A stretch of 64,000 bases of DNA from Prorocentrum cordatum. Its lineage: Eukaryota; Sar; Dinophyceae; Prorocentrales; Prorocentraceae. The position numbers and the translations under genes were made by a program. The notes beneath the pieces are model-generated. The model made no database searches. It had not been told where the DNA came from and worked only from the letters and a program-made list of their open reading frames with translations. Below, piece by piece: positions 1-64,000 of this stretch (its first letter is position 1; each line of letters starts with the position of its first letter). The stretch covers positions 1,155,893 to 1,219,892 of the forward strand of contig CAUYUJ010006335.1 in the NCBI GenBank assembly GCA_963575745.1. The letters are read 5' to 3'.

Positions 1-303
1 GCCGTCGGCTTCGGGCGTGCGGAGGTGCCCTTCGTGATCCAGGGCCTGGACGTGGTAGGGGGCTTCGGCGTGGGCGATGGCCTGGTGGCGATCAAGGGCC
101 TGGAGGTGTTCGAGGGCGCTTGAGTGGCCATCGTGTTCTTCGTGCTCCGGGAGGTGGCCGTCGTCTTTTTCGCGAGCCAGGAGTTCGTCAGCTCCGAGTG
201 CCTGGAGGTGACCGTCGTGATCTTCGCGCGCCTGGAGTTGACCGTCGATCCTGTCGGATGCCTGGAGGCGCCCGTGCCGTAGGTAGGCGCCGTGGGCATT
301 CTG
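1..303 (-). CDS. partial His/Asp/Gln-rich repeat ORF running off the window start
   Basis: The minus strand is open from a stop at about 306 to the first base. It encodes an imperfect ~12-residue repeat of the type DHDGHLQAL / DRIDGQLQA / DHEGHLR, rich in His, Asp, Glu, Leu and Gln, which would suit an amphipathic helical or metal-binding repeat. No Met is present, so this is an internal exon or a fragment. Its strand agrees with all recognisable genes up to 23.3 kb. The repeat is visible as DNA too (CCTGGAGGTGACCGTCGTGAT-like units). I do not recognise the family. It could also be a translated minisatellite without function. Confidence 0.35.
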
Positions 304-1361
304 TCATTGCACTGTCAGGCCTCCATCCTTATTGTAGGAACGAGGATGAGAGGACGTCCCGCTCGTCTAGGCGGGGTGTGCATGTTCTATGCTATGCTGC
401 GCAGACGCCTCCGCCTGTTGATGCGTCCAGGCCCGCGTCGTCGCAGCAACGCTCAGGCCTCTCTGCCCTCCCTCAGAACGAGAGGATGGCGGCTTTGCTT
501 GCGAGAGTGCAGGCCCGTGAAGCGGCATCGAAGGATGCCAGCGCTGGCTAAGGCATTCGTTGTGCCTCATCTGTGGCTAAACTGTTGCCGCCTCTGCTGA
601 CTTTTCTGTCTCAAGCTAAGCGTTGCTGTTCGGGACAGATAGAGTCTATTTTCCCCCCTGGCGTGCGCTCTCCGCGCGCGCAGGCGCGCTCCTCGCGCGC
701 AGGCGCGTGAGGCTGCAGCCGCTGCTGGCTCTTGTGTTCTCTCGCGTTGCCTGCTAGGGCAGCGCGAGGCATGCCGCTCATAGCTCAACGGTGAGCTCGT
801 TTTGGTCTCCATGCATATGCTTTCGATTCCTAAATGCGGAGTGAATCCTGCTTGCTTCCCCAGCGGCTCTCGCGGCAATGTCCTGGTGCCTAACCGTTGG
901 CTGGACGTGCGCGGCCCAACTGTGGGCGCGGGTTGCTGGTGGCAGCTGGCAGGGGGCGCGATGCGGCTGGGTGTTGATGCGCGGCGTGGCGGCCGTTTGC
1001 GCCCACATGCTCGTGTGGGGCTTTTCTCCCGTGGGCGACAGTGCCCAGCGGTGAGAAGGCTGTGCTTAACCTAACAAGTAGGTCAGCCAAGCACAGTCTT
1101 GTTTGTCGCACATCTGTGCGCGCATGTCGGCTAACTGTCGCCGCCCTCGGTCCTGCCCACTGGCTCGCAGAGGAAAAACTTCCTCTCCCCGCTCGTACTC
1201 CTATTCCTGCTCCTCCCTCTCCGCCTTCCTCCTCTCCCCCCCCCCCCTCTACCTCCCCCCCCCCGCCGCGTGGCCGCCTTTCCACGCGTCGCGACGCGCC
1301 AGTCAAGGGGGCAACAGCCGGGCCCGGGCATGGCGGGCCAAAGGTTGAATCCCAAGAGGGC
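304..1361. other. no supported gene
   Basis: About 1 kb of GC-rich sequence. I see a short local repeat at 671-710 (two copies of CGCGCGCAGGCGCG) and pyrimidine runs at 1170-1265. Open frames here are short, lack recognisable motifs and overlap on both strands, so I call none. Confidence 0.5.
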
Positions 1362-2745
1362 TTGCCACGCGCTGCGGCGCGCTCGGAGGGCCCAGGGGTT
1401 CCCGCTGCTTGCGTCGACGGCAGAATCGCCGAGTTCGGCGAGGCTTTTGAACGCGGCGGACAGCGAAGAATGCACGGAGACGTGAAGCGACGAATGGACG
1501 GACTTTCTGCGCTGCATCGGCAACTATCCGCAGCGCGGGGCGGCGGGCCGCAGCGGGCGGTGCCGCGGGGGCGCTCGGCGCGCGCTGGGGCGCCACTTCG
1601 CCTTCAAAGTGGTCTTCAGGACGCCCTGCCTGGCAGCTGGTTTTTTCTTGATGGCCGCGTGGGTGGGCGCCTCGGGCGCGGAAGAAGCGGCGGACGTGGT
1701 CGTAGGCGACGCGATGGTCACGAAGGCGTTGTGCTTGGCCGCCCAGGCGCGCAACTTGTTCTGCGCTTTGATGGGCACGTTCGGGTGGAGTGCCAGGGTG
1801 AAGTTCGTAAGCTCCGCGATGGTGTAGGACTCCGACGTGAGCTTCGTGCCGCGCCGCGCGATGGAGAGCCGGTTCTGAGCATCTTCGTTTTCACCGTCCA
1901 AGGCGTCTACGCGGGCGCGGCCGGAACCTCGAAGTCGGCAAAGAAGAAGTCTGAGAAGAAGCGCTCGTCCAGCAGCTGAATGGTGAGGTCGCCGATGTAG
2001 GTGGAAGCTTTCATGGCCGCTGCGTCCGAATTCCCGTAGGCTGCCCCCACCCAGGCCCAGCTGCGGCCCTGAGTGGGGTTCGACGCAGCCATGGGGGGAA
2101 GGAGGCTTGCCGTCTGTTTGCAGACACCTGCCGGCGGCTCGGGAGTGCACCTGCTCGAGCGCACGGGCAGTCAGGGTGCTGAGCCCGTGGCGCTTGGCGG
2201 GCTGCGTGGACTTCAAGGTGCTGCCGTCGAAGGTGATGCGGGCCCCGGCGTTCTTGTTGTGCGCTGTGTCAATCATGTCGAACGCCATGACGATGGTGTA
2301 GAGGGAGGCGTGCTGCCGCGGGCCGTCAGCGGCCGAAGTGGCCGGAGTCTTCGAGGTGTCCAGTAGCGCGTTCTTGATGGCCGACTTCGCAGGCACTGCG
2401 GAGGCCAAGGGGCGCGCGAGCCGCAAATTGTAGGTGCAGGAGCGCTTGCGGCGATGCCGATGCAATCTCGAGCCTCAAATGGCATGAAACGGCGGCGCAG
2501 ACGTTTTTCCAAAATTGCACGCAAAGCCCTTAAGGGGGCGTAAGCCCGGAGCCCTACGGAGCCAGATGGGCCCCCACAACTTGCGTCGATGGGATGGCCT
2601 CTGAAAGGTTTGACCCGAAGAGGGCCCCCGAGGGCGAGGGCTATAGGGGAGTCCATGGGCACTTGTTCACTGCCACGCGCTGTGGCGGGATTGGAGAACC
2701 CAAGGGTTCCCGCAGCTTGCGTCGACGGCAGAATCGCCGAGTTCG
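1362..2745. repeat. direct repeat pair bracketing a broken gene
   Basis: Bases 1362-1436 and 2668-2745 share a run beginning GGGTTCCCGC and including GCTTGCGTCGACGGCAGAAT followed by CGCCGAGTTCGG, in the same orientation. The same GGTTCCCACAGCTTGCGT word recurs in the larger repeats at 2.5-3.0 and 7.0-7.5 kb, so these are members of one dispersed family that brackets the pseudogene at 1.5-2.46 kb. Confidence 0.6.
1524..2465 (-). pseudogene. unknown protein gene with two frameshifts
   Basis: Three minus-strand segments read as one protein when the frame is followed. The N-terminal part (about 2430-2110) contains SLYTIVMAFDMIDTAHNKN and ITFDGSTLKSTQ. The middle part (about 2095-1915) has AAYGNSDAAAMKASTYIGDL and LLDERFFSDFFFADFEVP. 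The C-terminal part (about 1900-1620) has TSESYTIAELTNFTLALHP followed by a Lys/Ala tail. Each is in a different frame from the next, so at least two indels separate them. There is no convincing ATG at the 5' end. The amino-acid composition in the chosen frames is far more protein-like than in the alternatives. I do not recognise the family. Its place just downstream of the Helitron and between direct repeats would suit a captured host gene fragment, but that is inference. Confidence 0.45.
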
Positions 2746-3025
2746 GTCGGGAGCATGGAAGATTGGAACGGTCCTAGGGAAGTCACTTTGTCCGGCAGGC
2801 TGGCGTCTGTCTGTCTGTGACTTGTATCGGAGGGGAGCTCGCGCAGCCAGATGGGTTCCCACAGTTTGCGTAGATGGAATGGCCTGCCGAAGGTTTGACC
2901 CCAAGGGGCCCTCGTGGGTGAGGGCTGCAGGGGAGTCCATGGGCACTTAGTCACTTCCACTGAGGCATGTTGGGGCCCAGCGGAGGGTCTCAATGGGTTC
3001 CCACTGCTTGCGTGTCTGTCTGTCC
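2508..3025. repeat. dispersed repeat, left of the Helitron (two tandem units)
   Basis: Two units near 2565-2665 and 2850-3020 share the order GGTTCCCACAGTTTGCGT, GGCCT-GAAAGGTTTGACCC, AAGAGGGCCC, GAGTCCATGGGCACTT. The upstream flank AAAATTGCACGCAAAGCCCT leads into GGAGCCAGATGGG. The same series, same orientation, occurs at 6970-7460 on the other side of the Helitron. Confidence 0.65.
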
Positions 3026-4317
3026 GTAACCCTGTCTGCCCTTACGTTTTCGGTCTGCATGTTGAGGAACTCTGGTGGCGCGCGCGGTTCGACGAAGGTG
3101 TCCGCTCGGTCGATATCGACGGAGTCTGCGCTGAAACGGTGAAATTCTGCTCGCTGGTACGTCTGCGTGAGGACATCGAGGGTCGAATCGTTGAAGGTGT
3201 CCACGATGTCGCTAGTGACTGCCAAAATCTTGCATGAAGCGCAAGCACGGGCGTCGCTGGGGTTGGGGAAGCAGAAGTCGATGGCTTGGCGGGGGTCCAG
3301 CAGGGTAGGGCACAATGCCAACTCCAGGTAGCCGGGCGCACCATCAAGTGCGTGCGTGGCGGGCGCGGCGCCGTCGCCGATGGTCTCTAGCCATGCGGCG
3401 CAGCGTTCATCTCTGCGCTGGCGGTGCTTCGTCGTCAGGGCGCACAGGTCGAAGGAGTCCCACGTAGTGGAGGAGCGCGCGCGCGCTCATGGCCGCTTGG
3501 CCGGCAGTGGCGACGTTGACGCACGACTTGCCGTTGTGTTCTGTGCATTGGTGGATGTACTTCGCTATGGTTGACTTCCCTGTGCCGGCAGCGCCGTGGG
3601 CGAAAATGAATTTGGACTGGAGAGCGTCAATGCCGGGGACTATTGCGGTCGTGGCCGCGTGCTGGCGCGGGCCCTTACGCAGGAGAGCACGCAAGTCTTG
3701 GCAGCGGAGAGCGCGGGGCGTCTCGCCGCGGCGGGCGAGGCGGCAGGCGCGGGAACAGCTAAGAAATTGAGCACCTCGGGTCGGTCCTGCGCGGCCGCGG
3801 CCATGCGCAAAGAGCGCTGCCACTCCTCGCGGGCCGTGGTGAAAGCGAGGCCTCTGTCCAAGAAGTCCTTGGGCAAGTGTTTCTCGAACTTGTTGTGCAA
3901 CGTGACTGGCGTCGCGTCGAGGTCGAGGGGGGCGACGAACGCGAATCGCAATTGGTGCGCTGTGTAGCGCAAGTCGACGAGTTCTTGGAGTACTCGGGAG
4001 GCCTCGCCATCTTTCGCGAACATGCCTGTCGCGAGCATGGCCTCCTCGCACGCGGGATATTTGCGGCCGTGGTGGCAGAGGCAATTTTGGAAGCTCTGTT
4101 TGGGGAAGTGCAGGGGCATCTGTCGGAGGTAGAAGACTTCCTTCTGGCGGGGATACTTCATCTCCAATCGACACACGGGCGGTTCACCGCGGCTCCGGAC
4201 GCACGCGTAGTTCTGGTGACTTCCAGGCGCCATGTCAACGCATTGTCGGACGGCAATGTCTTTGGGGGTGCGATGCCACCGTTGGGACAGAACTGGCCAA
4301 TCGCGCTCGGGGGGCAC
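2947..4317 (-). pseudogene. Helitron PIF1-like helicase region, internally deleted
   Basis: Three minus frames make up the remains of the helicase. The 4317-3760 segment has KEVFYLRQMPLHFPKQSFQN and ELVDLRYTAHQLRFAF, the linker normally found before the helicase. The 3760-3480 segment has the Walker A motif GAAGTGKST (about 3569-3598) followed by VNVATAGQAA. The 3360-3045 segment has LELALCPTLLDPRQAIDFCF, DIVDTFNDSTLDVLTQTY and APPEFLNMQTENV, matching the C-terminal part of PIF1/Helitron helicases. Only about 200 bases separate Walker A from the C-terminal block, so most of motifs Ia to IV, including Walker B, must be missing. Confidence 0.7.
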
Positions 4318-6740
4318 GGCGAGGTGAGTGCCGAACGCCCCAGGGAATGAAGCATCGGAAGCTCACGGGGCAGACCTTGCCGACAATGAACCGTTCGAAA
4401 TATTCGTTGTACATGCAACTCTTGAAGGGCTCATGCATGGGGCGGTAGAAGGAGCGCTGGAGCTGTGACGTGCTGTGGTCCAGCGCATATGCCTCGAAAC
4501 CTTCGGAGAATGCAACCCTGTCCTCGTCTGGAAGGTGTAGGGGTAAGCATGAAACTGTTGGGGCGCGGTCGTAGGTGGTGTACCCGAAGATTCTCCACGC
4601 GCATTCGGCGGCCACGAGGTAGCGCCCGCGGAGCCAGTCCGTAATTTCATCCACTGCTTGATCGTTTGATCCAATGGAGCACAGCGTGTGGTCCGGACCC
4701 TTGAACAGGCATTTGAATAGGTATTCGAACTGGTTGACAGACCCGGCGAATTTCACGTTTGCATGGCCGTCCCATTTCAGCAGTATTCGAGGGGAGTACT
4801 CGACGACGAGCCGATTGCAACATACGTTGCGGCGGCCGTAGGCGGGGCCATTGGACTGGCAATTAGGGCAAGTGCCATTGCACGGGCGCCGGCGATGATG
4901 CGGGTAGCCTTGTGCGTCGAGCTCGGTGGAGTCCTGGAAATGCCATGGGCAGCCTTTGAGGCATTCCTGCTCGGGGTCGTCGGGGTGGCAGGAAGCATTG
5001 CACCGATGGATCATGTGAGAGAGGACGGCTTCGCGTAGTGGGCCAGGTGTTGCATGGACCTCGCATGAGATCAAAGCGTCAATCTCGTCTGCTGTGCACG
5101 GCGGGTTGTCGACGGCGGGGGCGACGTGCGCGTGCGGCAAGCCGCGCATCTGGTATCCGATCACGCGAATGATGTACCGGCGGCGCCCGCGGAAGTCATT
5201 CTTCAAGAATGCCATCATTTCCAACAGTCTGGCGTGGAAGACGCGGACGACGACGTCTGGTCGATCAGCAGCCGATTGTACTGGAAGAAGGGCGGCACGC
5301 ATTTCAGGCCAATGCGGATTGCACGTGAGCGTGATTGAAAACGTGGGCGGCCCTCTCCGGCGAGCCAGTTCCAGACAATCGATGCGGAGTCGTCGGAGAT
5401 GGCGGGGGGAACCCGGGGCGCTGGAAAGGGGCACAACCCGAACGCCCGTGGCAGGTTGGCCAGAACTGTTGGCAAGAGTCTCGCACAGGTGACGCCAGGG
5501 TGCCCGCGTCGTTGGCTGCTCTCGGCGAAGTAAGCTCAAGCGTTCGTCCTCCCTGCGGCAGTGCATGTTCACGAGCCATTCGTTGAGCAACCGCCCGCGC
5601 GCGTGCATGTGGCTGAGGCGAAGCAGGCACTGCCGGTACCACCACATTTGATTGATGTGGCCGCCGTTGACCTGCGCATCGGGACTCCATCCGCGCCCTC
5701 CAGCAGGGAACCACAAAGGGTAGGATAATGGCTCGTAGAAAGGGTGCAGGGGGTGAAGATGCCGAGGTGCACTCGTGGAGTGCAGCCAGGATGTTGCAGT
5801 TCGCGGTTCGGCGCGACCGTTGCTTTGGGCGTCGACGATGGCGGCGAGCTCATTGATGCCAGGGCCCCCTTTGAGGTGGACAGCTGCGTCGGGGCCTGGG
5901 CGGCGCACTGCGCCTAGGCGTTTGACCTCGGTCATGAACGGATTCATGGGCAGCAGGATGCGCTCCACTTGGCGGGCCCTTTCCTGAGGGTCGACGACGA
6001 GGTAACGCACTGCTGTGGAATGTTGCGCTGAGAGGAGGCGTCGGTACATGGTGCCGTGCATGCGCAAATTTGAAGGGCGCAAGTAATTACCGAATCGTAG
6101 CTCTTTAGTCGGACCGGCGCTCTGGATTTTTTGTGCACTGCCAGAGCAAGAATGTTGTTGTAGCGGCGGCTCATGCTAGTGAAGCCCGTGAGGCGTGGGG
6201 CGTTCGTGGCAGGGTCGTGGAGGGGGTGCCCTTTTTGCATCGGTGGCAGGCCAGGTGGAATGGTGCACTTTGAGAAGACCAGGGGGAGGCAAAGGGAAGA
6301 AGTCGCTGAAGGAAACTGCCCATGCTCGGCGCACACGGCTCGCAAGGAAACAAATGCGCCGAACAATGGGGGCAAGTCCGAGTCATGTCGCCGACCACGA
6401 AGGGTTCGTCGTGAAGGCGCGGGCGCCCGTTCGTGGCGCACCCCCGGCAAACCCTTGCAGATCCTTGATGATCTTCGCCGAATGCGTCTCTGGGTAATGT
6501 GATGCCGCATCGGGCGCAGGTGTTTTCAAGTCGAAGGCGAGTGCGATCAGATGATTGGGGAGCGGTTCTTGCACAGTTGGTGCATATCCGAGCCGCTCGT
6601 TTGATTTGGCATTTACCAAACCGTTCCCGAGGGAGGTCGAGGTCGCAGCGGGAACAATGGAGCTCAGGGGCGCTGGGTCGGCCACGAGCAGCGGGCCGTT
6701 CGTGCACGGGCAAGGGTTGGCCGTCGCCCCCAGCACAACG
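3040..6740 (-). mobile_element. decayed Helitron (Rep/helicase rolling-circle transposon)
   Basis: The minus strand carries, in order, a Cys-pair zinc-binding N-terminal region, a Helitron-like N domain with HUH nuclease, and a PIF1-type helicase with a Walker A motif. This order is diagnostic of autonomous Helitrons. The coding region is broken by several frameshifts and the helicase has lost most of its middle. I could not fix the 5'-TC and CTRR-3' ends. Same-direction copies of another repeat lie on both sides (2508-3025 and 6970-7460), so the element may have inserted into, or captured, that repeat. Confidence 0.8.
4235..6730 (-). pseudogene. Helitron Rep (HUH nuclease) region, frameshifted
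   Basis: This is the N-terminal two thirds of the Helitron protein. Zinc-binding Cys pairs (CSRCDLDLPRERFG, CARCGITLPRDAFG, CPHCSAHLF) occur at about 6700-6300. After a frame change come TSMSRRYNNILAL and then RMHGTMYRRL in the long frame that starts at 6082. The Helitron-like N block contains ITLTCNPHWPEM, RPDVVVRVF and the HUH motif GLPHAHV (HAH codons near 5125-5136). A Cys/His block (CNGTCPNCQSNG) and CNRLVVEYSPRILLKW follow. The catalytic tyrosine motif, normally YLxKYxxKG, reads YLFKCLFKG: the first Tyr (4721-4723) is kept and the second is Cys (4709-4711). RYLVAAECAWRIFGY further on is also typical of the family. Frame changes near 6100 and 6400 make it a pseudogene unless introns are involved. 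Confidence 0.8.
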
Positions 6741-6969
6741 TGCGTCACGTCTACGTCGGAAGTGCAGAGCTGTGAGGATTGCAGTTGCAGCGCCACTCTG
6801 GAGCCATGCTTTCGAAGCAATCTTTTGAAAGCCAGAGAACATGGGATCGTCGGAGCCCAGACGGCTACGCAGAAGGGGAGTTCGCATGACCAACGCATGG
6901 CAATGGTTCAGTTTGGCGCTGGGCTTCCCGCGTGTCGGCTGGAACGTTTGGAACGTTTGGGCTGGGCAA

Positions 6970-7475
6970 TTTGTTTTCCAAAAGCGCATGCAAGGCCCAA
7001 AGGGGCGTGAGCCCAAAGCCTGACGGAGCCAGATGGGTCCCCACAGCTTGCGTGGACGGCATGGCTTGTCAAAGAGTTGGCCCGAAGAGGGCCCCGTGGG
7101 TGGTGGGAGCTGATGAGGAGTCCATGGGCACCTATGCACTTCAACTGGGACATAATCGGGGTAAGCGGAAGGGGTTCCCAACGGGTTGCCGCGGCTTGCG
7201 TGGGCGGGCCGCGCGCCAGCCGACGCGCGTGTGATCTACGCGGGCCCTCTTGGGCCGTCTTGGGAGCCTCTTGGGCCGTTGCGCAGCGAACTGAAGGGCG
7301 TCCAACGTCGATGGCATGGCCTGTCAAAGGTTTGACCCGAAGAGGGCCCCGGCCGGGTGAGAGCGCACGGGAAGTCCACGGGCACTTAGTCACTTCCACT
7401 GAGACATGTCCGGGGCGAGCGGAGGGGGTTCCCAATGGGTTCCCACAGCTTGCGTGGACGGGCCGCGCGCGTGCC
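6970..7475. repeat. dispersed repeat, right of the Helitron (two tandem units)
   Basis: This matches the repeat at 2508-3025 in the same orientation: AAAAGCGCATGCAAGGCCC, GGAGCCAGATGGGTCCCCA, then two units (about 7035-7200 and 7310-7475) with GTTTGACCCGAAGAGGGCC, GTCCACGGGCACTTAGTCAC and GGTTCCCACAGCTTGCGTGG. The second unit resembles the 2850-3020 unit most closely. Confidence 0.65.
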
Positions 7476-7479
7476 GACG

Positions 7480-9250
7480 TGTTTGCGATCTGCGCGGGCC
7501 CTCTTGGGCCGTCTTGGGGCCGTCTTGGGAGCTTCTTGGGCCGTTGTGGAGCGAACTGAAGGGCTTCCAACACCGTCTGGGAGCGTCGGAGACGTCGAAA
7601 TTGTAAGAGTCTGTCATGAACAAACGGAAGGTCAACGATTTTTGCTCAGCGTGTCCATCTTGGGCTTTCCTGGGGGATGCTTCGAGGCCTTTTGGGGGCA
7701 TCTTGAGGCCTCCTCGGGGCTTCTGCTGGGGGCAGTATTGGTGCGAAATGTGTGAATTTCTGGTTCGTGGTCCTTCTCTCGGGCTTCTTGGGGCCGTCCT
7801 GCGGCTGTCTTGGGCTGTCTCGGTTGCTTCTTGGGCCGTCTTGGGGTCCTCTTGGAAGCTTCTGGGGCCGCATTGGGGCGCTCTTGGGGGCTGTTGGGCG
7901 GTCTTGGAGCGTCGAAAAGTTGAAAAGGCGGGAGTGCTGACATGTGTCAAAAACCATCGTGAGATTGTTGATTTCGGCTTCTGGGTGCGCTCTCGGGAAG
8001 GCTCCTGGAAGCTCTTGGGGCATCTTGGAAGCCTGTTGGGCCGTTCTCGGCCGGTCTTGGGTGTCTTGGGGCGATTTGCAAGTGTCTCGGGGGCCATGGA
8101 AACCGCGCGGGTCCGTGGGAGTCGAACGTTCCTGGACAATTTTCGGGCATGTACGGCCGTCTGGGAGGCCTTTTGCTACGAATTGGGCCGTCTTGGTGTC
8201 CTCTTGGAAGCTTCTGGGACGGTATTGGGGCGCTCTTGGGGGCTCTTGGGCGGTCTTGGAGCGTCGAAAGCCGAAAAGGGGGGAAAGCTGAAATGTGTCC
8301 AAACGCTTCGGGAAATCGATGGTTTCGGCCTCTGGGGGCGCTCTCGGGAAGCCTCTTAGAAGCTCTCGGGGCATCTTGGAAGCTTGTTGGGCCGTTCTCT
8401 GCCCGTCTTGGGCGTCTTGGGCCGAGTTTTGGGCGTCTCGGGGGCCGTGGAAGCCGCGCGGGTGCTGGGGGTTGAACGTTCGTGGGCAATTTTCGGGTAT
8501 GTGCGGCCGTCTGGGAGGCTTTTTGGGACCGTCTTGGGCCGTCTTGGGGTCCTCCTGGAAGCTTCTGGGGCCGCATTGGGGCGCTCTTGGGCGGTCTTGG
8601 AGCGTCGAAAAGTTGAAAAGGCGGAGTGCTGACATGTGTCCAAAGCCATTGTAAAATTTATGATTTCGGCCTCTGGGTGTGCTCTCGGGAAGCCTCTTGG
8701 AAGCTCTCGGGGCATCTTGGAAGCCTGTTGGGCCGTTCTCTGTTCGTCTTGGGCGTCTTGGGGCGATTTTTGGATGTCTCGGGGGCCATGGAAGCCGCGC
8801 GGGCCCCTGGGGGTCGAACGCTTCTGGTCAATTTTCGGGTATGTGCGGTCGTCTGGGAGGCCTTTTGCGACCGTCTTGCGCAGTCTTGGGGTCCTTTTGG
8901 AAGCGTCTGGGACTGCATTGGGGCGTTATTGGAGGCTCTTGGGCGGTCTTGGAGCGTCGAAAAGTTGAAAAGGCGGGAGTGCTGACATGTGTCAAAAACC
9001 ATCGTGAGATTGTTGATTCCGGCCTCTGGGGGCGCTCTCGGGAAGCCTCGTGGAAGCTCTTGGGGCATCTTGGAAGCTTGTTGGGCCGTTCTCTGTTCGT
9101 CTTGGGCGTCTTGGGCCGAGTTTTGGGTGTCTCGGGGGCTCTGGAAGCCGCGCGGGCCCCCGGCGGTAAAACGTTCCTGGGCAATTTTCGGGTATGTACG
9201 GCAGTCTGGGAAGCCTTTTCGGGTATGTACGGCAGTCTGGGAAGACCCAC
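7480..9250 (+). repeat. satellite array, ~345-bp unit, CTTGGG type
   Basis: Five units begin with GAGCGTCGAAAAGTTGAAAA or a variant; the GTCGAAA word starts at 7594, 7911, 8263, 8604 and 8956, giving spacings of 317, 352, 341 and 352. Each unit has a ~70-bp specific core (GAGCGTCGAAA, then GACATGTGTCAAAAACCATC, then TTTCGGC) and ~270 bp of degenerate GGCCGTCTTGGG / CTTGGAAGC words. The many overlapping open frames on both strands here are products of the repeat and are not genes. Related arrays lie at 26.2-28.6 kb (inverted) and 34.8-35.7 kb. Confidence 0.85.
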
Positions 9251-9308
9251 TGAATTTGGTGATGCCCATCCCATGGGGGGGGGGTCCCGTGTCATGTAAT
9301 AAGGATAA

Positions 9309-9721
9309 GGAATATATACATATATATATATATATGTATAAGAGGATTTGAAGACGCCGCCGAGCAGGAAGTCCACATGCAGGAGCTTAGAAAAATCGGC
9401 TCTTGGATGCCTGTCGGGACGTTCTTCGCGCGCTCTTGGGGGCAATTTGTAGGTTTTTGGGGCCCTCTTGGGGACCGTTGGGGCCTCTTCGTCGCCATGC
9501 GTTGGACTCCAAGCTATGCAGAACCGGAGCGCGCGCGAAACGCGCGCGATCGTTCTAGTATATACATAGAGAGAGAGAGAAATAAATAACTATATATATA
9601 TATATACATACACGCATATACATGATACATAGTTACACATATTTGTCATACTAATAATAATAAACAAATGCGCCCCCCCCCCCTGCGGGCCCCACACACA
9701 CACACGCGCGCGCACACACAC

Positions 9722-9770
<49 letters not shown>

Positions 9771-9775
9771 CCCCC
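9309..9775. repeat. microsatellites (TA)n, (GA)n and (CA)n
   Basis: TA-rich runs at 9313-9341 and 9590-9606, a short GA run at 9568-9581, and a long interrupted CA/CG run at 9694-9768 (ACACAC with ACGCGCGC inserts). Between them is a short CTTGGGG remnant at 9425-9490. No gene is supported. Confidence 0.85.
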
Positions 9776-9891
9776 CCGTGACATCTGCGGAACGCTGCTG
9801 GCACCGCGCCCCCTGGCCTCCTGGGGAACCCCCAAAACGCCCAAGGACAGCCCCAGACCACCCCAGAACATGCCCAAGATGGCGCAGTGCC

Positions 9892-10614
9892 TCAGGCGCA
9901 ACAGGCGGCAGCCTGATCGCCGCCGCCTCGGCGTCCCACACCTCGCCGCGCGCCCTCGGGAAGCGGCGCACCGCGCTGCCCCCCCTCGGCCTCGATATCG
10001 GCCCGCGGCCGCTTCCAAAGCCGCACCTCCGACGCGGGAGGCGGCGGCGTCGGCGCCTCCTCAGCGGCGGCGGCGGCGCCCTCCTCGGCGTCGCCGCCCT
10101 CCTCAGTGACGGCGGCGCCCTCCTCAGTGACGGCGGCGGCGCCCTCCTCGGCGTCGCCGCCCTCCCCAGCGACGGCGGCGGCGCCCTCCTCAGTGACGGC
10201 GGCGGCGCCCTCCTCAGTGACGGCGGTGGCGGCGGCTGGGGCCGCCGAGAGCTCGCGAGCTCGCTGGAGGAGCCGCCGACGAGGCGCCGCGGCGTTCTCA
10301 TCGAGCGAGGGCGCCGCGAACTCGTCGTCGCGGCGAGCGCGTTGCGGCCGCAGCGGCGCGGGCGCCGCGGCACCCGACGGCGCCACGGGCGGCTTCGCCA
10401 CGGGCGGCGGCGCCACGGGCGGCCTCGCCACGCGTGGCGGCGGCGCCGCGGGCGGCTTCGGCACGGGCGGCGGCGCCGTCATCCTCGGTGGGCACGCCGC
10501 CAACTCCCTGCGGTCGAGCCTCGGCGGCACCGCGGGCGGCGCCTCGAAGCGCGGCGCCGCCGCCTTCGTGGCCAGGTGGCTCGGCGGCGGCCCACGCGGC
10601 TGATGCGGCCCCAT
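9892..10614 (-). CDS. Ala/Pro/Glu-rich protein, ~240 aa, function unknown
   Basis: The ATG at 10614 starts MGPHQPRGPPPSHLATKAAA. The protein has a Pro/Ala segment of PPVAxPP units (about residues 45-75), an Arg-rich piece, and then an acidic repeat of the form AAAVTEEGAA (about residues 125-175), ending near KRPRADIEAEGG. A sequence resembling a relict spliced leader (CGAGCAGACGCGGCTGCG on plus) lies 34 bases upstream at 10648-10665, and the 16-bp hairpin cluster of 10717-10915 separates it from the next minus gene. The open frame extends further upstream, but only through the simple-sequence tract. No known domain is visible; low complexity makes the call uncertain. Confidence 0.45.
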   Translation of the reverse strand: MGPHQPRGPPPSHLATKAAAPRFEAPPAVPPRLDRRELAACPPRMTAPPPVPKPPAAPPPRVARPPVAPPPVAKPPVAPSGAAAPAPLRPQRARRDDEFAAPSLDENAAAPRRRLLQRARELSAAPAAATAVTEEGAAAVTEEGAAAVAGEGGDAEEGAAAVTEEGAAVTEEGGDAEEGAAAAAEEAPTPPPPASEVRLWKRPRADIEAEGGQRGAPLPEGARRGVGRRGGGDQAAACCA

Positions 10615-10647
10615 GGCTGCGCGTGCCCGCTGCCGCGCGGCTCGGCT

Positions 10648-10665
10648 CGAGCAGACGCGGCTGCG
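10648..10665 (-). promoter_or_regulatory. possible relict spliced-leader sequence (degenerate)
   Basis: On the minus strand this reads CGCAGCCGCGTCTGCTCG, the same layout as the better matches at 13081, 18661 and 21088 (..AGCC-nnnnn-GGCTCG). It lies just upstream of the ATG at 10614. Weak on its own. Confidence 0.25.
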
Positions 10666-10849
10666 AGGGGGGGGGGGGGGGGGGGGGGGTGCAGCGGAGC
10701 GGGCGCCGCCGTCACGAGCGATCGCAATCGCTTCAGCCGAGCGATGCCCACCGCCCCCTGCCTTCCCAAGCGATCGCAGTCGCTCCCTGCCTTCCCATGC
10801 GAGCGCCATCGCTTCAGCAGAGCGATCTCCATCGCTCCCCTGCCCCCAT

Positions 10850-10899
<50 letters not shown>

Positions 10900-10975
10900 C
10901 GATCCCCATCGCTCCCTGCTCCCCCCCCCCCCGCCCGCGGCGCGGCGCTTTTCTCCTTTTCCCAGCGGCGCGGCG
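10666..10975. repeat. intergenic spacer with G tract, 16-bp hairpins and a 48-base C tract
   Basis: The spacer holds a G run at 10668-10689, hairpin copies at 10717-10732 (AGCGATCGCAATCGCT), 10769 (loop CGCA, one arm change), 10821 (AGCGATCTCCATCGCT) and 10899 (partial), and an uninterrupted C run at 10851-10898. The C run is likely to be an assembly weak point. Confidence 0.8.
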
Positions 10976-13021
10976 CTACGAGTGCAAGACTACGTAGTCG
11001 CCTCTGCGCGTCACGCGCCACGCCCACGCCGTGGGCTCCAGGCAGGCGTCGGTCATCTTGATGGTGAGGAACTCGTCGATCACGCGCCCAGTGCTCCTGC
11101 CCTGCGAGCGCGCTGGAATTTCGATCCCGCGCGCGACGACGTGCAGTTCGCCAGAGACGGCAGCGCACGCGTCGAGGACGAACATCTCGCCACTGCGCGA
11201 GCGAACCACATCGCCCACGCTGTACGTTTGCCCGCCCCAGCGCAGCGACGCCGACACGGAGACGTCGACGTCTCCGACAAAGGAGCGCAACTCGTCGGAG
11301 TCGGCTGCAGTCCCCGTCAGCGCGTTGCCAGTCGGCCCCATTTGTTCGAGTTGCCTCTCTTGGTGCAACACTGCGCTCGCGAGCACCGTGCACCCAAAGC
11401 GCGAGGTACAAAGCACTGGTTCGGCGATTGCTTTTACCATATTGTTGTGGCGCTCCGTCACGAAGCAGTCGAGCTCCTTGGGCTCCTGGCCCGCGTTGTG
11501 GAGCACGTAGTGGTGCTTGGGCTTCACGTAGCGGACGCCGTAAGCCTGCTTGTGCAAGTCCAGGTGGACTCCAGCCGATGCAACGAAGTCGCTGCGAGAG
11601 GCGACTGCCCCACGCTTTACGTCCATGAACGCGCGCGCCAGCAGGCCGCGCGCGCGGAGGGACGCCAGTTCGCGCTCGAGAGACTCGATGCCGACGACTT
11701 TCTCCTCGGCGAACGCCACCGCGAGGTGGATGAGCGATGTCAGCTCGCTCGCGCCTGCCTTGAATGACTTCTTGCACGCGGTCGCGTGCCCAGGCGAGAA
11801 CATATTGTGCACAGCTCGCGAGCGCCCGCGCTGGAACTGCCAGCGCCTCGTGAACTTGTGGGAATCGGGAAAGGTGACGCTCGCCTTGCTATTGCACGCC
11901 GTCGTAAACGCAAACACCTCCCATCCAACGGTGCCGTTGCTCCACAGGTTGTGCATGCTGTCATATGCCATGTCGGACGGCTTCACGACTGCCCGCAATT
12001 CCTTATCCTCCAGCAGGCCGTTGGGATGATAGTTGAAACCGCTGGCCTTGTCGAGCTTCTTGAAGTCACCTTTCGATACATGGCCAGGCAACCCCGCGGT
12101 CGCCCACGCAGCGGCGAGGTCGTCCCACAGCCTCCACGCGTCGTCGGCTGACTGCGCGTCGAAGCGCGCGAACTCGTGGCAACATATGTCGACGAAATAG
12201 CCGCCGTCGCCGCCGACGGAGGCAGACTTCATGATCACGTTCTTGCACTTCCAGCACGGCTTCCAGCCGTTGGCGCCCCTCAAACATAGGATGCCTTTGT
12301 GAGCGCCCATGTCGGCGAGAATCTTGCCAACCCGCGCCCGCGCCAGCACCGAGGTGCCGTTGGCAAGCGCCACGGGCGCGCCAGAGCTCGCCAGCCTGCT
12401 GCGCCCGAAGAACACCTCCCTAAGGAGGAGCCGGACAACGCATGAGATGCCGCCGTCCACGCTGTCGCTCACTGTTGTCCGCAGAATCCCCAGCGGCAGC
12501 CACAGCTCTTCGTTGTGCAGATGTGCAACGCCGAACCCTGTGAAGGTAAAGAAAAATACACAGAATTTCCGATCGTGCCGCAGGGCCAATGCGTCGCCTG
12601 GCGTGACTTCGTCAGCATAGAACACCAGATTGAGCGGCGCGCCACGGGCGCTGCTCACCGCCTCCGCGAATCGCTCACTGCACGATGTGCTTTCGCGACA
12701 CATGTAATTCAGGAGCTTGTCGACTCGGGCGATCGTCCACTCGAAGGGCGCGCCGCCGCCGTCCACGGGCAGCTGGGTGGTCGTCGAGACGGCATTGAGC
12801 ACGTCATCAAAGGTGGTACGGATATTTTGTCGGGCTACGTGCTCGGCAACGTCAGGCTGATGCGAGATCTTCTTGGCGAGCTGTGCGAGGGCTCTGCCCG
12901 TGGTCCCACTCGTGCGGATGAGCTCGGATATTTTGCGCCGCTTGGCCTTGCTGTCGTCGACGAAGTCACCCATCGTTCGCGCGGCCCTCGCAGTTCCAGA
13001 GGCGCGGGCCGACGCGGCCAT
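10976..13021 (-). CDS. intact DDE-transposase-like protein, 681 aa (EnSpm/CMC-like features)
   Basis: One uninterrupted frame from ATG 13021 (a second Met, MGDFVDDSKAKRRK, lies 16 codons in). Visible features: a basic N-terminus; NLVFYADEVTPGDAL with Asp137; KILADMGAHKGILCLRGANG with Asp237, followed by a Cys pair in KPCWKCKNV (256/259); PSDMAYDSMHNLW with Asp354 in a DxMH motif like that of CACTA/EnSpm Tnp2 transposases; YVKPKHHYVLHN (about 498-509); and DCFVTERHNNMVK with Glu523. This spacing suggests an RNase-H-fold DDE transposase with a zinc-binding insertion. The assignment is by motif resemblance only; catalytic roles are inferred. No terminal inverted repeats were identified around it. 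The gene is intact while most other coding sequence nearby has indels. A relict-leader-like sequence lies 60-78 bases upstream of the ATG. Confidence 0.6.
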   Translation of the reverse strand: MAASARASGTARAARTMGDFVDDSKAKRRKISELIRTSGTTGRALAQLAKKISHQPDVAEHVARQNIRTTFDDVLNAVSTTTQLPVDGGGAPFEWTIARVDKLLNYMCRESTSCSERFAEAVSSARGAPLNLVFYADEVTPGDALALRHDRKFCVFFFTFTGFGVAHLHNEELWLPLGILRTTVSDSVDGGISCVVRLLLREVFFGRSRLASSGAPVALANGTSVLARARVGKILADMGAHKGILCLRGANGWKPCWKCKNVIMKSASVGGDGGYFVDICCHEFARFDAQSADDAWRLWDDLAAAWATAGLPGHVSKGDFKKLDKASGFNYHPNGLLEDKELRAVVKPSDMAYDSMHNLWSNGTVGWEVFAFTTACNSKASVTFPDSHKFTRRWQFQRGRSRAVHNMFSPGHATACKKSFKAGASELTSLIHLAVAFAEEKVVGIESLERELASLRARGLLARAFMDVKRGAVASRSDFVASAGVHLDLHKQAYGVRYVKPKHHYVLHNAGQEPKELDCFVTERHNNMVKAIAEPVLCTSRFGCTVLASAVLHQERQLEQMGPTGNALTGTAADSDELRSFVGDVDVSVSASLRWGGQTYSVGDVVRSRSGEMFVLDACAAVSGELHVVARGIEIPARSQGRSTGRVIDEFLTIKMTDACLEPTAWAWRVTRRGDYVVLHS

Positions 13022-13080
13022 CGCGCGCCGAGCTCGGCGAGGCTCGGTGGGCTCGCCGCCAACTCCCTGCGGCCGAGCCT

Positions 13081-13099
13081 CGAGCCGACGCGGCTATTG
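13081..13099 (-). promoter_or_regulatory. putative relict spliced-leader sequence
   Basis: The minus strand reads CAATAGCCGCGTCGGCTCG. The dinoflagellate spliced leader ends AGCCATTTTGGCTCAAG, so the outer AGCC and GGCTC words match and the middle differs. It sits 60 bases upstream of the ATG at 13021. The segment between (about 13029-13070) is a ~45-bp repeat also present at 10488 and 19499. Confidence 0.35.
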
Positions 13100-13119
13100 C
13101 GTGCCCAGCCTCGCCCCGC

Positions 13120-13345
13120 CCGCCCAAGCGATCGCTATCGCTTCATCGCTTCCCCCCTCCAGCGATCGCAATCGCCCCCCCCCCCCCCTCCACCTCCGCC
13201 GAGCGATCGACATCGCTTGCCCCCTCCACCCCCGCGGTGCGATCGACATCGCTCTCGTGCTCGCCCCAGCGATCGTCATCGCTTCCCCCCTCCACCCCCG
13301 CCGAGCGATCGACATCGCCCCCGCGCGCAATCCACCATTTTTCCT
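13120..13345. repeat. cluster of 16-bp hairpins
   Basis: Six or seven copies of AGCGAT-NNNN-ATCGCT, with loops CGCT/CGCA/CGAC/CGTC, at roughly 13128, 13161, 13202, 13230, 13264 and 13302, embedded in C-rich DNA between two minus-strand genes. Confidence 0.85.
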
Positions 13346-13467
13346 TTTCTGTTCCAACCGCACCCGCCGACGAGCGCCTGCCCACCTGTCGGGGCGCGGC
13401 GCGCCGCAGCGCGGGCGCGCCGCGGGCAATCACGCCCTCAGGGGGCGACGTCCTGGCCATCGTCGGC

Positions 13468-16317
13468 TCAGCCAGGGAGAGCTGCCATCGACTTGGCCAT
13501 CGCGTTCACCACCTGGGCCTGCGCGGTCGCCTGCTGCGCGCAGGCGTGGACCTCCTCCGCGGTCCACGTGAACGTCGACGGGTAGGCCTTGTTCTTATTG
13601 ATCTTCTCTCCGACCTTCTTCATCGTGCTCAGCTTCTCCAGCAGCCCAGTGGCCTGCGTCATGATGGCCTCTGGGATCTTGCTGACCCCTGGGATGCCAG
13701 ACTGCATCGCCATCTCCAGCTTGGACATGGGCATCGCGATCTTGGCCAGGGAGCGCGTGACCAGGAGCCTGAGATCTTTCTCCTTCTTATCTGCGTCTGC
13801 CTTCTCCTTCTTCTCTGCCTTCTCGCGCGCCTTGCGCTCCCTCTCGGTCTCGGTCGGGGGCGCAGAAGGTCCTCGCTGTCCGTGCCCGCGCGGAGGCGGG
13901 GCGCCCGAGCTGCTGTCGCTGTCCGAGCCCGAGCTGCTGCTGGTGCTCGGCGGCTTCACCTTCTTGGACTTCTTGGAAGCAGGAGCCGAATCGGACATCT
14001 CAGCGCCCTTGCGCTTGCCCGTGCCACTGCCCTTGTCAGCGTCCTTAGCCTTGCCCTTGGCCGTATCCTTGCCAGTGTCCTTATCTTTATGCTTGCCGCT
14101 GTCGTTGTCCTTATGCTTGCCGCCGTCCGCATTCTTATCTGCGTTCTTGCCGCTGGCCTTGTCCTTGTGCTTGCCGCCGTCTTTACCCGTGCTATCATCC
14201 TTATCCTTGCTCCGATTCTTGCCAGCGTCGTTATCCTTGTCGGTACCTTTGGTTTTCTCTTTGCCACTGCCTTTGTCCTTATGCTTGCCGCTGTCCTTGT
14301 CCTTGTCAGCGCCTTTGTCCTTATGCTTGCCGCTGTCCTTATCCTTATGCTTGCCGCCGTCCTTCTCTTTATCTGCATTATTGTCTTTGGCCTTATCGTT
14401 ATGCTTGCCCCCGTCATTCGCCGTATCCTTGTGGTTGCCGCTGTCCTTATCCTTGTGCTTGCCGCCATCCTTATCCTTGCCCTTAGCCTTGCGCTTGCCG
14501 CCGTCTTTTTCCTTGTCCGCATCATTGTCCTTATCCTTGTCCTTATCCTTGCCCCTTTGCTGCTCCTTGTCTTTACCCTTGCGCGCGTCCTTATCCTGAT
14601 CCTTCGCCTTGCCCTTGGCGTTGCCCTTCTTTGCGTCGCTGCCGCCGTTATCATCGCCATCGTCGGAATCGCTACTCTTCCCATACGAACCGCCCCCCTC
14701 ACCCATGCTGTCATCGGTGCCGTACTGATCATCGTCATCGGCCTCATCGGAATGGGGCTCCTCCTCGTCGGAGCGCGTGCTCGCCTCAGGCGCGTCCTCC
14801 ACCTCATCATCGTCCTCATCCTGTTCGAAAGAATCATCCGTGTCACCCTGGTCGTCATGCTGGGAGGCCGCGGCAGCCTCCTTCTTCTTCATCGTCTTGT
14901 TCTCCTTAACCCCCCCCTCGTCTGAAACTTCGGCCTCAACCCCTTCGGCTCTCGAGCGACTCGCGATCTGGGCCCCCCACTTCTCGAACAGGTGAATGTC
15001 CACCTTGTAGCGCATTCCCAAAATTGGGTGGGATAACGTGTCCGCGCACGTCTTGCGGATCCTCTTGCACGGGAACCCCTGCCTCTTGTACCAGCCCAAC
15101 GGGTAGTAGCCCCCCTTCGTCATGTGCTTGCTCGCATTTTCCTTGATGCTCGTCAGCGTCTCCTTCAAGAACTTTTTGGCTGCGAACGCATTTGGGCAGT
15201 CCTTCGCCGAGGCCCAGAAGCTCGTCCTCTCCTCGACGCTGAAGCTCTTGAGGCCCGACGATACCTCCTTCGACTCGGGCGCTCTGGTGGCCTGCGCCCC
15301 TCTCGTGCTGCACAGCGCGCATCTGAACGCTTGTCCTTTTTTGGTGACGCGGACGGGGTACGCCTTCATAACGTCGCATGGTTGCTGGCACCGGTCGCGC
15401 AAGTAGGCTCTTTCTGCTTCCTCCAAACACAGCTGCTGCGCCCTCTTGCATGGGCTGCTGTTCAGGGCGAACGCCCCGACTTTCCACTTGGCGCCCGAAG
15501 CGTCCTCGCCCCAGCCGTCATCCTCGGTCGCCGTGCCCGCCGCCTTCGCCTTCGGCGGCGACATCGCCTCCGTCGCCTTCGGCGGCACGCCCTTCGCCTT
15601 CGGCGGCACGCCCTGCTGCTTCGCACCCTTCGGCGGTGGCGGTGCCGCCGCCGCGCCCTTCGCGCTCGCCGACGCCCCCTTCGGCGGCGGCGGTGCCGCG
15701 CCCTTCGGCTTCGCGCTCGCCGACGCGGCGGCCTGCGGGGGGCCCCCGCTCGCCTTCGCGGAGCTCGCGCTCGCCGACGCCCTCTTCGGCGGTGGCGGTG
15801 CCGCGCCCTTCGACGTTGCGACCGTCGGCCGCATGAAGGTCGCGATGTCGGCGTATCCCGTCCCCTTGTTCCTGGCGGCCTCCTTTGCCTTGGCCGCGGC
15901 CTCGGCCTTCTCCCTGGCGGCTGCTTTCACCTCCTCCTTAGCGCGGGCCCTCTCTTTGGCCACGGCAGCGGCCTTCTCCTTAGCGCGGGCCGTCCCCGTC
16001 TTCATAGCTGGCTTCATAGCTGGCTTGGTGGCAGCGGCTGGCCTCCTGAGCGCGGCCCGCGATGCGCCCTCCTCCCCATCAGCCTCCTCATCTTCTGGCG
16101 GCGGCTGCAGCGCGGCTGGCGCCTCGGACGGCGGCGCCGCCGCGGATGGGCCACCATCGGACGGCGGCGGCGCCGCGGATGGACCACCATCGGATCGCGG
16201 CGCCCCCTCGGCGCCCAAGCCCAACTCTTGGATGAGCGCCTCCTGGATCTCTCCCTCACCTGGGCCCGCGAGCTGCAACGTCTCCGCGTCGCTGACCTCG
16301 CCGAGACGACGACGACC

Positions 16318-16357
<40 letters not shown>

Positions 16358-16427
16358 CGTCGCTGACCTCGCCGCCTGGGCCCGCGAGACGCAGCGTCTC
16401 CGCGTCGCTGGCCGCAGCGTCGGCCAT
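13468..16427 (-). CDS. Lys/Asp-rich low-complexity protein with Cys-pair domain, ~980 aa; frame broken at a GTC repeat
   Basis: The most plausible start is ATG 16427 (MADAAASDAETLRLAGPG). A GTC trinucleotide run then encodes poly-Val and shifts the frame; the main frame resumes at about 16290 with GEVSDAETLQLAGPG, a near-duplicate of the N-terminus. The main frame holds Ala/Pro/Lys-rich repeats (KAKxxAPPPPKxA), a conserved-looking domain (about 15490-14950: PCKRAQQLCLEEAERAYLRD, CQQPCDVMKAYPVRV, FRCALCSTRG, GYYPLGWYKRQGFPCKRIRK), an acidic stretch, some 250 residues of KDKDK/KHKDKDSGK repeats (about 14650-14000), and a helical C-terminus (MSKLEMAMQSGIPGVSKIPE). The Cys pairs could bind zinc. 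Family not recognised; no enzyme motif seen. The C-terminal helix and the KD tract would suit a scaffold or nucleic-acid-associated protein, but that is a guess. Confidence 0.55.
16305..16365. repeat. GTC/GAC trinucleotide run inside the gene
   Basis: About 16 GTC triplets on the minus strand, flanked on both sides by a duplicated GGCGAGGTCAGCGACGC sequence. The duplication plus run shift the reading frame of the surrounding gene. Confidence 0.8.
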
Positions 16428-16573
16428 CGCTTGGTTTTGCCTGGTTGCCTGGGCGTGGACACGCCCCGCGCGAGGGGCCCGCTAACGGGCACGCTTGATC
16501 CGCGAGGCTGACACCAGTAAGCGCGGGGCCTCTATGCGTCAGCGATCATCGTCGCTAAGTTACTTGCTCGCCT

Positions 16574-16957
16574 AAGTGGCATAACTGACTTAAGTAGCAC
16601 CCCGGGATATCATTTTGTTATCATTGTGTTATCTTTTGCTATCATTTTGTTATCCTGGGGTCGGGGTCAGATAGGGCAACAAAAGGATAACAAAAATATA
16701 ACAAGGGCCAAATATGATAACAAAAGAATAACAAAAATATAACACAAGGATAACACGGGTCAGTTCGGATAACATGTTATCATTTTGTTATCCTTTTGTT
16801 ATCCTATTTGACCATTGTGATCTTTTTGCTATCATTGTGTTATCCTTTCGTTATCATATCGGCCCTGATCCCAGGATAACAAAAAGGATAACAAAGGACA
16901 ACAAAAGGATAACAAAAGGAGAACACTGGGTGCTACTTAAGTCACTTATGGAACTTA
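16574..16957. mobile_element. MITE-like element with 30-bp terminal inverted repeats
   Basis: Bases 16574-16603 (TAAGTGGCATAACTGACTTA then AGTAGCACCC) and 16928-16957 are reverse complements over 30 positions with three mismatches. The 324-bp interior is almost entirely GATAACAAAA-type words: TTATC-oriented at 16605-16660, GATAAC-oriented at 16680-16775, then TTATC again to 16860 and GATAAC again to 16925, so it folds into nested hairpins. AT content is in sharp contrast to the neighbourhood. No coding capacity. No clear target duplication was found. Confidence 0.75.
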
Positions 16958-16980
16958 CCCTACACCTAGCAGCACTTACC

Positions 16981-17345
16981 CAAGCGATTGGCATCGCTAT
17001 CCCATCATTATTCTCGTCTTCCTCCAACGAGCGATCGCCATCGCTACTTCCCCAGTGCTCAAAAGCGATCGCCATCGCTACTTCCCCAAAGCCCAAAAGC
17101 GATCGCCATCGCTACACATCCGCATCCCCTCCTCCTGCCAGCTCCCCGCCCCGCCCACAGCAGGAACGATACCGACGTAATATACAAACAACGCATCCGC
17201 ATCACCCCCACCCGCCCAGACACCCATCCCTCCCCGAGCGATTGCCATCGCTACCCAATCCCCATCATCCTCGCCCAAGCGATCACCATCGCTACATCGC
17301 ATATCCCCGTCTACTCGCCCGAGCGATCCCCATCGCTGTCATGTT
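16981..17345. repeat. cluster of 16-bp hairpins
   Basis: Seven copies at about 16981, 17030, 17066, 17098, 17238, 17278 and 17322 (AGCGATCGCCATCGCT and loop variants TGGC, TGCC, CACC, CCCC), most followed by ACnnCC, all in the same orientation. No gene in this interval. Confidence 0.85.
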
Positions 17346-17528
17346 ATACAACGAATGCCCGCGCTCTCCCGCGGGCGCACGGGCGGGCCGCGCGGGGCGC
17401 GGGGCGCGCGGGGCGCGGGCCGCGCGAGGCGCGGGCCGCGCTCCCGCGACGGGGCGCGGGCCGCGCGGGGCGCGCGGCGCGGGCGGGGCACGCGGCCCGC
17501 GCTCCGCCCGCGGACGGCGGCGCACCCG

Positions 17529-18671
17529 TCAGGCCGTCAGCTCGACCTCGTCGCGTTCGCCAGCGCTGCCTCCACGTCTGCCCTCGCCGACGCCAGGGAC
17601 TGCGACTCGGCGCGGAACGCTGCCGTGCTGGCACATGCCTCCGCCCGCTTGATGCAGTCGATCACCGCCTTGCATCGTCGCCGCCATCGTCGCCTCGTCA
17701 TCGTCGTTGTCGGCGTCGTCGTCGCCGTCGCCATCCTCGTCGCCAGCGTCGTCGTCATGTCGCGCGTGCGTCGTCGCCCCCATCCCCCCGTCAGCGATCA
17801 CCATCGTTTCCCTGCTCGTCGTCGTCGTCGCCGCTGCCGCCTTGCAGCTCGCCGCCGAGATGGTCACCGATGAGGTAGCAGCGCCGCCCGCCATTGGCGC
17901 CATGACGAGCGACATCGAGGCCGCCGACGAAGGTCCTGGTGCCTTGCTGCTCGAGTGCACGATTGCCGCCACGCTCTGCGCCGTCTCCTGCAGCACCTCG
18001 GCCGTCTTCAGCAAGGCCTCGCGCGTGCTCGAGCCGTCCGAGCGCGGCGGCGGGTGGCTCGGGACGTCCGCGCGCGGCGGCGGCGTCCCGCGGCGCGGCG
18101 GCGTCGCGGGGCGCTCGCCGCGGTGGCGGCGCGGACCGCGGTCGCCGCGGTGGCTGTCGCCGAGGGAGGGATCGGCGCGGCGATCGCCGCGGCGGCGGCT
18201 GCGCGACCTGCGGCGGTCGCGCCGCCCAGAGGCGACGGCGGTGGCGCTGCCACTGCCGCGCCCAGCGGTGGCCTTATCCTTCTCCTTCTGGTCCTCGTAC
18301 TTCCTCCACTCCCGCGCCTCTTCAGACAGCATCTTGTCCTCGAGGATCGCCGGGAGGACTTCTTCGCGCCGCGCGTGGCCCTCCGTATCGGGCTCGCCCC
18401 GGTAGAACTTGCGCGACTCCACAGTGCTATTCTGCAGGTGGTTGTCGAGCCATTCGGCGCACAAGTCGTGCGAGGACTTGTATGCCACCTTCCCGCAATT
18501 GTGTAAAGGGCACTTCACCCTGTCCGGTGCTGGTGTAGGCGCTGGCGTCGGCGCTGGCGTTGGCGCTAGCGTCGGTGCTGACGTCGGCGCTGGCGTCGGC
18601 GCAGGCGCAGGCGCTGGCGTTCCGCCCTCGGCCGCGGCTCGCGGCCAGCGGGCGCCCTCGCGAGCCAACAA
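17529..18671 (-). CDS. Arg/Ser/Asp-rich protein with one GC-AG intron (172 nt)
   Basis: Two coding segments, 18671-17841 and 17668-17537 (minus), join in phase 0 as ..SAASCK | AVIDCIKRAEAC.., ending at a stop at 17537-17539. Unspliced, the frame turns into Asp runs and a Gly-rich tail ending near 17529; spliced, it gives a regular helical C-terminus (RAESQSLASARADVEAAL). The N-terminal part has a Pro/Ala/Thr repeat (APTPAPTxAPT), a Cys/His cluster (CPLHNCGKVAYKSSHDLCAE) that could bind zinc, an Arg/Ser/Asp-rich region like splicing-factor tails, and an Ala/Ser segment. No ATG is found at the 5' end: the frame starts inside the relict-leader-like sequence at 18661-18680, and the first internal Met is MLSEEAREW. 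Function unknown; RNA binding is possible from the RS-like region. Confidence 0.55.
   Translation of the reverse strand: MLAREGARWPRAAAEGGTPAPAPAPTPAPTSAPTLAPTPAPTPAPTPAPDRVKCPLHNCGKVAYKSSHDLCAEWLDNHLQNSTVESRKFYRGEPDTEGHARREEVLPAILEDKMLSEEAREWRKYEDQKEKDKATAGRGSGSATAVASGRRDRRRSRSRRRGDRRADPSLGDSHRGDRGPRRHRGERPATPPRRGTPPPRADVPSHPPPRSDGSSTREALLKTAEVLQETAQSVAAIVHSSSKAPGPSSAASMSLVMAPMAGGAATSSVTISAASCKAAAATTTTSRETMVIADGGMGATTHARHDDDAGDEDGDGDDDADNDDDEATMAATMQGGDRLHQAGGGMCQHGSVPRRVAVPGVGEGRRGGSAGERDEVELTA
17669..17840 (-). other. GC-AG intron with direct-repeat boundaries (introner-like)
   Basis: The exon boundaries read TGCAAG|GCGGCA at the donor and TGCAAG|GCGGTG at the acceptor, so TGCAAGGCGG is duplicated across the two junctions. 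The intron begins GC and ends AG, is 172 nt (not a multiple of three), is GAC-rich and contains a copy of the 16-bp hairpin (AACGATGGTGATCGCT, one arm base changed). A near-copy of its middle lies inverted at 18945-19030. Confidence 0.65.
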
Positions 18672-18680
18672 ATGGCTATG
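18661..18680 (-). promoter_or_regulatory. putative relict spliced leader
   Basis: The minus strand reads CATAGCCATTTGTTGGCTCG. Compared with the dinoflagellate leader (..GTAGCCATTTTGGCTCAAG) it keeps TAGCCATTT and TTGGCTC with a small insertion. The site at 21088-21107 differs from it by one base. Confidence 0.5.
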
Positions 18681-18699
18681 CTATGTGCAAATGCCAGCG

Positions 18700-19105
18700 G
18701 TCGGAATCGTTACCCATGCCAGCGATCGGAATCGCTACCCATGCCAGCGATCGGAATCACTACCCAACAAGCACCGTCGTCGTCGTCAGTGTCGTCTGTG
18801 TGCCGTCGCCGCGATGGCGATCATCAGGGTGACAATGGCGACGACGATTGCAACGGCGACAATGACGACGACGACGCTGACGACCGTTATCGCGACGATG
18901 ACGACGGCGATGGCAACGACGACGGCGACGGTGCCGATGATGACGCCGACGATGAGCAGGGAAGCGATGGCGATCGCTGGGGGGAGCGACGACGCGCACG
19001 CGACATGACGACGACGCTGGCGACGATCAGGAATCGCATTGAAGACAAGAGACGAGACGAGGACAAGCGGACACTGACCCATATGATTTCTGCGGCCAAG
19101 GGCCC
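18700..19105 (+). other. hairpins plus an introner-like copy and a short ORF end
   Basis: Three hairpin copies at 18703, 18719 and 18743 (loop CGGA). Bases 18840-19029 are GAC-rich and include GAGCAGGGAAGCGATGGCGA and the run GACATGACGACGACGCTGGC, matching the inverse of the intron at 17669-17840. They end in ATCAG and are followed by an open frame (NRIEDKRRDEDKRTLTHMIS) that stops at 19109. This could be the last exon of an otherwise lost gene; no upstream exon is convincing. Confidence 0.35.
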
Positions 19106-19109
19106 TTAG

Positions 19110-19645
19110 GGCCGATGAAACATGTTGCCACTGCCACGCCAGTGCAGGGTGTTTTCAGCATGGGCCCTCCGCTGTGCCCGTTTTAGGTCCAGGTATCCGC
19201 GATTTGTTTGGCCCAGGTCTCCAACAACAGAAACATGTTGACACTGCCAATTAAGTTTGGAAAGCGACCCGCCGACGGCGACGATGACGACGATGGGCCA
19301 TTTTATATTATGGCCGCCTGCGACAAGGCGAGCCCGACCTCTTACGCGCGCCGCCCGCGCGCGGCGCGAAGGAAAGCGGCCGCGAGCCGCGGCCGAGGTC
19401 TCTGCGAGAGCCGCGGCCGAGGACAGCACGCGGGCCGCGGGCGCGAGCCGCGGCCGAGGGCGGCACCCAGCGGGCGCCAAGGGGGCCGAGCTCGGCGCCG
19501 AGCTCGGCGAGGCTCGGTGGGCTCGCCACCCATTCCCTGCACAATCGATCGGAGCGGCAGCGAGCAGGCGGCCGCGAGCCGCGGGCGAGGGCGGGCCCGC
19601 AGCGGCCGAGGGCAGCCGCAGGCGGGCCGCGAGCGCAGCACGCGG
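19110..19645. repeat. intergenic GC-rich repeats
   Basis: No gene supported. ACATGTTGCCACTGCCA (19120) and ACATGTTGACACTGCCA (19234) are a direct pair. GAGCCGCGGCCGAGG words repeat at 19380-19620. The ~45-bp block beginning GAGCTCGGCGAGGCTCGGTG at about 19499 also occurs at about 13029, and its distal half at 10488. Confidence 0.6.
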
Positions 19646-19647
19646 CC

Positions 19648-21040
19648 TCACGGGGGCCGCGTTGGCGGCGGCCGCTTCGCCACGGTCGACGGGGCGGCCG
19701 CGGGAGCGGCGGCCGCGGGCGCGGCGGCGGGGGCGGCGGCCGCGGGGGCGGCGGCCGCGGGCCGCGGCCCGCGTGGCGGCGGGCGGACCACCCGCGGGGG
19801 CGGCGCCACCTGCGTCGGCGCCACCTTCGGGCGCACCCGCGGCGGCGCCACCTGCGGGTGCGACCCAGGGGGGCGCGTCCCTGGCCCGAAGGCGCCGCGG
19901 CCGTACTCCGCCGCGAAGTACGCCTTGTTCTTGCCGCCCCTGTTGGCCCACTTCCCCGTGTTCCAGCGGTAGTTCTGGCCGCGCCGCGTCATGGGGCCGC
20001 CCTCGTCTGGGCAGACGGGGCCGCGCTGAGCCCATGAGAGCCCCATGCTCCTCGCCACCGCCGACTCCGCGCGCAGGTCCGCTATCATCTCGGGCGTGTA
20101 CCCGTTGTTGTACACAGCCTCCCACGTGGCGACCCGATCCGCCTCCGTCGGCTCCGCATGCGGCGCGGGTTGCACGGCAGGGCGCACCCCCTGCGACGGC
20201 GCGGGGCCTGCAGGGCGCACTTGCGACGGCACGGACACGAACGGGCGCGCAGGACGCACCTGCGATGATGGCCGCGGGGGAGGGGCGCCAGCGCACGCTG
20301 GAGCCAGGCCGCGCGCGCTGCCTGCGCTCGAGGACGCGAGCGGCAGCACCCCCGCGTACGCCGCGTGCGACGCGGCAGCCACCTCCACCGAAGCGCAGGC
20401 GGGTGGCGCACTCTTCGGCGGCTCCGCTGTCCTCTGCCGCACGCGGCGGCCGACCCCGAGCTCGATGGTCAACGGCGCGCCGCCCAGAGAGCTCCCGTCG
20501 GCCGACCCCGATCTCTGGGCCGAGCCGCCCGAGATCGGGGCCTCGGACACGGCCGCGCCGCTGCTATCGCCCCGCGCCTCGGACACCGCCGCCAGGGCAG
20601 CGTCGGCGCATTCGTCCTCGGAGTCGATGCTGACCGACAGCACCACCTCCGCCTCCACCGCCTCCTCGTGGGCGGCCTCCTCAGCGCCCGCAGCGGCAGC
20701 CGCCTCCTCGTGGGCGGCCTCCTCCGCCTCCTCCGCCTCCTCAGCGCCCGCAGCGGCAGCCGCCTCCTCAGTGCCCGCATCGGAAGCCTGCGCAGCGTCC
20801 TCAGCGGCGGCCTCCTCATCGCCGTCAGCGGCAGCCGCCTCCTCCTCCTCGGCGGCGGCATCCGCATGCGTAGTGCGCGCGCTCGGCCGCAGTCGCCTCC
20901 GCGGCGGCGCGCGACGCAGCGGCCGACTCCTCTGCGGCGTCGGCCGCCTCCTCGCCCTCGTGGCGGCCCAACAACGCGTCGAACGCGCTGGCGACCTGGA
21001 AGAACGCGCCCGCGGCGTTCGCCGCGGCGTCCGACGCCAT
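19648..21040 (-). CDS. Ala/Glu- and Pro/Arg-rich protein, one frameshift
   Basis: ATG 21040 opens MASDAAANAAGAFFQVASAF, an Ala-rich amphipathic start; near 20870 the frame must change by one base to continue into (AAAEEEEAAAADGDEEAA), an Ala/Glu helix-forming repeat of about 70 residues. The remaining frame (to 19648) has SVSIDSEDECADAALAAVSE, a Pro/Ser linker, then a compact conserved-looking block (ATWEAVYNNGYTPEMIADLR, RGPVCPDEGGPMTRRGQNYR, WNTGKWANRGGKNKAYFAAE), and a Pro/Arg/Ala tail. The compact block is the only part likely to fold. The 5' untranslated interval to the relict leader at 21088 is 47 bases. Family not recognised. Confidence 0.5.
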
Positions 21041-21087
21041 GCTCGGCCGCAGTTGCCGCAGTCACAGCCGCGGCGGGCGGCCGCGTG

Positions 21088-21107
21088 CGAGCCAAGAAAT
21101 GGCTATG
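21088..21107 (-). promoter_or_regulatory. putative relict spliced leader
   Basis: The minus strand reads CATAGCCATTTCTTGGCTCG, one base different from the site at 18661 and close to the dinoflagellate leader. It lies 47 bases upstream of the ATG at 21040, a normal place for the leader-derived 5' end of a reinserted mRNA. Confidence 0.5.
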
Positions 21108-21149
21108 ACAACGCGTGCGATTAATGCTATGTGCAATGCGCGCGCAATG

Positions 21150-21500
21150 CCAGCGATCGAAATCGCTTTCCCCCGCCCCATCTGCCTCCCACTGCCGACC
21201 CGTCTGCCCTTCCCTTCCCATCCGGTCGCAGTCGCTTCGCCCCTCGTCCTGAGAGCACCCCGCCCCCCATCCAAGTTGCCACCATCGCTTCGCCGCCATC
21301 TTCGCCTCCTCCTCCTCTTCCTTCCCCAAGCGATTACCATCGCTACCTCCCCCACTCCTCCTCCTCCTCCTCCTCCTCCTTCCCCGAGCGATCGCCATCG
21401 CTACCTCGCCCACTCTTCCTCGTCCTTCCCCGAGCGATCGCCGTCGCCCCCCTCCTCCATATTTTTGTCCGTCCCCATCCTCGGCGGCGCAGTCGACGAG
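21150..21500. repeat. hairpin cluster in pyrimidine-rich spacer
   Basis: Hairpin copies at 21154 (loop CGAA), 21329 (TTAC loop with AGCGAT/ATCGCT arms), 21385 (CGCC) and 21433 (partial), within CCTCCTCC runs. No gene. Confidence 0.8.
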
Positions 21501-21725
21501 GCGTGTTCGACAACGCATGCACGCTGCGCCGTTGCAGCGCCCGCGCGCGAATTATCGCCGATCAGGCTCAGCCCAGCATGCCCAGCTGCTGGACGAAGGC
21601 GAACAGCTGGCCCGCCACAGTTGCCACCAAGAGGATGGACTTGCTGCGAGCCGCAGGGTCGGAGGACCCCAAGATGCGACAGAGCATCAACATCATCGCG
21701 CCCGCACCGATCAGTAGCGCGCGAA

Positions 21726-23266
21726 TCAGCCCGCGACGCACTTCTTCGTCTGCGTGGCCACCCACTTCTTGGCCGCAGAGATCGCCTTGTCGCTGCTGCC
21801 GCCGTAGTCGGCGAACTTGTATGCAACCGACTGGCCTGCGCCTTTAAGGCCAGTCCTGCACAAGACCTGGTCGCGGGACCACTCCACCGAGTACGATGGC
21901 ATCGGGGACTTCTTGTCCGCATTCGCCTTCTTCTTCTTCTGCTTAGTCTTCTTATCGTCCGCCGCCTTCGCCGCAGCGGCAGTCTCCTTCGTCGCCTTCT
22001 TGTTATTTTTGTTTTTCTTGTTCTTCTCATTCTTCTTATTCTTCCCTTTCGCCTCCCCCGCCTTCGCCTCATAGGCCTTCCTCTTCTTATCGCCAGCCGC
22101 GCTGGCCGCGGGGGCGCCACCCTCGCTCTCGGAGTCGGAGTCGTCGTCGCTGCCGTCGTCATCCGACTCGCTGTCGCTCAGCGACGGCGGTTTGTGGGAC
22201 ACGCTCGGCGTCTTGCCCCCCAGCTGCGCGTAGATATTGTCCCTTGCCTCCTCCACGTTGTGCTTCGACGGCTTCTTGGCATCGGCCGACGCGGCGGGCG
22301 CGGGCGCCGCGTCGGCGAGCGGCGGCGGCTCGGCCTGGTTGGGCGTGGATCGCCTGAAGGGGGCGTCGCGGTCGCGCAACGCACCGCTGTCCTCGCGCCC
22401 GCGATTCAGCGCAATCGCCCTGTCGGCGAGCTGCAGCGCCATGTCGACACTCGATTGCTCAGGAGAGCTCTTCAGGCGAGCTTTGTTCTCCCGCATCGGG
22501 ACCGCGTCGCTCAACGCGAGCAGCTGGGTGACGTCCAGCGGGCACTTGACTGGGCATCGCCACTTTCGGCGTACACGCGAGAATAGACGTCTCGGCGCGC
22601 CCTCCGCATGGCAACCGTGTCCTCGGGGAGCTTATCGACGAACGACGGCTCCACCTCGGCAAGGCGCTTGCACTCCTTCCACGGGAGGAGCTTCTTGGCG
22701 CACGACTTCGCCCTCTTGAAATAGCCGAACAGGGCCAACGGGGGCTGGCGCATTGCCCGCTCGAAGCCCTCCACCGCGAGGGCGGTGCACGTCACCATTT
22801 GGATCGTCGGCTCATGCAACGTGCGCAACCCGAGTTTTTTGCAGGCCTGCATCATGACCGCAACTCGGCCCATGAAGTCGCTGTCCTTATCCAGTATTTC
22901 CGCCCACTGCGCCGCCGTCAGGTATGATGTGATCGGCGTGAAGTCCTGCATGGGCGTCCTGGTCACCGACATCAGCTCTGCGCCCGCGACAGCGTTGGCA
23001 ACCAACATATTCGCCGACGTTGTGGCTAACTCCGTGACGCGGCCGAGCAGCATGGCCAGCTTCTTCTTGCCGAATGGCATCTTGCCGATCTGCAAGATCA
23101 GCGCGGCCGAGTCCTCGGCGGAGACGAAGGTCCACGGCTCCATAACGCTCATCGCCATGCAGCACTGCGCCGCCACGACCTCCTTATATGCATTGCTCCC
23201 CTTCTCAAGCTGAGTGAGGAACGATGCGGCGGCCTTCAGCTGCTCCACCAGCGCGCTGGCCGCCAT
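21726..23266 (-). CDS. helical protein with Lys/Asp/Ser-rich linker, ~510 aa, one frameshift
   Basis: ATG 23266 starts MAASALVEQLKAAASFLTQL. The first ~235 residues are regular helical sequence (VVAAQCCMAMSVMEPWTFVS, KLAMLLGRVTELATTSANML, GRVAVMMQACKKLGLRTLHE) that resembles no enzyme I know. Near 22560 the frame changes: YSRVYAESGD continues as CPVKCPLDVTQLLALSDAVP in the frame that runs to 21726. That part has an acidic SDSESDDDGSDDDSDSES run, a Lys/Asn tract (KNKKNEKNKKNKNNKK), and a C-terminal block (PSYSVEWSRDQVLCRTGLKG, SDKAISAAKKWVATQTKKC). A basic-acidic linker between two ordered ends resembles the layout of the protein at 13468-16427. Whether the frameshift is real, an intron or a sequencing error cannot be told. 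Confidence 0.5.
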
Positions 23267-24434
23267 GATGCTAGCGCGGCGGCAACGGGGGGGCGCGCAC
23301 CCGCCAGGGCCAGCAACGGCTAACCAGTGGACGGCTAAGCTAGCGGCAATGACCGCACAGCGATCGAGATCGCTTTGCCCTCCACCGCCTCCGACTCCCC
23401 CCCCCCCCTCTCCCACCCTCCCCCTCCCTGATGCTCTTCACCCAATCCACCACTTCCATCCGCTCTCTGGTCGAATAAGCCTCATCCTCCGCCTCATCCC
23501 CCCCTCCTCTATACCATCCTCCTTACCCACTCCCGAGCGATCGCCATCGCTACTACCTCCCCATGCACTCCCCCTCGCCCAAGCGGTCGCCATCGCTATT
23601 TCCCCGCGCCCCCACCCACCCCCCACACCACCCCCCACCACCACCACCACCGCCACCACCACCACCACCACCACCACCACCACCACCACCACCACCACCA
23701 CCACCACCACCACCACCACCCCACCCCCACCCCACACCCACCCACCACCACCCCCCATCACCTCCGCCCCCTCGCCCCCCCGCCCAAGCGATCCCCATCG
23801 CTACCTCCCAATCCACGCCCCCCCTCGCCCAAGCGATCTCCATCGCTACCCCCCAATCCACGCCTCCCTCGCCCAAGCGATCTCCATCGCCACCTCCCCC
23901 CCCCTCGCCCCTTCGCCCGAGCGATCGCCATGGCTACCTCCCAATCCACGCCCCCCTCGCCCAAACGATCTCCATCGCTACCTCCCCGCGCACCCCCGCC
24001 CCCACCCCCCTCGCCCCTTCGCCCAAGCGATCGCCATCGCTACCTCCCAAGCCACGCCCCGCTCGCCCCGGCGATCTCCGTCGCCCCCAAGAACGCCCGT
24101 CCAGCGGGCCGAAAGCGCCTCCGAGAGGCCCCAACCTCCTGCATCACCCGAAAGCGCTTCCCAGACGCTCCGACCTCCCGCGCCAGCCGAAGGCGCCTCC
24201 GAGAAGCCCCAACCTCCTGCATCACCCGAGGGGGAGACGGGAGAGACGATGGGGGACGGGAGAGGCGATGGGGGACGGGAGAGTTGATGGGGGACGGGAG
24301 AGATGATGGGGGACGGGAGAGATGATGGGGGACGGGGGAGAGAGAACCCAATACCTAAACCCAGAACATCCAGAAACCAAAACCTCACCAAAACAACTTC
24401 GACGTACCGTGGCGGGGAGGGCACCGAGTGGGAG
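23267..24434. other. divergent strand-switch region made of simple repeats
   Basis: Genes to the left are on minus and to the right on plus. The interval holds hairpin copies at about 23360, 23536, 23581, 23786, 23832, 23876, 23917, 23962, 24027 and 24071, a (CCA)n run at 23634-23721, a block with ~48-bp period at 24095-24235 that would encode SERPQPPASPE-type repeats on plus, and a 19-bp minisatellite (YGATGGGGGACGGGAGAGD) from 24247 to about 24345. No gene is called with confidence. Confidence 0.6.
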
Positions 24435-24785
24435 ATGGCGCCGTGGTGGCCCGACATCGAGGTCCACCACAGGCGATGCATGCAGCCCCTGGTCCTGGCG
24501 TTCCAGCACTGGGTCGAGGCATCGGCCCAGTGCCACGCCTTTGTGGCAGAAATGCGGAGGCTGGGCCTGGACGGCTATCTGGCGGCAGCGAAGGCTTCCT
24601 ACGACCAGGCGTGGGAAGATTGGACGGAGCAGGTGCAGTTCGAGGTCGCAGACGACGGCGGGGTCGACTGGTCGTGGCGGCCAGGCAGCCGCCACGACGT
24701 GGCGTCGCGGCAGCACGCGGCGGCGGCAGGAGCGGCAGAGGCAGCCGCCTCTGCGGCGGCGGGAGCGGCAGCACGCCCGCAGTGA
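24435..24785 (+). CDS. small Trp-rich protein, 116 aa, unknown
   Basis: ATG 24435 (MAPWWPDIEVHHRRCMQPLV) is the first Met after the minisatellite; the frame is open further upstream only through that repeat. The body is compact and helical (VLAFQHWVEASAQCHAFVAE, YLAAAKASYDQAWEDWTEQV), then VDWSWRPGS and an Ala-rich tail ending at 24785. It is the first gene of the plus block. GT and GC donors near 24862 and 24905 next to hairpins make it possible that it is spliced to the exons at 25.2-25.98 kb. Family not recognised. Confidence 0.45.
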   Translation: MAPWWPDIEVHHRRCMQPLVLAFQHWVEASAQCHAFVAEMRRLGLDGYLAAAKASYDQAWEDWTEQVQFEVADDGGVDWSWRPGSRHDVASRQHAAAAGAAEAAASAAAGAAARPQ

Positions 24786-24867
24786 GCGCTGGCATGGAGT
24801 GCCGCGCGCGGGCGCGGCGCGCGAAGGGGCGCGGCGGACGCGTCACCGCGCGCGCGCAGAGGTAAAA

Positions 24868-25215
24868 ACAAAGCGATGGGGATCGCTCGGCGGAGGTGAA
24901 GCTATGGCAATCGCTTGGGAAGGCGGGGGGCGACGGGGGTCGCGGAGGCGCAGCGATGGCGATCGCTCGGGAGGGGGAGGAGGAGGACGAGCAAGCTGCT
25001 TTGACTGTTTTAACGCCGTTTTTGGCGCCAACTGCTGCAACAGTTTTAACGTCGTTTTGGGCGGACGGGGGACAGTGGGAAGTGGAGGAGGAGAGCGATA
25101 GCGATCGCTGGGAGGGGATAGTAGGAAGTGGAGGAGGAGAGCGATAGCGATCGCTGGGAGGACGAGGAGGATAGCGATAGCAATAGCAATCGCTGGTCGC
25201 CGCGCGCTGCTCCAG
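24868..25215. repeat. hairpins in the opposite orientation (AGCGATGGCGATCGCT)
   Basis: Copies at 24871 (loop GGGG), 24953 (GGCG), 25092 and 25141 (AGCG), plus partial ones at 24902 and 25166. The asymmetric loop now reads as the reverse complement of the copies left of 24.1 kb, matching the change of coding strand. Bases 25070-25110 and 25125-25160 are a direct repeat (GTGGAGGAGGAGAGCGATAG). Confidence 0.8.
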
Positions 25216-25975
25216 CTCGCGGGGGCGCCGCCGCGCCGCCGCGCCGCGCGGGCGCTGGGCCGCCAGGTCGGCACCTTGCTGGCGCAGCTCGCGGAGGCGG
25301 AGACCTCCTCTTCCCAGCGATCGTTATCGCTCTCCCCCGCCTCCTCCTCCGCGTCCTTCCCTTCCTCCCCTCCCTCGCCTTCCTCCCCTTCCTCCCCTTC
25401 CTCCTCCCCCCCCCCTTCCTCCCCTTCCTCCCCTTCCTCCCCTTCCTCCCCTTCCCCCTCCTCCTCCCCCCCCCTTCCTCCCCTCGTTCTCCTCCTCCTC
25501 TCCTTCCTCTCCTTCCTCCTCCTCCTCCCCCCCCTCCTCCTCCTCCCCCCCCTCCCCCCCTCGCCCTCCTCCCCCCAGCGATCGTTATCGCTCCCCCCCG
25601 CCTCAGGCCGCCAACGCTCGGCAGACCGAGCGGGCCCGCCAGCTCTCGCAATGGCTGGGCGAGGCGGGATGCGACGACGACGACGACGACGATGTCGACG
25701 ACGACGGCGACGACGAACGAGGCGGAGGCGGAGCTGAAGAAGGCGATCGAGGAGAGGGGCGCGGCGCTGAAGCGGGAGACGGCGCTGAGGGACGAGAGGG
25801 GCAAGCTGTTGAAGGAGAAGGGGGGGAAGGCGAAGGCGAAGGCGGAGAAAAAAAGAAAAAGAAAAAGGAGAAGAAGGGGAAGAAGGAGAGGGGGGCGGCG
25901 GCGAAGGAGGCGGATGCGAAGGCCAAGGCGAAGCCGAAGGGCAAGGGCCGCGCGAAGGCAAAGGGCAAGACGTGA
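25201..25975 (+). CDS. Lys-rich helical protein, three exons inferred, 1-nt shift in an A run
   Basis: Inferred exons: about 25201-25296 (ALGRQVGTLLAQLAE), 25607-25663 (AANARQTERARQLSQWLGE) and 25722-25975 (AEAELKKAIEERGAALKRET, then a Lys/Ala tail). The two introns are GC-AG: 25297-25606 (310 nt, a hairpin copy at each end and a pyrimidine tract between) and 25664-25721 (58 nt, nearly pure GAC). Joined, the three pieces give an uninterrupted coiled-coil-like sequence. In exon 3 a run of seven A (about 25850) forces the frame into Arg-rich nonsense; the other frame ends naturally with AKGKGRAKAKGKT and a stop at 25975, so one base is probably missing. The 5' end is not defined. Function unknown; the Lys/Ala tail suggests nucleic-acid binding. 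Confidence 0.45.
25297..25606 (+). other. probable intron (GC-AG) with hairpins at both ends
   Basis: Starts GCGGAG after GAG, ends CCTCAG before GCCGCC. Copies of AGCGATCGTTATCGCT sit at 25317 and 25579; between them is a ~240-bp CCT/TCC tract. Removal restores a continuous reading frame (LAQLAE|AANARQ). Confidence 0.5.
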
Positions 25976-26205
25976 GCGCGGCGCCTCCTCCCCCCCCCCC
26001 CCCATCCTCCCTCCCCCTTCAAGCAACAGTTGGGAATGCTTATACGTAACTTATATGTGCCCCTTAAATAACTTACAGCGTGTACGCTATGGTAACTTAT
26101 AAGTAACTTATATCTAACTCAGGCAAGTAGCATAAGTACAACTAAGATACTTAGCCTACATATAGCTAGGGCGCAAGTGCGCTTAAGATCTTGAAGCCTT
26201 TAAGC
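25976..26205. other. AT-rich island with ACTTA/TAAGT words
   Basis: GTAACTTATAAGTAACTTAT and related words occur throughout. The word is shared with the ends of the MITE-like element (16574, 16957) and with 28610-28900, so this and the latter flank the CCAAGA satellite array on both sides. No gene. Confidence 0.6.
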
Positions 26206-28600
26206 AAGACGGCCTCAGGGAGGCCCAAGAGGGCCTCGTTCAAAATCACGTTCCCGGAAGCCTCTCCGGGAACATGATTTCCGGGCTCCGAGGGCGCCCA
26301 AGAGGCCCACAAGGCAGCCTCCGCGAGGCCCATGAGGGCCCGAGATGGCTCGAAGAGGGCCCCAAGAGGGCCCCGAGAGGACCTTCAAGAGCAAGAATCA
26401 GCCCGTTCCCTTTGTAAAACGTACATTTTCAGTATACTCGCTTGCTTCGTCTTCGCAGTGCCCCAGACGCCCCCGAGGAGCCCCAAGACAACCCAAGAGA
26501 GACCCAAGAGGGCCCAAGACGGCCCGAAAGGGTCGTCCTGCGGGGCTCACGGAACCTCCCAAGACGGCCCAAGAGGCCCCGAAGCCGGCCCAGGAGGCCC
26601 CCAAGACGGCCTCAGGGAGTCCCAAGAGGGCCTCGTTCGAAATCACGTTCCCGGAAGCCTCTCCGGGAACGCGATTTCTGGGCTCCGAGGGCGCCCCAGA
26701 GGCCCACGAGGCAGCCTCCGCGAGGCCCAAGAAGGCCCGAATATGGCCGAAGAGGGCCCCAAGAGAGCTTTCAAGAGCAAGAGTCAGCCCGTTCCCTTTG
26801 TAAAACGTACATTTTCAGCATACTCGCTTGCTTCGTCTTCACAGTGCCCCAGACGCCCCCGAGGAGCCCCAAGACGGCTCAAGAGAGACCCAAGAGGGCC
26901 CAAGACGGCCCGAAAGGGTCGTCCTGTGGGGCTCACGGAACCTCCCAAGACGGCCCAAGAGGCCCCAAAGCTGGCCCAGGTGGCCCCCAAGACGGCCTCA
27001 GGGAGGCCCAAGAGGGCCTCGTTCAAAATCATGTTCCCAGAACGTGATTCCCGGCTTCCCTGGGCGCCCGAGAGGCCCACAAGACAGCCTCAGCGAGGCC
27101 CCAGAGGGCCCGAGATGGCTCGAAGGTGGCCGAAGAGGGGCCTTCGAGAGGCAAGAATCAGCCCGTTCCCTTTGTAAAACGTACGTGTTCAGCATATTCG
27201 CTTGCTTCGTCTGCGCAGTGCCCCAGACGCCCCCGAGGCAAGCCCCCCCTCTTCGAGAGCCGAACAAATCATGCTCCCGGAAAGCTTCCCTCGAAGTAGG
27301 CCCGTGGGGGGTGGCGGGCCGCTCTTTGTTCCCCCCATCCGTGCCTACCGGGGGATTGCGGCGGGGGGGTCCAGAGCTCCGGAGGCGGCCCGAGCCCGCC
27401 CCGAAGCAGGCCACGACAGACTAAGGGGGTCCCGAGAGGGCCCAAGACGGCCCCACGAGGCCCCACAAAGACGCTCAAGATGCTTTCAAGACAGCCGATG
27501 AGGACTCCAACACGCTCCAGGACGGACTCAAGAGGCTCCCCACGAGGGCCCTGGAAGGCAAGATTCATTCGTTTTCGGAGTGCTTTGGATTTCGGCGTTC
27601 TCGCTTTTCCCGCTTCCCAGCGCCCCCTCAAGGCCTCGGAGGCCCTTCAGATCGCTCCAAGAAGGCCCACGAGGCCCCGACGAGGGCCCCAAGACGGCCC
27701 AGGATGCTCCCCAGACAACCCAAGTGTCCCCCAAGAGCGCGCCAAGAGAAGGCCCAGAGGGGTCCCCAGGCGGCCCGGGCCCGCCCCGAAGCAGGCCACG
27801 ACAGGCTAATGGAGGTCCCGAGAGGGCCATAGACGGCCCCAAGAGGCCCCGAAGACGCCCAAGCTGCCATCAAGACGGCCGACGAGGACCCCAACGCGCT
27901 CCAGGACGGACTCACGAAGAGGGCCCTGGGAGGCAAGATTCACACATGTTCCTATGGTTTTTGAAGGATTTGGGCGTTCTCGTTTTCCCCGCTTCCCAGC
28001 GCTCCTTCGCGGCCTCGGAGGCCCTTCAGGTCGCTCCAAGAAGGCCTTCGAGGCCCCGACGAGGGCCCCAAGACGGCCCAGGACGCTCCCCAGACAACCC
28101 AAGTGCGCCCCAAGAGCGCGCCAAGAGAAAGCCCAGAGGGGCCCCCGGGCGGCCCGGGCCCGCCCCGAAGCAGGCCACGACAGGCTAATGGAGGCCCCGA
28201 GAGGGCCATAGACGGCCCCAAGAGGCCCCGAAGACGCCCAAGCTGTTATCAAGACGGCCGACGACGACTCCAACACGCTCCAGGACGGACTCACGAAGAG
28301 GGCCCTGGGAGGCAAGATCCACAAATTTCCAATGTTTTTTGAAGGATTTGGGCGTTCTCGTTTTCCCCGCTTCCCAGCGCTCCCTCACGGCCTCGCTCGG
28401 AGGCCCAAGACGGGCCACGAGGTCCCGAAGAGGGCCCCAAGGCGGCCCAGGAGGCTCTCCAGACAACCCAACTGCGCCCCAAAAGCTCCCCAAGAGAGGG
28501 CCCAGAGGGGGACCGCCAACCGACATTTCGAGGTCTCTGGCCCTAGAGGCCGCCTGCAGGCCCCCGGAGGTCACCAACAGGCTCCCGCTGCAGGCGGCGG
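26206..28600 (-). repeat. satellite array, ~375-385-bp unit, CCAAGA type, two subfamilies
   Basis: Subfamily 1 has the core GCCCGTTCCCTTTGTAAAAC (starts 26401, 26787, 27161; spacings 386 and 374). Subfamily 2 has a core ending TTTCCCCGCTTCCCAGCGC, whose CAAGAT(T/C)CA start is at about 27560, 27933 and 28311 (spacing ~373-378). The rest of each unit is GGCCCAAGACGGCCC-type words. It is the reverse complement of the type at 7.5-9.25 kb, and the core of subfamily 2 aligns with the core there (TGGTTTTTGA .. CTTTTC .. GCGCTCC). Open frames in it are repeat products. Confidence 0.85.
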
Positions 28601-28985
28601 GGCCGGTTATAAGTAGATCGCCCAGTTCGCCCAGCTATAAGTAACGTAAGTAGCTCATATGAAGCTCAGAAGTAGCTCGTACGTAACAGAAGCTGCTTAG
28701 AAGTAGCGTAGGTAGCTCGTAAGTCTCGTAAATTAGTTATGCCAGTCACAAGCTACTTAGAAGTAGATTCCCAAGTTATAATTCGCGTATCTACTTGGGC
28801 CACTTACGTTCTAGTTATGTAACTGGCGTAACTGCTGTTACGCCACTTACGCCAGTGATGCGCCCGCATTTGTAAGTATCACAAACGTAGCGCGCCCGAT
28901 GAGCAATAAGTGTGATTTAGGAACATTTATAACATAAGCTATGGTTGCGAACGACATAGACATACAACCACCCCTAATTACAACA
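28601..28985. other. AT-rich island with AAGTAGC/TAAGT words
   Basis: Many copies of AAGTAGCTC, TAAGTAACGTAAGTAG and GTAACTGGCGTAACTGC; the latter forms short inverted repeats (GCGTAACTGCTGTTACGC). Nothing coding seen. Confidence 0.6.
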
Positions 28986-29008
28986 TCTCAAAACCCAGAA
29001 CTCCGAGC

Positions 29009-29535
29009 ATGAACATCGAAGACCTTCGGAATCCAACCGAAGCGCTTGGGGCCCCAGGCCCGCCGATCCGTGTAATATTGGGCGGGGGCTGTGGTGGCCA
29101 GGTGAATGCAATCAGCGCTGCCGCTGGCACTGCCCAGCTTGCGCGAGCGCAGCCGCCCCCTCGTGCCCAACCTTGCGCGAGCGCAGCCGCCCCCTCGCCC
29201 TGCGCTCAGCGCTGCCGCCCCCGCCGCGGCGTCCATCGCCGATCGCGTGGACCGCGTCAAGGCAGAGATCTTCGGCATCCTTAAGGGGTACGCGCTGAGC
29301 CACAGCCCCCCGATCCTCTCGTTGCGCGACCAGGCGGCGGCCGTGCTGCGGAGAGAGGGTTCGCTGAGGCGCGAGAAGATGAATCCCCGTTTTGTTGCCG
29401 TACAGCCATGGAACAGGCAAGGCGATGACATGATTCTGGGCGCTTCGCGCACCCCCACCAGCCCGCGCAGAAACGACCAGGGTAGCTCGACAGCCGAACC
29501 GAGCGAAGCAGGGATGAAGAGAAGGAGGAGGCTGG
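29009..29535 (+). pseudogene. 5' part of a dinoflagellate multicopy ORF (fragment)
   Basis: Two frames contribute: MNIEDLRNPTEALG at 29009 and, from about 29230, ADRVDRVKAEIFGILKGYAL, SLRDQAAAVLRREGSLRREK and FVAVQPWNRQGDDMI. The order DQ..VLRREG.LRREK followed by a PxNR(x)G motif is one I associate with a large unannotated ORF family in dinoflagellate genomes; no function is known to me. The next expected segment of that family is found at 33.98 kb, so the copy appears to be split. Confidence in the family is moderate and comes from memory of the pattern only. Confidence 0.45.
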
Positions 29536-29990
29536 CTGGATGGATGGATGGATGGGTGGCGCTTACTCTGCCCTTACTCTTGCTCGTACTCGTACTCTGA
29601 CGCTTACTCTTACTCTTATGCTTACGATCATTATTACGCTTACTCTTGTCATTGCTCTTACCCTCCCTCTCACTCTTATCATTAGTTCATTATTGTTATT
29701 ACTAATCTTACTCTTGCGATTCCTCTCGCCCTTACACTTACTCTTGCTCGTGCTCTTACTCTTAGTCGTACTCTTACCCTCGGCGGTCTTGGGGCCTCAG
29801 CCACATTGAGCTATCATGGGCTAAATTGGAAGTCATCTGGGACTCGTCGGGCAACCTTGGGCGCCCCGACCGCTCGCGGACCCCCGCGCCCAGGTCCTAG
29901 GGGGAAGGCGAAATGAAATGGGGGGGGAGGGGGGGGGGGGGGTAAGGGTTGCATCGCCGTGTCCTCAAACAGAGCTTCCCAGAGCATTTA
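29536..29990. repeat. CTTACT hexamer-type repeat and G tract
   Basis: 29560-29790 is made of CTTACTCTTACTCTTATG-like words; a GGATGGATGGAT run precedes it at 29540. 29925-29942 is a near-pure G run. No gene. Confidence 0.8.
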
Positions 29991-30008
29991 CACGCAGCTC
30001 GCCTTCAC

Positions 30009-30935
30009 GGTTTCAATAGGATTTCTTTGGATCGGCTTTCAATCAGATTCCTTTTGCATCGGCTTTCAATGCGATTCCTCTTGAGGATTACAATCGGATT
30101 CTTTTTGTTGAGATTGCAATAATATTCCTTTTCGAGCAGGATTACAATAGGATTCCTTTTGAGGGGGATTGCAGTCGGATTCCTTGTGTAGCGGTTTACA
30201 CTAGGATCCATTTTGAGGGGGATTACATTAGGATTCATTTTGTGAGGGATTACGATCGGATTCCTTTTGTAGACGATTACACTAGGATTCCTTTTGCAGC
30301 GGCATTTGGGAGGAACCCGGGAGGAGAAAGAAACAAATCAAGGAATCCAGTAAAATTGCAGGCTGCCAATGATCTCCAATGGTTTTGCAAAGAAAAAATA
30401 TGAAAACACATCATTTCCAGCTCTTCCGAATTGGAAACTTCTAAAAACACAGCATTCCCACATCTCTGGAGCAAAAAAACATGTAAAATGTTGTGTTCTT
30501 ATATGTTTCCAATTCGGAAGAGCTGGAAATGCTGTGTTTTTTATATTTTTTCTTTGCAAAACCATTGAAATTCATTGAGAACTTGTAATTTTTCATGGAT
30601 TCTTTGATTTTTATTTGTTTTCCTTTGTCATCCTGGGTTCCCCCCAAGTACCGCTACAAAAGGAATCCTATTGTAATCCTCTGCAAAAAGAATCCGATTG
30701 TAATCCCTCACAAAAGCAATCCTAGTGTAATCCCTCACAACAGGAATCCTATTGTAATCCTCTACCAAAGGAATCCTATTGTAATCCTCCTCAAAAGGAG
30801 TCCAATTGTAATCCTCTTCAAAAGGAATCCTATTGCAATCCTGTACAAAAGGAATCCGAGTGCAATCCTTGACAAAAAAAGGAATCCGATTGTAATCGTC
30901 ACAACGGGAATATTGCTGCAATCTCTCAAAAAGGA
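30009..30935. mobile_element. foldback element: ~430-bp inverted arms of 30-bp repeats
   Basis: Left arm 30009-30438 and right arm 30505-30935 are reverse complements. The outer ~290 bp of each arm is a tandem array of a 30-bp unit (AGGATTACAATCGGATTCCT on the left, its complement on the right); the inner ~140 bp is unique and also inverted (CCAATGGTTTTGCAAAGAAA at 30376, CTTTGCAAAACCATTG ending 30567). The loop is ~66 bp. Because the unit is 30 bp, each arm can be read outward as a 10-residue peptide repeat (KRNPIVIL) without stops; I take this as a by-product of the repeat. Further degenerate units occur at 31480-31710. Confidence 0.85.
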
Positions 30936-31840
30936 TTCAAAGGTCAGTAGCCTCGCGCAAGACGGCGCCCGAGCAGAGTGAAACATGACGATGGCGCATA
31001 TGAACGAATCCGCCGGCACTTCACCCAAAGACTTTGCAAAGAACGCTGAGTGGAATTATGACAGAAGCGGCGGGGGATAACAGGAGGAAGAGGACGAGAA
31101 AGAGGAGTAGGAGGAGGGGGAAGAGGAAGAAGAGGTGGAGGAGGATCAGCAGCAGGAGGAGGGGAAGGTAGAGTGAGTTTTCATTGTCTGTCCTCCTTCT
31201 CCTCCTCCTGTTCCTTCCTATCCTCTCCTTGCCCCCTCTTCCCCCATGCCGGCGGTCTCGGGGGATTTCGCAGGCCTCAGAGAGCCACGAAAGGATCTGC
31301 AGGATCTGGCCTTGGAGCTGGAGTCAGAGAAGCGAGAGGCGGAGGAGGAGGAGGAGGAGGAAGGAGAGGAGGGGAAGATGAGTGAGGAGAGATAAGTCGC
31401 GATTGAACTTCTAGCGCTGAGGAAAGTTGGCCGAAGTCGTCTACAAGAGGCGTTCCAACCCAGCCGTGTGCAACATGAATTCTGTTGCGATCGAATACGA
31501 AGGGAATCTGTTTGGAATCGCCAGCGCGGGGACTAACATTGCATTGCCATCCTTTGACACAGCAGAACCGATTGCATTCCTGCACAAAAGGATGTCGAAA
31601 CACACCTAGGATACCAGGAAGTCAACCGAACCCCATCACGACAGGAATTCTTCTCAGATCCTTGACAACAGGAATCGGCTCGCAATCCCGTGGGATTCTT
31701 CATATGTTCCCAGGAGCAATATTGTTCTGCTGCCGCCGCCACTACGCTTCGTTGGTCAAGGGGTTGGCGGCGGTGGTTGTGGTCGCGGGTTCGGCTCTTC
31801 TTGCCACCGCCACCGCCGCCGCAATTATCCTTTTCGAGTG
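30936..31840. other. spacer: purine-rich tract and degenerate 30-bp units
   Basis: 31075-31180 and 31330-31385 are GAGGAG-rich; 31195-31240 is the complementary pyrimidine type. 31480-31710 holds scattered GGAATC..GATTGCA words like the foldback arms. No gene is supported. Confidence 0.5.
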
Positions 31841-33590
31841 CTTCCATTCATGCTCCAGAAGATGCAGTCGCGCCTCCACCGCTACCACCACCGCCAGCCC
31901 TACTCCACAACCGAGACCACATCGCCACCACCGCCACCACCCCGTTTTGGGCCAAAGGTGATGGTGGCGGCGGCTGCGATGGTGGCGTCGGTGGAGGTGC
32001 CCCAAATGCCACCGTCCATCCCCCCCGCACACACACACCACCTCCGCCGCCATCACCACCGCCACCACCACCACCGCCACCACCGCCACCCACCCACCCA
32101 CCCACCCACCCACCCACCCACGCACACATTCTACGGAGTGATACCTATACGGCAGCCGAACACAACCGCTGTCGGAGTCAGGAATGGAAATGATGGCGCC
32201 GTCGCAAGCCCTTCCAATACCACGAGTCCCAATGTTGGTTGACACTTGTTTGGCGGTTGCGACCACCGCAGGCGCCATTGTCGACGCCGCGCGCCCGACC
32301 CCATCACGTCCACATTCCCTCTGGGCAAGTCGTGGCCGTGCTTCTTGCGGCGGTGGATGCGACCCTCTCGCTACAGCCAAACCTCCACCGAGGGAGGTCG
32401 ATGGCCCGCAGGGAAGAGAGATCAGTGCAGGGAGGGTAAAGCTGTGCAGTTGCTAACGCTTCTGCTGTTGCTGCTACCGTCACCACTACCGCTACCATCG
32501 CCACCACCCAACCCAACCGCCACCGCCACTACCCTTTCGTGGTCATGGATGGTGGCCGCGGTGGCGGATGTGACGCCATCCTGCCAGCGCCGCCATTCAA
32601 GTCCACGCGCGCCTTCAGCGACCGTGCAGCTACCCGCCGCCACCACCCCATTTCGCCACCGCAACCGCCTGGCCATCATCACATACCCGCTGCCACCACC
32701 ACCGCCCGTTCTCGGTGGGGAGGTGGCGGCGGTGGTGGCGGTCATGTTTGCGGCGGCGGCAGTGCCCCCCAGCGCCACCGCCACCAAGCCATAAATTTAC
32801 GCGTGCGTCTGGTTCCGCCGCCTCCGCCGCCACCACCGCCACTTACATCATTCCATGACACTTAGTACATTGCCAGAACTTGGCACGCCGTGGGGATGGT
32901 GGCGATTGGCGGCGCGGTGGAAAATGGCAACCAGCAGAACAGGAGAGACAGGAGCAAGGGGTACAATTCTGCAGTTGCGAATGCTTCTGGTGTTATTGCT
33001 ACCATCACCGGTCACCAAAGCCTCTACCATCGCCACCATCCAGCCCAACCGCCACCGCCACCACCTGTTCGTGGTCAAGGATGGTGGCCGTGGTGGCGGA
33101 TGCGACGCCATCCTGCCAACGCTACCACTCAAGTCCACGCGCGCCTTCAGTGGCGGCGCAGTTACCCGCCGCCACCACCCCCTTCGTCACCGCAACCGCC
33201 TCGCCATCATCATTTATCCGCTGCCACCGCCACCGCCCGTTCTCGGTGGGGAGGTGGTGGCGGTGGTGGCGGTCATGTTTGTGGCGGTGGCGGTGCCCCC
33301 CAGTGCCTTCGCCGCAACCCAGCCATGCATGTGCGCGCGCGGCTGGTTACACCGCCACCGCCGCCATCGCACTGCCGCAACTGGTACACCGTTATACGTG
33401 GTGCACCTGGGCGATGGCGGCGGTTGGCATGGTGGCAGCCGAGACGCCCCCTCTCCAATCGACACCATCGCACCACCAACGCCAGCGATTGCGTCCACTG
33501 CTGCTGTTTGCACCACCACTACCCCTATCGCCACCACCAGCGCATGGGGAAGAAAGGAGCGCAAGAAGGAGGGGTAGGTAACTGACGAAG
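31841..33590. repeat. CCACCG-rich region with a ~532-bp tandem duplication
   Basis: The block at about 32440-32805 recurs at about 32970-33340: ATGGTGGCCG starts at 32549 and 33081, and the shared series CCATCCTGCCA, AAGTCCACGCGCGCCTTCAG, CGTTCTCGGTGGGGAGGTGG follows in both. Bases 32085-32120 are a (CCCA)n run. All six frames have long stop-poor stretches because of the composition; none has a protein-like pattern. Confidence 0.7.
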
Positions 33591-34830
33591 AGGAGGTAGG
33601 GGGCACAGCTGGTGGCGCAGGGAAAGCGGAACAGGAGGGAGAGAAAAGGCGGGGAGGATGGTTGGAGGGGCATGAGAGGGAGAGGGCCGAAGAGACGGAT
33701 GAGGAGGGCGAAGAGGAACCGCGGGATTGCTGCGGCGAGAGCAAGGCTTCTGGAGAGGCGAGCACGCAGCTCTCTAGGACGTAAGCCAAACGTTTAAGTG
33801 GTGCGCAATCTCATCTTTGAGGGCACTGCGATACAACCTCCACGGGGGGGGGGGCAGGGGGGAAGGGGCGAGCCCTTCCCCGCATGGGAAGGGGGCGTTT
33901 GGAGCAGCAGGTTCCCTATTATAGCCCACGCCCTAAGAGGGCAGGTGGGATTCCTTCCCGCGCGAGCACGCTGGCGCGCAGGTTCTGCGATGGCGGCTTC
34001 AGTTTGGAAGAGGCGTGCGCGCCCATCGCAAGCGAGATGCCGCCCCCAGCTCGCGCGCGACACACCGAGGCACTCGCATTCAATGATGACCTGATCAAGG
34101 AATCCCATGGCTTCCTGCCGAAATACGACGAAGGCGAGATTCGCATCCTCAGCGCCAGCAAGTCGCACGCGACCCAGGCCTCCCGCTGCGTTCAGCTGGG
34201 CAGCCCCACAGATCCAGACAACGTCGAGTTCGGCACCGACGGGAAGCTGGACATCCGCACGATTGGGTTGAAGTGTCCATCGTTGGCCGCTGCTTCGAGG
34301 GATTGGCACGAGCGGGGCGTGCTCGTCTGGCCGGCCGAGGGCGAATTCAGTGGCATTATCGATTTTCTTCATGGCCCAATTTTTTGATCACTGCGTTTGC
34401 CTCCCGAAACCTTTCGATCGGTCACCCGCATCTGGTTGGTTGTTGTTCTTTTTGGGGGTGGGGCTGGGGCCCCTGGAGGCCCTGCGCACATCCGGAGGCT
34501 GGCAATGCTGGACAGAGGGCTGCCCAGAATGAGGCGAGGTGGGAGGCCGTGTCCAAGATGCACGGCCAGGTTCAGAAGTTGATCGCACCCTTCGAACACG
34601 CTGAGAAGGAGGGCGAAACCTTGGGCCCCGAAGTCGCGCGGCAGAGGGCCATCGAGTCAGCGCAATCCAAAGAGCCAGACTTTGTCAAGGAGATCCCTGA
34701 CTCGGCGAAGTTCGCCGGGAAGCTCGGCGGCGGGCCAGGCGCAAGGAGTCTGAAGGAGCTGCGCGCGTTCAACCGTTCTCTGCAGAAGCCCCGCGTCGTG
34801 CAGGGCAATGTATTGGCTGCTCGGGCCGTC
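33591..34830 (+). pseudogene. 3' part of the dinoflagellate multicopy ORF, frameshifted
   Basis: From about 33985 the frame reads CDGGFSLEEACAPIASEMPP, EALAFNDDLIKESHGFLPKY, GEIRILSASKSHATQASRCV and GKLDIRTIGLKCPSLAAASR, then stops at 34387. After a GGGGTGGGG run the frame changes and continues at about 34515 with NEARWEAVSKMHGQVQKLIA, ARQRAIESAQSKEPDFVKEI and ARSLKELRAFNRSLQKPRVV, ending near 34830. The FN..LI..S.G / LS.S.SHATQ pattern is the expected continuation of the fragment at 29.0-29.5 kb. Function unknown. Confidence 0.45.
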
Positions 34831-35740
34831 CTGGGGCCCTCTGGGGGCCCTCCTCGGCCCCCTTGCGGACCTCCCCCCGTGGCCCTCCTGGGGCTTTCTT
34901 GGGAACCTCTCGGGGCCCTGAAGGGCCTCTCTTGTCTCATCTCGGGGCCCCCTCGGGCCGTCTTGACGCCCGCGCGGGCTGCGTCGGGAGCCTCTGGGGC
35001 CGTCTTGGGGCGGTCTGGGGGACTTCCTGGGCCGTTTTGGGCATTGTCAAGGCCAAAGAAGCGGGCGTGCTAAAAATGCACATTGTACCCTGGGGGAATG
35101 AAGCTATCCTTTGGGGGGTCTCCTGTGGGGGCCTCTTGGGGCGTCTTGGCGGCCTCCTGGGCTGTCTTGGGGCCCTCGTGGGTCTTTCCGACGCCGTCGT
35201 GGGCGATTTTGGCGTTGTCGTGGGCCGCCCTGGAGGCCTCTCAGCGCTCTTGGGGCTGATGTGGGCCGTCTTGGACCGATCCTTGTCGAAAGTAAGGCCG
35301 TTGGACTCCTCCTGGGGCCGTCTTGGGGGCCTCTTGGACCGTCCCTGGAGACTTCGGGCCGTCTTGGGGCCGCCTGGCAGCCGTCTTCGGCCGTCCAGGG
35401 GCCGTCTCGTGGCCTCTGGGGCCGCCGTCTTTGGGCGATCGCAGGGGCCTCGGGGGCCGTCGTGGAGCGTCGGGGAACCACAACAACCGTTCAAAAACCA
35501 CCAGACAATCCATGCTGTTTGCCTCTCTTGGCATTCTTGGGAGGCCTCTGGGAAACTTCTCGGGTCGTCTTGGAGGTCTTTTGGGGCGGTCTTGGAGGCG
35601 TCTTGGGCCGTCTTGGACGCATCTCGGGCGAAGTTGGAGGCCCCCCGATCCCTCTGTGGCCGTCTTGAAGGCCATATTGGACCGACCGCGGCTATCTCGA
35701 CGCCTCTGGAGGCTTCTTGGGAGGAAACTACGGCCATTGA
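34830..35740 (+). repeat. third CTTGGG-type repeat tract
   Basis: Degenerate GGCCGTCTTGGGG words with two specific cores: 35060-35100 (AAGCGGGCGTGCTAAAAATG) and 35470-35515 (GAGCGTCGGGGAACCACAAC then TTCAAAAACCACCAG). The second core matches the 7.5-9.25 kb core (GAGCGTCGAAAAG .. TCAAAAACCATCG) in orientation and order. Confidence 0.7.
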
Positions 35741-35799
35741 TCCTAGGGCCCGCGGGCGCCACCCCCTCTGCGCTACCCGAGACTAGTTCCTGCCGCCTA

Positions 35800-37042
35800 A
35801 CGGATCGCACGCTGCGCGTGCTTTGCTTCGCCGACGCGGACAATATCGGCGTGCTCGGGGCGTCCGAGGATCAGGCGAGCATTGTTCTGGCTGCAGTTGC
35901 GCCCTCTTCCGGCGGGGTGGGCCTCGAGGTCCTCGAGACCTCCCTGGCCAGCGCTGGCGGCCGGGCTTTGGGCGCGCAACTGGGCGGCCGCGAGGGGCGC
36001 ACCCGCCCCGCGACCTCGAGGTTTTGTTGGCGGGTCCGAGGCGCGGCGCAGGCGCTGCTGCGGCGCCGCGCTGCGAGCTCGCTCGAGCTGGGGATCGTCG
36101 TCGGTCACCTCGCGCCGCCCCCACTGCATCTGCCGCTTCATCCGGCGGCACCACTTCGAGAGGGTTGCGCTGTGGGACAGCGCGGAGCAGGATTCAGCGC
36201 GGGCCGATGATATTGTGCGCGCCGATTGGGGCGCCAGATGGCTGCCGGGCGCGCGCCAGTCCGACGCGCCCCATGCAGGCCGCGTGCGCGAGCGGCCCCG
36301 CTATCGCCTCGGCGCGGGGGTTGCGCGAAGGCACGCTGCGAGGGCCGCTGGGCTGGAGCTGCTGGCGGACGGCGGCGACGTCGCACCTGGGGCCCGCGCG
36401 CCCGCGACCCCCGAGGGGGAAATCGCGCGCTGGAGCCAGGGCCCCGCCTTCGAGGCGGTGCCGGCGGGGCTGCCGCGCGCCGTCCGTTGGCGGACGGCCA
36501 TGGCCCGTCGGTGGGCTTTCGAGGAGGGGGTTCTCCATCTCGACAGCCGAGCGCCGATCATGGCAGCGGGGCGCGCGACGTGCTCGCGCGCTGGCCATGG
36601 CGGCCAGGCTCTTCTGCTAGGAGACAGCGCGGCAGGGGTCCTCGCCTGTTCGCGTGCGCGGGCGCGGGGCTTCCAGCTGTCGGCGATGATTCGGGCGGCG
36701 GCGGCGCGCTCGTTCGGGCGCGATCCCGGGTTCAGTTATAGGTGGATCCAATCGGAGCTCAACAGCGCGATCGGGGGCCCAGGCCGGGGCGCTCGAGAGG
36801 CCGCCCCCGCGCGTCTTCTTCCGGGGCCCTCCTGGCTCGACGAGGGGGGCGGCGCCCCGGCGGGGGCGGGCGCGTGTCCAGCGGCCGGCGGCGCCCCTGA
36901 GGCCGCGCCGCATGCTTTCGCGGGGGCGGGCAGCCCAGGCGCGGGTGCCGACGCGAGCCTCGGCATCGCCGCAGGCCGCGGCTGGCGCCGCGCGCGCCGC
37001 CACTGGCAGCAGGGGCCCGCAGAGGACGCGCGCGCTAGCTAG
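35800..37042 (+). pseudogene. RT C-terminal and RNase H region of the DIRS-like element
   Basis: The first frame (to about 36100) has RVLCFADADNIGVLG, apparently a disturbed YADN/YxDN catalytic box, then RFCWRVRGAAQALLRR, typical of the RT connection in this lineage. The frame then changes to one containing RHHFERVALWDSAEQD, VRADWGARWLPGARQSDA (first RNase H Asp), EEGVLHLDSRAPIMAAG (the usual Glu position, here Asp), ALLLGDSAAGVLACSRARAR and YRWIQSELNSA, the usual RWxPSExNPAD end. At least two frameshifts and altered catalytic positions show that it is dead. Alanine/arginine-rich tail follows to 37042. Confidence 0.6.
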
Positions 37043-37319
37043 CTAAGCAGGGCGGCGCGCGGCGGGCTGGGCCGACGGGCGAGCGCGGGCGCGGCGCCGT
37101 CGCCGGCGGGTCTCGAGCAGGCCGCCTCGACGGAGCGGGGCCAGGCAGCCACGACCCTGCTCGCCGGCGCCTAGGCCGCTGCCGCGACCGCCGCTGCCAC
37201 CGAGGACGACGGCGAGAGTGGCAGGGAGAAGGAGCTGCCAGGCCGCGGGCCCACTCGCTCCGACGCCCGCCGCGCAGCGGCGCGGGCGCGGCGCGTTGCC
37301 AAGGGGGGCCTGCCGCCCT

Positions 37320-38290
37320 GCCAGACGTTCCCGGACGCCCGCGGCGCGAAGGCGGCGACCAGGGCGCGCTTCCAGATGCGCGTGGACGAGCTGATCGGCT
37401 ACGCGAACCAGCGCCCCGCGCCGCCCGTCGAGGACGCTGGCGTCGACGACTGCATCGCGAAGTGCTGAGCGCGGAGTTCAGCGCGGGCCGCCGCGCTCGG
37501 CCTGGCGAGAGCATGCTGGCCGCGGTGATGGTCGCGTTCCCGGGTTTCAGCCGCAACGGGGGGCGGCGGCTCCCGCGGGCCTGTCGGTGCTTTCGCGGTA
37601 GGCGATTGTTGAGTCTGCCGATGATCCGCGCGCCCCTTCCGTGGCCCATGTGGGCGGCGCTGGCCTTGCAACTGGTTCGGCTGGGTCGCGGGCTGGCGAT
37701 CCGCCCACGATGGTCGAGGCGCACCTTCGCCCTTCAGAGCTGCCGTCGCTGAGGCGCCGCTCGCTGCCGCCTCCAGCCCGAGGCGGGCTGGCCAGGCGGG
37801 GCCTCGTGCTGCCCCAAGCAGTATCAGCGTGACGCGGAGTAAAACGGGCGAAGCTGATGACGCCGCGGTGATGGACTCGCCGCGGACGGCCTGGCTGTCT
37901 CACATTTTCAGCCATCTCAGCGGGGTGCCCGAGGACGAGCGATTGTTCCCTTGGGAGTACAGCCAGTTCTACCAGATGTTTGTGCAGGCCGCGGCCGCCT
38001 CGGGTTTCGCGATGATTCCATATCTAGGTCGGCGCAGCGGCATCTCGATAGATCGGGCCCATCGCGAGCGAAGCTTGGGCGAGCGCATGAAGCGGCGTCG
38101 CTGGAAGGCGGCCGACAGAGCGGCCAGGCGCGCGAAGGCGGGTCGGCCGAACGCCTGGAGGGAGCCGGCGGCTGCCCGGCAGGCGCGCGCCTTCGACTGC
38201 GAGCGCCAGCTCGAGGAGAGCCTCGCGCGCGGGCGCCGCCCGCCAGCGCCAGCGATGCGGCCGCGACGCCTGTCTTCGCCGAGCTGATCA
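37320..38290 (+). pseudogene. tyrosine recombinase of the DIRS-like element
   Basis: Three frames give: TRARFQMRVDELIGY and a core-binding segment (to 37467); MLAAVMVAFPGFSRNGGRRL, PRACRCFRGRRLL, PLPWPMWAALALQLVRLGRG (37514-37700); AHLRPSELPSLRRRSL (about 37715-37765); then TRSKTGEADDAAVMDSPRTA, LFPWEYSQFYQMFVQAAAAS, PYLGRRSGISIDRAHRERSL (37829-38100). RPSEL and the R-(H)-S-G box are the conserved Arg-containing motifs of tyrosine recombinases; the box reads RRSG instead of RHSG, and the expected catalytic Tyr after GRW is not present (KRRRWKAADRAARRAK). Inactive. Confidence 0.6.
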
Positions 38291-38975
38291 GCGGCGCCGG
38301 GCGAGCGGCGGCGGCAGCGAGGCGCGCTGGCTACGTCCTGCGGGAGTGGGGCGTCAAAGGCAGGCCCGCTGGAGACCTCTTGCGGCCGCGCGCGGGGGCA
38401 GAGCCGCACAGATGCATGCGACGCGGCCAAGTCCTAGGCATCATGATGGCTCCGCCGCGCCTCTCCTCTTCTGTAGCGCAAAACGCGAATGCGCCCCTGA
38501 AGAGTAGACAGTTCCCCAGAGGCCTGAGAGGATTGCCAGAGATCCAACGTTAGAGACTAATGCTCGGAAGCGCCTGTTTGGATTCTTGCTTTCGAGCAGT
38601 TCGGACGCGCGTAAAGATGCGCATCCCGTTTTGCATGGGGCACCCTCGCAGCAGTCACATGTGGCACGATCCAGTTTGGGCGTTGCTTCGAGAACGCGCT
38701 GCCTGCAGGACAGCAGTCGCGTACCACTGCGCTTTCGGGGCGCCCCACCAGAGGGCTGCCAGACTAGTCTTCGGAGGCTCCGACATCGACTTGGGTGTTT
38801 TGGGTCGCCCCGGGGCTGTCGCCTGCGCAGGTCGACATGGCTACAGCTCCCTCTCTAGTAAGAAACGCGTCATCCTAGAAGGTCGGAGCGCGCGCGAAAC
38901 CGCGGCGTACCCTCCGAAGCTGGCTCGTTGTCTTGCTCGTGCGTTGGCGTCGCCAACTTGGAACGAACGACATTC
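38279..38975 (+). pseudogene. C5-methyltransferase-like domain fused downstream of the recombinase
   Basis: Reads ELISGAGRAAAAARRAGYVL (motif I position), VKGRPAGDLL, VLGIMMAPPRLSSSVAQ (motif IV position; the usual Pro-Cys is Pro-Arg), FPRGLRGLPEIQR, then after a frame change MGHPRSSHMWHDPVW (motif VI position), VAYHCAFGAPHQRAARLVFG and AAYPPKLARCLARAL. The series matches the layout of cytosine-5 methyltransferase-like domains in dinoflagellate retroelements. Loss of the catalytic Cys and frameshifts make it inactive. Confidence 0.5.
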
Positions 38976-40149
38976 GATCGCCTTCGCCTTTTTTCTAATA
39001 ATGCGTCTGCCTCCCGGCAACCCGCCCCCCCGTGGCTGTGAACTTCGGCCTGGGACCTAAAGGTTCGCTTGTGCCGTCCATTCCGCCACCGTTTGTCTCA
39101 AGCCCCCGCCCGCGCCACCCGGTTCTCGAGGTGCGGGGCATGGCGCAGATTTTAGCAATTCGAATTTTGACCGCGAGCGGCTACACAGTTGAGTTCGCTC
39201 ATTTTTCGTTCGGCTAGCGAGTCCCAGGGCCCGTATCGCAACATCATGTTGTCCTTCGCCAAGAGGCAAACATAGCACTGGCATGGCCAAATTGGGATAC
39301 GAGAGCCCCGTAGGTACAGTTAGAACTTGAGCGCTAGTTAGTGATATCAACATGGCGATTGTGGCTTCGCTCCCAGGATCGAGCTCTGTTGTGTGTGTGT
39401 GTTTGTGTGTGTGTTTGTGTGTGTTTGTGTTTGTGTGTGTTTGTGTGTGTGTGTTTGTGTGTGTGTGTTTGTGTGTGCGTGTGTGTGCGCACTCCGGTCA
39501 TGAGTTATGTTTGGGGCCTCTTGTAGAGCCCGGAAGACCTGTTGTAATACACTCTGGGTTCGGGGGTATTTTGGGAGCTTCCTGAGTGCATTCTTCCTCC
39601 GGGAGGTCTCTTGGAGGCGTCACGGACGGGGCGGCATCTTGGGAGTTAACTGGGCGGCAGGTTGCTTTTCTGGGGTTTCGTGTATGTCTCCTGGAGGACG
39701 GCCCCACGTGTCATTTCGCGTTCCCCATTTTGGGGCCATCGTGGGCCCATTTTTCTCTTGCCCCTTGGGGACTTTCTCTGGAAGTTTTTTGGGTGCGTCT
39801 TGTGCCGTTTCGTGCGAAAGTCACGCGACGCACCCCGGGAACGCCCAAAAGCGCCCAACAATTCCGAGGACTTGATGACACTCCATTCAGTTTCTCGCGG
39901 CACGTTGGCGTGCATAAATACAGAGGAGTGCGAATCTTCGTTTGATCCTGCGGGCTCAGATTGCTTGGAGCCGACGTGGAACACTCTGTAAGTTTTACCT
40001 TGTTTCGATCGTTGATCCGAGCATGGGGCTATTGCTTCCATCAGAGCGCGATTCACTTGCCTAAATTTCAGCAAGGTGTTGGATCAACCGAATCGTTAAA
40101 CTGCAAATCACCGAATCCCGTCATCCTCCGGATTTCCACTGTCCGCTGA

Positions 40150-40520
40150 TAGCACAGTTTTTTATTCTAGAAGCTTCGCGTAGTCACACCAGCGTTCGCT
40201 CCGTGCCGCATCCCGGACGCTGCGTCCGCTCCCTGACCTTTGCCTTGGAGCCGCGAACCAAAAAAGGTAATCACACCAGTCTTTTCCCACTCGCCGGCCC
40301 GGCCGCTGAGGTGCTGCGTGAGGCTCCGGCCCACCGCTTTAGCTTAATTCGTCTTTGCGCGCCCTGCTCTGACTGGACTCGCCGCTGGCGCGCTCGCCTG
40401 CGGCCGCTGACTAAAAAGTAATCACACCAGTGTTAGTTCTGCTCGTAGCCCCAGCCGACTTGCGACGCCGCTGGCGCCTTCGCCTGCGGATGCGACAACA
40501 GAATCACACCAGCTCATCCA
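40150..40520. repeat. segments delimited by TAATCACACCAG
   Basis: AATCACACCAG or AGTCACACCAG occurs at about 40179, 40268, 40421 and 40501 in copy 1 and at about 44801 and 44884 in copy 2. The segments between the words differ from one another. Copy 2 lacks two of the three intervals, consistent with deletion between the direct words. Confidence 0.7.
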
Positions 40521-40879
40521 GAGACAGTGCCCGGTCGAGTTACCCTGATCATGAATGTGGATGAGCATGCAGTGGATTAGCAGGCTGGGGAAGTCGTCAT
40601 GGAGGAGTTGGAGGAGGACGAGGAGGGGAAGGGGGAGGAGGAGGAGGGAGGAGGGAGGAGAGGAGGAAGGCGAGCATAATGCCCAGAGGCCTCTTGGATG
40701 CTTCTCGGAGTCTCTTGAGAGCTCTGTTGAGTCTTGGGGGCCTCTTGGCGGTCCTGGGGGGCTCTTGAAGTGTCTGGGGTTTGGGAGCCACTTGGGAACC
40801 TCTTGGGGGTCTCTTTGCGTATCCTGGGCGCCTCTTGGGGCTCTCTCGGGGCACTCTTGGGTGCCTTGGGGGCCATTTT

Positions 40880-42340
40880 GGATCCATCTTAGAGGAGCTC
40901 GATCCAGGAAGGGGGGAACACCAGATTAGCCCTCCCCTCTCCCCCCAAAGATGCCCAAATGGATTTCAAACTTACATAACTCAACGATTTGTACCTTGTC
41001 GCCGAGGCTTTTTGGACGCTCCAACGGGTCGCGAAGCCCGCCGTCCAGGTCAAGGTTTGGGAGTAAGGGAACGCTCTAAACCACTCACGCCCTAAAGGGC
41101 TGTTGGGATTCACTGAGTTTGTTTGACGTTGGAGTTTTCGGCAATGAGTAGCGCGCGCACGCGCGATGCATCACGTAAGCCGGCCCACTTCGCGCGGACC
41201 CATGTGCGGCGGGCACCTGCCTCTGGGTTGGTGCAGACACCAGTGAGTTAACTTGCTTCATAAAACCTCGAGCATGTCTGAGCTGTTTTGTGAATCTGGA
41301 TCGCGCACTGGCAGGCGGTTGATCTTTCGTTCTGCGATGACTGTCTCACAAGATATCTCCGCGTCACGAGATTGACGAAATTGTTGGCAGATTCGCACGG
41401 ACTGACTCTGAGAGGAGGGGTGGTTTTGAATTCCTCAGTCTGAGAACCCCTTTGGAACACCTGGTGTTGAGGCTCGGTCGGGAAGTCCCGTACGTTTGTT
41501 GCTGTCAGGCAGGTGGGGTTGCCTCCAGCGCTCGTCTCACCCAGGCCTGCTGGGCCACAACTGACTTGCTACATTCAAAGCACTTGGGGATGGAATCGGG
41601 TGTGACAAGCGCAAGGAGCAGTCTCCTACCCTGGATGCACCCCACGTAGGAGACAGTTTTCGTTCAACCCATGGCGATAGCAGGCGTGTCCGGTGGGTGG
41701 GGGGAGGAGGGGGGGAGGCTGGTCACGTCACGATTCGCGCCGGCGCCGTCTAGAAATGCTTCGGGAAGGCTAATTCCCACACGGCACCAGCGCGAATAGT
41801 GATGTGACCAGGGGAGGGAGGGGGGTGTCGGGGCCAGTCACGGGCGTTATCGCGAATCATAGAACATGTGTTGCATCTCACCACGTAGCTTGCACCACAT
41901 CGCTTGGACCACGTAGCCCACACATCCACGGTGCAATAACTTGCTGTTTGGGGTCCACGCTGGCTAACATGTTTTCAGAAGGGATCGTGGCCTCGGGAGC
42001 GCGGATCAATCTTTTTTCGGCGAGGAATTCGGGGGACGGTGCAAGCGATTAAGCGTGGTGATCGAGCAGGGTTGTCATTAGAAGACTTACAGACACCCTG
42101 CGAGACAGCCCTTTTACATCTCACACGCCTCAACGTGCCACGGAGCACGGCGATGTTCAGAACTGAGGTATCGAAGTGGCACGAGAAAGGTCAACTCAGC
42201 GCCTAGCAGCATTGTGGCAGATTAGCCGAGAGATACCAACATGACGGTCAGTAGCCTTTTGTGCTCAAACCAGTTGGCAAAGATATTGGCGACGGAATTC
42301 TGCAAAGCCTTACGCGGGATCCCAAAGCGCTTGTGGGGCA
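40880..42340. other. upstream region of gene copy 1, no other gene seen
   Basis: Nearly identical to 61556-63011. It includes TCACGCCCTAAAGGGCTGTT, GATGCATCACGTAAGCC, an inverted pair GGTCACGTCACGATTCGCGC (41730) and GCGCGAATAGTGATGTGACC (41791), and the 40-base stretch immediately before the ATG. Conservation between copies includes noncoding DNA, so it does not point to a specific control site. Confidence 0.5.
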
Positions 42341-43219
42341 ATGGCTCCGATTAGTCGTGTCGCTGCCTTCTTAGCGCTCGTTGTGACGGTCAACGCCGAC
42401 TTTCCTTGTGGTGATTATGACCTGTCGCCCGCAGCAGGCAACCCCGTGTGCGGTGTGGATCAATCAGCTTGTGACGAGACAATCTGTTGCGCAGCAGGGA
42501 CGAGCGCCCCGACCTCTGCACCGACGCCCATGCCTCCGACCGATGCGCCGACGCCGATGCCTCCGACCTATGCGCCGACGCCGGCGCCTCCGACCTACGC
42601 ACCGACGCCGGCGCCTCCGACCTACGCACCGACGCCCGCGCCGACGGCTGCGACGGCTGCGCCGACTCCGGCGCCTCCGACCTACGCGCCGACGCCGGCG
42701 CCGACGGCCGCGCCGGGGACGCCAGCGCCGACGGCCGCGCCAACGGCCGCGCCGACGGCAGTGCCGACGGCCGCTCCGACGGCCGCGCCGACGGCCGCGC
42801 CGACGCATGCGCCGACGAGTGCACCGACAGCTGCGCCGACGCCGGTGCCGACGGCCGCGCCGACGGCCGCGCCGACGCCGGCGCCGACGGCCGCGCCGAC
42901 GCCGATGCCTCCGACCTACGCACCGACCCACGCACCGACGGCCGCGCCGACGCCGATGCCTCCGACCTACGCGCCGACGCCGGCGCCTCCGACCTACGCA
43001 CCGACGCCCGCGCCGACGGCTGCGCCGACCCACGCACCGACGGCAATGCCGACGGCCGCACCGACGCCGATGCCTCCAACGAACGCGCCGACGCCGGCGC
43101 CGACTAGCGCCTTCACGTGTGATGACTACGACAACCTACCCGCCGCGAGCTTCGGGAAGCGCGACGTCGTCGGCGCCGCCTCTGCCATCATGTGCGTCCT
43201 CGCCGCAGCGTGGGCCTGA
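42341..43219 (+). CDS. secreted Pro/Thr/Ala-repeat cell-surface protein, copy 1 (292 aa)
   Basis: ATG 42341. Residues 1-19 (MAPISRVAAFLALVVTVNA) are a typical signal peptide, likely cut before DFPCGDY. A short Cys-rich domain follows (CGDYDLSPAAGNPVCGVDQS, then ACDETICCAAG; six Cys). Residues ~55-262 are repeats of APTxAPT and PPTYAPTPA, Thr/Pro-rich and a probable target for O-glycosylation. TCDDYDNLPAASFGKRDVVG and a hydrophobic end (AASAIMCVLAAAWA) suggest a membrane or GPI anchor. It resembles mucin-like or wall proteins in build; no enzyme domain. The second copy is at 63012. Codon use in the repeat is strongly GCG/ACG-ending, so the antisense frames are also open and should be ignored. 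Confidence 0.75.
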   Translation: MAPISRVAAFLALVVTVNADFPCGDYDLSPAAGNPVCGVDQSACDETICCAAGTSAPTSAPTPMPPTDAPTPMPPTYAPTPAPPTYAPTPAPPTYAPTPAPTAATAAPTPAPPTYAPTPAPTAAPGTPAPTAAPTAAPTAVPTAAPTAAPTAAPTHAPTSAPTAAPTPVPTAAPTAAPTPAPTAAPTPMPPTYAPTHAPTAAPTPMPPTYAPTPAPPTYAPTPAPTAAPTHAPTAMPTAAPTPMPPTNAPTPAPTSAFTCDDYDNLPAASFGKRDVVGAASAIMCVLAAAWA

Positions 43220-45256
43220 GCGCGACCGATGCCGGAGGAGGTCTGACGCACCAGGGGAGGGGGAAGGGGAAGAGAGGGATGGAAAGAGGGGTAGGAGTTG
43301 GAAGACAACATCGTTACCCAGTGGTCCTTGTTTTGGTGCTTTTCCTGCATCTCGTGGCTATCCCATTTCCAGCGCCATGAACACTCCATGCTACACACGC
43401 TTCTTGCGACTAATACTTTGTCTGTCTTAATCAACTCAGTAAGACGTGTCTGGGCCTGCGACTCGTCAAAGACGGGCATGCAAGTCTACAGATGGGTCGT
43501 TGCGGCAGGCCGGTGCACGGACTTCTCGCCGCAGGGCTCCGGGGACCTTCGTACATTTTGGGGCCTGTCCTTCAGGTACTCCTCGCCTTGACAGGCAGCG
43601 GCCGAATATCGGCCTCGCTGCTGGGACACAGCTTTGGCACGGCATTGCCCCTCGTGCGTCAGTCAGTCCCTCGCCACCGGCGTCGCGGAGGGCTTGGCAA
43701 AGCTGCACAAGCGGGGCCAGACGAACTGTGTGTACTTCGGGCCAATTGATGAATGATATCACCGCTACCATTGGTCTCAAGCTCCCGCCCGAGCCACCCG
43801 GTTTTCGAGGTACGGGGTATGCCGCAGACTTCTGCAATTCGAATTTTCGCGCACAGTTGAGCTCGCTCATCTTTCGTTTGAGGGGCGAATATCAGGGCCC
43901 ATCTCGCAACATAATGTTGTCTTTCTCCACGAGGCAAACATAGCATTCTCATGGCCAAATTGGGATGCGAGAGCCCAGGCAGTGCTAGAACCTGAGCGCT
44001 AGTTAGTGATATCAACATGACGACTGTTGCTTCGCTCCCAGGATCGAGCTTTGGTGTGTGTGTTTGTGTGTGTGTGTGTGTTCGCACATCGGTCATGAGT
44101 TATGTTTGGGGCCTCTTGTAGAGCCGTGACAACCTGGTGTAATACTTTCTGGGCTCGGGGGCATTTCGGGAGCTTCCTTCCTCCGTGAGGTCTCTTGGAG
44201 GCCTCACGGACTGGGCGGCATCTTGGGAGTTGCCTGGGCGGCAGGCTGCTTTTCTGGGGCTTCGTGGATGTCGCCTGGGGGAGGGCCCCACGTGTCATTC
44301 CGCCTTCCCCATGTTGTGGCCATCGTGGGCCCATCTTGCCCCTTGGAGAACTTCTCTGGAAGTTTTTTGGGTGCCTCTTGTGCCGTCTCGGGCGAAAGTC
44401 ACGCGATGCACCCCGGGAACGCCCAAAAGCGCCCAACAATTCCGAGGACCTGATGACACTCCATTCAGTTTCTCGCGGCAAGGTGGCGTGCATAAATACA
44501 GAGGAGTACGAATCTTCGTTTGATCCTGCGGGCTCAGATTGCTTGGAGCCGACTTGGAACACTCTGTAAGGTTTACCTAGTTTCGATCGTTGATCAGAGC
44601 ATGTGGCTACTGCTTCCATCAGAGCTCGATGCACTTGCTTACATTTCAGCAAGGTGTTGGTATCAACCGAATCGCGTTGAACTGTAATCGATAGCTCTTT
44701 GGGCGCACCATCACACTGACATTCAAATCACCGAACCCCATCATCCTCCGAACCTCCACTGTCCGCTGATAGCACAACGCTCTATTCTAGACGCTTCGCG
44801 TAATCACACCAGTGTTAGTTCTGCTCGTAGCCCCAGCCGACTTGCGACGCCGCTGGTGCCTTCGCCTGCGGTTGCGACAACAGAATCACACCAGCCCATC
44901 CAGAGACAATGCCAGGTCGAGTTACCCTGACCAGGGATGTGGATGAGCATGCAGTGGACTAGCGGGCTGGGGAAGTCGTCATGGAGGAGTTGGAAGAGGA
45001 CGAGGAGGGGAAGGGGGAGGGGAGGAGGGAGGAGGGAGGAGAGGAGGAAGGCGAGCATAATGCCCAGAGGCCTCTTGGATGCCTCTCGGAGTCTCTTGAG
45101 AGCTTCCTGTTGAGTCTTGGGGGCCTCTTGGCGGTCCTGGGGGGCTCTTGAAGTGTCTGGGGTTTGGGAGCCACTTGGGAACCTCTTGGGGATCTCTTTG
45201 CGTATCCTGGGCGCCTCTTGGGGCTCTCTCGGGGCACTCTTGGGTGCCTTGGGGGC
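43220..45256. other. intergenic DNA: downstream of gene copy 1 and start of tandem copy 2
   Basis: No gene supported. 43765 onward repeats 39085 onward with ~10% change; the (TG)n run is shorter (44052-44083). 45060-45256 is the CTTGGG tract that also lies at 40680-40880. Confidence 0.6.
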
Positions 45257-45261
45257 CATTT
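45257..45261. repeat. target-site duplication, left (CATTT)
   Basis: CATTT precedes the left LTR and follows the right LTR (61551-61555). The empty site in copy 1 has a single CATTT (GGGGGC-CATTT-TGGATCC). Confidence 0.95.
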
Positions 45262-45546
45262 ACTTTAAACGGAGAAGGTTAAAGGCGAGGTATAAATCGA
45301 GCATGTACCGCTGCCGTGCCTGGCTCAAGCCGGGCCCGGCCAAATATATGACTGTGCCTCACCGAGGCGCACGACTGGTATCTGAGATCGGAAAATACCT
45401 TTTCCATTGAAGATGCCTCTTCTATCCTTTACTCCAGATCCCATGCTTCGTCTCGCTCTCTTGCTCATGCGATATGAGCCAAAGCCTGGGATATGGCAAC
45501 GCTTGAAGCGTAACACATACCTAAGCTTACCAGCATGTTTTCGACT
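45262..45546 (+). repeat. left LTR (285 bp)
   Basis: Begins ACTTTAAACGGAGAAGG and ends CATGTTTTCGACT; boundaries are set by comparison with the right LTR and the target duplication. It does not begin TG or end CA. It holds a TATAAAT word at 45291 and the ORF1 start codon at 45413. Confidence 0.95.
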
Positions 45547-48500
45547 TGGTAGCGGAGCTGGCTACACTCTCGTGTGGCTGGCTCTCGCTCTGATTCCTGT
45601 AATCCACGGCACAACTTGGTGGACTACTACTACGGTGGAATACCATGTTGCGCCGGCTCTGCGAGGAGCGGAGCCAGTCCGCGATCGAGCTAGCGGGGCA
45701 ACCCGCGAACTCGAGACGCTCTCTCCTACTTCACTGCGCTACTTCACTCTCGACTTCCACCAGCTGCCAATCGGCAACTCGATCGAGAACGTGGTCACCC
45801 TGCGGGGCTACCCGCAGCGGGGCCACCTGCATCCCGTGCCAGTCAGGCGCCTCACGGCTACTACGCCAGAGCCTGACAAACCACAGCCTAAACCAATCAC
45901 CGAAGCCGAAATGCACATGCACTGGATTAAGATAACTATCTTCGGCATTCTGTGGGTAATAATGGGATGTGCTGTGGGATACATGCGGCAGGGGATGGAC
46001 GACACGCGTACTACTGGCCCTTCATGGGACCCTGCCGGTACTACGCCTTTTCGCGAATACGTTCGCGAAGTACATGCATGGATAAACGTAACGAGCGGCA
46101 ATATGACGCCACCACAACAAGCTGCAGCACTACAACGAGGCCTTCAAGGTCTTGCTCGTCGTATCGCCATGCAGGTCCCCTCCCAGATCATCAACTATGG
46201 TGTAACTGTCAATGGACAGCCAACGGATGCAGTCACATATATACTGTACCTACTGAGCACCAAATTTGAAAATCTGGAAGATGAGCGCCAGCTCAACTCT
46301 GGCACTGCCCTTATCGACTTTCGCGTCGAAAGGGGCGAGCGAATCGACTCAGTGTTAGCTCGATTCGAGATGGCCCGTGACGAGGCTAACTCTGTTGGCT
46401 TTGTCATCCCCAACTTTCAGATCCTAACGCTGATTCTTTTCAGAGCGTTAGGCGTTGGCGCGTCACGAGCCCAACACCTGCTGGAGCCTTTTAATCATCA
46501 GATGCCCAGAACACAAGCAGACTATGACAGGCTGCTGACCAGGATGAGGAACTACGGACATGTTGCCGAGCGCTCTCCTGGCAACATTGCGGGTATCTTC
46601 ACAGGGCACCACTCACATGCAGGTGTCTACGCCACGACTGCGGGGTCACCCGCTGGTCCTGGCGAGCCAAGTCCCTGGGCTGACCCAGCCGATATGCCCA
46701 ACGAGGCCACTGCCTTCTTAGGGCAGACCGGCCAGGCATCGGCAGAGGCAGCTGAGGCGAACGCCTGGTCGAACTACTCGCCAGGCGCCGCCTACACTGC
46801 AAGCCCGCCCTCGGGCACAACCCTCTGGGGCCAAGCGGAGTCATCCGCTCAAGGGTCTCAGCCACCCTCACCGTTTGAATCTGGCACTGACACAGACACC
46901 TCATCTGACGATGAGCACAATGGCATAGTCTCTGCTGGTAATGACTATCCAGCGGATGACACTCACCTTTCTGAACAACAAAGAGCGGAAGCCGCTTTTA
47001 TGGCTTATCGCAAATCAAAACGCCGTTGGAGGCGCTTTATGAAGAAACCAGTCAGAAAAGTGAGACGTGCAGTACGCCGACATTTCAAACGATATGGAAA
47101 GGGTCGTGGCAAAGGGGGTCGCAGACGCCGTATGCATGGTAGGGGTATTACTGCTTTCCTCACGTCCTTAACTGATATAGTCTTTGAAGAAGTTCTTATC
47201 GGAGGCAAAGGTCGGGGTCACAGGCGGACCTCCGGTAAGGGAAAAGGGCGGAGGGGCAACCCTAGGGACGCTTCTGGCAATACTATGAAGTGTCATACAT
47301 GCGGCAGCACAGAGCACTTGCGCGATCAATGCCCGAAAGGGAAAGGAAAGGGATCCGTACATTTGGCTCAAAATTCTTTTATGGATGACATAGACTACAT
47401 TGACTACGAGTTTTACGTCAATCCAGAAGCGGCTCCCGCCGCGGGCTCCTCCACGTACTACGTGATGGCCCGCTACGCTGAAGTGACCGTAGCCCTGGAA
47501 GACTACGCAGTGACCCTCTTCGACGAGTTCCACGGCTGGGACGAAGTCGACGAGGTCGCGTTCAATGCTTGGTTCGGTCTTCCAGCGGGGCCACCCGCCG
47601 ACGACGAGATCTCCGAAGCTGAGACCGTCCCGGCGACCGAGGAAGAGCTCACCGCCGCGCTGGCACCGCAGGTGATTGGCATGCCGTTGCTGCCAGATCT
47701 TCCGCGAGCTGGCTCGGAAGCGGGAGACGCTGATGACGAAATGCGGGGCCATCCCGCGTATTCTGACTCCGAAGAGGCCGAAGAGGACTATAAGGACATG
47801 CTCCAAGAGCAGGTCGCAGAAGCAATCCGGCTCCTGAGTGCGCCAGCACATCAGCAGATAACCATGAACGACCTGCTGTCGCGCCCAGGGGCCGCACGGC
47901 TGCGTCCATACCTGGATTCGGACATGTCGGCACCTCAGATGCTGACAGCACTCCAGGCTCTAGCGGGGTCACCCGCCGAAGTGACGCCAGCCGCAGCAGC
48001 GGGGCCACCCGCTTGGTCTATGGATGCATTTATGCAGGGCTGCGACCAGATGGACCTCAACGACCTCACGATGGAGCAGCTAAACGACATCGGGTACTTC
48101 CGAAGCCCGTATCAGCACGTATTCATGGTCCAGGACAGCTCAGAGGACTCGGAGGACATGCGCTATGCCAAGAGGGACAGACGACCATCGCCTCCCCGAG
48201 ACTCAGAGCATGACGATCAAAGGCCCATGGAACGTGGTAGTGCGTCAGCGGGGCCAGCCCGCAGGAGGAGCCGTTCAGCTCCCCGACGCCCTACACATGA
48301 TGCATCGGGCTACCCGTGCAGTACGGGGCACTCCGTTGGTGCATCCGCTCAGTACGTGCCGGAGTGGTACATCAATTGGTACCCCGGCTACTCGATGGAC
48401 GTGATCCGCCACTGGTATTCTAAGGAATACTGCACCAAAAGGGACGAAACTGGCATGATAATACGTACCAAGGGTGGCAAGACCAAAACGCCAGAGGCTT

Positions 48501-49873
48501 GGGACAAAAGGGCTAAGAAACAGGAGATCATCAACGATCGCAAGACATACAGAAAACAAGTATGTCAGTGCGAGCCCTTCAAAGGTCACATGCGCAGTTG
48601 TCCAATGGACCGCCCCTCCAGGAGTCCTCATCACGGTGAGACCCCGTGGAATTGGTCTCATGGAGATGACGCTGGCAACGTCCATGATCCTAACAAGGAG
48701 GTCCCTGGAGGAGGAAAGCGCATCACAGAAGCCGATCGCGTCCCTATGACCGAAGAGGTTGCCAACACTGTCAGGGAAAATTGGGTACAGCTTCCCAATG
48801 ACCATCGCCTCAAGGAATGGAACCGCCGATTCCATAAAGAGGCGGGGTCACCCGCAGGATCCAGCAAAGAAGCGGGGTCACCCGCAGACGCGGCGCCAGC
48901 CGCTGGGTCCGCGGACGAAGATTGGATAGCTGTTGCATCTGCTGCCGGGTCCGCCGCCGGCACTGACCACACCGAACTGAATGAAGAATGGGCGGCGGAA
49001 GACGGCTCAGAGAATCCATTCCCTGATGGATGCGCCTGCTGGTACTACAGCTCCTCGGCGCAGAAGTGGTTTTGCACGAGGGTAATTCACCGCCACGAAA
49101 ATGGCAAGTACAAGCTGGCCATAAAAGGTACTGCCGACATCGACCAGATGAGGCAGATCATCCATGATCATGGCCAGCCAGAAGGCCCTCCTAAAGACCC
49201 TCCTGGTCCACAACCAGGCAAGGGCAGCAGACCACCTCCAAGACCTGAAGCCGACTCCTCGTCTTCACCGACTCCTGCGAAGAGGCACCCGTCCAAGAGC
49301 CCCGAAGGCACACAGGGGCGGGCGAAGGCCAGAGGGATCGCCAAGACGGACGACCCTGAGCTGGGAGATCCTCCCGGTCTGTCCGTGACGGAGAGGAGGA
49401 AGGCTTTTGCTGGACCATCGACCCCGATGCCACCGGCGACCCAAGGCGATGTCAAGGACGAAGTTCGCGACAAGCCTAAGGCAGCTTTCCGAGGTGACTG
49501 GACTCCAACTCTGCATCAGCCGCGCCTTGCACCACGACCAGGTTCGGCACGAATGAAAGCACAGCCGAAGCCCGAAGCTGGGATGAGGTCGGTGCGGGCA
49601 GAAGCAGCCGCCAAGGCTAAGGAGGACAAGGGCTCTGCGGGGCCACCCGCTAAAGCGGCGCCAGCTGCGGCAGCGGGGACACCCGCAGAAGGCACTCTCT
49701 CAAGAGAAGAACGCTTCAAAGTCCTCAAAGAATTTGGCGACCGACAGAAACTAGCCGATGATGCAGTGGCTGACCAAGGTCACCCGCACCCTGGCGCGGA
49801 GTCATCCGCTGGAGCTGCCTCGTCAGCCGCAGGCTCTGCGGGCCACCCGTTAAAGCGCCGCCAGCTGCATTAG
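45413..49873 (+). CDS. gag: Copia ORF1: Gag-like protein with zinc knuckle and hydrophobic N-terminus (1486 aa)
   Basis: The first ATG is 45413, inside the left LTR, so about 45 residues are LTR-encoded. Hydrophobic segments at ~50-66 (YTLVWLALALIPVIHG) and ~170-190 (WIKITIFGILWVIMGCAVGY) look like membrane helices, unusual for Gag. A Copia Gag domain spans ~205-400 (FREYVREVHAWINV, ALIDFRVERGERIDSVLARF, RTQADYDRLLTRMRNYGH). A basic stretch (KRRWRRFMKKPVRKVRRAVR) precedes a CCHC knuckle C627-x2-C630-x4-H635-x4-C640. The C-terminal half is acidic or Pro-rich linker with unknown folded patches (YVPEWYINWYPGYSMDVIRH, CACWYYSSSAQKWFCTRVIH). AGPPA/AGSPA peptides are encoded by the DNA hairpin family. 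It ends at TAG 49871-49873; ORF2 starts 29 bases on in another frame. Confidence 0.85.
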   Translation: MPLLSFTPDPMLRLALLLMRYEPKPGIWQRLKRNTYLSLPACFRLGSGAGYTLVWLALALIPVIHGTTWWTTTTVEYHVAPALRGAEPVRDRASGATRELETLSPTSLRYFTLDFHQLPIGNSIENVVTLRGYPQRGHLHPVPVRRLTATTPEPDKPQPKPITEAEMHMHWIKITIFGILWVIMGCAVGYMRQGMDDTRTTGPSWDPAGTTPFREYVREVHAWINVTSGNMTPPQQAAALQRGLQGLARRIAMQVPSQIINYGVTVNGQPTDAVTYILYLLSTKFENLEDERQLNSGTALIDFRVERGERIDSVLARFEMARDEANSVGFVIPNFQILTLILFRALGVGASRAQHLLEPFNHQMPRTQADYDRLLTRMRNYGHVAERSPGNIAGIFTGHHSHAGVYATTAGSPAGPGEPSPWADPADMPNEATAFLGQTGQASAEAAEANAWSNYSPGAAYTASPPSGTTLWGQAESSAQGSQPPSPFESGTDTDTSSDDEHNGIVSAGNDYPADDTHLSEQQRAEAAFMAYRKSKRRWRRFMKKPVRKVRRAVRRHFKRYGKGRGKGGRRRRMHGRGITAFLTSLTDIVFEEVLIGGKGRGHRRTSGKGKGRRGNPRDASGNTMKCHTCGSTEHLRDQCPKGKGKGSVHLAQNSFMDDIDYIDYEFYVNPEAAPAAGSSTYYVMARYAEVTVALEDYAVTLFDEFHGWDEVDEVAFNAWFGLPAGPPADDEISEAETVPATEEELTAALAPQVIGMPLLPDLPRAGSEAGDADDEMRGHPAYSDSEEAEEDYKDMLQEQVAEAIRLLSAPAHQQITMNDLLSRPGAARLRPYLDSDMSAPQMLTALQALAGSPAEVTPAAAAGPPAWSMDAFMQGCDQMDLNDLTMEQLNDIGYFRSPYQHVFMVQDSSEDSEDMRYAKRDRRPSPPRDSEHDDQRPMERGSASAGPARRRSRSAPRRPTHDASGYPCSTGHSVGASAQYVPEWYINWYPGYSMDVIRHWYSKEYCTKRDETGMIIRTKGGKTKTPEAWDKRAKKQEIINDRKTYRKQVCQCEPFKGHMRSCPMDRPSRSPHHGETPWNWSHGDDAGNVHDPNKEVPGGGKRITEADRVPMTEEVANTVRENWVQLPNDHRLKEWNRRFHKEAGSPAGSSKEAGSPADAAPAAGSADEDWIAVASAAGSAAGTDHTELNEEWAAEDGSENPFPDGCACWYYSSSAQKWFCTRVIHRHENGKYKLAIKGTADIDQMRQIIHDHGQPEGPPKDPPGPQPGKGSRPPPRPEADSSSSPTPAKRHPSKSPEGTQGRAKARGIAKTDDPELGDPPGLSVTERRKAFAGPSTPMPPATQGDVKDEVRDKPKAAFRGDWTPTLHQPRLAPRPGSARMKAQPKPEAGMRSVRAEAAAKAKEDKGSAGPPAKAAPAAAAGTPAEGTLSREERFKVLKEFGDRQKLADDAVADQGHPHPGAESSAGAASSAAGSAGHPLKRRQLH
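45547..45561 (+). other. primer-binding site (initiator-Met tRNA type)
   Basis: TGGTAGCGGAGCTGG starts directly after the LTR. TGGTA plus AGCGGAGC is the complement expected of a tRNA ending ..GCTCCGCTACCA; initiator Met tRNAs of several eukaryotes end in GCTACCA, and many Copia elements use this primer. Confidence 0.7.
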
Positions 49874-49902
49874 CGGGGCCACCCGCGCGCTGGCAGCCAG
49901 TA

Positions 49903-52900
49903 ATGTCTGTTCTTAGGAACATCCCTCTGGGAGCCATGGAATATTGGCAAGGCATTGAAGGCAAAGGCCCGAAGCGCACCATAAACCCACGAGTCACTCG
50001 AGACGATACAGACCGATACGAGGTCATTAATTGCCCTGATCGTCGTAACTTCGAGTGCCGCAACGACTGGGAACGTGAACAACAAGCCGTGGGAAATATG
50101 TTGCGAGACAGGCCGCCATTGCGCGTCGCGCAGCATAAGGCAGAGCTCATGAAGGTCATGGAGAGGTTCGGCATGGATCCGACTCTGCCGCGCGATGGGC
50201 AAATGACCAAGGTGTCAATATGGTTCTCTACAGCCCTACGCCATAGTCCGTATTGGAAGGACGGATTCAGCCGACACTTCGAAAAGATTAGCACTTTCGA
50301 TCCATACGATGGCTGGGTTGTTGTTGACGATTTGCTGACAAACTGGACTGAAAATGATCAGTGGAAAGGCTATCGTGAAATGCACGAGGTGCTGATCAAG
50401 GGCAGGCCCCACACGTCATACGTGTATTGGGTGCTGCTAAACTGCTGTGAGATGATTGACCATCACGGCATGCAGAAGGGCAGGCTCCAGATGAAGTGCG
50501 TTGATGACAGCATGCTGCTGCCTCCCAGGTTTCGACCAACGGCACGCAGGCCACAGTACTTCATCAGAGCCACGAACGGCCACAGCAGCCCAGGCATCCA
50601 CTGTCCCGAGTCGCTTTATAAGCCGATCACAACATGGATGAAAGAACCAGACGACCCAGTATATTTCATCCACGGGACACAGTGGGAGTATGTCAAGGAC
50701 ATCCTTGCTAATGGCCTTTCATGCCTCGCACAGGACAACCCTAAAAGGAAGGGGGGGCGCCAATTTGTACACGGCTGCCCCTACCTCCCGGGCGACCCGA
50801 GGATTCAATCGGGCATCCGTCCTGACTCGGAGGTGCTCATATTCTGCAGCATCAACAAGATGCTGTCCAGTGGCTTTTCCCTATGGAGGTCAGCAAATGA
50901 CATCGTCATGACACGGGGCCACGACGGCCGTATACCGCCCGATCATATCCTCCAGATTGTGAGCATTGCGAAATATCGGGTCGGTGAAGCCTGGAGCAAT
51001 CCGCTGGCTTATGACAAGTCGCGGAGGCGGGGCCAACCCGCGGACAGGATTCGCACCGATGACTACCTGCCACTTAAATTATGTGACAGAACTCTGGGTG
51101 TAATGGGAGATCACGCCATGTACCTAAAGGGCTGGTCTAAGACGGACGGTCGCCCATTCAACTTGATCATGACCGAGCAAGATGTTGCTCCACGACCGTA
51201 CGACACACAGACGGTCCTCATGATAAATGCCCAGGAAGACGAGGTCATGCCTGAAGCGGGGCCACCCGCAGGTGCGGGGACACCCGCGGTAGACACCTCG
51301 GACGGTTCATGGCAACAAGTGGTCACACCAGTAGCAACGGTAGCATCTCCTTGGAGGCCGGATCAGCAGGCATGGGTCCAGGCCCTCAACAGCTACTTGA
51401 CACCAGCCGACGTTTCTGGACTGACCGATCAGCTATATCGTGCTGACCCGTGGGCAGTGCATACAGGTATCCAAGACGCACAGCAGAGGAACCTGCGCAC
51501 TCCTGCGGGGCCACCAGGCGTCCTAGGACCACAGCCACAACGCCCTCCGCAGCAGGCTGGAGGTGCGAGGTTTGTCCCTATGGGCGGCTCAGATGGTGGC
51601 TCGCCGTTTCGGACTCCGCCGTCTGAAACGAGCGAGAACAGCTTGTGGCAAAGACTCCAGGCGATTCGCGGGAATCCGGCACTCGCAGCAGCACTCCAAG
51701 CAACCACTCCCTTTGGCACTCCGAGGGGTAGCGAAGGAGGAGTGGCTGCGGGGTCACCCGCCGAGCGAACGCCTGCGGAGCCACCCGCACATGCGGGGCC
51801 ACCCGCTGACGGACAGCAAGGTTCAGACTACGAACGTCGGGCAGCCAACTTAAGAGCACAGGCTACTTTTCTGCAGCAACAAGCGGATAGAGTGCCCAGC
51901 CTGTTGCGGAACCGCAACATAGATGTTACGAATCATGGCGACTTTCGGCCTCTCTGGAGCTGGACTTCTGAAGATGCTCCAAATGCTGATCCCACGAATC
52001 CATATCGACAGGTGTTTATTCCAGGAATAGCATCACACCCAATATATGGATGGGACAATCATGGACCAGCAGAGGCACAGGCCATGGACGCGCCGATGTA
52101 CCCGGAGTACTACGCGCAGATGAATAACACTCCTATGATTGCGGGGCCACCTGCGAACGAATACACTCGGAATCTAGCCAATGAGATGTTTCGTTTGCAG
52201 TTTACACGAGCGGTCGATGCGCAGTCTATGCCGCACTACGCCTACATGCCCACGCCGACGGACCCCGAGACCGTAGTTCAGCCAGCTGGTCTCGCGGTGC
52301 CAGCCGCTATAGGCAGCATGCCAGACTACATCCGCGACGTGCACAACACGCAGCAAGCGATACTGGCATCTAGGCAGCAGGCTCGGGACAACACCAGGCT
52401 GCGCCAACAACGCGCGATCCAGAGAAGGATTGAGCGTGAGACCCAAGCGGGGACACCCGCAGACGCGGGGCCACCCGCTGAACGGCCAGATAGACGGCCG
52501 CCACCGACGCCATATCGGGAGGGCGAAACCACTTTCGAGCGCCAAGCTCGGACTCGCCCAGACGTGCCTGCTCCAGTCATTTCAGACTACAACTTCACAC
52601 AGTGCCCAATCTGTATGGACAACTACGAGATGGGCACTACAGTGTGGAGACTGGCGTGTGGGCACTTCTTTCACGATATATGCTGGGATCGTGTTGCACA
52701 GCAGCACGTCCGCAATCAGCGGCCAGGTGCGCCGAATGAGGCCCCCTGCGCTGTATGTCGTGGGCCGGGCATAGTTATAGCACACTTCCCGTATGCTGGA
52801 CAGCGCGACGCTGAATCAGAACAAGCGCGCCAGCAGGAAAGGTACGTGGCAGATGCCCGGGAAATGCGTCGGCTACGTGAAGCAGTGGAGGCACTGGAGG

Positions 52901-54564
52901 CTCGAGCCGCACAATCGGCGGAGCCATCCGCACGTGCCCCAGCTGCACAGGCATACCCCTGGCCAGCGCCAGAGCAAGGCATTCAGATGCCCATCCTGCC
53001 TACGCTTCGAGCGCAGGAGCCCCCAGCTGCGGGGCCACCCGCTGAAGCGGCTCCCGCCGCCCAAGCGGGGCCACCCGCAAATGGACCTCCAAATCCAGGC
53101 TTCCTGAGGGCAATGGAGGCCAACATCAGGCGGAGTGGCAGGAGCGGAGGCGGGACTCGAAGGCCAACTGGATCAACCAGGACCTCGCGAGTGGCAAGCC
53201 CGGTCAGCGCCAGGAGCCGTGCAAGCGCTGAGAGCGCAGAGGCAGCCCAGTTCCATACCACATTCATGATCGATACAGAGGGGCTGACCTACGCACGTGA
53301 CGACACGGACACGCTGCCACCAGGAGGTGAATGGATGTCCACGCTATCTGCGAATTATTGGGTCCTTGAGCAGGAACCAATTACCGTGGAGGAGCGCCGC
53401 CAGTATGAGCAGATGTGGTGCACCGAGCTAACCATGAGTCAATGGGTGCTTGAACAGCGCCTGTTGAAAGGTACACTCGGTTCGCAGATCACGTACCACA
53501 CCAATGACCATGGGACAATGGCTCTGGCAGCGCGAAATGGGACATTCTTTCCTGACGAAGACGGTATGCCCTGCATCTCGTTCATGCTAGACATTGGGTC
53601 CAATGTGAACATCATTGGATCCAATACGGCGCGAACCTTCCAGGAGATTATGGCCAGGTACAATCGCCGACCTGCCATATGCGCCCTGAGTAAGACCCTC
53701 TACATCAATGGTGTTGGTGAGGGCGCTGCGATATGTCGGAAGATGGGCAACTTCAAGATCGGGGTACAATATGCCAATGAGGCAAGCCCCCGTATTGAGG
53801 AGTATGCCTCCAACATCGCAGAAGGCTCGGGTGCCAATCTCCCAGCCATCTGGGGCCTAGGAGCCATGGAAGCACGTGATACGATCATCGTGCTGAAGCC
53901 AGGCTACCAGAAGGTTATCTTCCCCAGCGGTGACTACACCCTGAAGCTGGGAAGAGGCGCCAAGGTCCTGAAGGCGAAGAAAACACCCTCGGGACATCTC
54001 GCGATTCCCTGCGGTTTGTATGACGGGGCTAAAAGCCAGACGGTCACGAACACATTCACAATCCGCAGCAGTCGAGATGGCTATACCGAGACGGAGAACG
54101 AAGAGGACCCCGTCAGTGCGGGGCCACCCGCCGAAGCAACAGCGGGGCCACCCGCGACGGGACAGTCCATGACCGTCACGACCGATACGTACATTGTCGA
54201 GCCGTACATCGACAAGCAGCTCCTGGAAGACACGACCCGTTTGATCGTGGACAGGACGCTGAACAGCTGGTGGGAGGGCCAACAGTGTCCCGAAGGGACC
54301 TGGCCACATATGAAGGATGCTCTGAAGTCTAAGATATTCTGGGCAGTCCAGGAGGCGGTGAATAAATGGACACCTGAGGACCAAGCGGGGCCACCCGCGT
54401 CACCGCCACCACCACCAAGCTACACGGGCGGAGGTTCGTCGGACTCTGCGGGGCCAACCCGCGTGGAGATCGTGAGCGTAGCCGCACCAGCGACTCCTGC
54501 GGAGCCATCCGCTAACAGCATGCCTCCGAGTCAGACGGCAACGTGGTCACACGACCGCCGCTGA
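49903..54564 (+). CDS. Copia ORF2: KptA/Tpt1-like domain, RING-H2 finger and retropepsin (1553 aa)
   Basis: ATG 49903. Residues ~100-360 match the RNA 2'-phosphotransferase family: WFSTALRHSP with Arg113-His114, DPYDGWVVVDDLL, PQYFIRATNGHSSPG (~218-232), YFIHGTQWEYVKDILANGLS (HGT 257-259), SGIRPDSEVLIFCSINK, and LWRSANDIVMTRGHDGRIPP with Arg329. Tpt1/KptA uses NAD+ to remove a 2'-phosphate from spliced RNA. A long Ala/Pro linker follows. Residues 901-952 form a RING-H2 finger (C901-C904-C919-H921-H924-C927-C949-C952), typical of E3 ubiquitin ligases. A retropepsin follows at ~1225-1400: FMLDIGSNVNIIG (Asp1230, with Ile where Ser/Thr is usual) and LPAIWGLGAMEARDTIIVL. The frame ends at TGA 54562-54564 and stays open after it. 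Clear order; enzymatic activity unproven. Confidence 0.85.
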   Translation: MSVLRNIPLGAMEYWQGIEGKGPKRTINPRVTRDDTDRYEVINCPDRRNFECRNDWEREQQAVGNMLRDRPPLRVAQHKAELMKVMERFGMDPTLPRDGQMTKVSIWFSTALRHSPYWKDGFSRHFEKISTFDPYDGWVVVDDLLTNWTENDQWKGYREMHEVLIKGRPHTSYVYWVLLNCCEMIDHHGMQKGRLQMKCVDDSMLLPPRFRPTARRPQYFIRATNGHSSPGIHCPESLYKPITTWMKEPDDPVYFIHGTQWEYVKDILANGLSCLAQDNPKRKGGRQFVHGCPYLPGDPRIQSGIRPDSEVLIFCSINKMLSSGFSLWRSANDIVMTRGHDGRIPPDHILQIVSIAKYRVGEAWSNPLAYDKSRRRGQPADRIRTDDYLPLKLCDRTLGVMGDHAMYLKGWSKTDGRPFNLIMTEQDVAPRPYDTQTVLMINAQEDEVMPEAGPPAGAGTPAVDTSDGSWQQVVTPVATVASPWRPDQQAWVQALNSYLTPADVSGLTDQLYRADPWAVHTGIQDAQQRNLRTPAGPPGVLGPQPQRPPQQAGGARFVPMGGSDGGSPFRTPPSETSENSLWQRLQAIRGNPALAAALQATTPFGTPRGSEGGVAAGSPAERTPAEPPAHAGPPADGQQGSDYERRAANLRAQATFLQQQADRVPSLLRNRNIDVTNHGDFRPLWSWTSEDAPNADPTNPYRQVFIPGIASHPIYGWDNHGPAEAQAMDAPMYPEYYAQMNNTPMIAGPPANEYTRNLANEMFRLQFTRAVDAQSMPHYAYMPTPTDPETVVQPAGLAVPAAIGSMPDYIRDVHNTQQAILASRQQARDNTRLRQQRAIQRRIERETQAGTPADAGPPAERPDRRPPPTPYREGETTFERQARTRPDVPAPVISDYNFTQCPICMDNYEMGTTVWRLACGHFFHDICWDRVAQQHVRNQRPGAPNEAPCAVCRGPGIVIAHFPYAGQRDAESEQARQQERYVADAREMRRLREAVEALEARAAQSAEPSARAPAAQAYPWPAPEQGIQMPILPTLRAQEPPAAGPPAEAAPAAQAGPPANGPPNPGFLRAMEANIRRSGRSGGGTRRPTGSTRTSRVASPVSARSRASAESAEAAQFHTTFMIDTEGLTYARDDTDTLPPGGEWMSTLSANYWVLEQEPITVEERRQYEQMWCTELTMSQWVLEQRLLKGTLGSQITYHTNDHGTMALAARNGTFFPDEDGMPCISFMLDIGSNVNIIGSNTARTFQEIMARYNRRPAICALSKTLYINGVGEGAAICRKMGNFKIGVQYANEASPRIEEYASNIAEGSGANLPAIWGLGAMEARDTIIVLKPGYQKVIFPSGDYTLKLGRGAKVLKAKKTPSGHLAIPCGLYDGAKSQTVTNTFTIRSSRDGYTETENEEDPVSAGPPAEATAGPPATGQSMTVTTDTYIVEPYIDKQLLEDTTRLIVDRTLNSWWEGQQCPEGTWPHMKDALKSKIFWAVQEAVNKWTPEDQAGPPASPPPPPSYTGGGSSDSAGPTRVEIVSVAAPATPAEPSANSMPPSQTATWSHDRR

Positions 54565-55646
54565 CGGGGGCAGGCGGGCGCGCCGGCGGCGCTCGCTTGC
54601 GAAGAGAAGCCGAATACCGGCCTCCTCGCTACATACGTTGGCCGCGCTGAGGCCCGAGAGGAAAAATATCATTCAAAATGTCTTGTCATCGAGGATATTC
54701 GCACAGCTTGCGCTGAACTCCGAACCCGTGGCTATATATGTGATCGGATTACCCATAATGAGGTAATGACTTCAACTGGAACACAGTATTTGGGAAATTT
54801 GTTGGCAGGAGACTACAATATGTTGTGGGTGGCCACACCCTCTGATTGGTACGTTCGTACTCCAGGAAAGAGGGCGGGACCACACTATCAACGTATACAA
54901 AATCTCCTGATCAAAGCGCGTGCTCTGAGAATGCAGATTGTTATCCTGGGGCCACCCGGGTATTTCTGGAAACAGGGTCCGATCAAAGATGTTATCGAAG
55001 ATTTGAAGCTAAGCATTATACGAATGAGACTCTGTCATTTCGGTATCAAGTTTGACCGCTCCAGTAAATATCCCAGTGGTTCTTATATACAAGTTGCTAC
55101 ATCTTGTCCTCATATACCGATAAACTTATGGAATGTACTTGTGGCTCACACAAAGAGCATGATTTGGATTGGTATGGCCAAGATCAGCAACGTGCCGAGT
55201 TTCGGCATAAAACTTTGGCTATCATTATTGCACGCTTCCTTGATCAACTCAATAAAGCCAACATGATCAGGAATGAGCGGAGTGCGGTACACCTCAGTGT
55301 GTGTACTCGCGTTGACAAAAAGATAAGACACTACGTCCAATGTCCACAAAAGGGCCCTCAATGGGACCATGTTGTTCGTAGAGTCACGACCGACCTGGAC
55401 ACGAATAAGATCGTTCAAGATATCAAAATCCAGGATCAGCCGACTGGGTACAATTATGTAGCTCCATTACCTGATGGGGTTACAAACATCAGTACTCGGT
55501 TATACTGGGAGCCTCCGGCTCCAGTTCTTCACGGCGACGGTGAGTCGCGAAGGCCACGCCCAAAGCGTGTGACGATCGTCGATGACGATCGGTCTCCTCC
55601 CCCTTCGATTGAGCGCTGCCAAACGCGACCCACCAACTTTTCCTGA
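54562..55646 (+). CDS. Copia linker coding region after an in-frame TGA, with frame changes
   Basis: After TGA (54562-54564, followed by CGG) the ORF2 frame stays open for 233 codons to 55266, encoding LLAGDYNMLWVATPSDWY, MQIVILGPPGYFWKQ and CHFGIKFDRSSKYPSGSYIQ, a segment that precedes the methyltransferase-like domain in dinoflagellate Copia proteins as I know them. Near 55115 the sense moves to another frame (DKLMECTCGSHKEHDLDWYG, then LAIIIARFLDQLNKANMI) that runs to 55646; near the CCCCC at 55602 it returns to the original frame, the pol frame. ORF2, this part and pol therefore share one frame overall. Options: UGA readthrough plus frameshifting, compensating indels, or sequence errors. 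Confidence 0.65.
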
Positions 55647-58600
55647 AATTCCGCCATTTCCTGACTTAACAGCGGATTCCTCCGCAGCGGATCTCTCCGC
55701 GGAAACTGCGTTGCCCACTGATGCCAGGATAAAACAGAAAGAAAAGCAGAAAGCTGACAAAGAGGCTGGCATCAAACCGAAGAAAATCCCGAAGAAAGTG
55801 GAAGACGGTAACGACGACTGTGGAGAGGACCTCAAAGGGCTTGACTGCTCCACATATTTCAACGACGTTCCTCTTGACGACTCGGACTCGGACAGCGAAT
55901 CAGAGGACATCTTCATGATGCTACCGGCGGGGCAACCCGCTGACTCACATGCTGATGTCTTCTCGATGGTCCAGTCATTATGCTACGGCAGAAACAATCA
56001 AGTGGACATGCTTGAATTATGTGGGGGCAAGGGTGGTATATCCATATTAGCCTTCAAGAGGGGACTCTCGTCAGGCGGGAACCTTGACAAGATATCTATG
56101 GTTGACCTTGGGAACTCGGAAGTACAAAGAGCAGTCCTCCACTACCTCAAGACTTGCTTTGTTAAGATCACGATTCTGCAGCCAAGCTGCAGAACTACTG
56201 GACTTCCTTCCTATTTCAATGCACAGGTCAATCATGATACGTTGCTTAAACACCACAAAGAGGACCTGCCTCATATCACGTTCTGTGGAACAGTCGCTCT
56301 ATTACAAGACGACCTAAGACGGTTCTTTCTCAGGGAACAACCAATGGGCACGTGGGTGGATGAGATCCAGACATGGAAGGAACTGGCACAACGCAAGGTC
56401 ACTTGCCAAACGATTATTGATCAGTGCACGACTGGTCTCAAAGATTCATTTGGACAATACATCCGCAAGCCAACACAGATGATGGCAAACAAAGAAGAGT
56501 TGTTGGCACCTTTCAGAGGCAAGCGTTGTCCAGGTAATCATGTGCACGCCAATGCTTGCAACAAAGAACTAGCAAGGGCGGCACAGTATACCTACAGAAT
56601 GCAGTCACTGATCGTTGATGCGGTGCAAATCGCCAAAGATCTGTTTGCTTACGGTCGCGATCCATTCGCGAATCGCGAACGCAGCTATGCGTTCGTAACA
56701 AACAGTGCTGGCTACGACTTGGACGACCCAACAATCCGGAGACACCCAAACGGAGAAATCTGGCGACCACCACCTGGCGGTCTTGGGTGCCATGGCTGTG
56801 TGGACAACAACTACAAGCAATCACCAAAGCACAGCAGGGATCCGAAGATGTGTCGGTGGTATGATGTTGAACCATACTACTGGGACTGTCCAAGCTGTAA
56901 GAAGGAATATCAGAAGAGTAATCCTCACCACACCAAGATATCTGGCCAATGCAGATTCGCCGAAAAATGGAAGCTGCCAGATAACTTTGGTCAGCCGCGC
57001 CCGGCGGGGCAAGCCGCTCCTGCGGCGCCAGCCGCGGAAGCGGCTCCAGCCGCAGAAGCGGCGCCAGCCGCAAAAGCGGCGCCGGCCGCGAGAGCGCGCA
57101 TACGCGCGCCTAGGCCGCCACGGCCTGGCGAGGGCGATCCAACCGCAGGCGCCAGCAGCCATGACATCACCAGAGCCGAAGGGGCTAATGGTGGCAACAC
57201 TGGCGCTGGCAGCTCTGACGATCACCGTAGACTGCCACAAGTTGCAGCAAGGCGCGGACGCATGGAGGGAGGAGATCCTCCACCACCGCCGCAGCCTCAA
57301 GCAGAGCCGAGGCCAAGGCCAAGGCTCCCTGATTGGACTCGCTTCGACGTTCAGCTCAGCCTCCAAAACCTGCGCAGCTTTGACCCAGCTGTAGTGCAGC
57401 GAGAACTCCGCAAACTCCACTTGAGATGGTTTCATGCCAAGGAGCCAAAAATGCGGATGATTCTAACTAAGGTTGGTCTGGGTGAAACCCGTTTGAGTCT
57501 GATCAAAGGCATTTGCGACTCGTGTAGAGAATGTCGAGCCTGGGACAAACCAGGCAACACGGTGATGCCTTCTGTGTCACTGCCAGGACGTTTCAACGAG
57601 GAAGTCGAATGTGATCTTTTCTTTTACAAACAGGAACATATTGTTTTTCACATCATCGACCGTTGTATTCGCTGGGCAGCTGGCACAGAGATTCCTGATA
57701 AGACCATGCATACTGTTCTCGATGCCTATCACACAACTTGGATGCAACACGGCCCTGCTAAAATCTTATACTCCGATGGGGAAGGAGCACTGAATAACGA
57801 TACAGCAAAGGCCATCCTTAAGGCTAAGGGAACAGAGCTTCGTATCCGAGCGCGTGGCCAACACGCCACGACTATCGAAGCTAGGAACGGCATCCTGCGA
57901 CACCTCATACACGTGATGGGAGAAGAATTGAATAGATTAAATATTCCTCTGAATTTCACTCGTCTTTTACATGAAGCCTTGTTTGCCAGCAACGCATTTA
58001 CCTTCTACAATGAAGTGTCTCCGTACAATGCGCTGTATGGCAGACAACCAGCTATGCTTCCCGATTTCCCTGTCTTGGATCATGATCAGTCCGCTGAATC
58101 ATCAGATCACTCAAGGGAGGAAACAATCAGGAGGGTTAGTCTGGAGGCAATCACGCAGGCCACTGCGGTTGCCAAGACGAACAGGGCTCTCCGTACGAAG
58201 ACTACTGCTACGGGTGAATTTCACTACAAAGAGGGAGATCTCGTGGACTATCATCGCCCGACCACCACGAAAGACGACTGGGGTGGATGGAGTGGTCCAT
58301 ACCCGGTCATCCGCAACGAACCTGACCGAGGCCAGGTCATCGTGAAGGTCGGCAGTCGCGAGGTGCGAGTACAGTATCCTGACACACGACACACGCTGTA
58401 CATCGAAGCACTTATGGTCCGCGAGATAGGATCGGACAATACGGCCCTTCGGACAGTATTGGCCTTTATTGCCGGTCTGCCAGCGGGGAAACCCGCCATG
58501 ACTTTCGGATATCTACCAGCGAAACAGGGTCGGCTGCAGATGACTGCTGCGAGCCGACTTTCGCCTAAGGTGCACTTGGCTCTTCAGTACCTCATACGCA

Positions 58601-61161
58601 ACTACTTTCGTATTGAAAACGTTGTTGCTGTACGACTTGCCAAGAGCCTGACGAAGTTGCCTGCTGCACCCTATGCAGACAGCTGTACACTAGTGCACTA
58701 TGATAATGATGTGACCCCTGGTTTTCATTACTATGAAGCTGATGGCACTGCCTTGAACATCTACGACATCACAGGATCTACACACTCACGCATCATCCAG
58801 TGTCTTAAATCCAGGAAGCCGCCTGCTGGATTTGACCGAGACCTCACTAAGTTTGAGGAACTCGCTGATGGTCCACCACCAAGCGAGTCACCTCCAGCAG
58901 CTGCTCCTGAGCAGCCTCCTGCGGAGAACGATGGTCGGCTCCCGACCATCATAGAAGAAACAGAAGAAGATCTGGATGCCTTTGTCTTGAAGTCGTGGTA
59001 TGCTGAACTGATGGATGACAGAACACTCCTTGAAGCTGACACAGAAGAAGTCATGCATACAGTTCCCACATACATGACAGACACACAGTGTGTGTTAGTC
59101 TCTACGACCTGTGAAGATGTGCAAGGCCACTTGCCGGAGCGGGGTCACCCGCCAGGATACGACATGGACACTTCTTACTACGTTCCTTTATGCTCCACGG
59201 ATCCGGATAGCAAATATGATCTGGACTCCGATGAGCACGGGAAGTACATCGAGCTCTGCTTCACAGCAGACATGTCCAAAGTCGTCCTGTCCGAGCAGCA
59301 ACACCGATTGTTGGATGACAGCAGCGTCACAACTATGCGAGTATACGTCAGTGCTGCCTCCAAACGTGCCGCGGTCGTCAAGGAAGACGATCTACTCACG
59401 AAGGCCGACATTCAAGCGAATCCGGTCAAAGTTTCCAAAGCCCTTTACACAGAATTGAAGACTTGGCTTGACAATAAATGCTTTCAGATGACTGACTTGA
59501 GCAAAGCGTCTAACATCATGACTTCACGCTACGTATACACATGGAAGTTTGTCAAGAACGAAAAGGGCGAAATGGAAAGGACGATCAGGTTACGCTTGGT
59601 ACTCCGTGGCTTCATGGACCTTGAAGCCTTTGATGTCGAAACCTTCTCTGGCACGGCAAGGAGGTCAAGCCAGAGACTGCTCGCAAGTTCTGCTGCATGC
59701 AACAAAGCTTGGATCATCGCTTCCCTGGACATCAACATGGCTTTCTTGAAGGGACTGACCTATAGCGAGCTCGCCGCGGCAACGGGCGAGAAAGAGCGTG
59801 TGGTGTGCTTCACGCTACCTCCTGGGTCAGCAGCTGTCCTTCGCACACTGCCAGGCTTTGAGTCATATGACGAATCAAAGCATTGTCTTCGGTGTCTGAA
59901 GCCGGGGACGGGCACGAAGGATGCTCCCAGGGCATTCTCGTTGAAGCTCAGGTCCATCACTAGGAGCTTTGGGCTACAGCCTACTTCATACGACGAAGAG
60001 TTCGAGATGAGCCCAAACCTCTTGACAGCCAAGCACGTTGATGACATCAATATGACTGGGAAGGAAGAGGCTATTGACAAGTATGTCAAGTGTGTTGAAG
60101 ATACGTTTGGGAAGTGCAAACTGAACAAGCACACATACACAAACTGTGCCGTTCGGTACAACAAGACCGATGATGGGAGCGTCACTCTCGATCAGGACGA
60201 ATACATCAAACAGCTTCGTCCTATCACACATCCAGAACTCACAGGAGCTGATCCTGAGAGCAAAGCGACAAAGACGATTTCTGATATGTTCGTCAGTCTT
60301 CGTGGCGCTCTAGCCTATGCGTTGATCACGCAGGTATGGCTGATGGTCTATGTTGTCTCACTACAACGTATCCAGGAACCGACAAACATCCAGGTACGAC
60401 GACTAAACGCGGTTACCAGGAAACTACAGGCAGGTCCGAAGAAGATCGTGTATCAAGCTATGACTCCAACAGGAGAAGTCGACCTGCATAGCGATTCTGG
60501 CTATCGTCGTCTCAACGGAGATGAAGACGACGAAGTCAAAGGCTATGGTATCCGCGGGGCTAACCTGCTGAGGCGTGGCCACACGCAAGCGGGGAAACCC
60601 GTCGTGCACCTGGTGGACGCATACTGCAAGTCTCATCGACTGCAGGTGCGTTCGAGCTACTCTGCGGAAACACTGGCAGCAGCCCACAACTTGGAAGACT
60701 GCTACCCGACCATTGTAACGCTCCACGAGCTACACTCGGGACCATTGACCCCCACACAGTTAAAGAACATATTGGAAATGGGTGGTCTATGTATCAAAGT
60801 CACTCTGACTATTGATGCCGAGTCTGTCTTCAAGTCTTTGTCTAGCAAAGATCTGAAGAAGCCCACAGAATGTACTCTGCTTGGGCACATTAGCTGGATC
60901 CGCCAGATGATGGAGCGCGGAATCGTTGAAAGCGTTCAATGGTGTGACACGCGGGATATGACTGCCGATGGTCATACCAAAGGTAGTATTGACCGCGCGT
61001 GGCTCCTACAAGTAATGGCCGGCCAGCAATCCTTCAAGCACGAGCTGAAGAAACATACACCGTATAGGGCGGGCAGGTCGTCTCAGGACGGCCCTGCCTC
61101 CCGAGCTAGCGGGGAAACCCGCGTGCAGGTGCGCTCTGGTAGCGAGGAAACTCGCCGGTAG
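55582..61161 (+). CDS. pol: Copia Pol: methyltransferase-like, integrase, reverse transcriptase, RNase H (1859 aa)
   Basis: The Met at 55582 is only the first in the frame; translation probably enters from upstream. Residues ~140-330: SAM-methyltransferase-like (MLELCGGKGG 143-152; QPSC with Cys203; CPGNHVHANAC). Integrase zinc finger ~611-650 (LHLRWFH.. CDSCREC), then catalytic Asp678, Asp732 (SDGEGA) and Glu766 (IEARNG). RT of the Copia type: SLDINMAFLKG with Asp1383 and KHVDDINM with Asp1487-Asp1488 (HVDD where YVDD is common). RNase H: Asp1638, Glu1696, Asp1745, Asp1796 (WCDTRDMTADGHTKG). All catalytic residues expected of INT, RT and RNase H are present, so the protein may be active. It ends TAG 61159-61161, one base before another hairpin. 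Confidence 0.9.
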   Translation: MTIGLLPLRLSAAKRDPPTFPEIPPFPDLTADSSAADLSAETALPTDARIKQKEKQKADKEAGIKPKKIPKKVEDGNDDCGEDLKGLDCSTYFNDVPLDDSDSDSESEDIFMMLPAGQPADSHADVFSMVQSLCYGRNNQVDMLELCGGKGGISILAFKRGLSSGGNLDKISMVDLGNSEVQRAVLHYLKTCFVKITILQPSCRTTGLPSYFNAQVNHDTLLKHHKEDLPHITFCGTVALLQDDLRRFFLREQPMGTWVDEIQTWKELAQRKVTCQTIIDQCTTGLKDSFGQYIRKPTQMMANKEELLAPFRGKRCPGNHVHANACNKELARAAQYTYRMQSLIVDAVQIAKDLFAYGRDPFANRERSYAFVTNSAGYDLDDPTIRRHPNGEIWRPPPGGLGCHGCVDNNYKQSPKHSRDPKMCRWYDVEPYYWDCPSCKKEYQKSNPHHTKISGQCRFAEKWKLPDNFGQPRPAGQAAPAAPAAEAAPAAEAAPAAKAAPAARARIRAPRPPRPGEGDPTAGASSHDITRAEGANGGNTGAGSSDDHRRLPQVAARRGRMEGGDPPPPPQPQAEPRPRPRLPDWTRFDVQLSLQNLRSFDPAVVQRELRKLHLRWFHAKEPKMRMILTKVGLGETRLSLIKGICDSCRECRAWDKPGNTVMPSVSLPGRFNEEVECDLFFYKQEHIVFHIIDRCIRWAAGTEIPDKTMHTVLDAYHTTWMQHGPAKILYSDGEGALNNDTAKAILKAKGTELRIRARGQHATTIEARNGILRHLIHVMGEELNRLNIPLNFTRLLHEALFASNAFTFYNEVSPYNALYGRQPAMLPDFPVLDHDQSAESSDHSREETIRRVSLEAITQATAVAKTNRALRTKTTATGEFHYKEGDLVDYHRPTTTKDDWGGWSGPYPVIRNEPDRGQVIVKVGSREVRVQYPDTRHTLYIEALMVREIGSDNTALRTVLAFIAGLPAGKPAMTFGYLPAKQGRLQMTAASRLSPKVHLALQYLIRNYFRIENVVAVRLAKSLTKLPAAPYADSCTLVHYDNDVTPGFHYYEADGTALNIYDITGSTHSRIIQCLKSRKPPAGFDRDLTKFEELADGPPPSESPPAAAPEQPPAENDGRLPTIIEETEEDLDAFVLKSWYAELMDDRTLLEADTEEVMHTVPTYMTDTQCVLVSTTCEDVQGHLPERGHPPGYDMDTSYYVPLCSTDPDSKYDLDSDEHGKYIELCFTADMSKVVLSEQQHRLLDDSSVTTMRVYVSAASKRAAVVKEDDLLTKADIQANPVKVSKALYTELKTWLDNKCFQMTDLSKASNIMTSRYVYTWKFVKNEKGEMERTIRLRLVLRGFMDLEAFDVETFSGTARRSSQRLLASSAACNKAWIIASLDINMAFLKGLTYSELAAATGEKERVVCFTLPPGSAAVLRTLPGFESYDESKHCLRCLKPGTGTKDAPRAFSLKLRSITRSFGLQPTSYDEEFEMSPNLLTAKHVDDINMTGKEEAIDKYVKCVEDTFGKCKLNKHTYTNCAVRYNKTDDGSVTLDQDEYIKQLRPITHPELTGADPESKATKTISDMFVSLRGALAYALITQVWLMVYVVSLQRIQEPTNIQVRRLNAVTRKLQAGPKKIVYQAMTPTGEVDLHSDSGYRRLNGDEDDEVKGYGIRGANLLRRGHTQAGKPVVHLVDAYCKSHRLQVRSSYSAETLAAAHNLEDCYPTIVTLHELHSGPLTPTQLKNILEMGGLCIKVTLTIDAESVFKSLSSKDLKKPTECTLLGHISWIRQMMERGIVESVQWCDTRDMTADGHTKGSIDRAWLLQVMAGQQSFKHELKKHTPYRAGRSSQDGPASRASGETRVQVRSGSEETRR

Positions 61162-61265
61162 CGAGGCTACTCGCGCGCCCTTGCCTTGTAGGCAGCCGCT
61201 GCTGCTTAGCACTGTTTTTCCGCGTAATGTAGAAGTGCGGTGCCTGCTCGTCTCCTCCCCCTCCG
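61162..61265 (+). other. 3' noncoding region; no purine tract before the right LTR
   Basis: The last hairpin (GCGAG-GCTA-CTCGC, 61161-61174) is followed by ~90 bases ending CTCGTCTCCTCCCCCTCCG just before the LTR. This tract is pyrimidine-rich on the coding strand, whereas a plus-strand primer (PPT) should be purine-rich. Confidence 0.6.
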
Positions 61266-61550
61266 ACTTTAAACGGAGAAGGTTAAAGGCGAGGTATAAA
61301 TCGAGCATGTACCGCTGCCGTGCCTGGCTCAAGCCGGGCCCGGCCAAATATATGACTGTGCCTCACCGAGGCGCACGACTGGTATCTGAGATCGGAAAAT
61401 ACCTTTTCCATTGAAGATGCCTCTTCTATCCTTTACTCCAGATCCCATGCTTCGTCTCGCTCTCTTGCTCATGCGATATGAGCCAAAGCCTGGGATATGG
61501 CAACGCTTGAAGCGTAACACATACCTAAGCTTACCAGCATGTTTTCGACT
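61266..61550 (+). repeat. right LTR (285 bp)
   Basis: Read base by base against the left LTR I find no difference over 285 positions. Followed by the CATTT duplication (61551-61555). Confidence 0.95.
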
Positions 61551-63011
61551 CATTTTGGATCCATCTTAGAGGAGCTCGATCCAGGAAGGAGGGAGCACCA
61601 GATTAGCCTCCCCCCCCCAAAGATGCCCAAATGGATTTCAAACTTACGAAACTCAACGATTTGTGTCTTGTCGCCGAGGCTTTTTTGGACGCTCCAACGG
61701 GTCGCGAAGCCCGCCGTCCAGATCAACGTTTGGGAGTAAGGGAACGCTCTAAACCACTCACGCCCTAAAGGGCTGTTGGGATTCACTGAGGTTGTTTGAC
61801 GTTGAAGTTTTCGGCAATGAGTAGCGCGCCCACGCGCGATGCATCACGTAAGCCTGCCCACTTCGCGCGGGCCCATGTGCGGCGGGCATCTGCCTCTGGG
61901 TTGGTGCAGACACCAGTGAGTTAACTTGCTTCATAAAGCCTCGAGAATGTCTGAGCTGTTTTGTGAATCTGGATCGCGCACTGGCAGGCGGTTGATCGTT
62001 CGTTCTGCGATGACTGTCTCACAAGATATCTCCGCGTCACGAGATTGACGAAATTGTTGGCAGATTCGCACGGGCTGACTCTGAGAGGAGGGGTGGTTTT
62101 GAATTCCTCAGTATGAGAACCCCTCTGGAACACCTGGTGTTGAGGTTCGGTCGGGAAATCCCGTACATTTGTTGCTGTCAGGCAGGTGGGGTTGCCTCCA
62201 ACGCTCGTCTCGCCCAGGCCTGCTGGGCCTCAACTGACTTGCTACATTCAACGCACTTGGGGATGGAATCGGGTGTGACAAGCGGAAGGAGCAGTCTCCT
62301 ACATTGGATGCACCACGTAGGAGACAGTTTTCGTTCAACCCATGGCGATAGCAGGCGTGTCCGGTGGGTGGGGGGAGGAGGGGGGGAGGCTGGTCACGTC
62401 ACGATTCGCGCCGGCGCCGTCTAGAAATGCTTCGGGAAGGCTAATTCCCACACGGCACCAGCGCGAATAGTGACGTGACCAGGGGAGGGAGGGGGGTGTC
62501 GGGGCCAGTCACGGGCGTTCTCGCGAATCATAGAACATGTGTTGCATCTCACCACGTAGTTTGCACCACATCGCTTGGACCACGTAGCCCACACATCCAC
62601 GGTGCAATAACTTGCTGTTTGGGGTCCACGCTGGCTAACATGTTTTCAGAAGGGATCGTGGCCTCGGGAGCGCGGATCAGTCTTTTTCCGGCGAGGAATT
62701 AGGGGGACGGTGCAAGCGATTAAGCGTGGTGATCGAGCAGGGTTGTCATTAGAAGACTTACAGACACCCTGCGAGACAGCCCTTTTACATCTCACACGCC
62801 TCAACGTGCCACGGAGCACGGCGATGTTCAGAACTGAGGTATCGAAGTGGCACGAGAAAGGTCAATTCAGCGCCTAGCAGCATTGTGGCAGATTAGCCGA
62901 GAGATACCAACATGACGGTCAGTAGCCTTTTGTGCTCAAACCAGTTGGCAAAGATATTGGCGACGGAATTCTGCAAAGCCTTACGCGGGATCCCAAAGCG
63001 CTTGTGGGGCA
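61551..63011. other. upstream region of gene copy 2
   Basis: Resumes the tandem unit at CATTTTGGATCCATCTTAGA and matches 40872-42340 with a few percent change. No other gene seen. Confidence 0.6.
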
Positions 63012-63887
63012 ATGGCTCCGATTAGTCGTGTCGCTGCCTTCTTAGCGCTCGTTGTGACGGTCAACGCCGACTTTCCTTGTGGTGATTATGACCTGTCGCC
63101 CGCAGCAGGCAACCCCGTGTGCGGTGTGGATCAATCAGCTTGTGACGAGACAATCTGTTGCGCAGCAGGGACGAGCGCCCCGACCTCTGCACCGACGCCC
63201 ATGCCTCCGACCGATGCGCCGACGCCGATGCCTCCGACCTATGCGCCGACGCCGGCGCCTCCGACCTACGCACCGACGCCGGCGCCTCCGACCTACGCAC
63301 CGACGCCCGCGCCGACGGCTGCGACGGCTGCGCCGACTCCGGCGCCTCCGACCTACGCGCCGACGCCGGCGCCGACGGCCGCGCCGGGGAGACGCCAGCG
63401 ACCCGCGCCCACGGCCGCGCCGACGGCAGTGCCGACGGCCGCTCCGACGGCCGCGCCGACGGCCGCGCCGACGCATGCGCCGACGAGTGCACCGACAGCT
63501 GCGCCGACGCCGGTGCCGACGGCCGCGCCGACGGCCGCGCCGACGCCGGCGCCGACGGCCGCGCCGACGCCGATGCCTCCGACCTACGCACCGACCCACG
63601 CACCGACGGCCGCGCCGACGCCGATGCCTCCGACCTACGCGCCGACGCCGGCGCCTCCGACCTACGCACCGACGCCCGCGCCGACGGCTGCGCCGACCCA
63701 CGCACCGACGGCAATGCCGACGGCCGCACCGACGCCGATGCCCCCAACAAACGCGCCGACGCCGGCGCCGACTAGCGCCTTCACGTGTGATGACTACGAC
63801 AACCTACCCGCCGCGAGCTTCGGGAAGCGCGACGTCGTCGGCGCCGCCTCTGCCATCATGTGCGTCCTCGCCGCAGCATGGGCCTGA
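63012..63887 (+). CDS. secreted Pro/Thr/Ala-repeat cell-surface protein, copy 2 (291 aa)
   Basis: ATG 63012. Same signal peptide, Cys-rich domain, repeat region and hydrophobic C-terminus as copy 1. The one notable difference is a patch near residue 125: copy 1 has PGTPAPTAAPTAAPTAVP and copy 2 PGRRQRPAPTAAPTAVP. A G insertion and nearby changes shift the frame for about five codons and then restore it, with a net loss of one residue. The rest is almost identical, so duplication is recent or the copies are kept alike. The Copia insertion 1.46 kb upstream separates this copy from the part of its 5' flank carrying the CTTGGG tract. Confidence 0.75.
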   Translation: MAPISRVAAFLALVVTVNADFPCGDYDLSPAAGNPVCGVDQSACDETICCAAGTSAPTSAPTPMPPTDAPTPMPPTYAPTPAPPTYAPTPAPPTYAPTPAPTAATAAPTPAPPTYAPTPAPTAAPGRRQRPAPTAAPTAVPTAAPTAAPTAAPTHAPTSAPTAAPTPVPTAAPTAAPTPAPTAAPTPMPPTYAPTHAPTAAPTPMPPTYAPTPAPPTYAPTPAPTAAPTHAPTAMPTAAPTPMPPTNAPTPAPTSAFTCDDYDNLPAASFGKRDVVGAASAIMCVLAAAWA

Positions 63888-64000
63888 GCGCGATCGATGC
63901 CGGAGGAGGTCTGACGCACCAGGGGAGGGGGAAGGGGAAGAGAGGGATGGAAAGAGGGGTAGGAGTTGGAAGACAACAACGTTACCCAGTGGTCCCTGTT
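63888..64000. other. downstream of gene copy 2
   Basis: Matches 43220-43332, including the GGGGAGGGGGAAGGGGAAGA purine tract; the tandem unit continues past the window. Confidence 0.6.

What the first reader, a model, noticed from the sequence alone, without database searches (positions are those of the whole stretch)
45665..61174. A family of ~45 GNNA-tetraloop hairpins spread through one retrotransposon in all reading frames
The 14-nt unit GCGGG-GNNA-CCCGC recurs across the Copia element. Loops are almost always G..A (GCCA, GTCA, GACA, GAAA, GCAA, GCTA), a few with one extra base. It is read as A-G-P-P-A in most places, but as S-G-A-T-R (45693), L-R-G-Y-P (45802) and R-G-H-P-P (59139) elsewhere, and it occurs in noncoding positions (49873 overlapping the ORF1 stop, 61161 after the pol stop). 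Stem changes are paired: GCGGA/TCCGC, GCGGC/GCCGC, GCGTG/CACGC, GCGAG/CTCGC. Frame independence plus covariation points to a selected or self-spreading RNA/DNA hairpin and not a peptide repeat. GNRA-like loops are known docking sites for RNA tertiary contacts and proteins. Possible roles: genomic RNA packaging or compaction, a substrate for the element-encoded KptA or Gag zinc knuckle, or a mobile micro-hairpin living in the element.
Basis: partly seen in the sequence, partly recalled or inferred. Interest (0 to 1): 0.92.

Follow-up and report, generated by a model that had tools for sequence, protein, structure and literature searches.

The report
Forty matched RNA hairpins in retrotransposon
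A jumping gene of a dinoflagellate alga carries about forty copies of one small 14-letter RNA hairpin scattered through its genes, and comparison with sister elements shows that evolution protects the hairpin's shape rather than the protein it encodes, so the element's RNA probably bears a repeated label that some protein reads.

Summary
In the finding's interval 42 of 51 GCG-start 5-bp hairpins have G..A loops. The three ORFs hold 40 against 0.34 expected in codon- and protein-preserving shuffles, in frames 0/1/2 as 31/3/6.

Sister families in the same genome decide it. Family B has 38-41 hairpins per copy with varied but paired stems; in one copy 36 of 41 units chosen by fixed letters alone pair fully (chance 1/16), with none antisense. 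Between two B copies stems differ at 17/400 positions, flanks at 296/1187, and three stems changed on both arms. One site pairs in four families through different pairs. G.U outnumbers A.C 26 to 5. Stems are 5 bp; a sixth pair is avoided.

So it is a selected sense-strand RNA hairpin, not a peptide repeat (about 0.95). Best mechanism, inferred: dispersed packaging or assembly signals read by the element's Gag, which has a capsid-like predicted fold and a conserved Trp/Arg-rich motif (0.45; binding untested). In family A some hairpins spread by copying. All DNA evidence comes from one genome.

The parts
45257..45261 (.). target-site duplication CATTT, left
   Evidence: same five bases at 61551-61555
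61551..61555 (.). target-site duplication CATTT, right
45262..45546 (+). 5' LTR, 285 bp
   Evidence: 100% identical to 61266-61550
61266..61550 (+). 3' LTR, 285 bp
45407..49873 (+). ORF1, Gag
   Evidence: 1488 aa; capsid-like predicted fold of one segment; weak CCHC knuckle match below the Pfam cut-off
45857..46720 (+). capsid-like segment of ORF1 (residues 151-438)
47018..47080 (+). Trp/Arg-rich motif KRRWRRFMKKPVRKVRRAVRR, candidate reader of the hairpin (inferred)
   Evidence: present in A, three B copies and C, similar in P0070-P0073
47288..47338 (+). CCHC zinc knuckle of ORF1
   Evidence: PF00098, 17.7 bits against cut-off 20.8
49903..54564 (+). ORF2: KptA/Tpt1 domain (50308-50919) and RING finger (52600-52761)
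   Evidence: Pfam
55582..61161 (+). ORF3, pol; RVT_2 at 59473-60255
   Evidence: Pfam
45668..45682 (+). hairpin GCGGA-GCCAG-TCCGC
45693..45706 (+). hairpin GCGGG-GCAA-CCCGC, frame 1
45802..45815 (+). hairpin GCGGG-GCTA-CCCGC, frame 2
   Evidence: site shared with B
46640..46653 (+). hairpin GCGGG-GTCA-CCCGC
   Evidence: site shared with C
46835..46848 (+). hairpin GCGGA-GTCA-TCCGC
47585..47598 (+). hairpin GCGGG-GCCA-CCCGC
47743..47757 (+). hairpin GCGGG-GCCAT-CCCGC, frame 2
47963..47976 (+). hairpin GCGGG-GTCA-CCCGC
47999..48012 (+). hairpin GCGGG-GCCA-CCCGC
48248..48262 (+). hairpin GCGGG-GCCAG-CCCGC
48842..48855 (+). hairpin GCGGG-GTCA-CCCGC; one more 30-nt unit here in the copy on C2
48872..48885 (+). 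hairpin GCGGG-GTCA-CCCGC
48890..48903 (+). hairpin GCGGC-GCCA-GCCGC
49637..49650 (+). hairpin GCGGG-GCCA-CCCGC
49673..49686 (+). hairpin GCGGG-GACA-CCCGC
49796..49809 (+). hairpin GCGGA-GTCA-TCCGC
49873..49886 (+). hairpin GCGGG-GCCA-CCCGC, starts on the last base of the ORF1 stop
51027..51041 (+). hairpin GCGGG-GCCAA-CCCGC, frame 2
51256..51269 (+). hairpin GCGGG-GCCA-CCCGC
51274..51287 (+). hairpin GCGGG-GACA-CCCGC
51748..51761 (+). hairpin GCGGG-GTCA-CCCGC; its block occurs a second time 2.8 kb downstream in the copy on C1
51793..51806 (+). hairpin GCGGG-GCCA-CCCGC
   Evidence: site shared with C
52447..52460 (+). hairpin GCGGG-GACA-CCCGC
52465..52478 (+). hairpin GCGGG-GCCA-CCCGC
52918..52931 (+). 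hairpin GCGGA-GCCA-TCCGC
53029..53042 (+). hairpin GCGGG-GCCA-CCCGC
   Evidence: site shared with C
53065..53078 (+). hairpin GCGGG-GCCA-CCCGC
54118..54131 (+). hairpin GCGGG-GCCA-CCCGC; two more 24-nt units here in the copy on C2
   Evidence: (site shared with C)
54142..54155 (+). hairpin GCGGG-GCCA-CCCGC
   Evidence: site shared with D
54385..54398 (+). hairpin GCGGG-GCCA-CCCGC
   Evidence: site shared with D
54448..54462 (+). hairpin GCGGG-GCCAA-CCCGC
54499..54512 (+). hairpin GCGGA-GCCA-TCCGC
55927..55940 (+). hairpin GCGGG-GCAA-CCCGC
   Evidence: site shared with D
56393..56406 (+). hairpin GCAAG-GTCA-CTTGC, frame 1 (not GCG-start)
   Evidence: site shared with D
57022..57035 (+). hairpin GCGGC-GCCA-GCCGC
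57058..57071 (+). hairpin GCGGC-GCCA-GCCGC
57852..57866 (+). hairpin GCGTG-GCCAA-CACGC, frame 2; made by substitution, ARGQHA here against APGQHA in family B
58483..58496 (+). hairpin GCGGG-GAAA-CCCGC (ORF3 residue 968); site paired in families A, B, C and D
59121..59134 (+). hairpin GCAAG-GCCA-CTTGC, frame 2 (ORF3 residue 1180); site also paired in one B copy and C
59139..59152 (+). hairpin GCGGG-GTCA-CCCGC, frame 2
60573..60586 (+). hairpin GCGTG-GCCA-CACGC, frame 2 (ORF3 residue 1664); GCGAG-GAAA-CTCGC in the three B copies
61109..61122 (+). hairpin GCGGG-GAAA-CCCGC, frame 1
61142..61155 (+). hairpin GCGAG-GAAA-CTCGC, frame 1
61161..61174 (+). hairpin GCGAG-GCTA-CTCGC, starts on the last base of the ORF3 stop

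Best explanation
The unit is a fixed-size RNA hairpin: 5 bp, GC at the outer end, a G-C closing pair and a G..A tetraloop (mostly true GNRA in the sister family B). Selection keeps it at about 40 sites along the 16-kb sense RNA of a clade of Copia-type retrotransposons of a dinoflagellate. I infer that it is a many-times-repeated recognition site for the element's own Gag. A conserved Trp/Arg-rich motif upstream of the Gag zinc knuckle (KRRWRRFxxKPVRKxRR) would grip the stem and stack on the loop, as lambda N does on boxB (recalled). Many such contacts would mark the long RNA as cargo and help to gather and compact it in the capsid, as in viruses with multiple dispersed packaging signals. Shown here: the hairpin, its sense strand, the covariation, the fixed length, the stem conservation, and a Gag with a capsid-like predicted fold that carries the motif. 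Inferred: that Gag binds the hairpin, and that the outcome is packaging. The confidence given is for the whole mechanism; for the selected RNA hairpin alone it is about 0.95.
For: Excess over codon-preserving shuffles, 40 against 0.34. Non-circular pairing of the two free inner pairs: 31 of 33 (A), 36 of 41, 33 of 39, 35 of 39 (B), 8 of 19 (C) Watson-Crick, and 33, 39, 37, 37, 16 with G.U, against 1/16 by chance; antisense matches 1, 0, 0, 0, 1. D: 11 sense matches, 10 paired counting G.U, 0 antisense. 97.7% of cells paired against 79.9% shuffled and covariation 0.461 against 0.097 on 52 distinct units. Stems 17/400 against flanks 296/1187 diverged between two B copies, with three stems changed on both arms. 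One site paired in four families through different pairs. G.U 26, A.C 5. Exact 5-bp stems, sixth pair 11 of 112 against 25.8 expected. Gag: model matches retrotransposon and retroviral capsids; Trp/Arg motif in A, three B copies and C, absent from an unrelated Copia of the same genome (L016) that has no sense matches. B hairpins are predicted to form, 33 of 36 at probability 0.5 or more, and are spaced more evenly than random, CV 0.69-0.71 against 0.96. Known viruses use this principle (PMC6281560, outline and passages; PMC3593212, passages).
Confidence: 0.45

Rival explanations
1. The same selected RNA hairpin, but read by something other than Gag: a host RNA-binding protein (export, localisation, stability, translation control) or the element's KptA/RING protein. 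The hairpins would steer the fate of the mRNA, not the assembly of particles.
Against: The unit is confined to this clade's elements among the stretches read here, which favours an element-encoded reader; that is weak evidence.
Confidence: 0.3
2. The hairpins spread and stay perfect mainly by copying during reverse transcription (template switching, tandem duplication, correction of one arm against the other), with little or no function.
For: Family A copies gained hairpins in a 30-nt and a 48-nt tandem insertion, and one copy carries a 45-nt block with a hairpin again 2.8 kb away; 28 of A's 33 units have G-C at inner pair 4 and 29 have it at inner pair 3.
Against: Copying does not explain varied paired stems at the same site in different families, strand-specific loops, G.U over A.C, a stem of exactly 5 bp with a sixth pair avoided, or stems diverging about six times less than flanks. 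In B 0 and 1 of 630 hairpin pairs share flanks.
Confidence: 0.1
3. RNA-RNA compaction: the tetraloops dock into receptors elsewhere in the same RNA (GNRA tetraloop-receptor contacts) and fold or dimerise the genome.
For: B loops are mostly GAAA, GCAA and GAGA. One half of the 11-nt receptor, TATGG, occurs 20 times in A and in B_C2 against 11.9 and 12.9 in single-base shuffles.
Against: The other half, CCTAAG, is not in excess (5 against 4.3; 1 against 4.2). A's commonest loops are GCCA, GTCA and GACA, not GNRA.
Confidence: 0.07
4. A DNA-level hairpin or binding site (cruciform, protein site in double-stranded DNA or in cDNA).
For: Inverted repeats can extrude in DNA; no call tests it directly.
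Against: Loop orientation follows the sense strand, and G.U, a pair in RNA, is preferred to A.C, 26 to 5.
Confidence: 0.03
5. A repeated peptide (AGxPA) kept for the protein's sake, the pairing being a by-product of codon choice.
For: 31 of 40 lie in frame 0. A protein relative 86% identical over half of ORF1 keeps most AGxPA peptides. In an unrelated Copia (L016) a repeated AGSPAP peptide does give 6 paired units on the antisense strand.
Against: Codon shuffles give 0.34 against 40; nine lie in other frames; in B most are in frame 2 with many different peptides; compensated synonymous change GCG/CCC to GCA/CCT at ORF3 residue 968.
Confidence: 0.02

Closest known systems
Multiple dispersed RNA packaging signals of small RNA viruses and HBV (STNV AXXA loops, MS2, HBV RGAG)
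   Same: Many small stem-loops with a shared, degenerate loop motif spread over a coding RNA; about 30 copies of AXXA stem-loops in STNV (PMC3593212, passages); MS2 stem-loops sharing a recognition motif (PMC6281560, passages); RGAG loops in HBV (PMC7612645, start of abstract in a listing).
   Different: Here it is a 16-kb LTR retrotransposon; the stem too is fixed in length and partly in letters, and pairing is backed by covariation between families; no coat-protein binding has been measured.
Ty1 packaging region (proposed psi, +230-580)
   Same: Gag of a Copia-group element selects its own RNA (PMC8396678, passages).
   Different: One region near the 5' end with a pseudoknot, not some forty equal hairpins along the whole RNA.
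Lambda N / boxB
   Same: A 5-bp hairpin with a GNRA-like loop recognised by an arginine-rich motif (title of Legault et al. 1998 seen in a reference list; details of the stem, pentaloop and Trp stacking recalled).
   Different: boxB has a pentaloop and one or a few copies and works in antitermination (recalled); here mostly tetraloops and about forty copies. No binding partner shown.
Mobile palindromic elements in genes (Rickettsia palindromic elements, mitochondrial double-hairpin elements)
   Same: Small hairpins spread through open reading frames (recalled, no call).
   Different: Those are inserted units; here many sites arise by substitution and covary, and only family A shows copying.

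Membership tests
Copia-type LTR retrotransposon | two LTRs with target-site duplication | tested here: met
   285-bp LTRs 100% identical, CATTT duplication
Copia-type LTR retrotransposon | RVT_2 reverse transcriptase | tested here: met
   PF07727, E 1.1e-10
Copia-type LTR retrotransposon | integrase upstream of the reverse transcriptase | tested here: inconclusive
   no rve match in the window's ORF3; PF00665 precomputed for 9 of 63 relatives in the listing, order not checked
Copia-type LTR retrotransposon | Gag capsid | tested here: met
Multiple dispersed packaging signals | many stem-loops with a shared loop motif along the packaged RNA | tested here: met
Multiple dispersed packaging signals | the motif is conserved as structure | tested here: met
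Multiple dispersed packaging signals | the coat protein binds the motif | not testable with these tools
   needs a binding experiment
Multiple dispersed packaging signals | the motifs promote assembly or packaging | not testable with these tools
   needs particles
boxB-type hairpin | 5-bp stem and GNRA-like loop | tested here: met
   stem length peak at exactly 5 bp; GNRA loops in B; boxB definition partly recalled
boxB-type hairpin | arginine-rich peptide that binds it | not testable with these tools
   candidate motif only
Tetraloop-receptor RNA docking | 11-nt receptor, both halves in excess | tested here: not met
   TATGG 20 against 11.9 and 12.9, CCTAAG 5 against 4.3 and 1 against 4.2; other receptor types not tested
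Mobile palindromic element | gain by insertion of the unit | tested here: inconclusive
   in family A gains lie in tandem duplications and one ectopic block; in B substitution and covariation
Known RNA families (Rfam 15) | match above gathering score in the element | tested here: not met
   0 matches in 45200-61600

The most novel reading that the evidence does not exclude
LTR retrotransposons of dinoflagellates carry a genome-long, error-tolerant RNA label: some forty copies of one degenerate hairpin written across coding sequence in all frames, read by the element's own Gag and diverging together with it, so that each family packages its own RNA. Dispersed packaging signals would then not be confined to RNA viruses and HBV, and the element bends its own proteins to keep the label.
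Probability: 0.4. Interest if true: 0.9.

Novelty: new variant of a known kind. Interest (0 to 1): 0.8.

Why it matters
Dispersed packaging signals are hard to establish because their motifs are weak and degenerate. Here the same idea would rest on strong evolutionary evidence: dozens of covarying hairpins of fixed length in a single RNA, with sister families as natural replicates. If Gag reads them, the question of how LTR elements choose their own RNA, and of how dispersed signals evolve, becomes directly testable with short synthetic RNAs. It is also a case of RNA structure changing protein sequence inside conserved integrase and polymerase domains.

Tried and rejected
Peptide repeat as cause: rejected. 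DNA cruciform: disfavoured by strand and G.U data. 11-nt tetraloop receptors: one half in mild excess, the other not. Ribosome bypass or splicing-out of the hairpins (considered from recalled cases): rejected because the reading frames run unbroken through them with alignable protein on both sides.

Protein-only test for coupled residues X-G-[NDHY]-Y in the 63 pol relatives: P0001 fits (8 of 15 motifs coupled, 2.7 by permutation, P 0.0005), but the 22 near relatives do not stand out (56 of 198 against 50.4, P 0.15) and the 40 distant ones, meant as a control, do (39 of 178 against 27.5, P 0.003). The five ORF1/ORF2 relatives give 4 of 29 against 3.2. So the test is not specific and I do not lean on it.

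DNA of relatives outside this genome: none found in viral contigs or genome contigs. The covariation therefore rests on families A (three copies), B (three copies), C (one) and D (6.2 kb of one copy) of one genome. The loci L001-L008 and L024-L053, cut out, were not analysed beyond their lengths.

Controls that gave matches: L016, an unrelated Copia, has 0 sense and 6 antisense units, all paired, from a repeated AGSPAP peptide. L054, not an element by tblastn with A's proteins, has 7 and 1 matches, 3 and 0 paired. L017 has 2 antisense GNNA hairpins and many N. So paired GC-rich units do arise elsewhere in small numbers; what is special is the number, the varied stems and the strand.

Alignment steps not used: the second job, and the second ORF2 job, were out of frame. 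Foldseek against PDB never ran; only the VIA-align second look did. Rfam: no match. No tRNA gene in the window (bacterial code).

Literature: the searches listed no title that names dispersed hairpin signals in an LTR retrotransposon; listings were capped, I opened five papers, by outline or passages only (PMC6281560, PMC8633718, PMC8396678, PMC11453091, PMC3593212), and this is no proof of absence.
Full report
What is there. The window comes from a 4.13-Gb genome of 21,875 contigs. Four proteins 96-98% identical to short stretches of ORF2 (8-13% of the query) are named Prorocentrum cordatum, so the host is that dinoflagellate or a near relative (inference). The finding lies in one LTR retrotransposon: 285-bp LTRs at 45262-45546 and 61266-61550, 100% identical, flanked by the 5-bp duplication CATTT, so the insertion is recent. 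It has three long ORFs: ORF1 (Gag), ORF2 (KptA/Tpt1 plus RING) and ORF3 (RVT_2 pol). A search of the genome with its reverse transcriptase gave 10,829 first-look candidates, of which 126 were scored.

The observation. 51 GCG-start 5-bp hairpins with 4-5-nt loops lie in 45668-61174, 42 of them with G..A loops. The ORFs hold 40 of the G..A type against 0.34 in shuffles that keep protein and codon use; frames 0/1/2 hold 31/3/6. The rest of the window shows no excess. In the whole genome GCGGGGNNACCCGC occurs 30,980 times against 3,390 for the same pattern read backwards.

Sister families. The first places of the pattern search led to other elements of the same clade. Family A (the window) was compared with two further copies, on C1 and C2. 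Family B was read in three copies, on C26, C15 and C2; its pol is 61-66% identical to A's in the best segments, 48-50% in the first segment, and gag and ORF2 are more distant. Families C (one copy) and D (6.2 kb of one copy; pol 62 and 66% to A in its two main segments) were also read. Each B copy has 38-41 sense-strand GNNA hairpins of 5 bp against 0-1 on the other strand and about 1 in shuffles; the window element has 43 against 10, C 13 against 2. In B stems differ (GCTCG, GCGGG, GCGAG, GCAGG, GCTGG, GCCTG, GCACG, GCGTG and others) and loops are mostly GAAA, GCAA and GAGA.

Covariation. To avoid circularity I selected units only by the outer and loop letters (GCNNG-GNNA-CNNGC) and then asked whether the two free inner pairs match. 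Both are Watson-Crick in 31 of 33 (A), 36 of 41, 33 of 39 and 35 of 39 (B) and 8 of 19 (C), and with G.U in 33, 39, 37, 37 and 16; chance is one in sixteen for Watson-Crick. Antisense matches are 1, 0, 0, 0 and 1. D has 11 sense matches, 10 paired counting G.U, and 0 antisense. On the 52 distinct units from A, one B copy, C and D, 97.7% of cells pair against 79.9% after shuffling, the covariation score is 0.461 against 0.097, and no slide of the partners comes near. The units come from related elements, so cells are not independent events.

Orthologous sites. Codon alignment puts hairpins of different families at the same place. ORF3 residue 968 is GCGGG-GAAA-CCCGC in A, GCAGG-GAAA-CCTGC in the three B copies, GCGGG-GCGA-CCTGC in C and GCGGG-GAGA-CCTGC in D, the last two with one G.U. 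Residue 1180 is GCAAG/CTTGC (A), GCTCG/CGAGC (one B copy) and GCGGG/CCTGC (C). Residue 1664 is GCGTG/CACGC (A) and GCGAG/CTCGC (three B copies). Of the 79 rows of that table, 14 are paired in two or more families; the rest are in one family, so sites turn over. Hairpins in unalignable stretches were left out: 22 of 39, 18 of 38 and 18 of 38 in the B copies, 9 of 17 in C, 2 of 10 in D. Some hairpins appear by substitution in conserved protein: ARGQHA for APGQHA in A, and GEETR for GEKER in the B reverse transcriptase.

Selection. Between B copies C26 and C2, stems differ at 17 of 400 positions, loop middles at 12 of 81, 15-nt flanks at 296 of 1187 and the rest at 2718 of 14055, and three stems changed on both arms (Fisher p 1e-23 for stem against flank). 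C26 against C15: 10 of 410 and 93 of 1213. Between A copies stems differ at 3-5 of 485 and flanks at 48-87 of 1124. Sites were the union of hairpins perfect in any copy, so a second copy was free to differ.

Strand and size. Over six element copies inner G.U pairs number 26 and A.C mismatches 5, as expected for the sense RNA and not for the complementary strand; the three B copies are related. At GNNA loops in B_C26 the exact run of paired bases falls from 816 places (0 bp) to 3 (4 bp) and then jumps to 38 at 5 bp, with 3 longer. Over A, one B copy, C and D a sixth pair is present in 11 of 112 units against 25.8 expected (p 0.0003). A helix of defined length with a defined loop looks like a protein-read unit (inference).

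How hairpins arise. In family A part of the increase is by copying: the copy on C2 has one extra 30-nt unit and a 48-nt insertion of two 24-nt units, and the copy on C1 has a 45-nt block with a hairpin both at its usual place and 2.8 kb downstream (two mismatches), where the other two copies have no hairpin. Pairs of hairpins with similar flanks number 6 of 741, 5 of 703 and 10 of 990 in the three A copies, some only because the extension runs into a neighbouring hairpin, and 0 and 1 of 630 in two B copies. So the self-spreading idea holds in part for A, as a source of new sites, while selection keeps the pairing.

Results that do not fit. A's hairpins fold less surely in local context than B's (17 of 39 against 33 of 36 at probability 0.5 or more), and A's spacing is not more even than random, unlike B's. 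Protein-only tests on environmental relatives were inconclusive. An unrelated Copia shows 6 paired units on its antisense strand from a repeated peptide. No relatives' DNA outside this genome was reachable.

Verdict. A selected, sense-strand RNA hairpin of fixed size, repeated about forty times per element, is established by the sequence evidence (about 0.95). Dispersed recognition by Gag for packaging or assembly is the best single mechanism (0.45). It works like the dispersed packaging signals of STNV or MS2 and resembles boxB in build; membership in either cannot be claimed until binding is shown.

Noticed in passing
window 10718-25578: About 35 copies of another hairpin, GCGAT-NNNN-ATCGC, with loops of other types and flanks often ca[ag]..ta, in the GC-rich host region; perhaps tied to introns or introners.
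   Followed up: no
window 42341-43219 and 63012-63887: Two near-identical ORFs (MAPISRVAAFLALVVTVNADFPCGDYDLS...) lie on either side of the element, so it sits in a duplicated host gene.
   Followed up: no
window 49903-54564: ORF2 joins a KptA/Tpt1 RNA 2'-phosphotransferase domain and a RING finger in a retrotransposon.
   Followed up: no
P0016 and P0012 (environmental pol proteins): P0016 repeats DPGNRI (6 of its PGNR motifs) and P0012 repeats HGNV and HGDV (3 each); by codon reading these could encode a 7-bp GNAA hairpin and GCACG-GNRA-CGTGC, so other lineages may have their own versions (the DNA was not seen).
   Followed up: partly
P0069 (named as from a Myxococcales MAG): A protein 86% identical over about half of ORF1 is filed under a bacterial metagenome-assembled genome, probably a stray eukaryotic contig.
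   Followed up: partly
L016 3800-5500: An unrelated Copia with a repeated AGSPAP peptide whose codons form GCGGG-TAGC-CCCGC on the sense strand, one with both arms changed together (GCAGG/CCTGC on the antisense reading).
   Followed up: partly
L013-L015 and L019-L021 (family B): The base after the B hairpin is C in 34 of 39, 35 of 38 and 33 of 38 units, so B's unit may be 15 nt; family A has no such preference.
   Followed up: no
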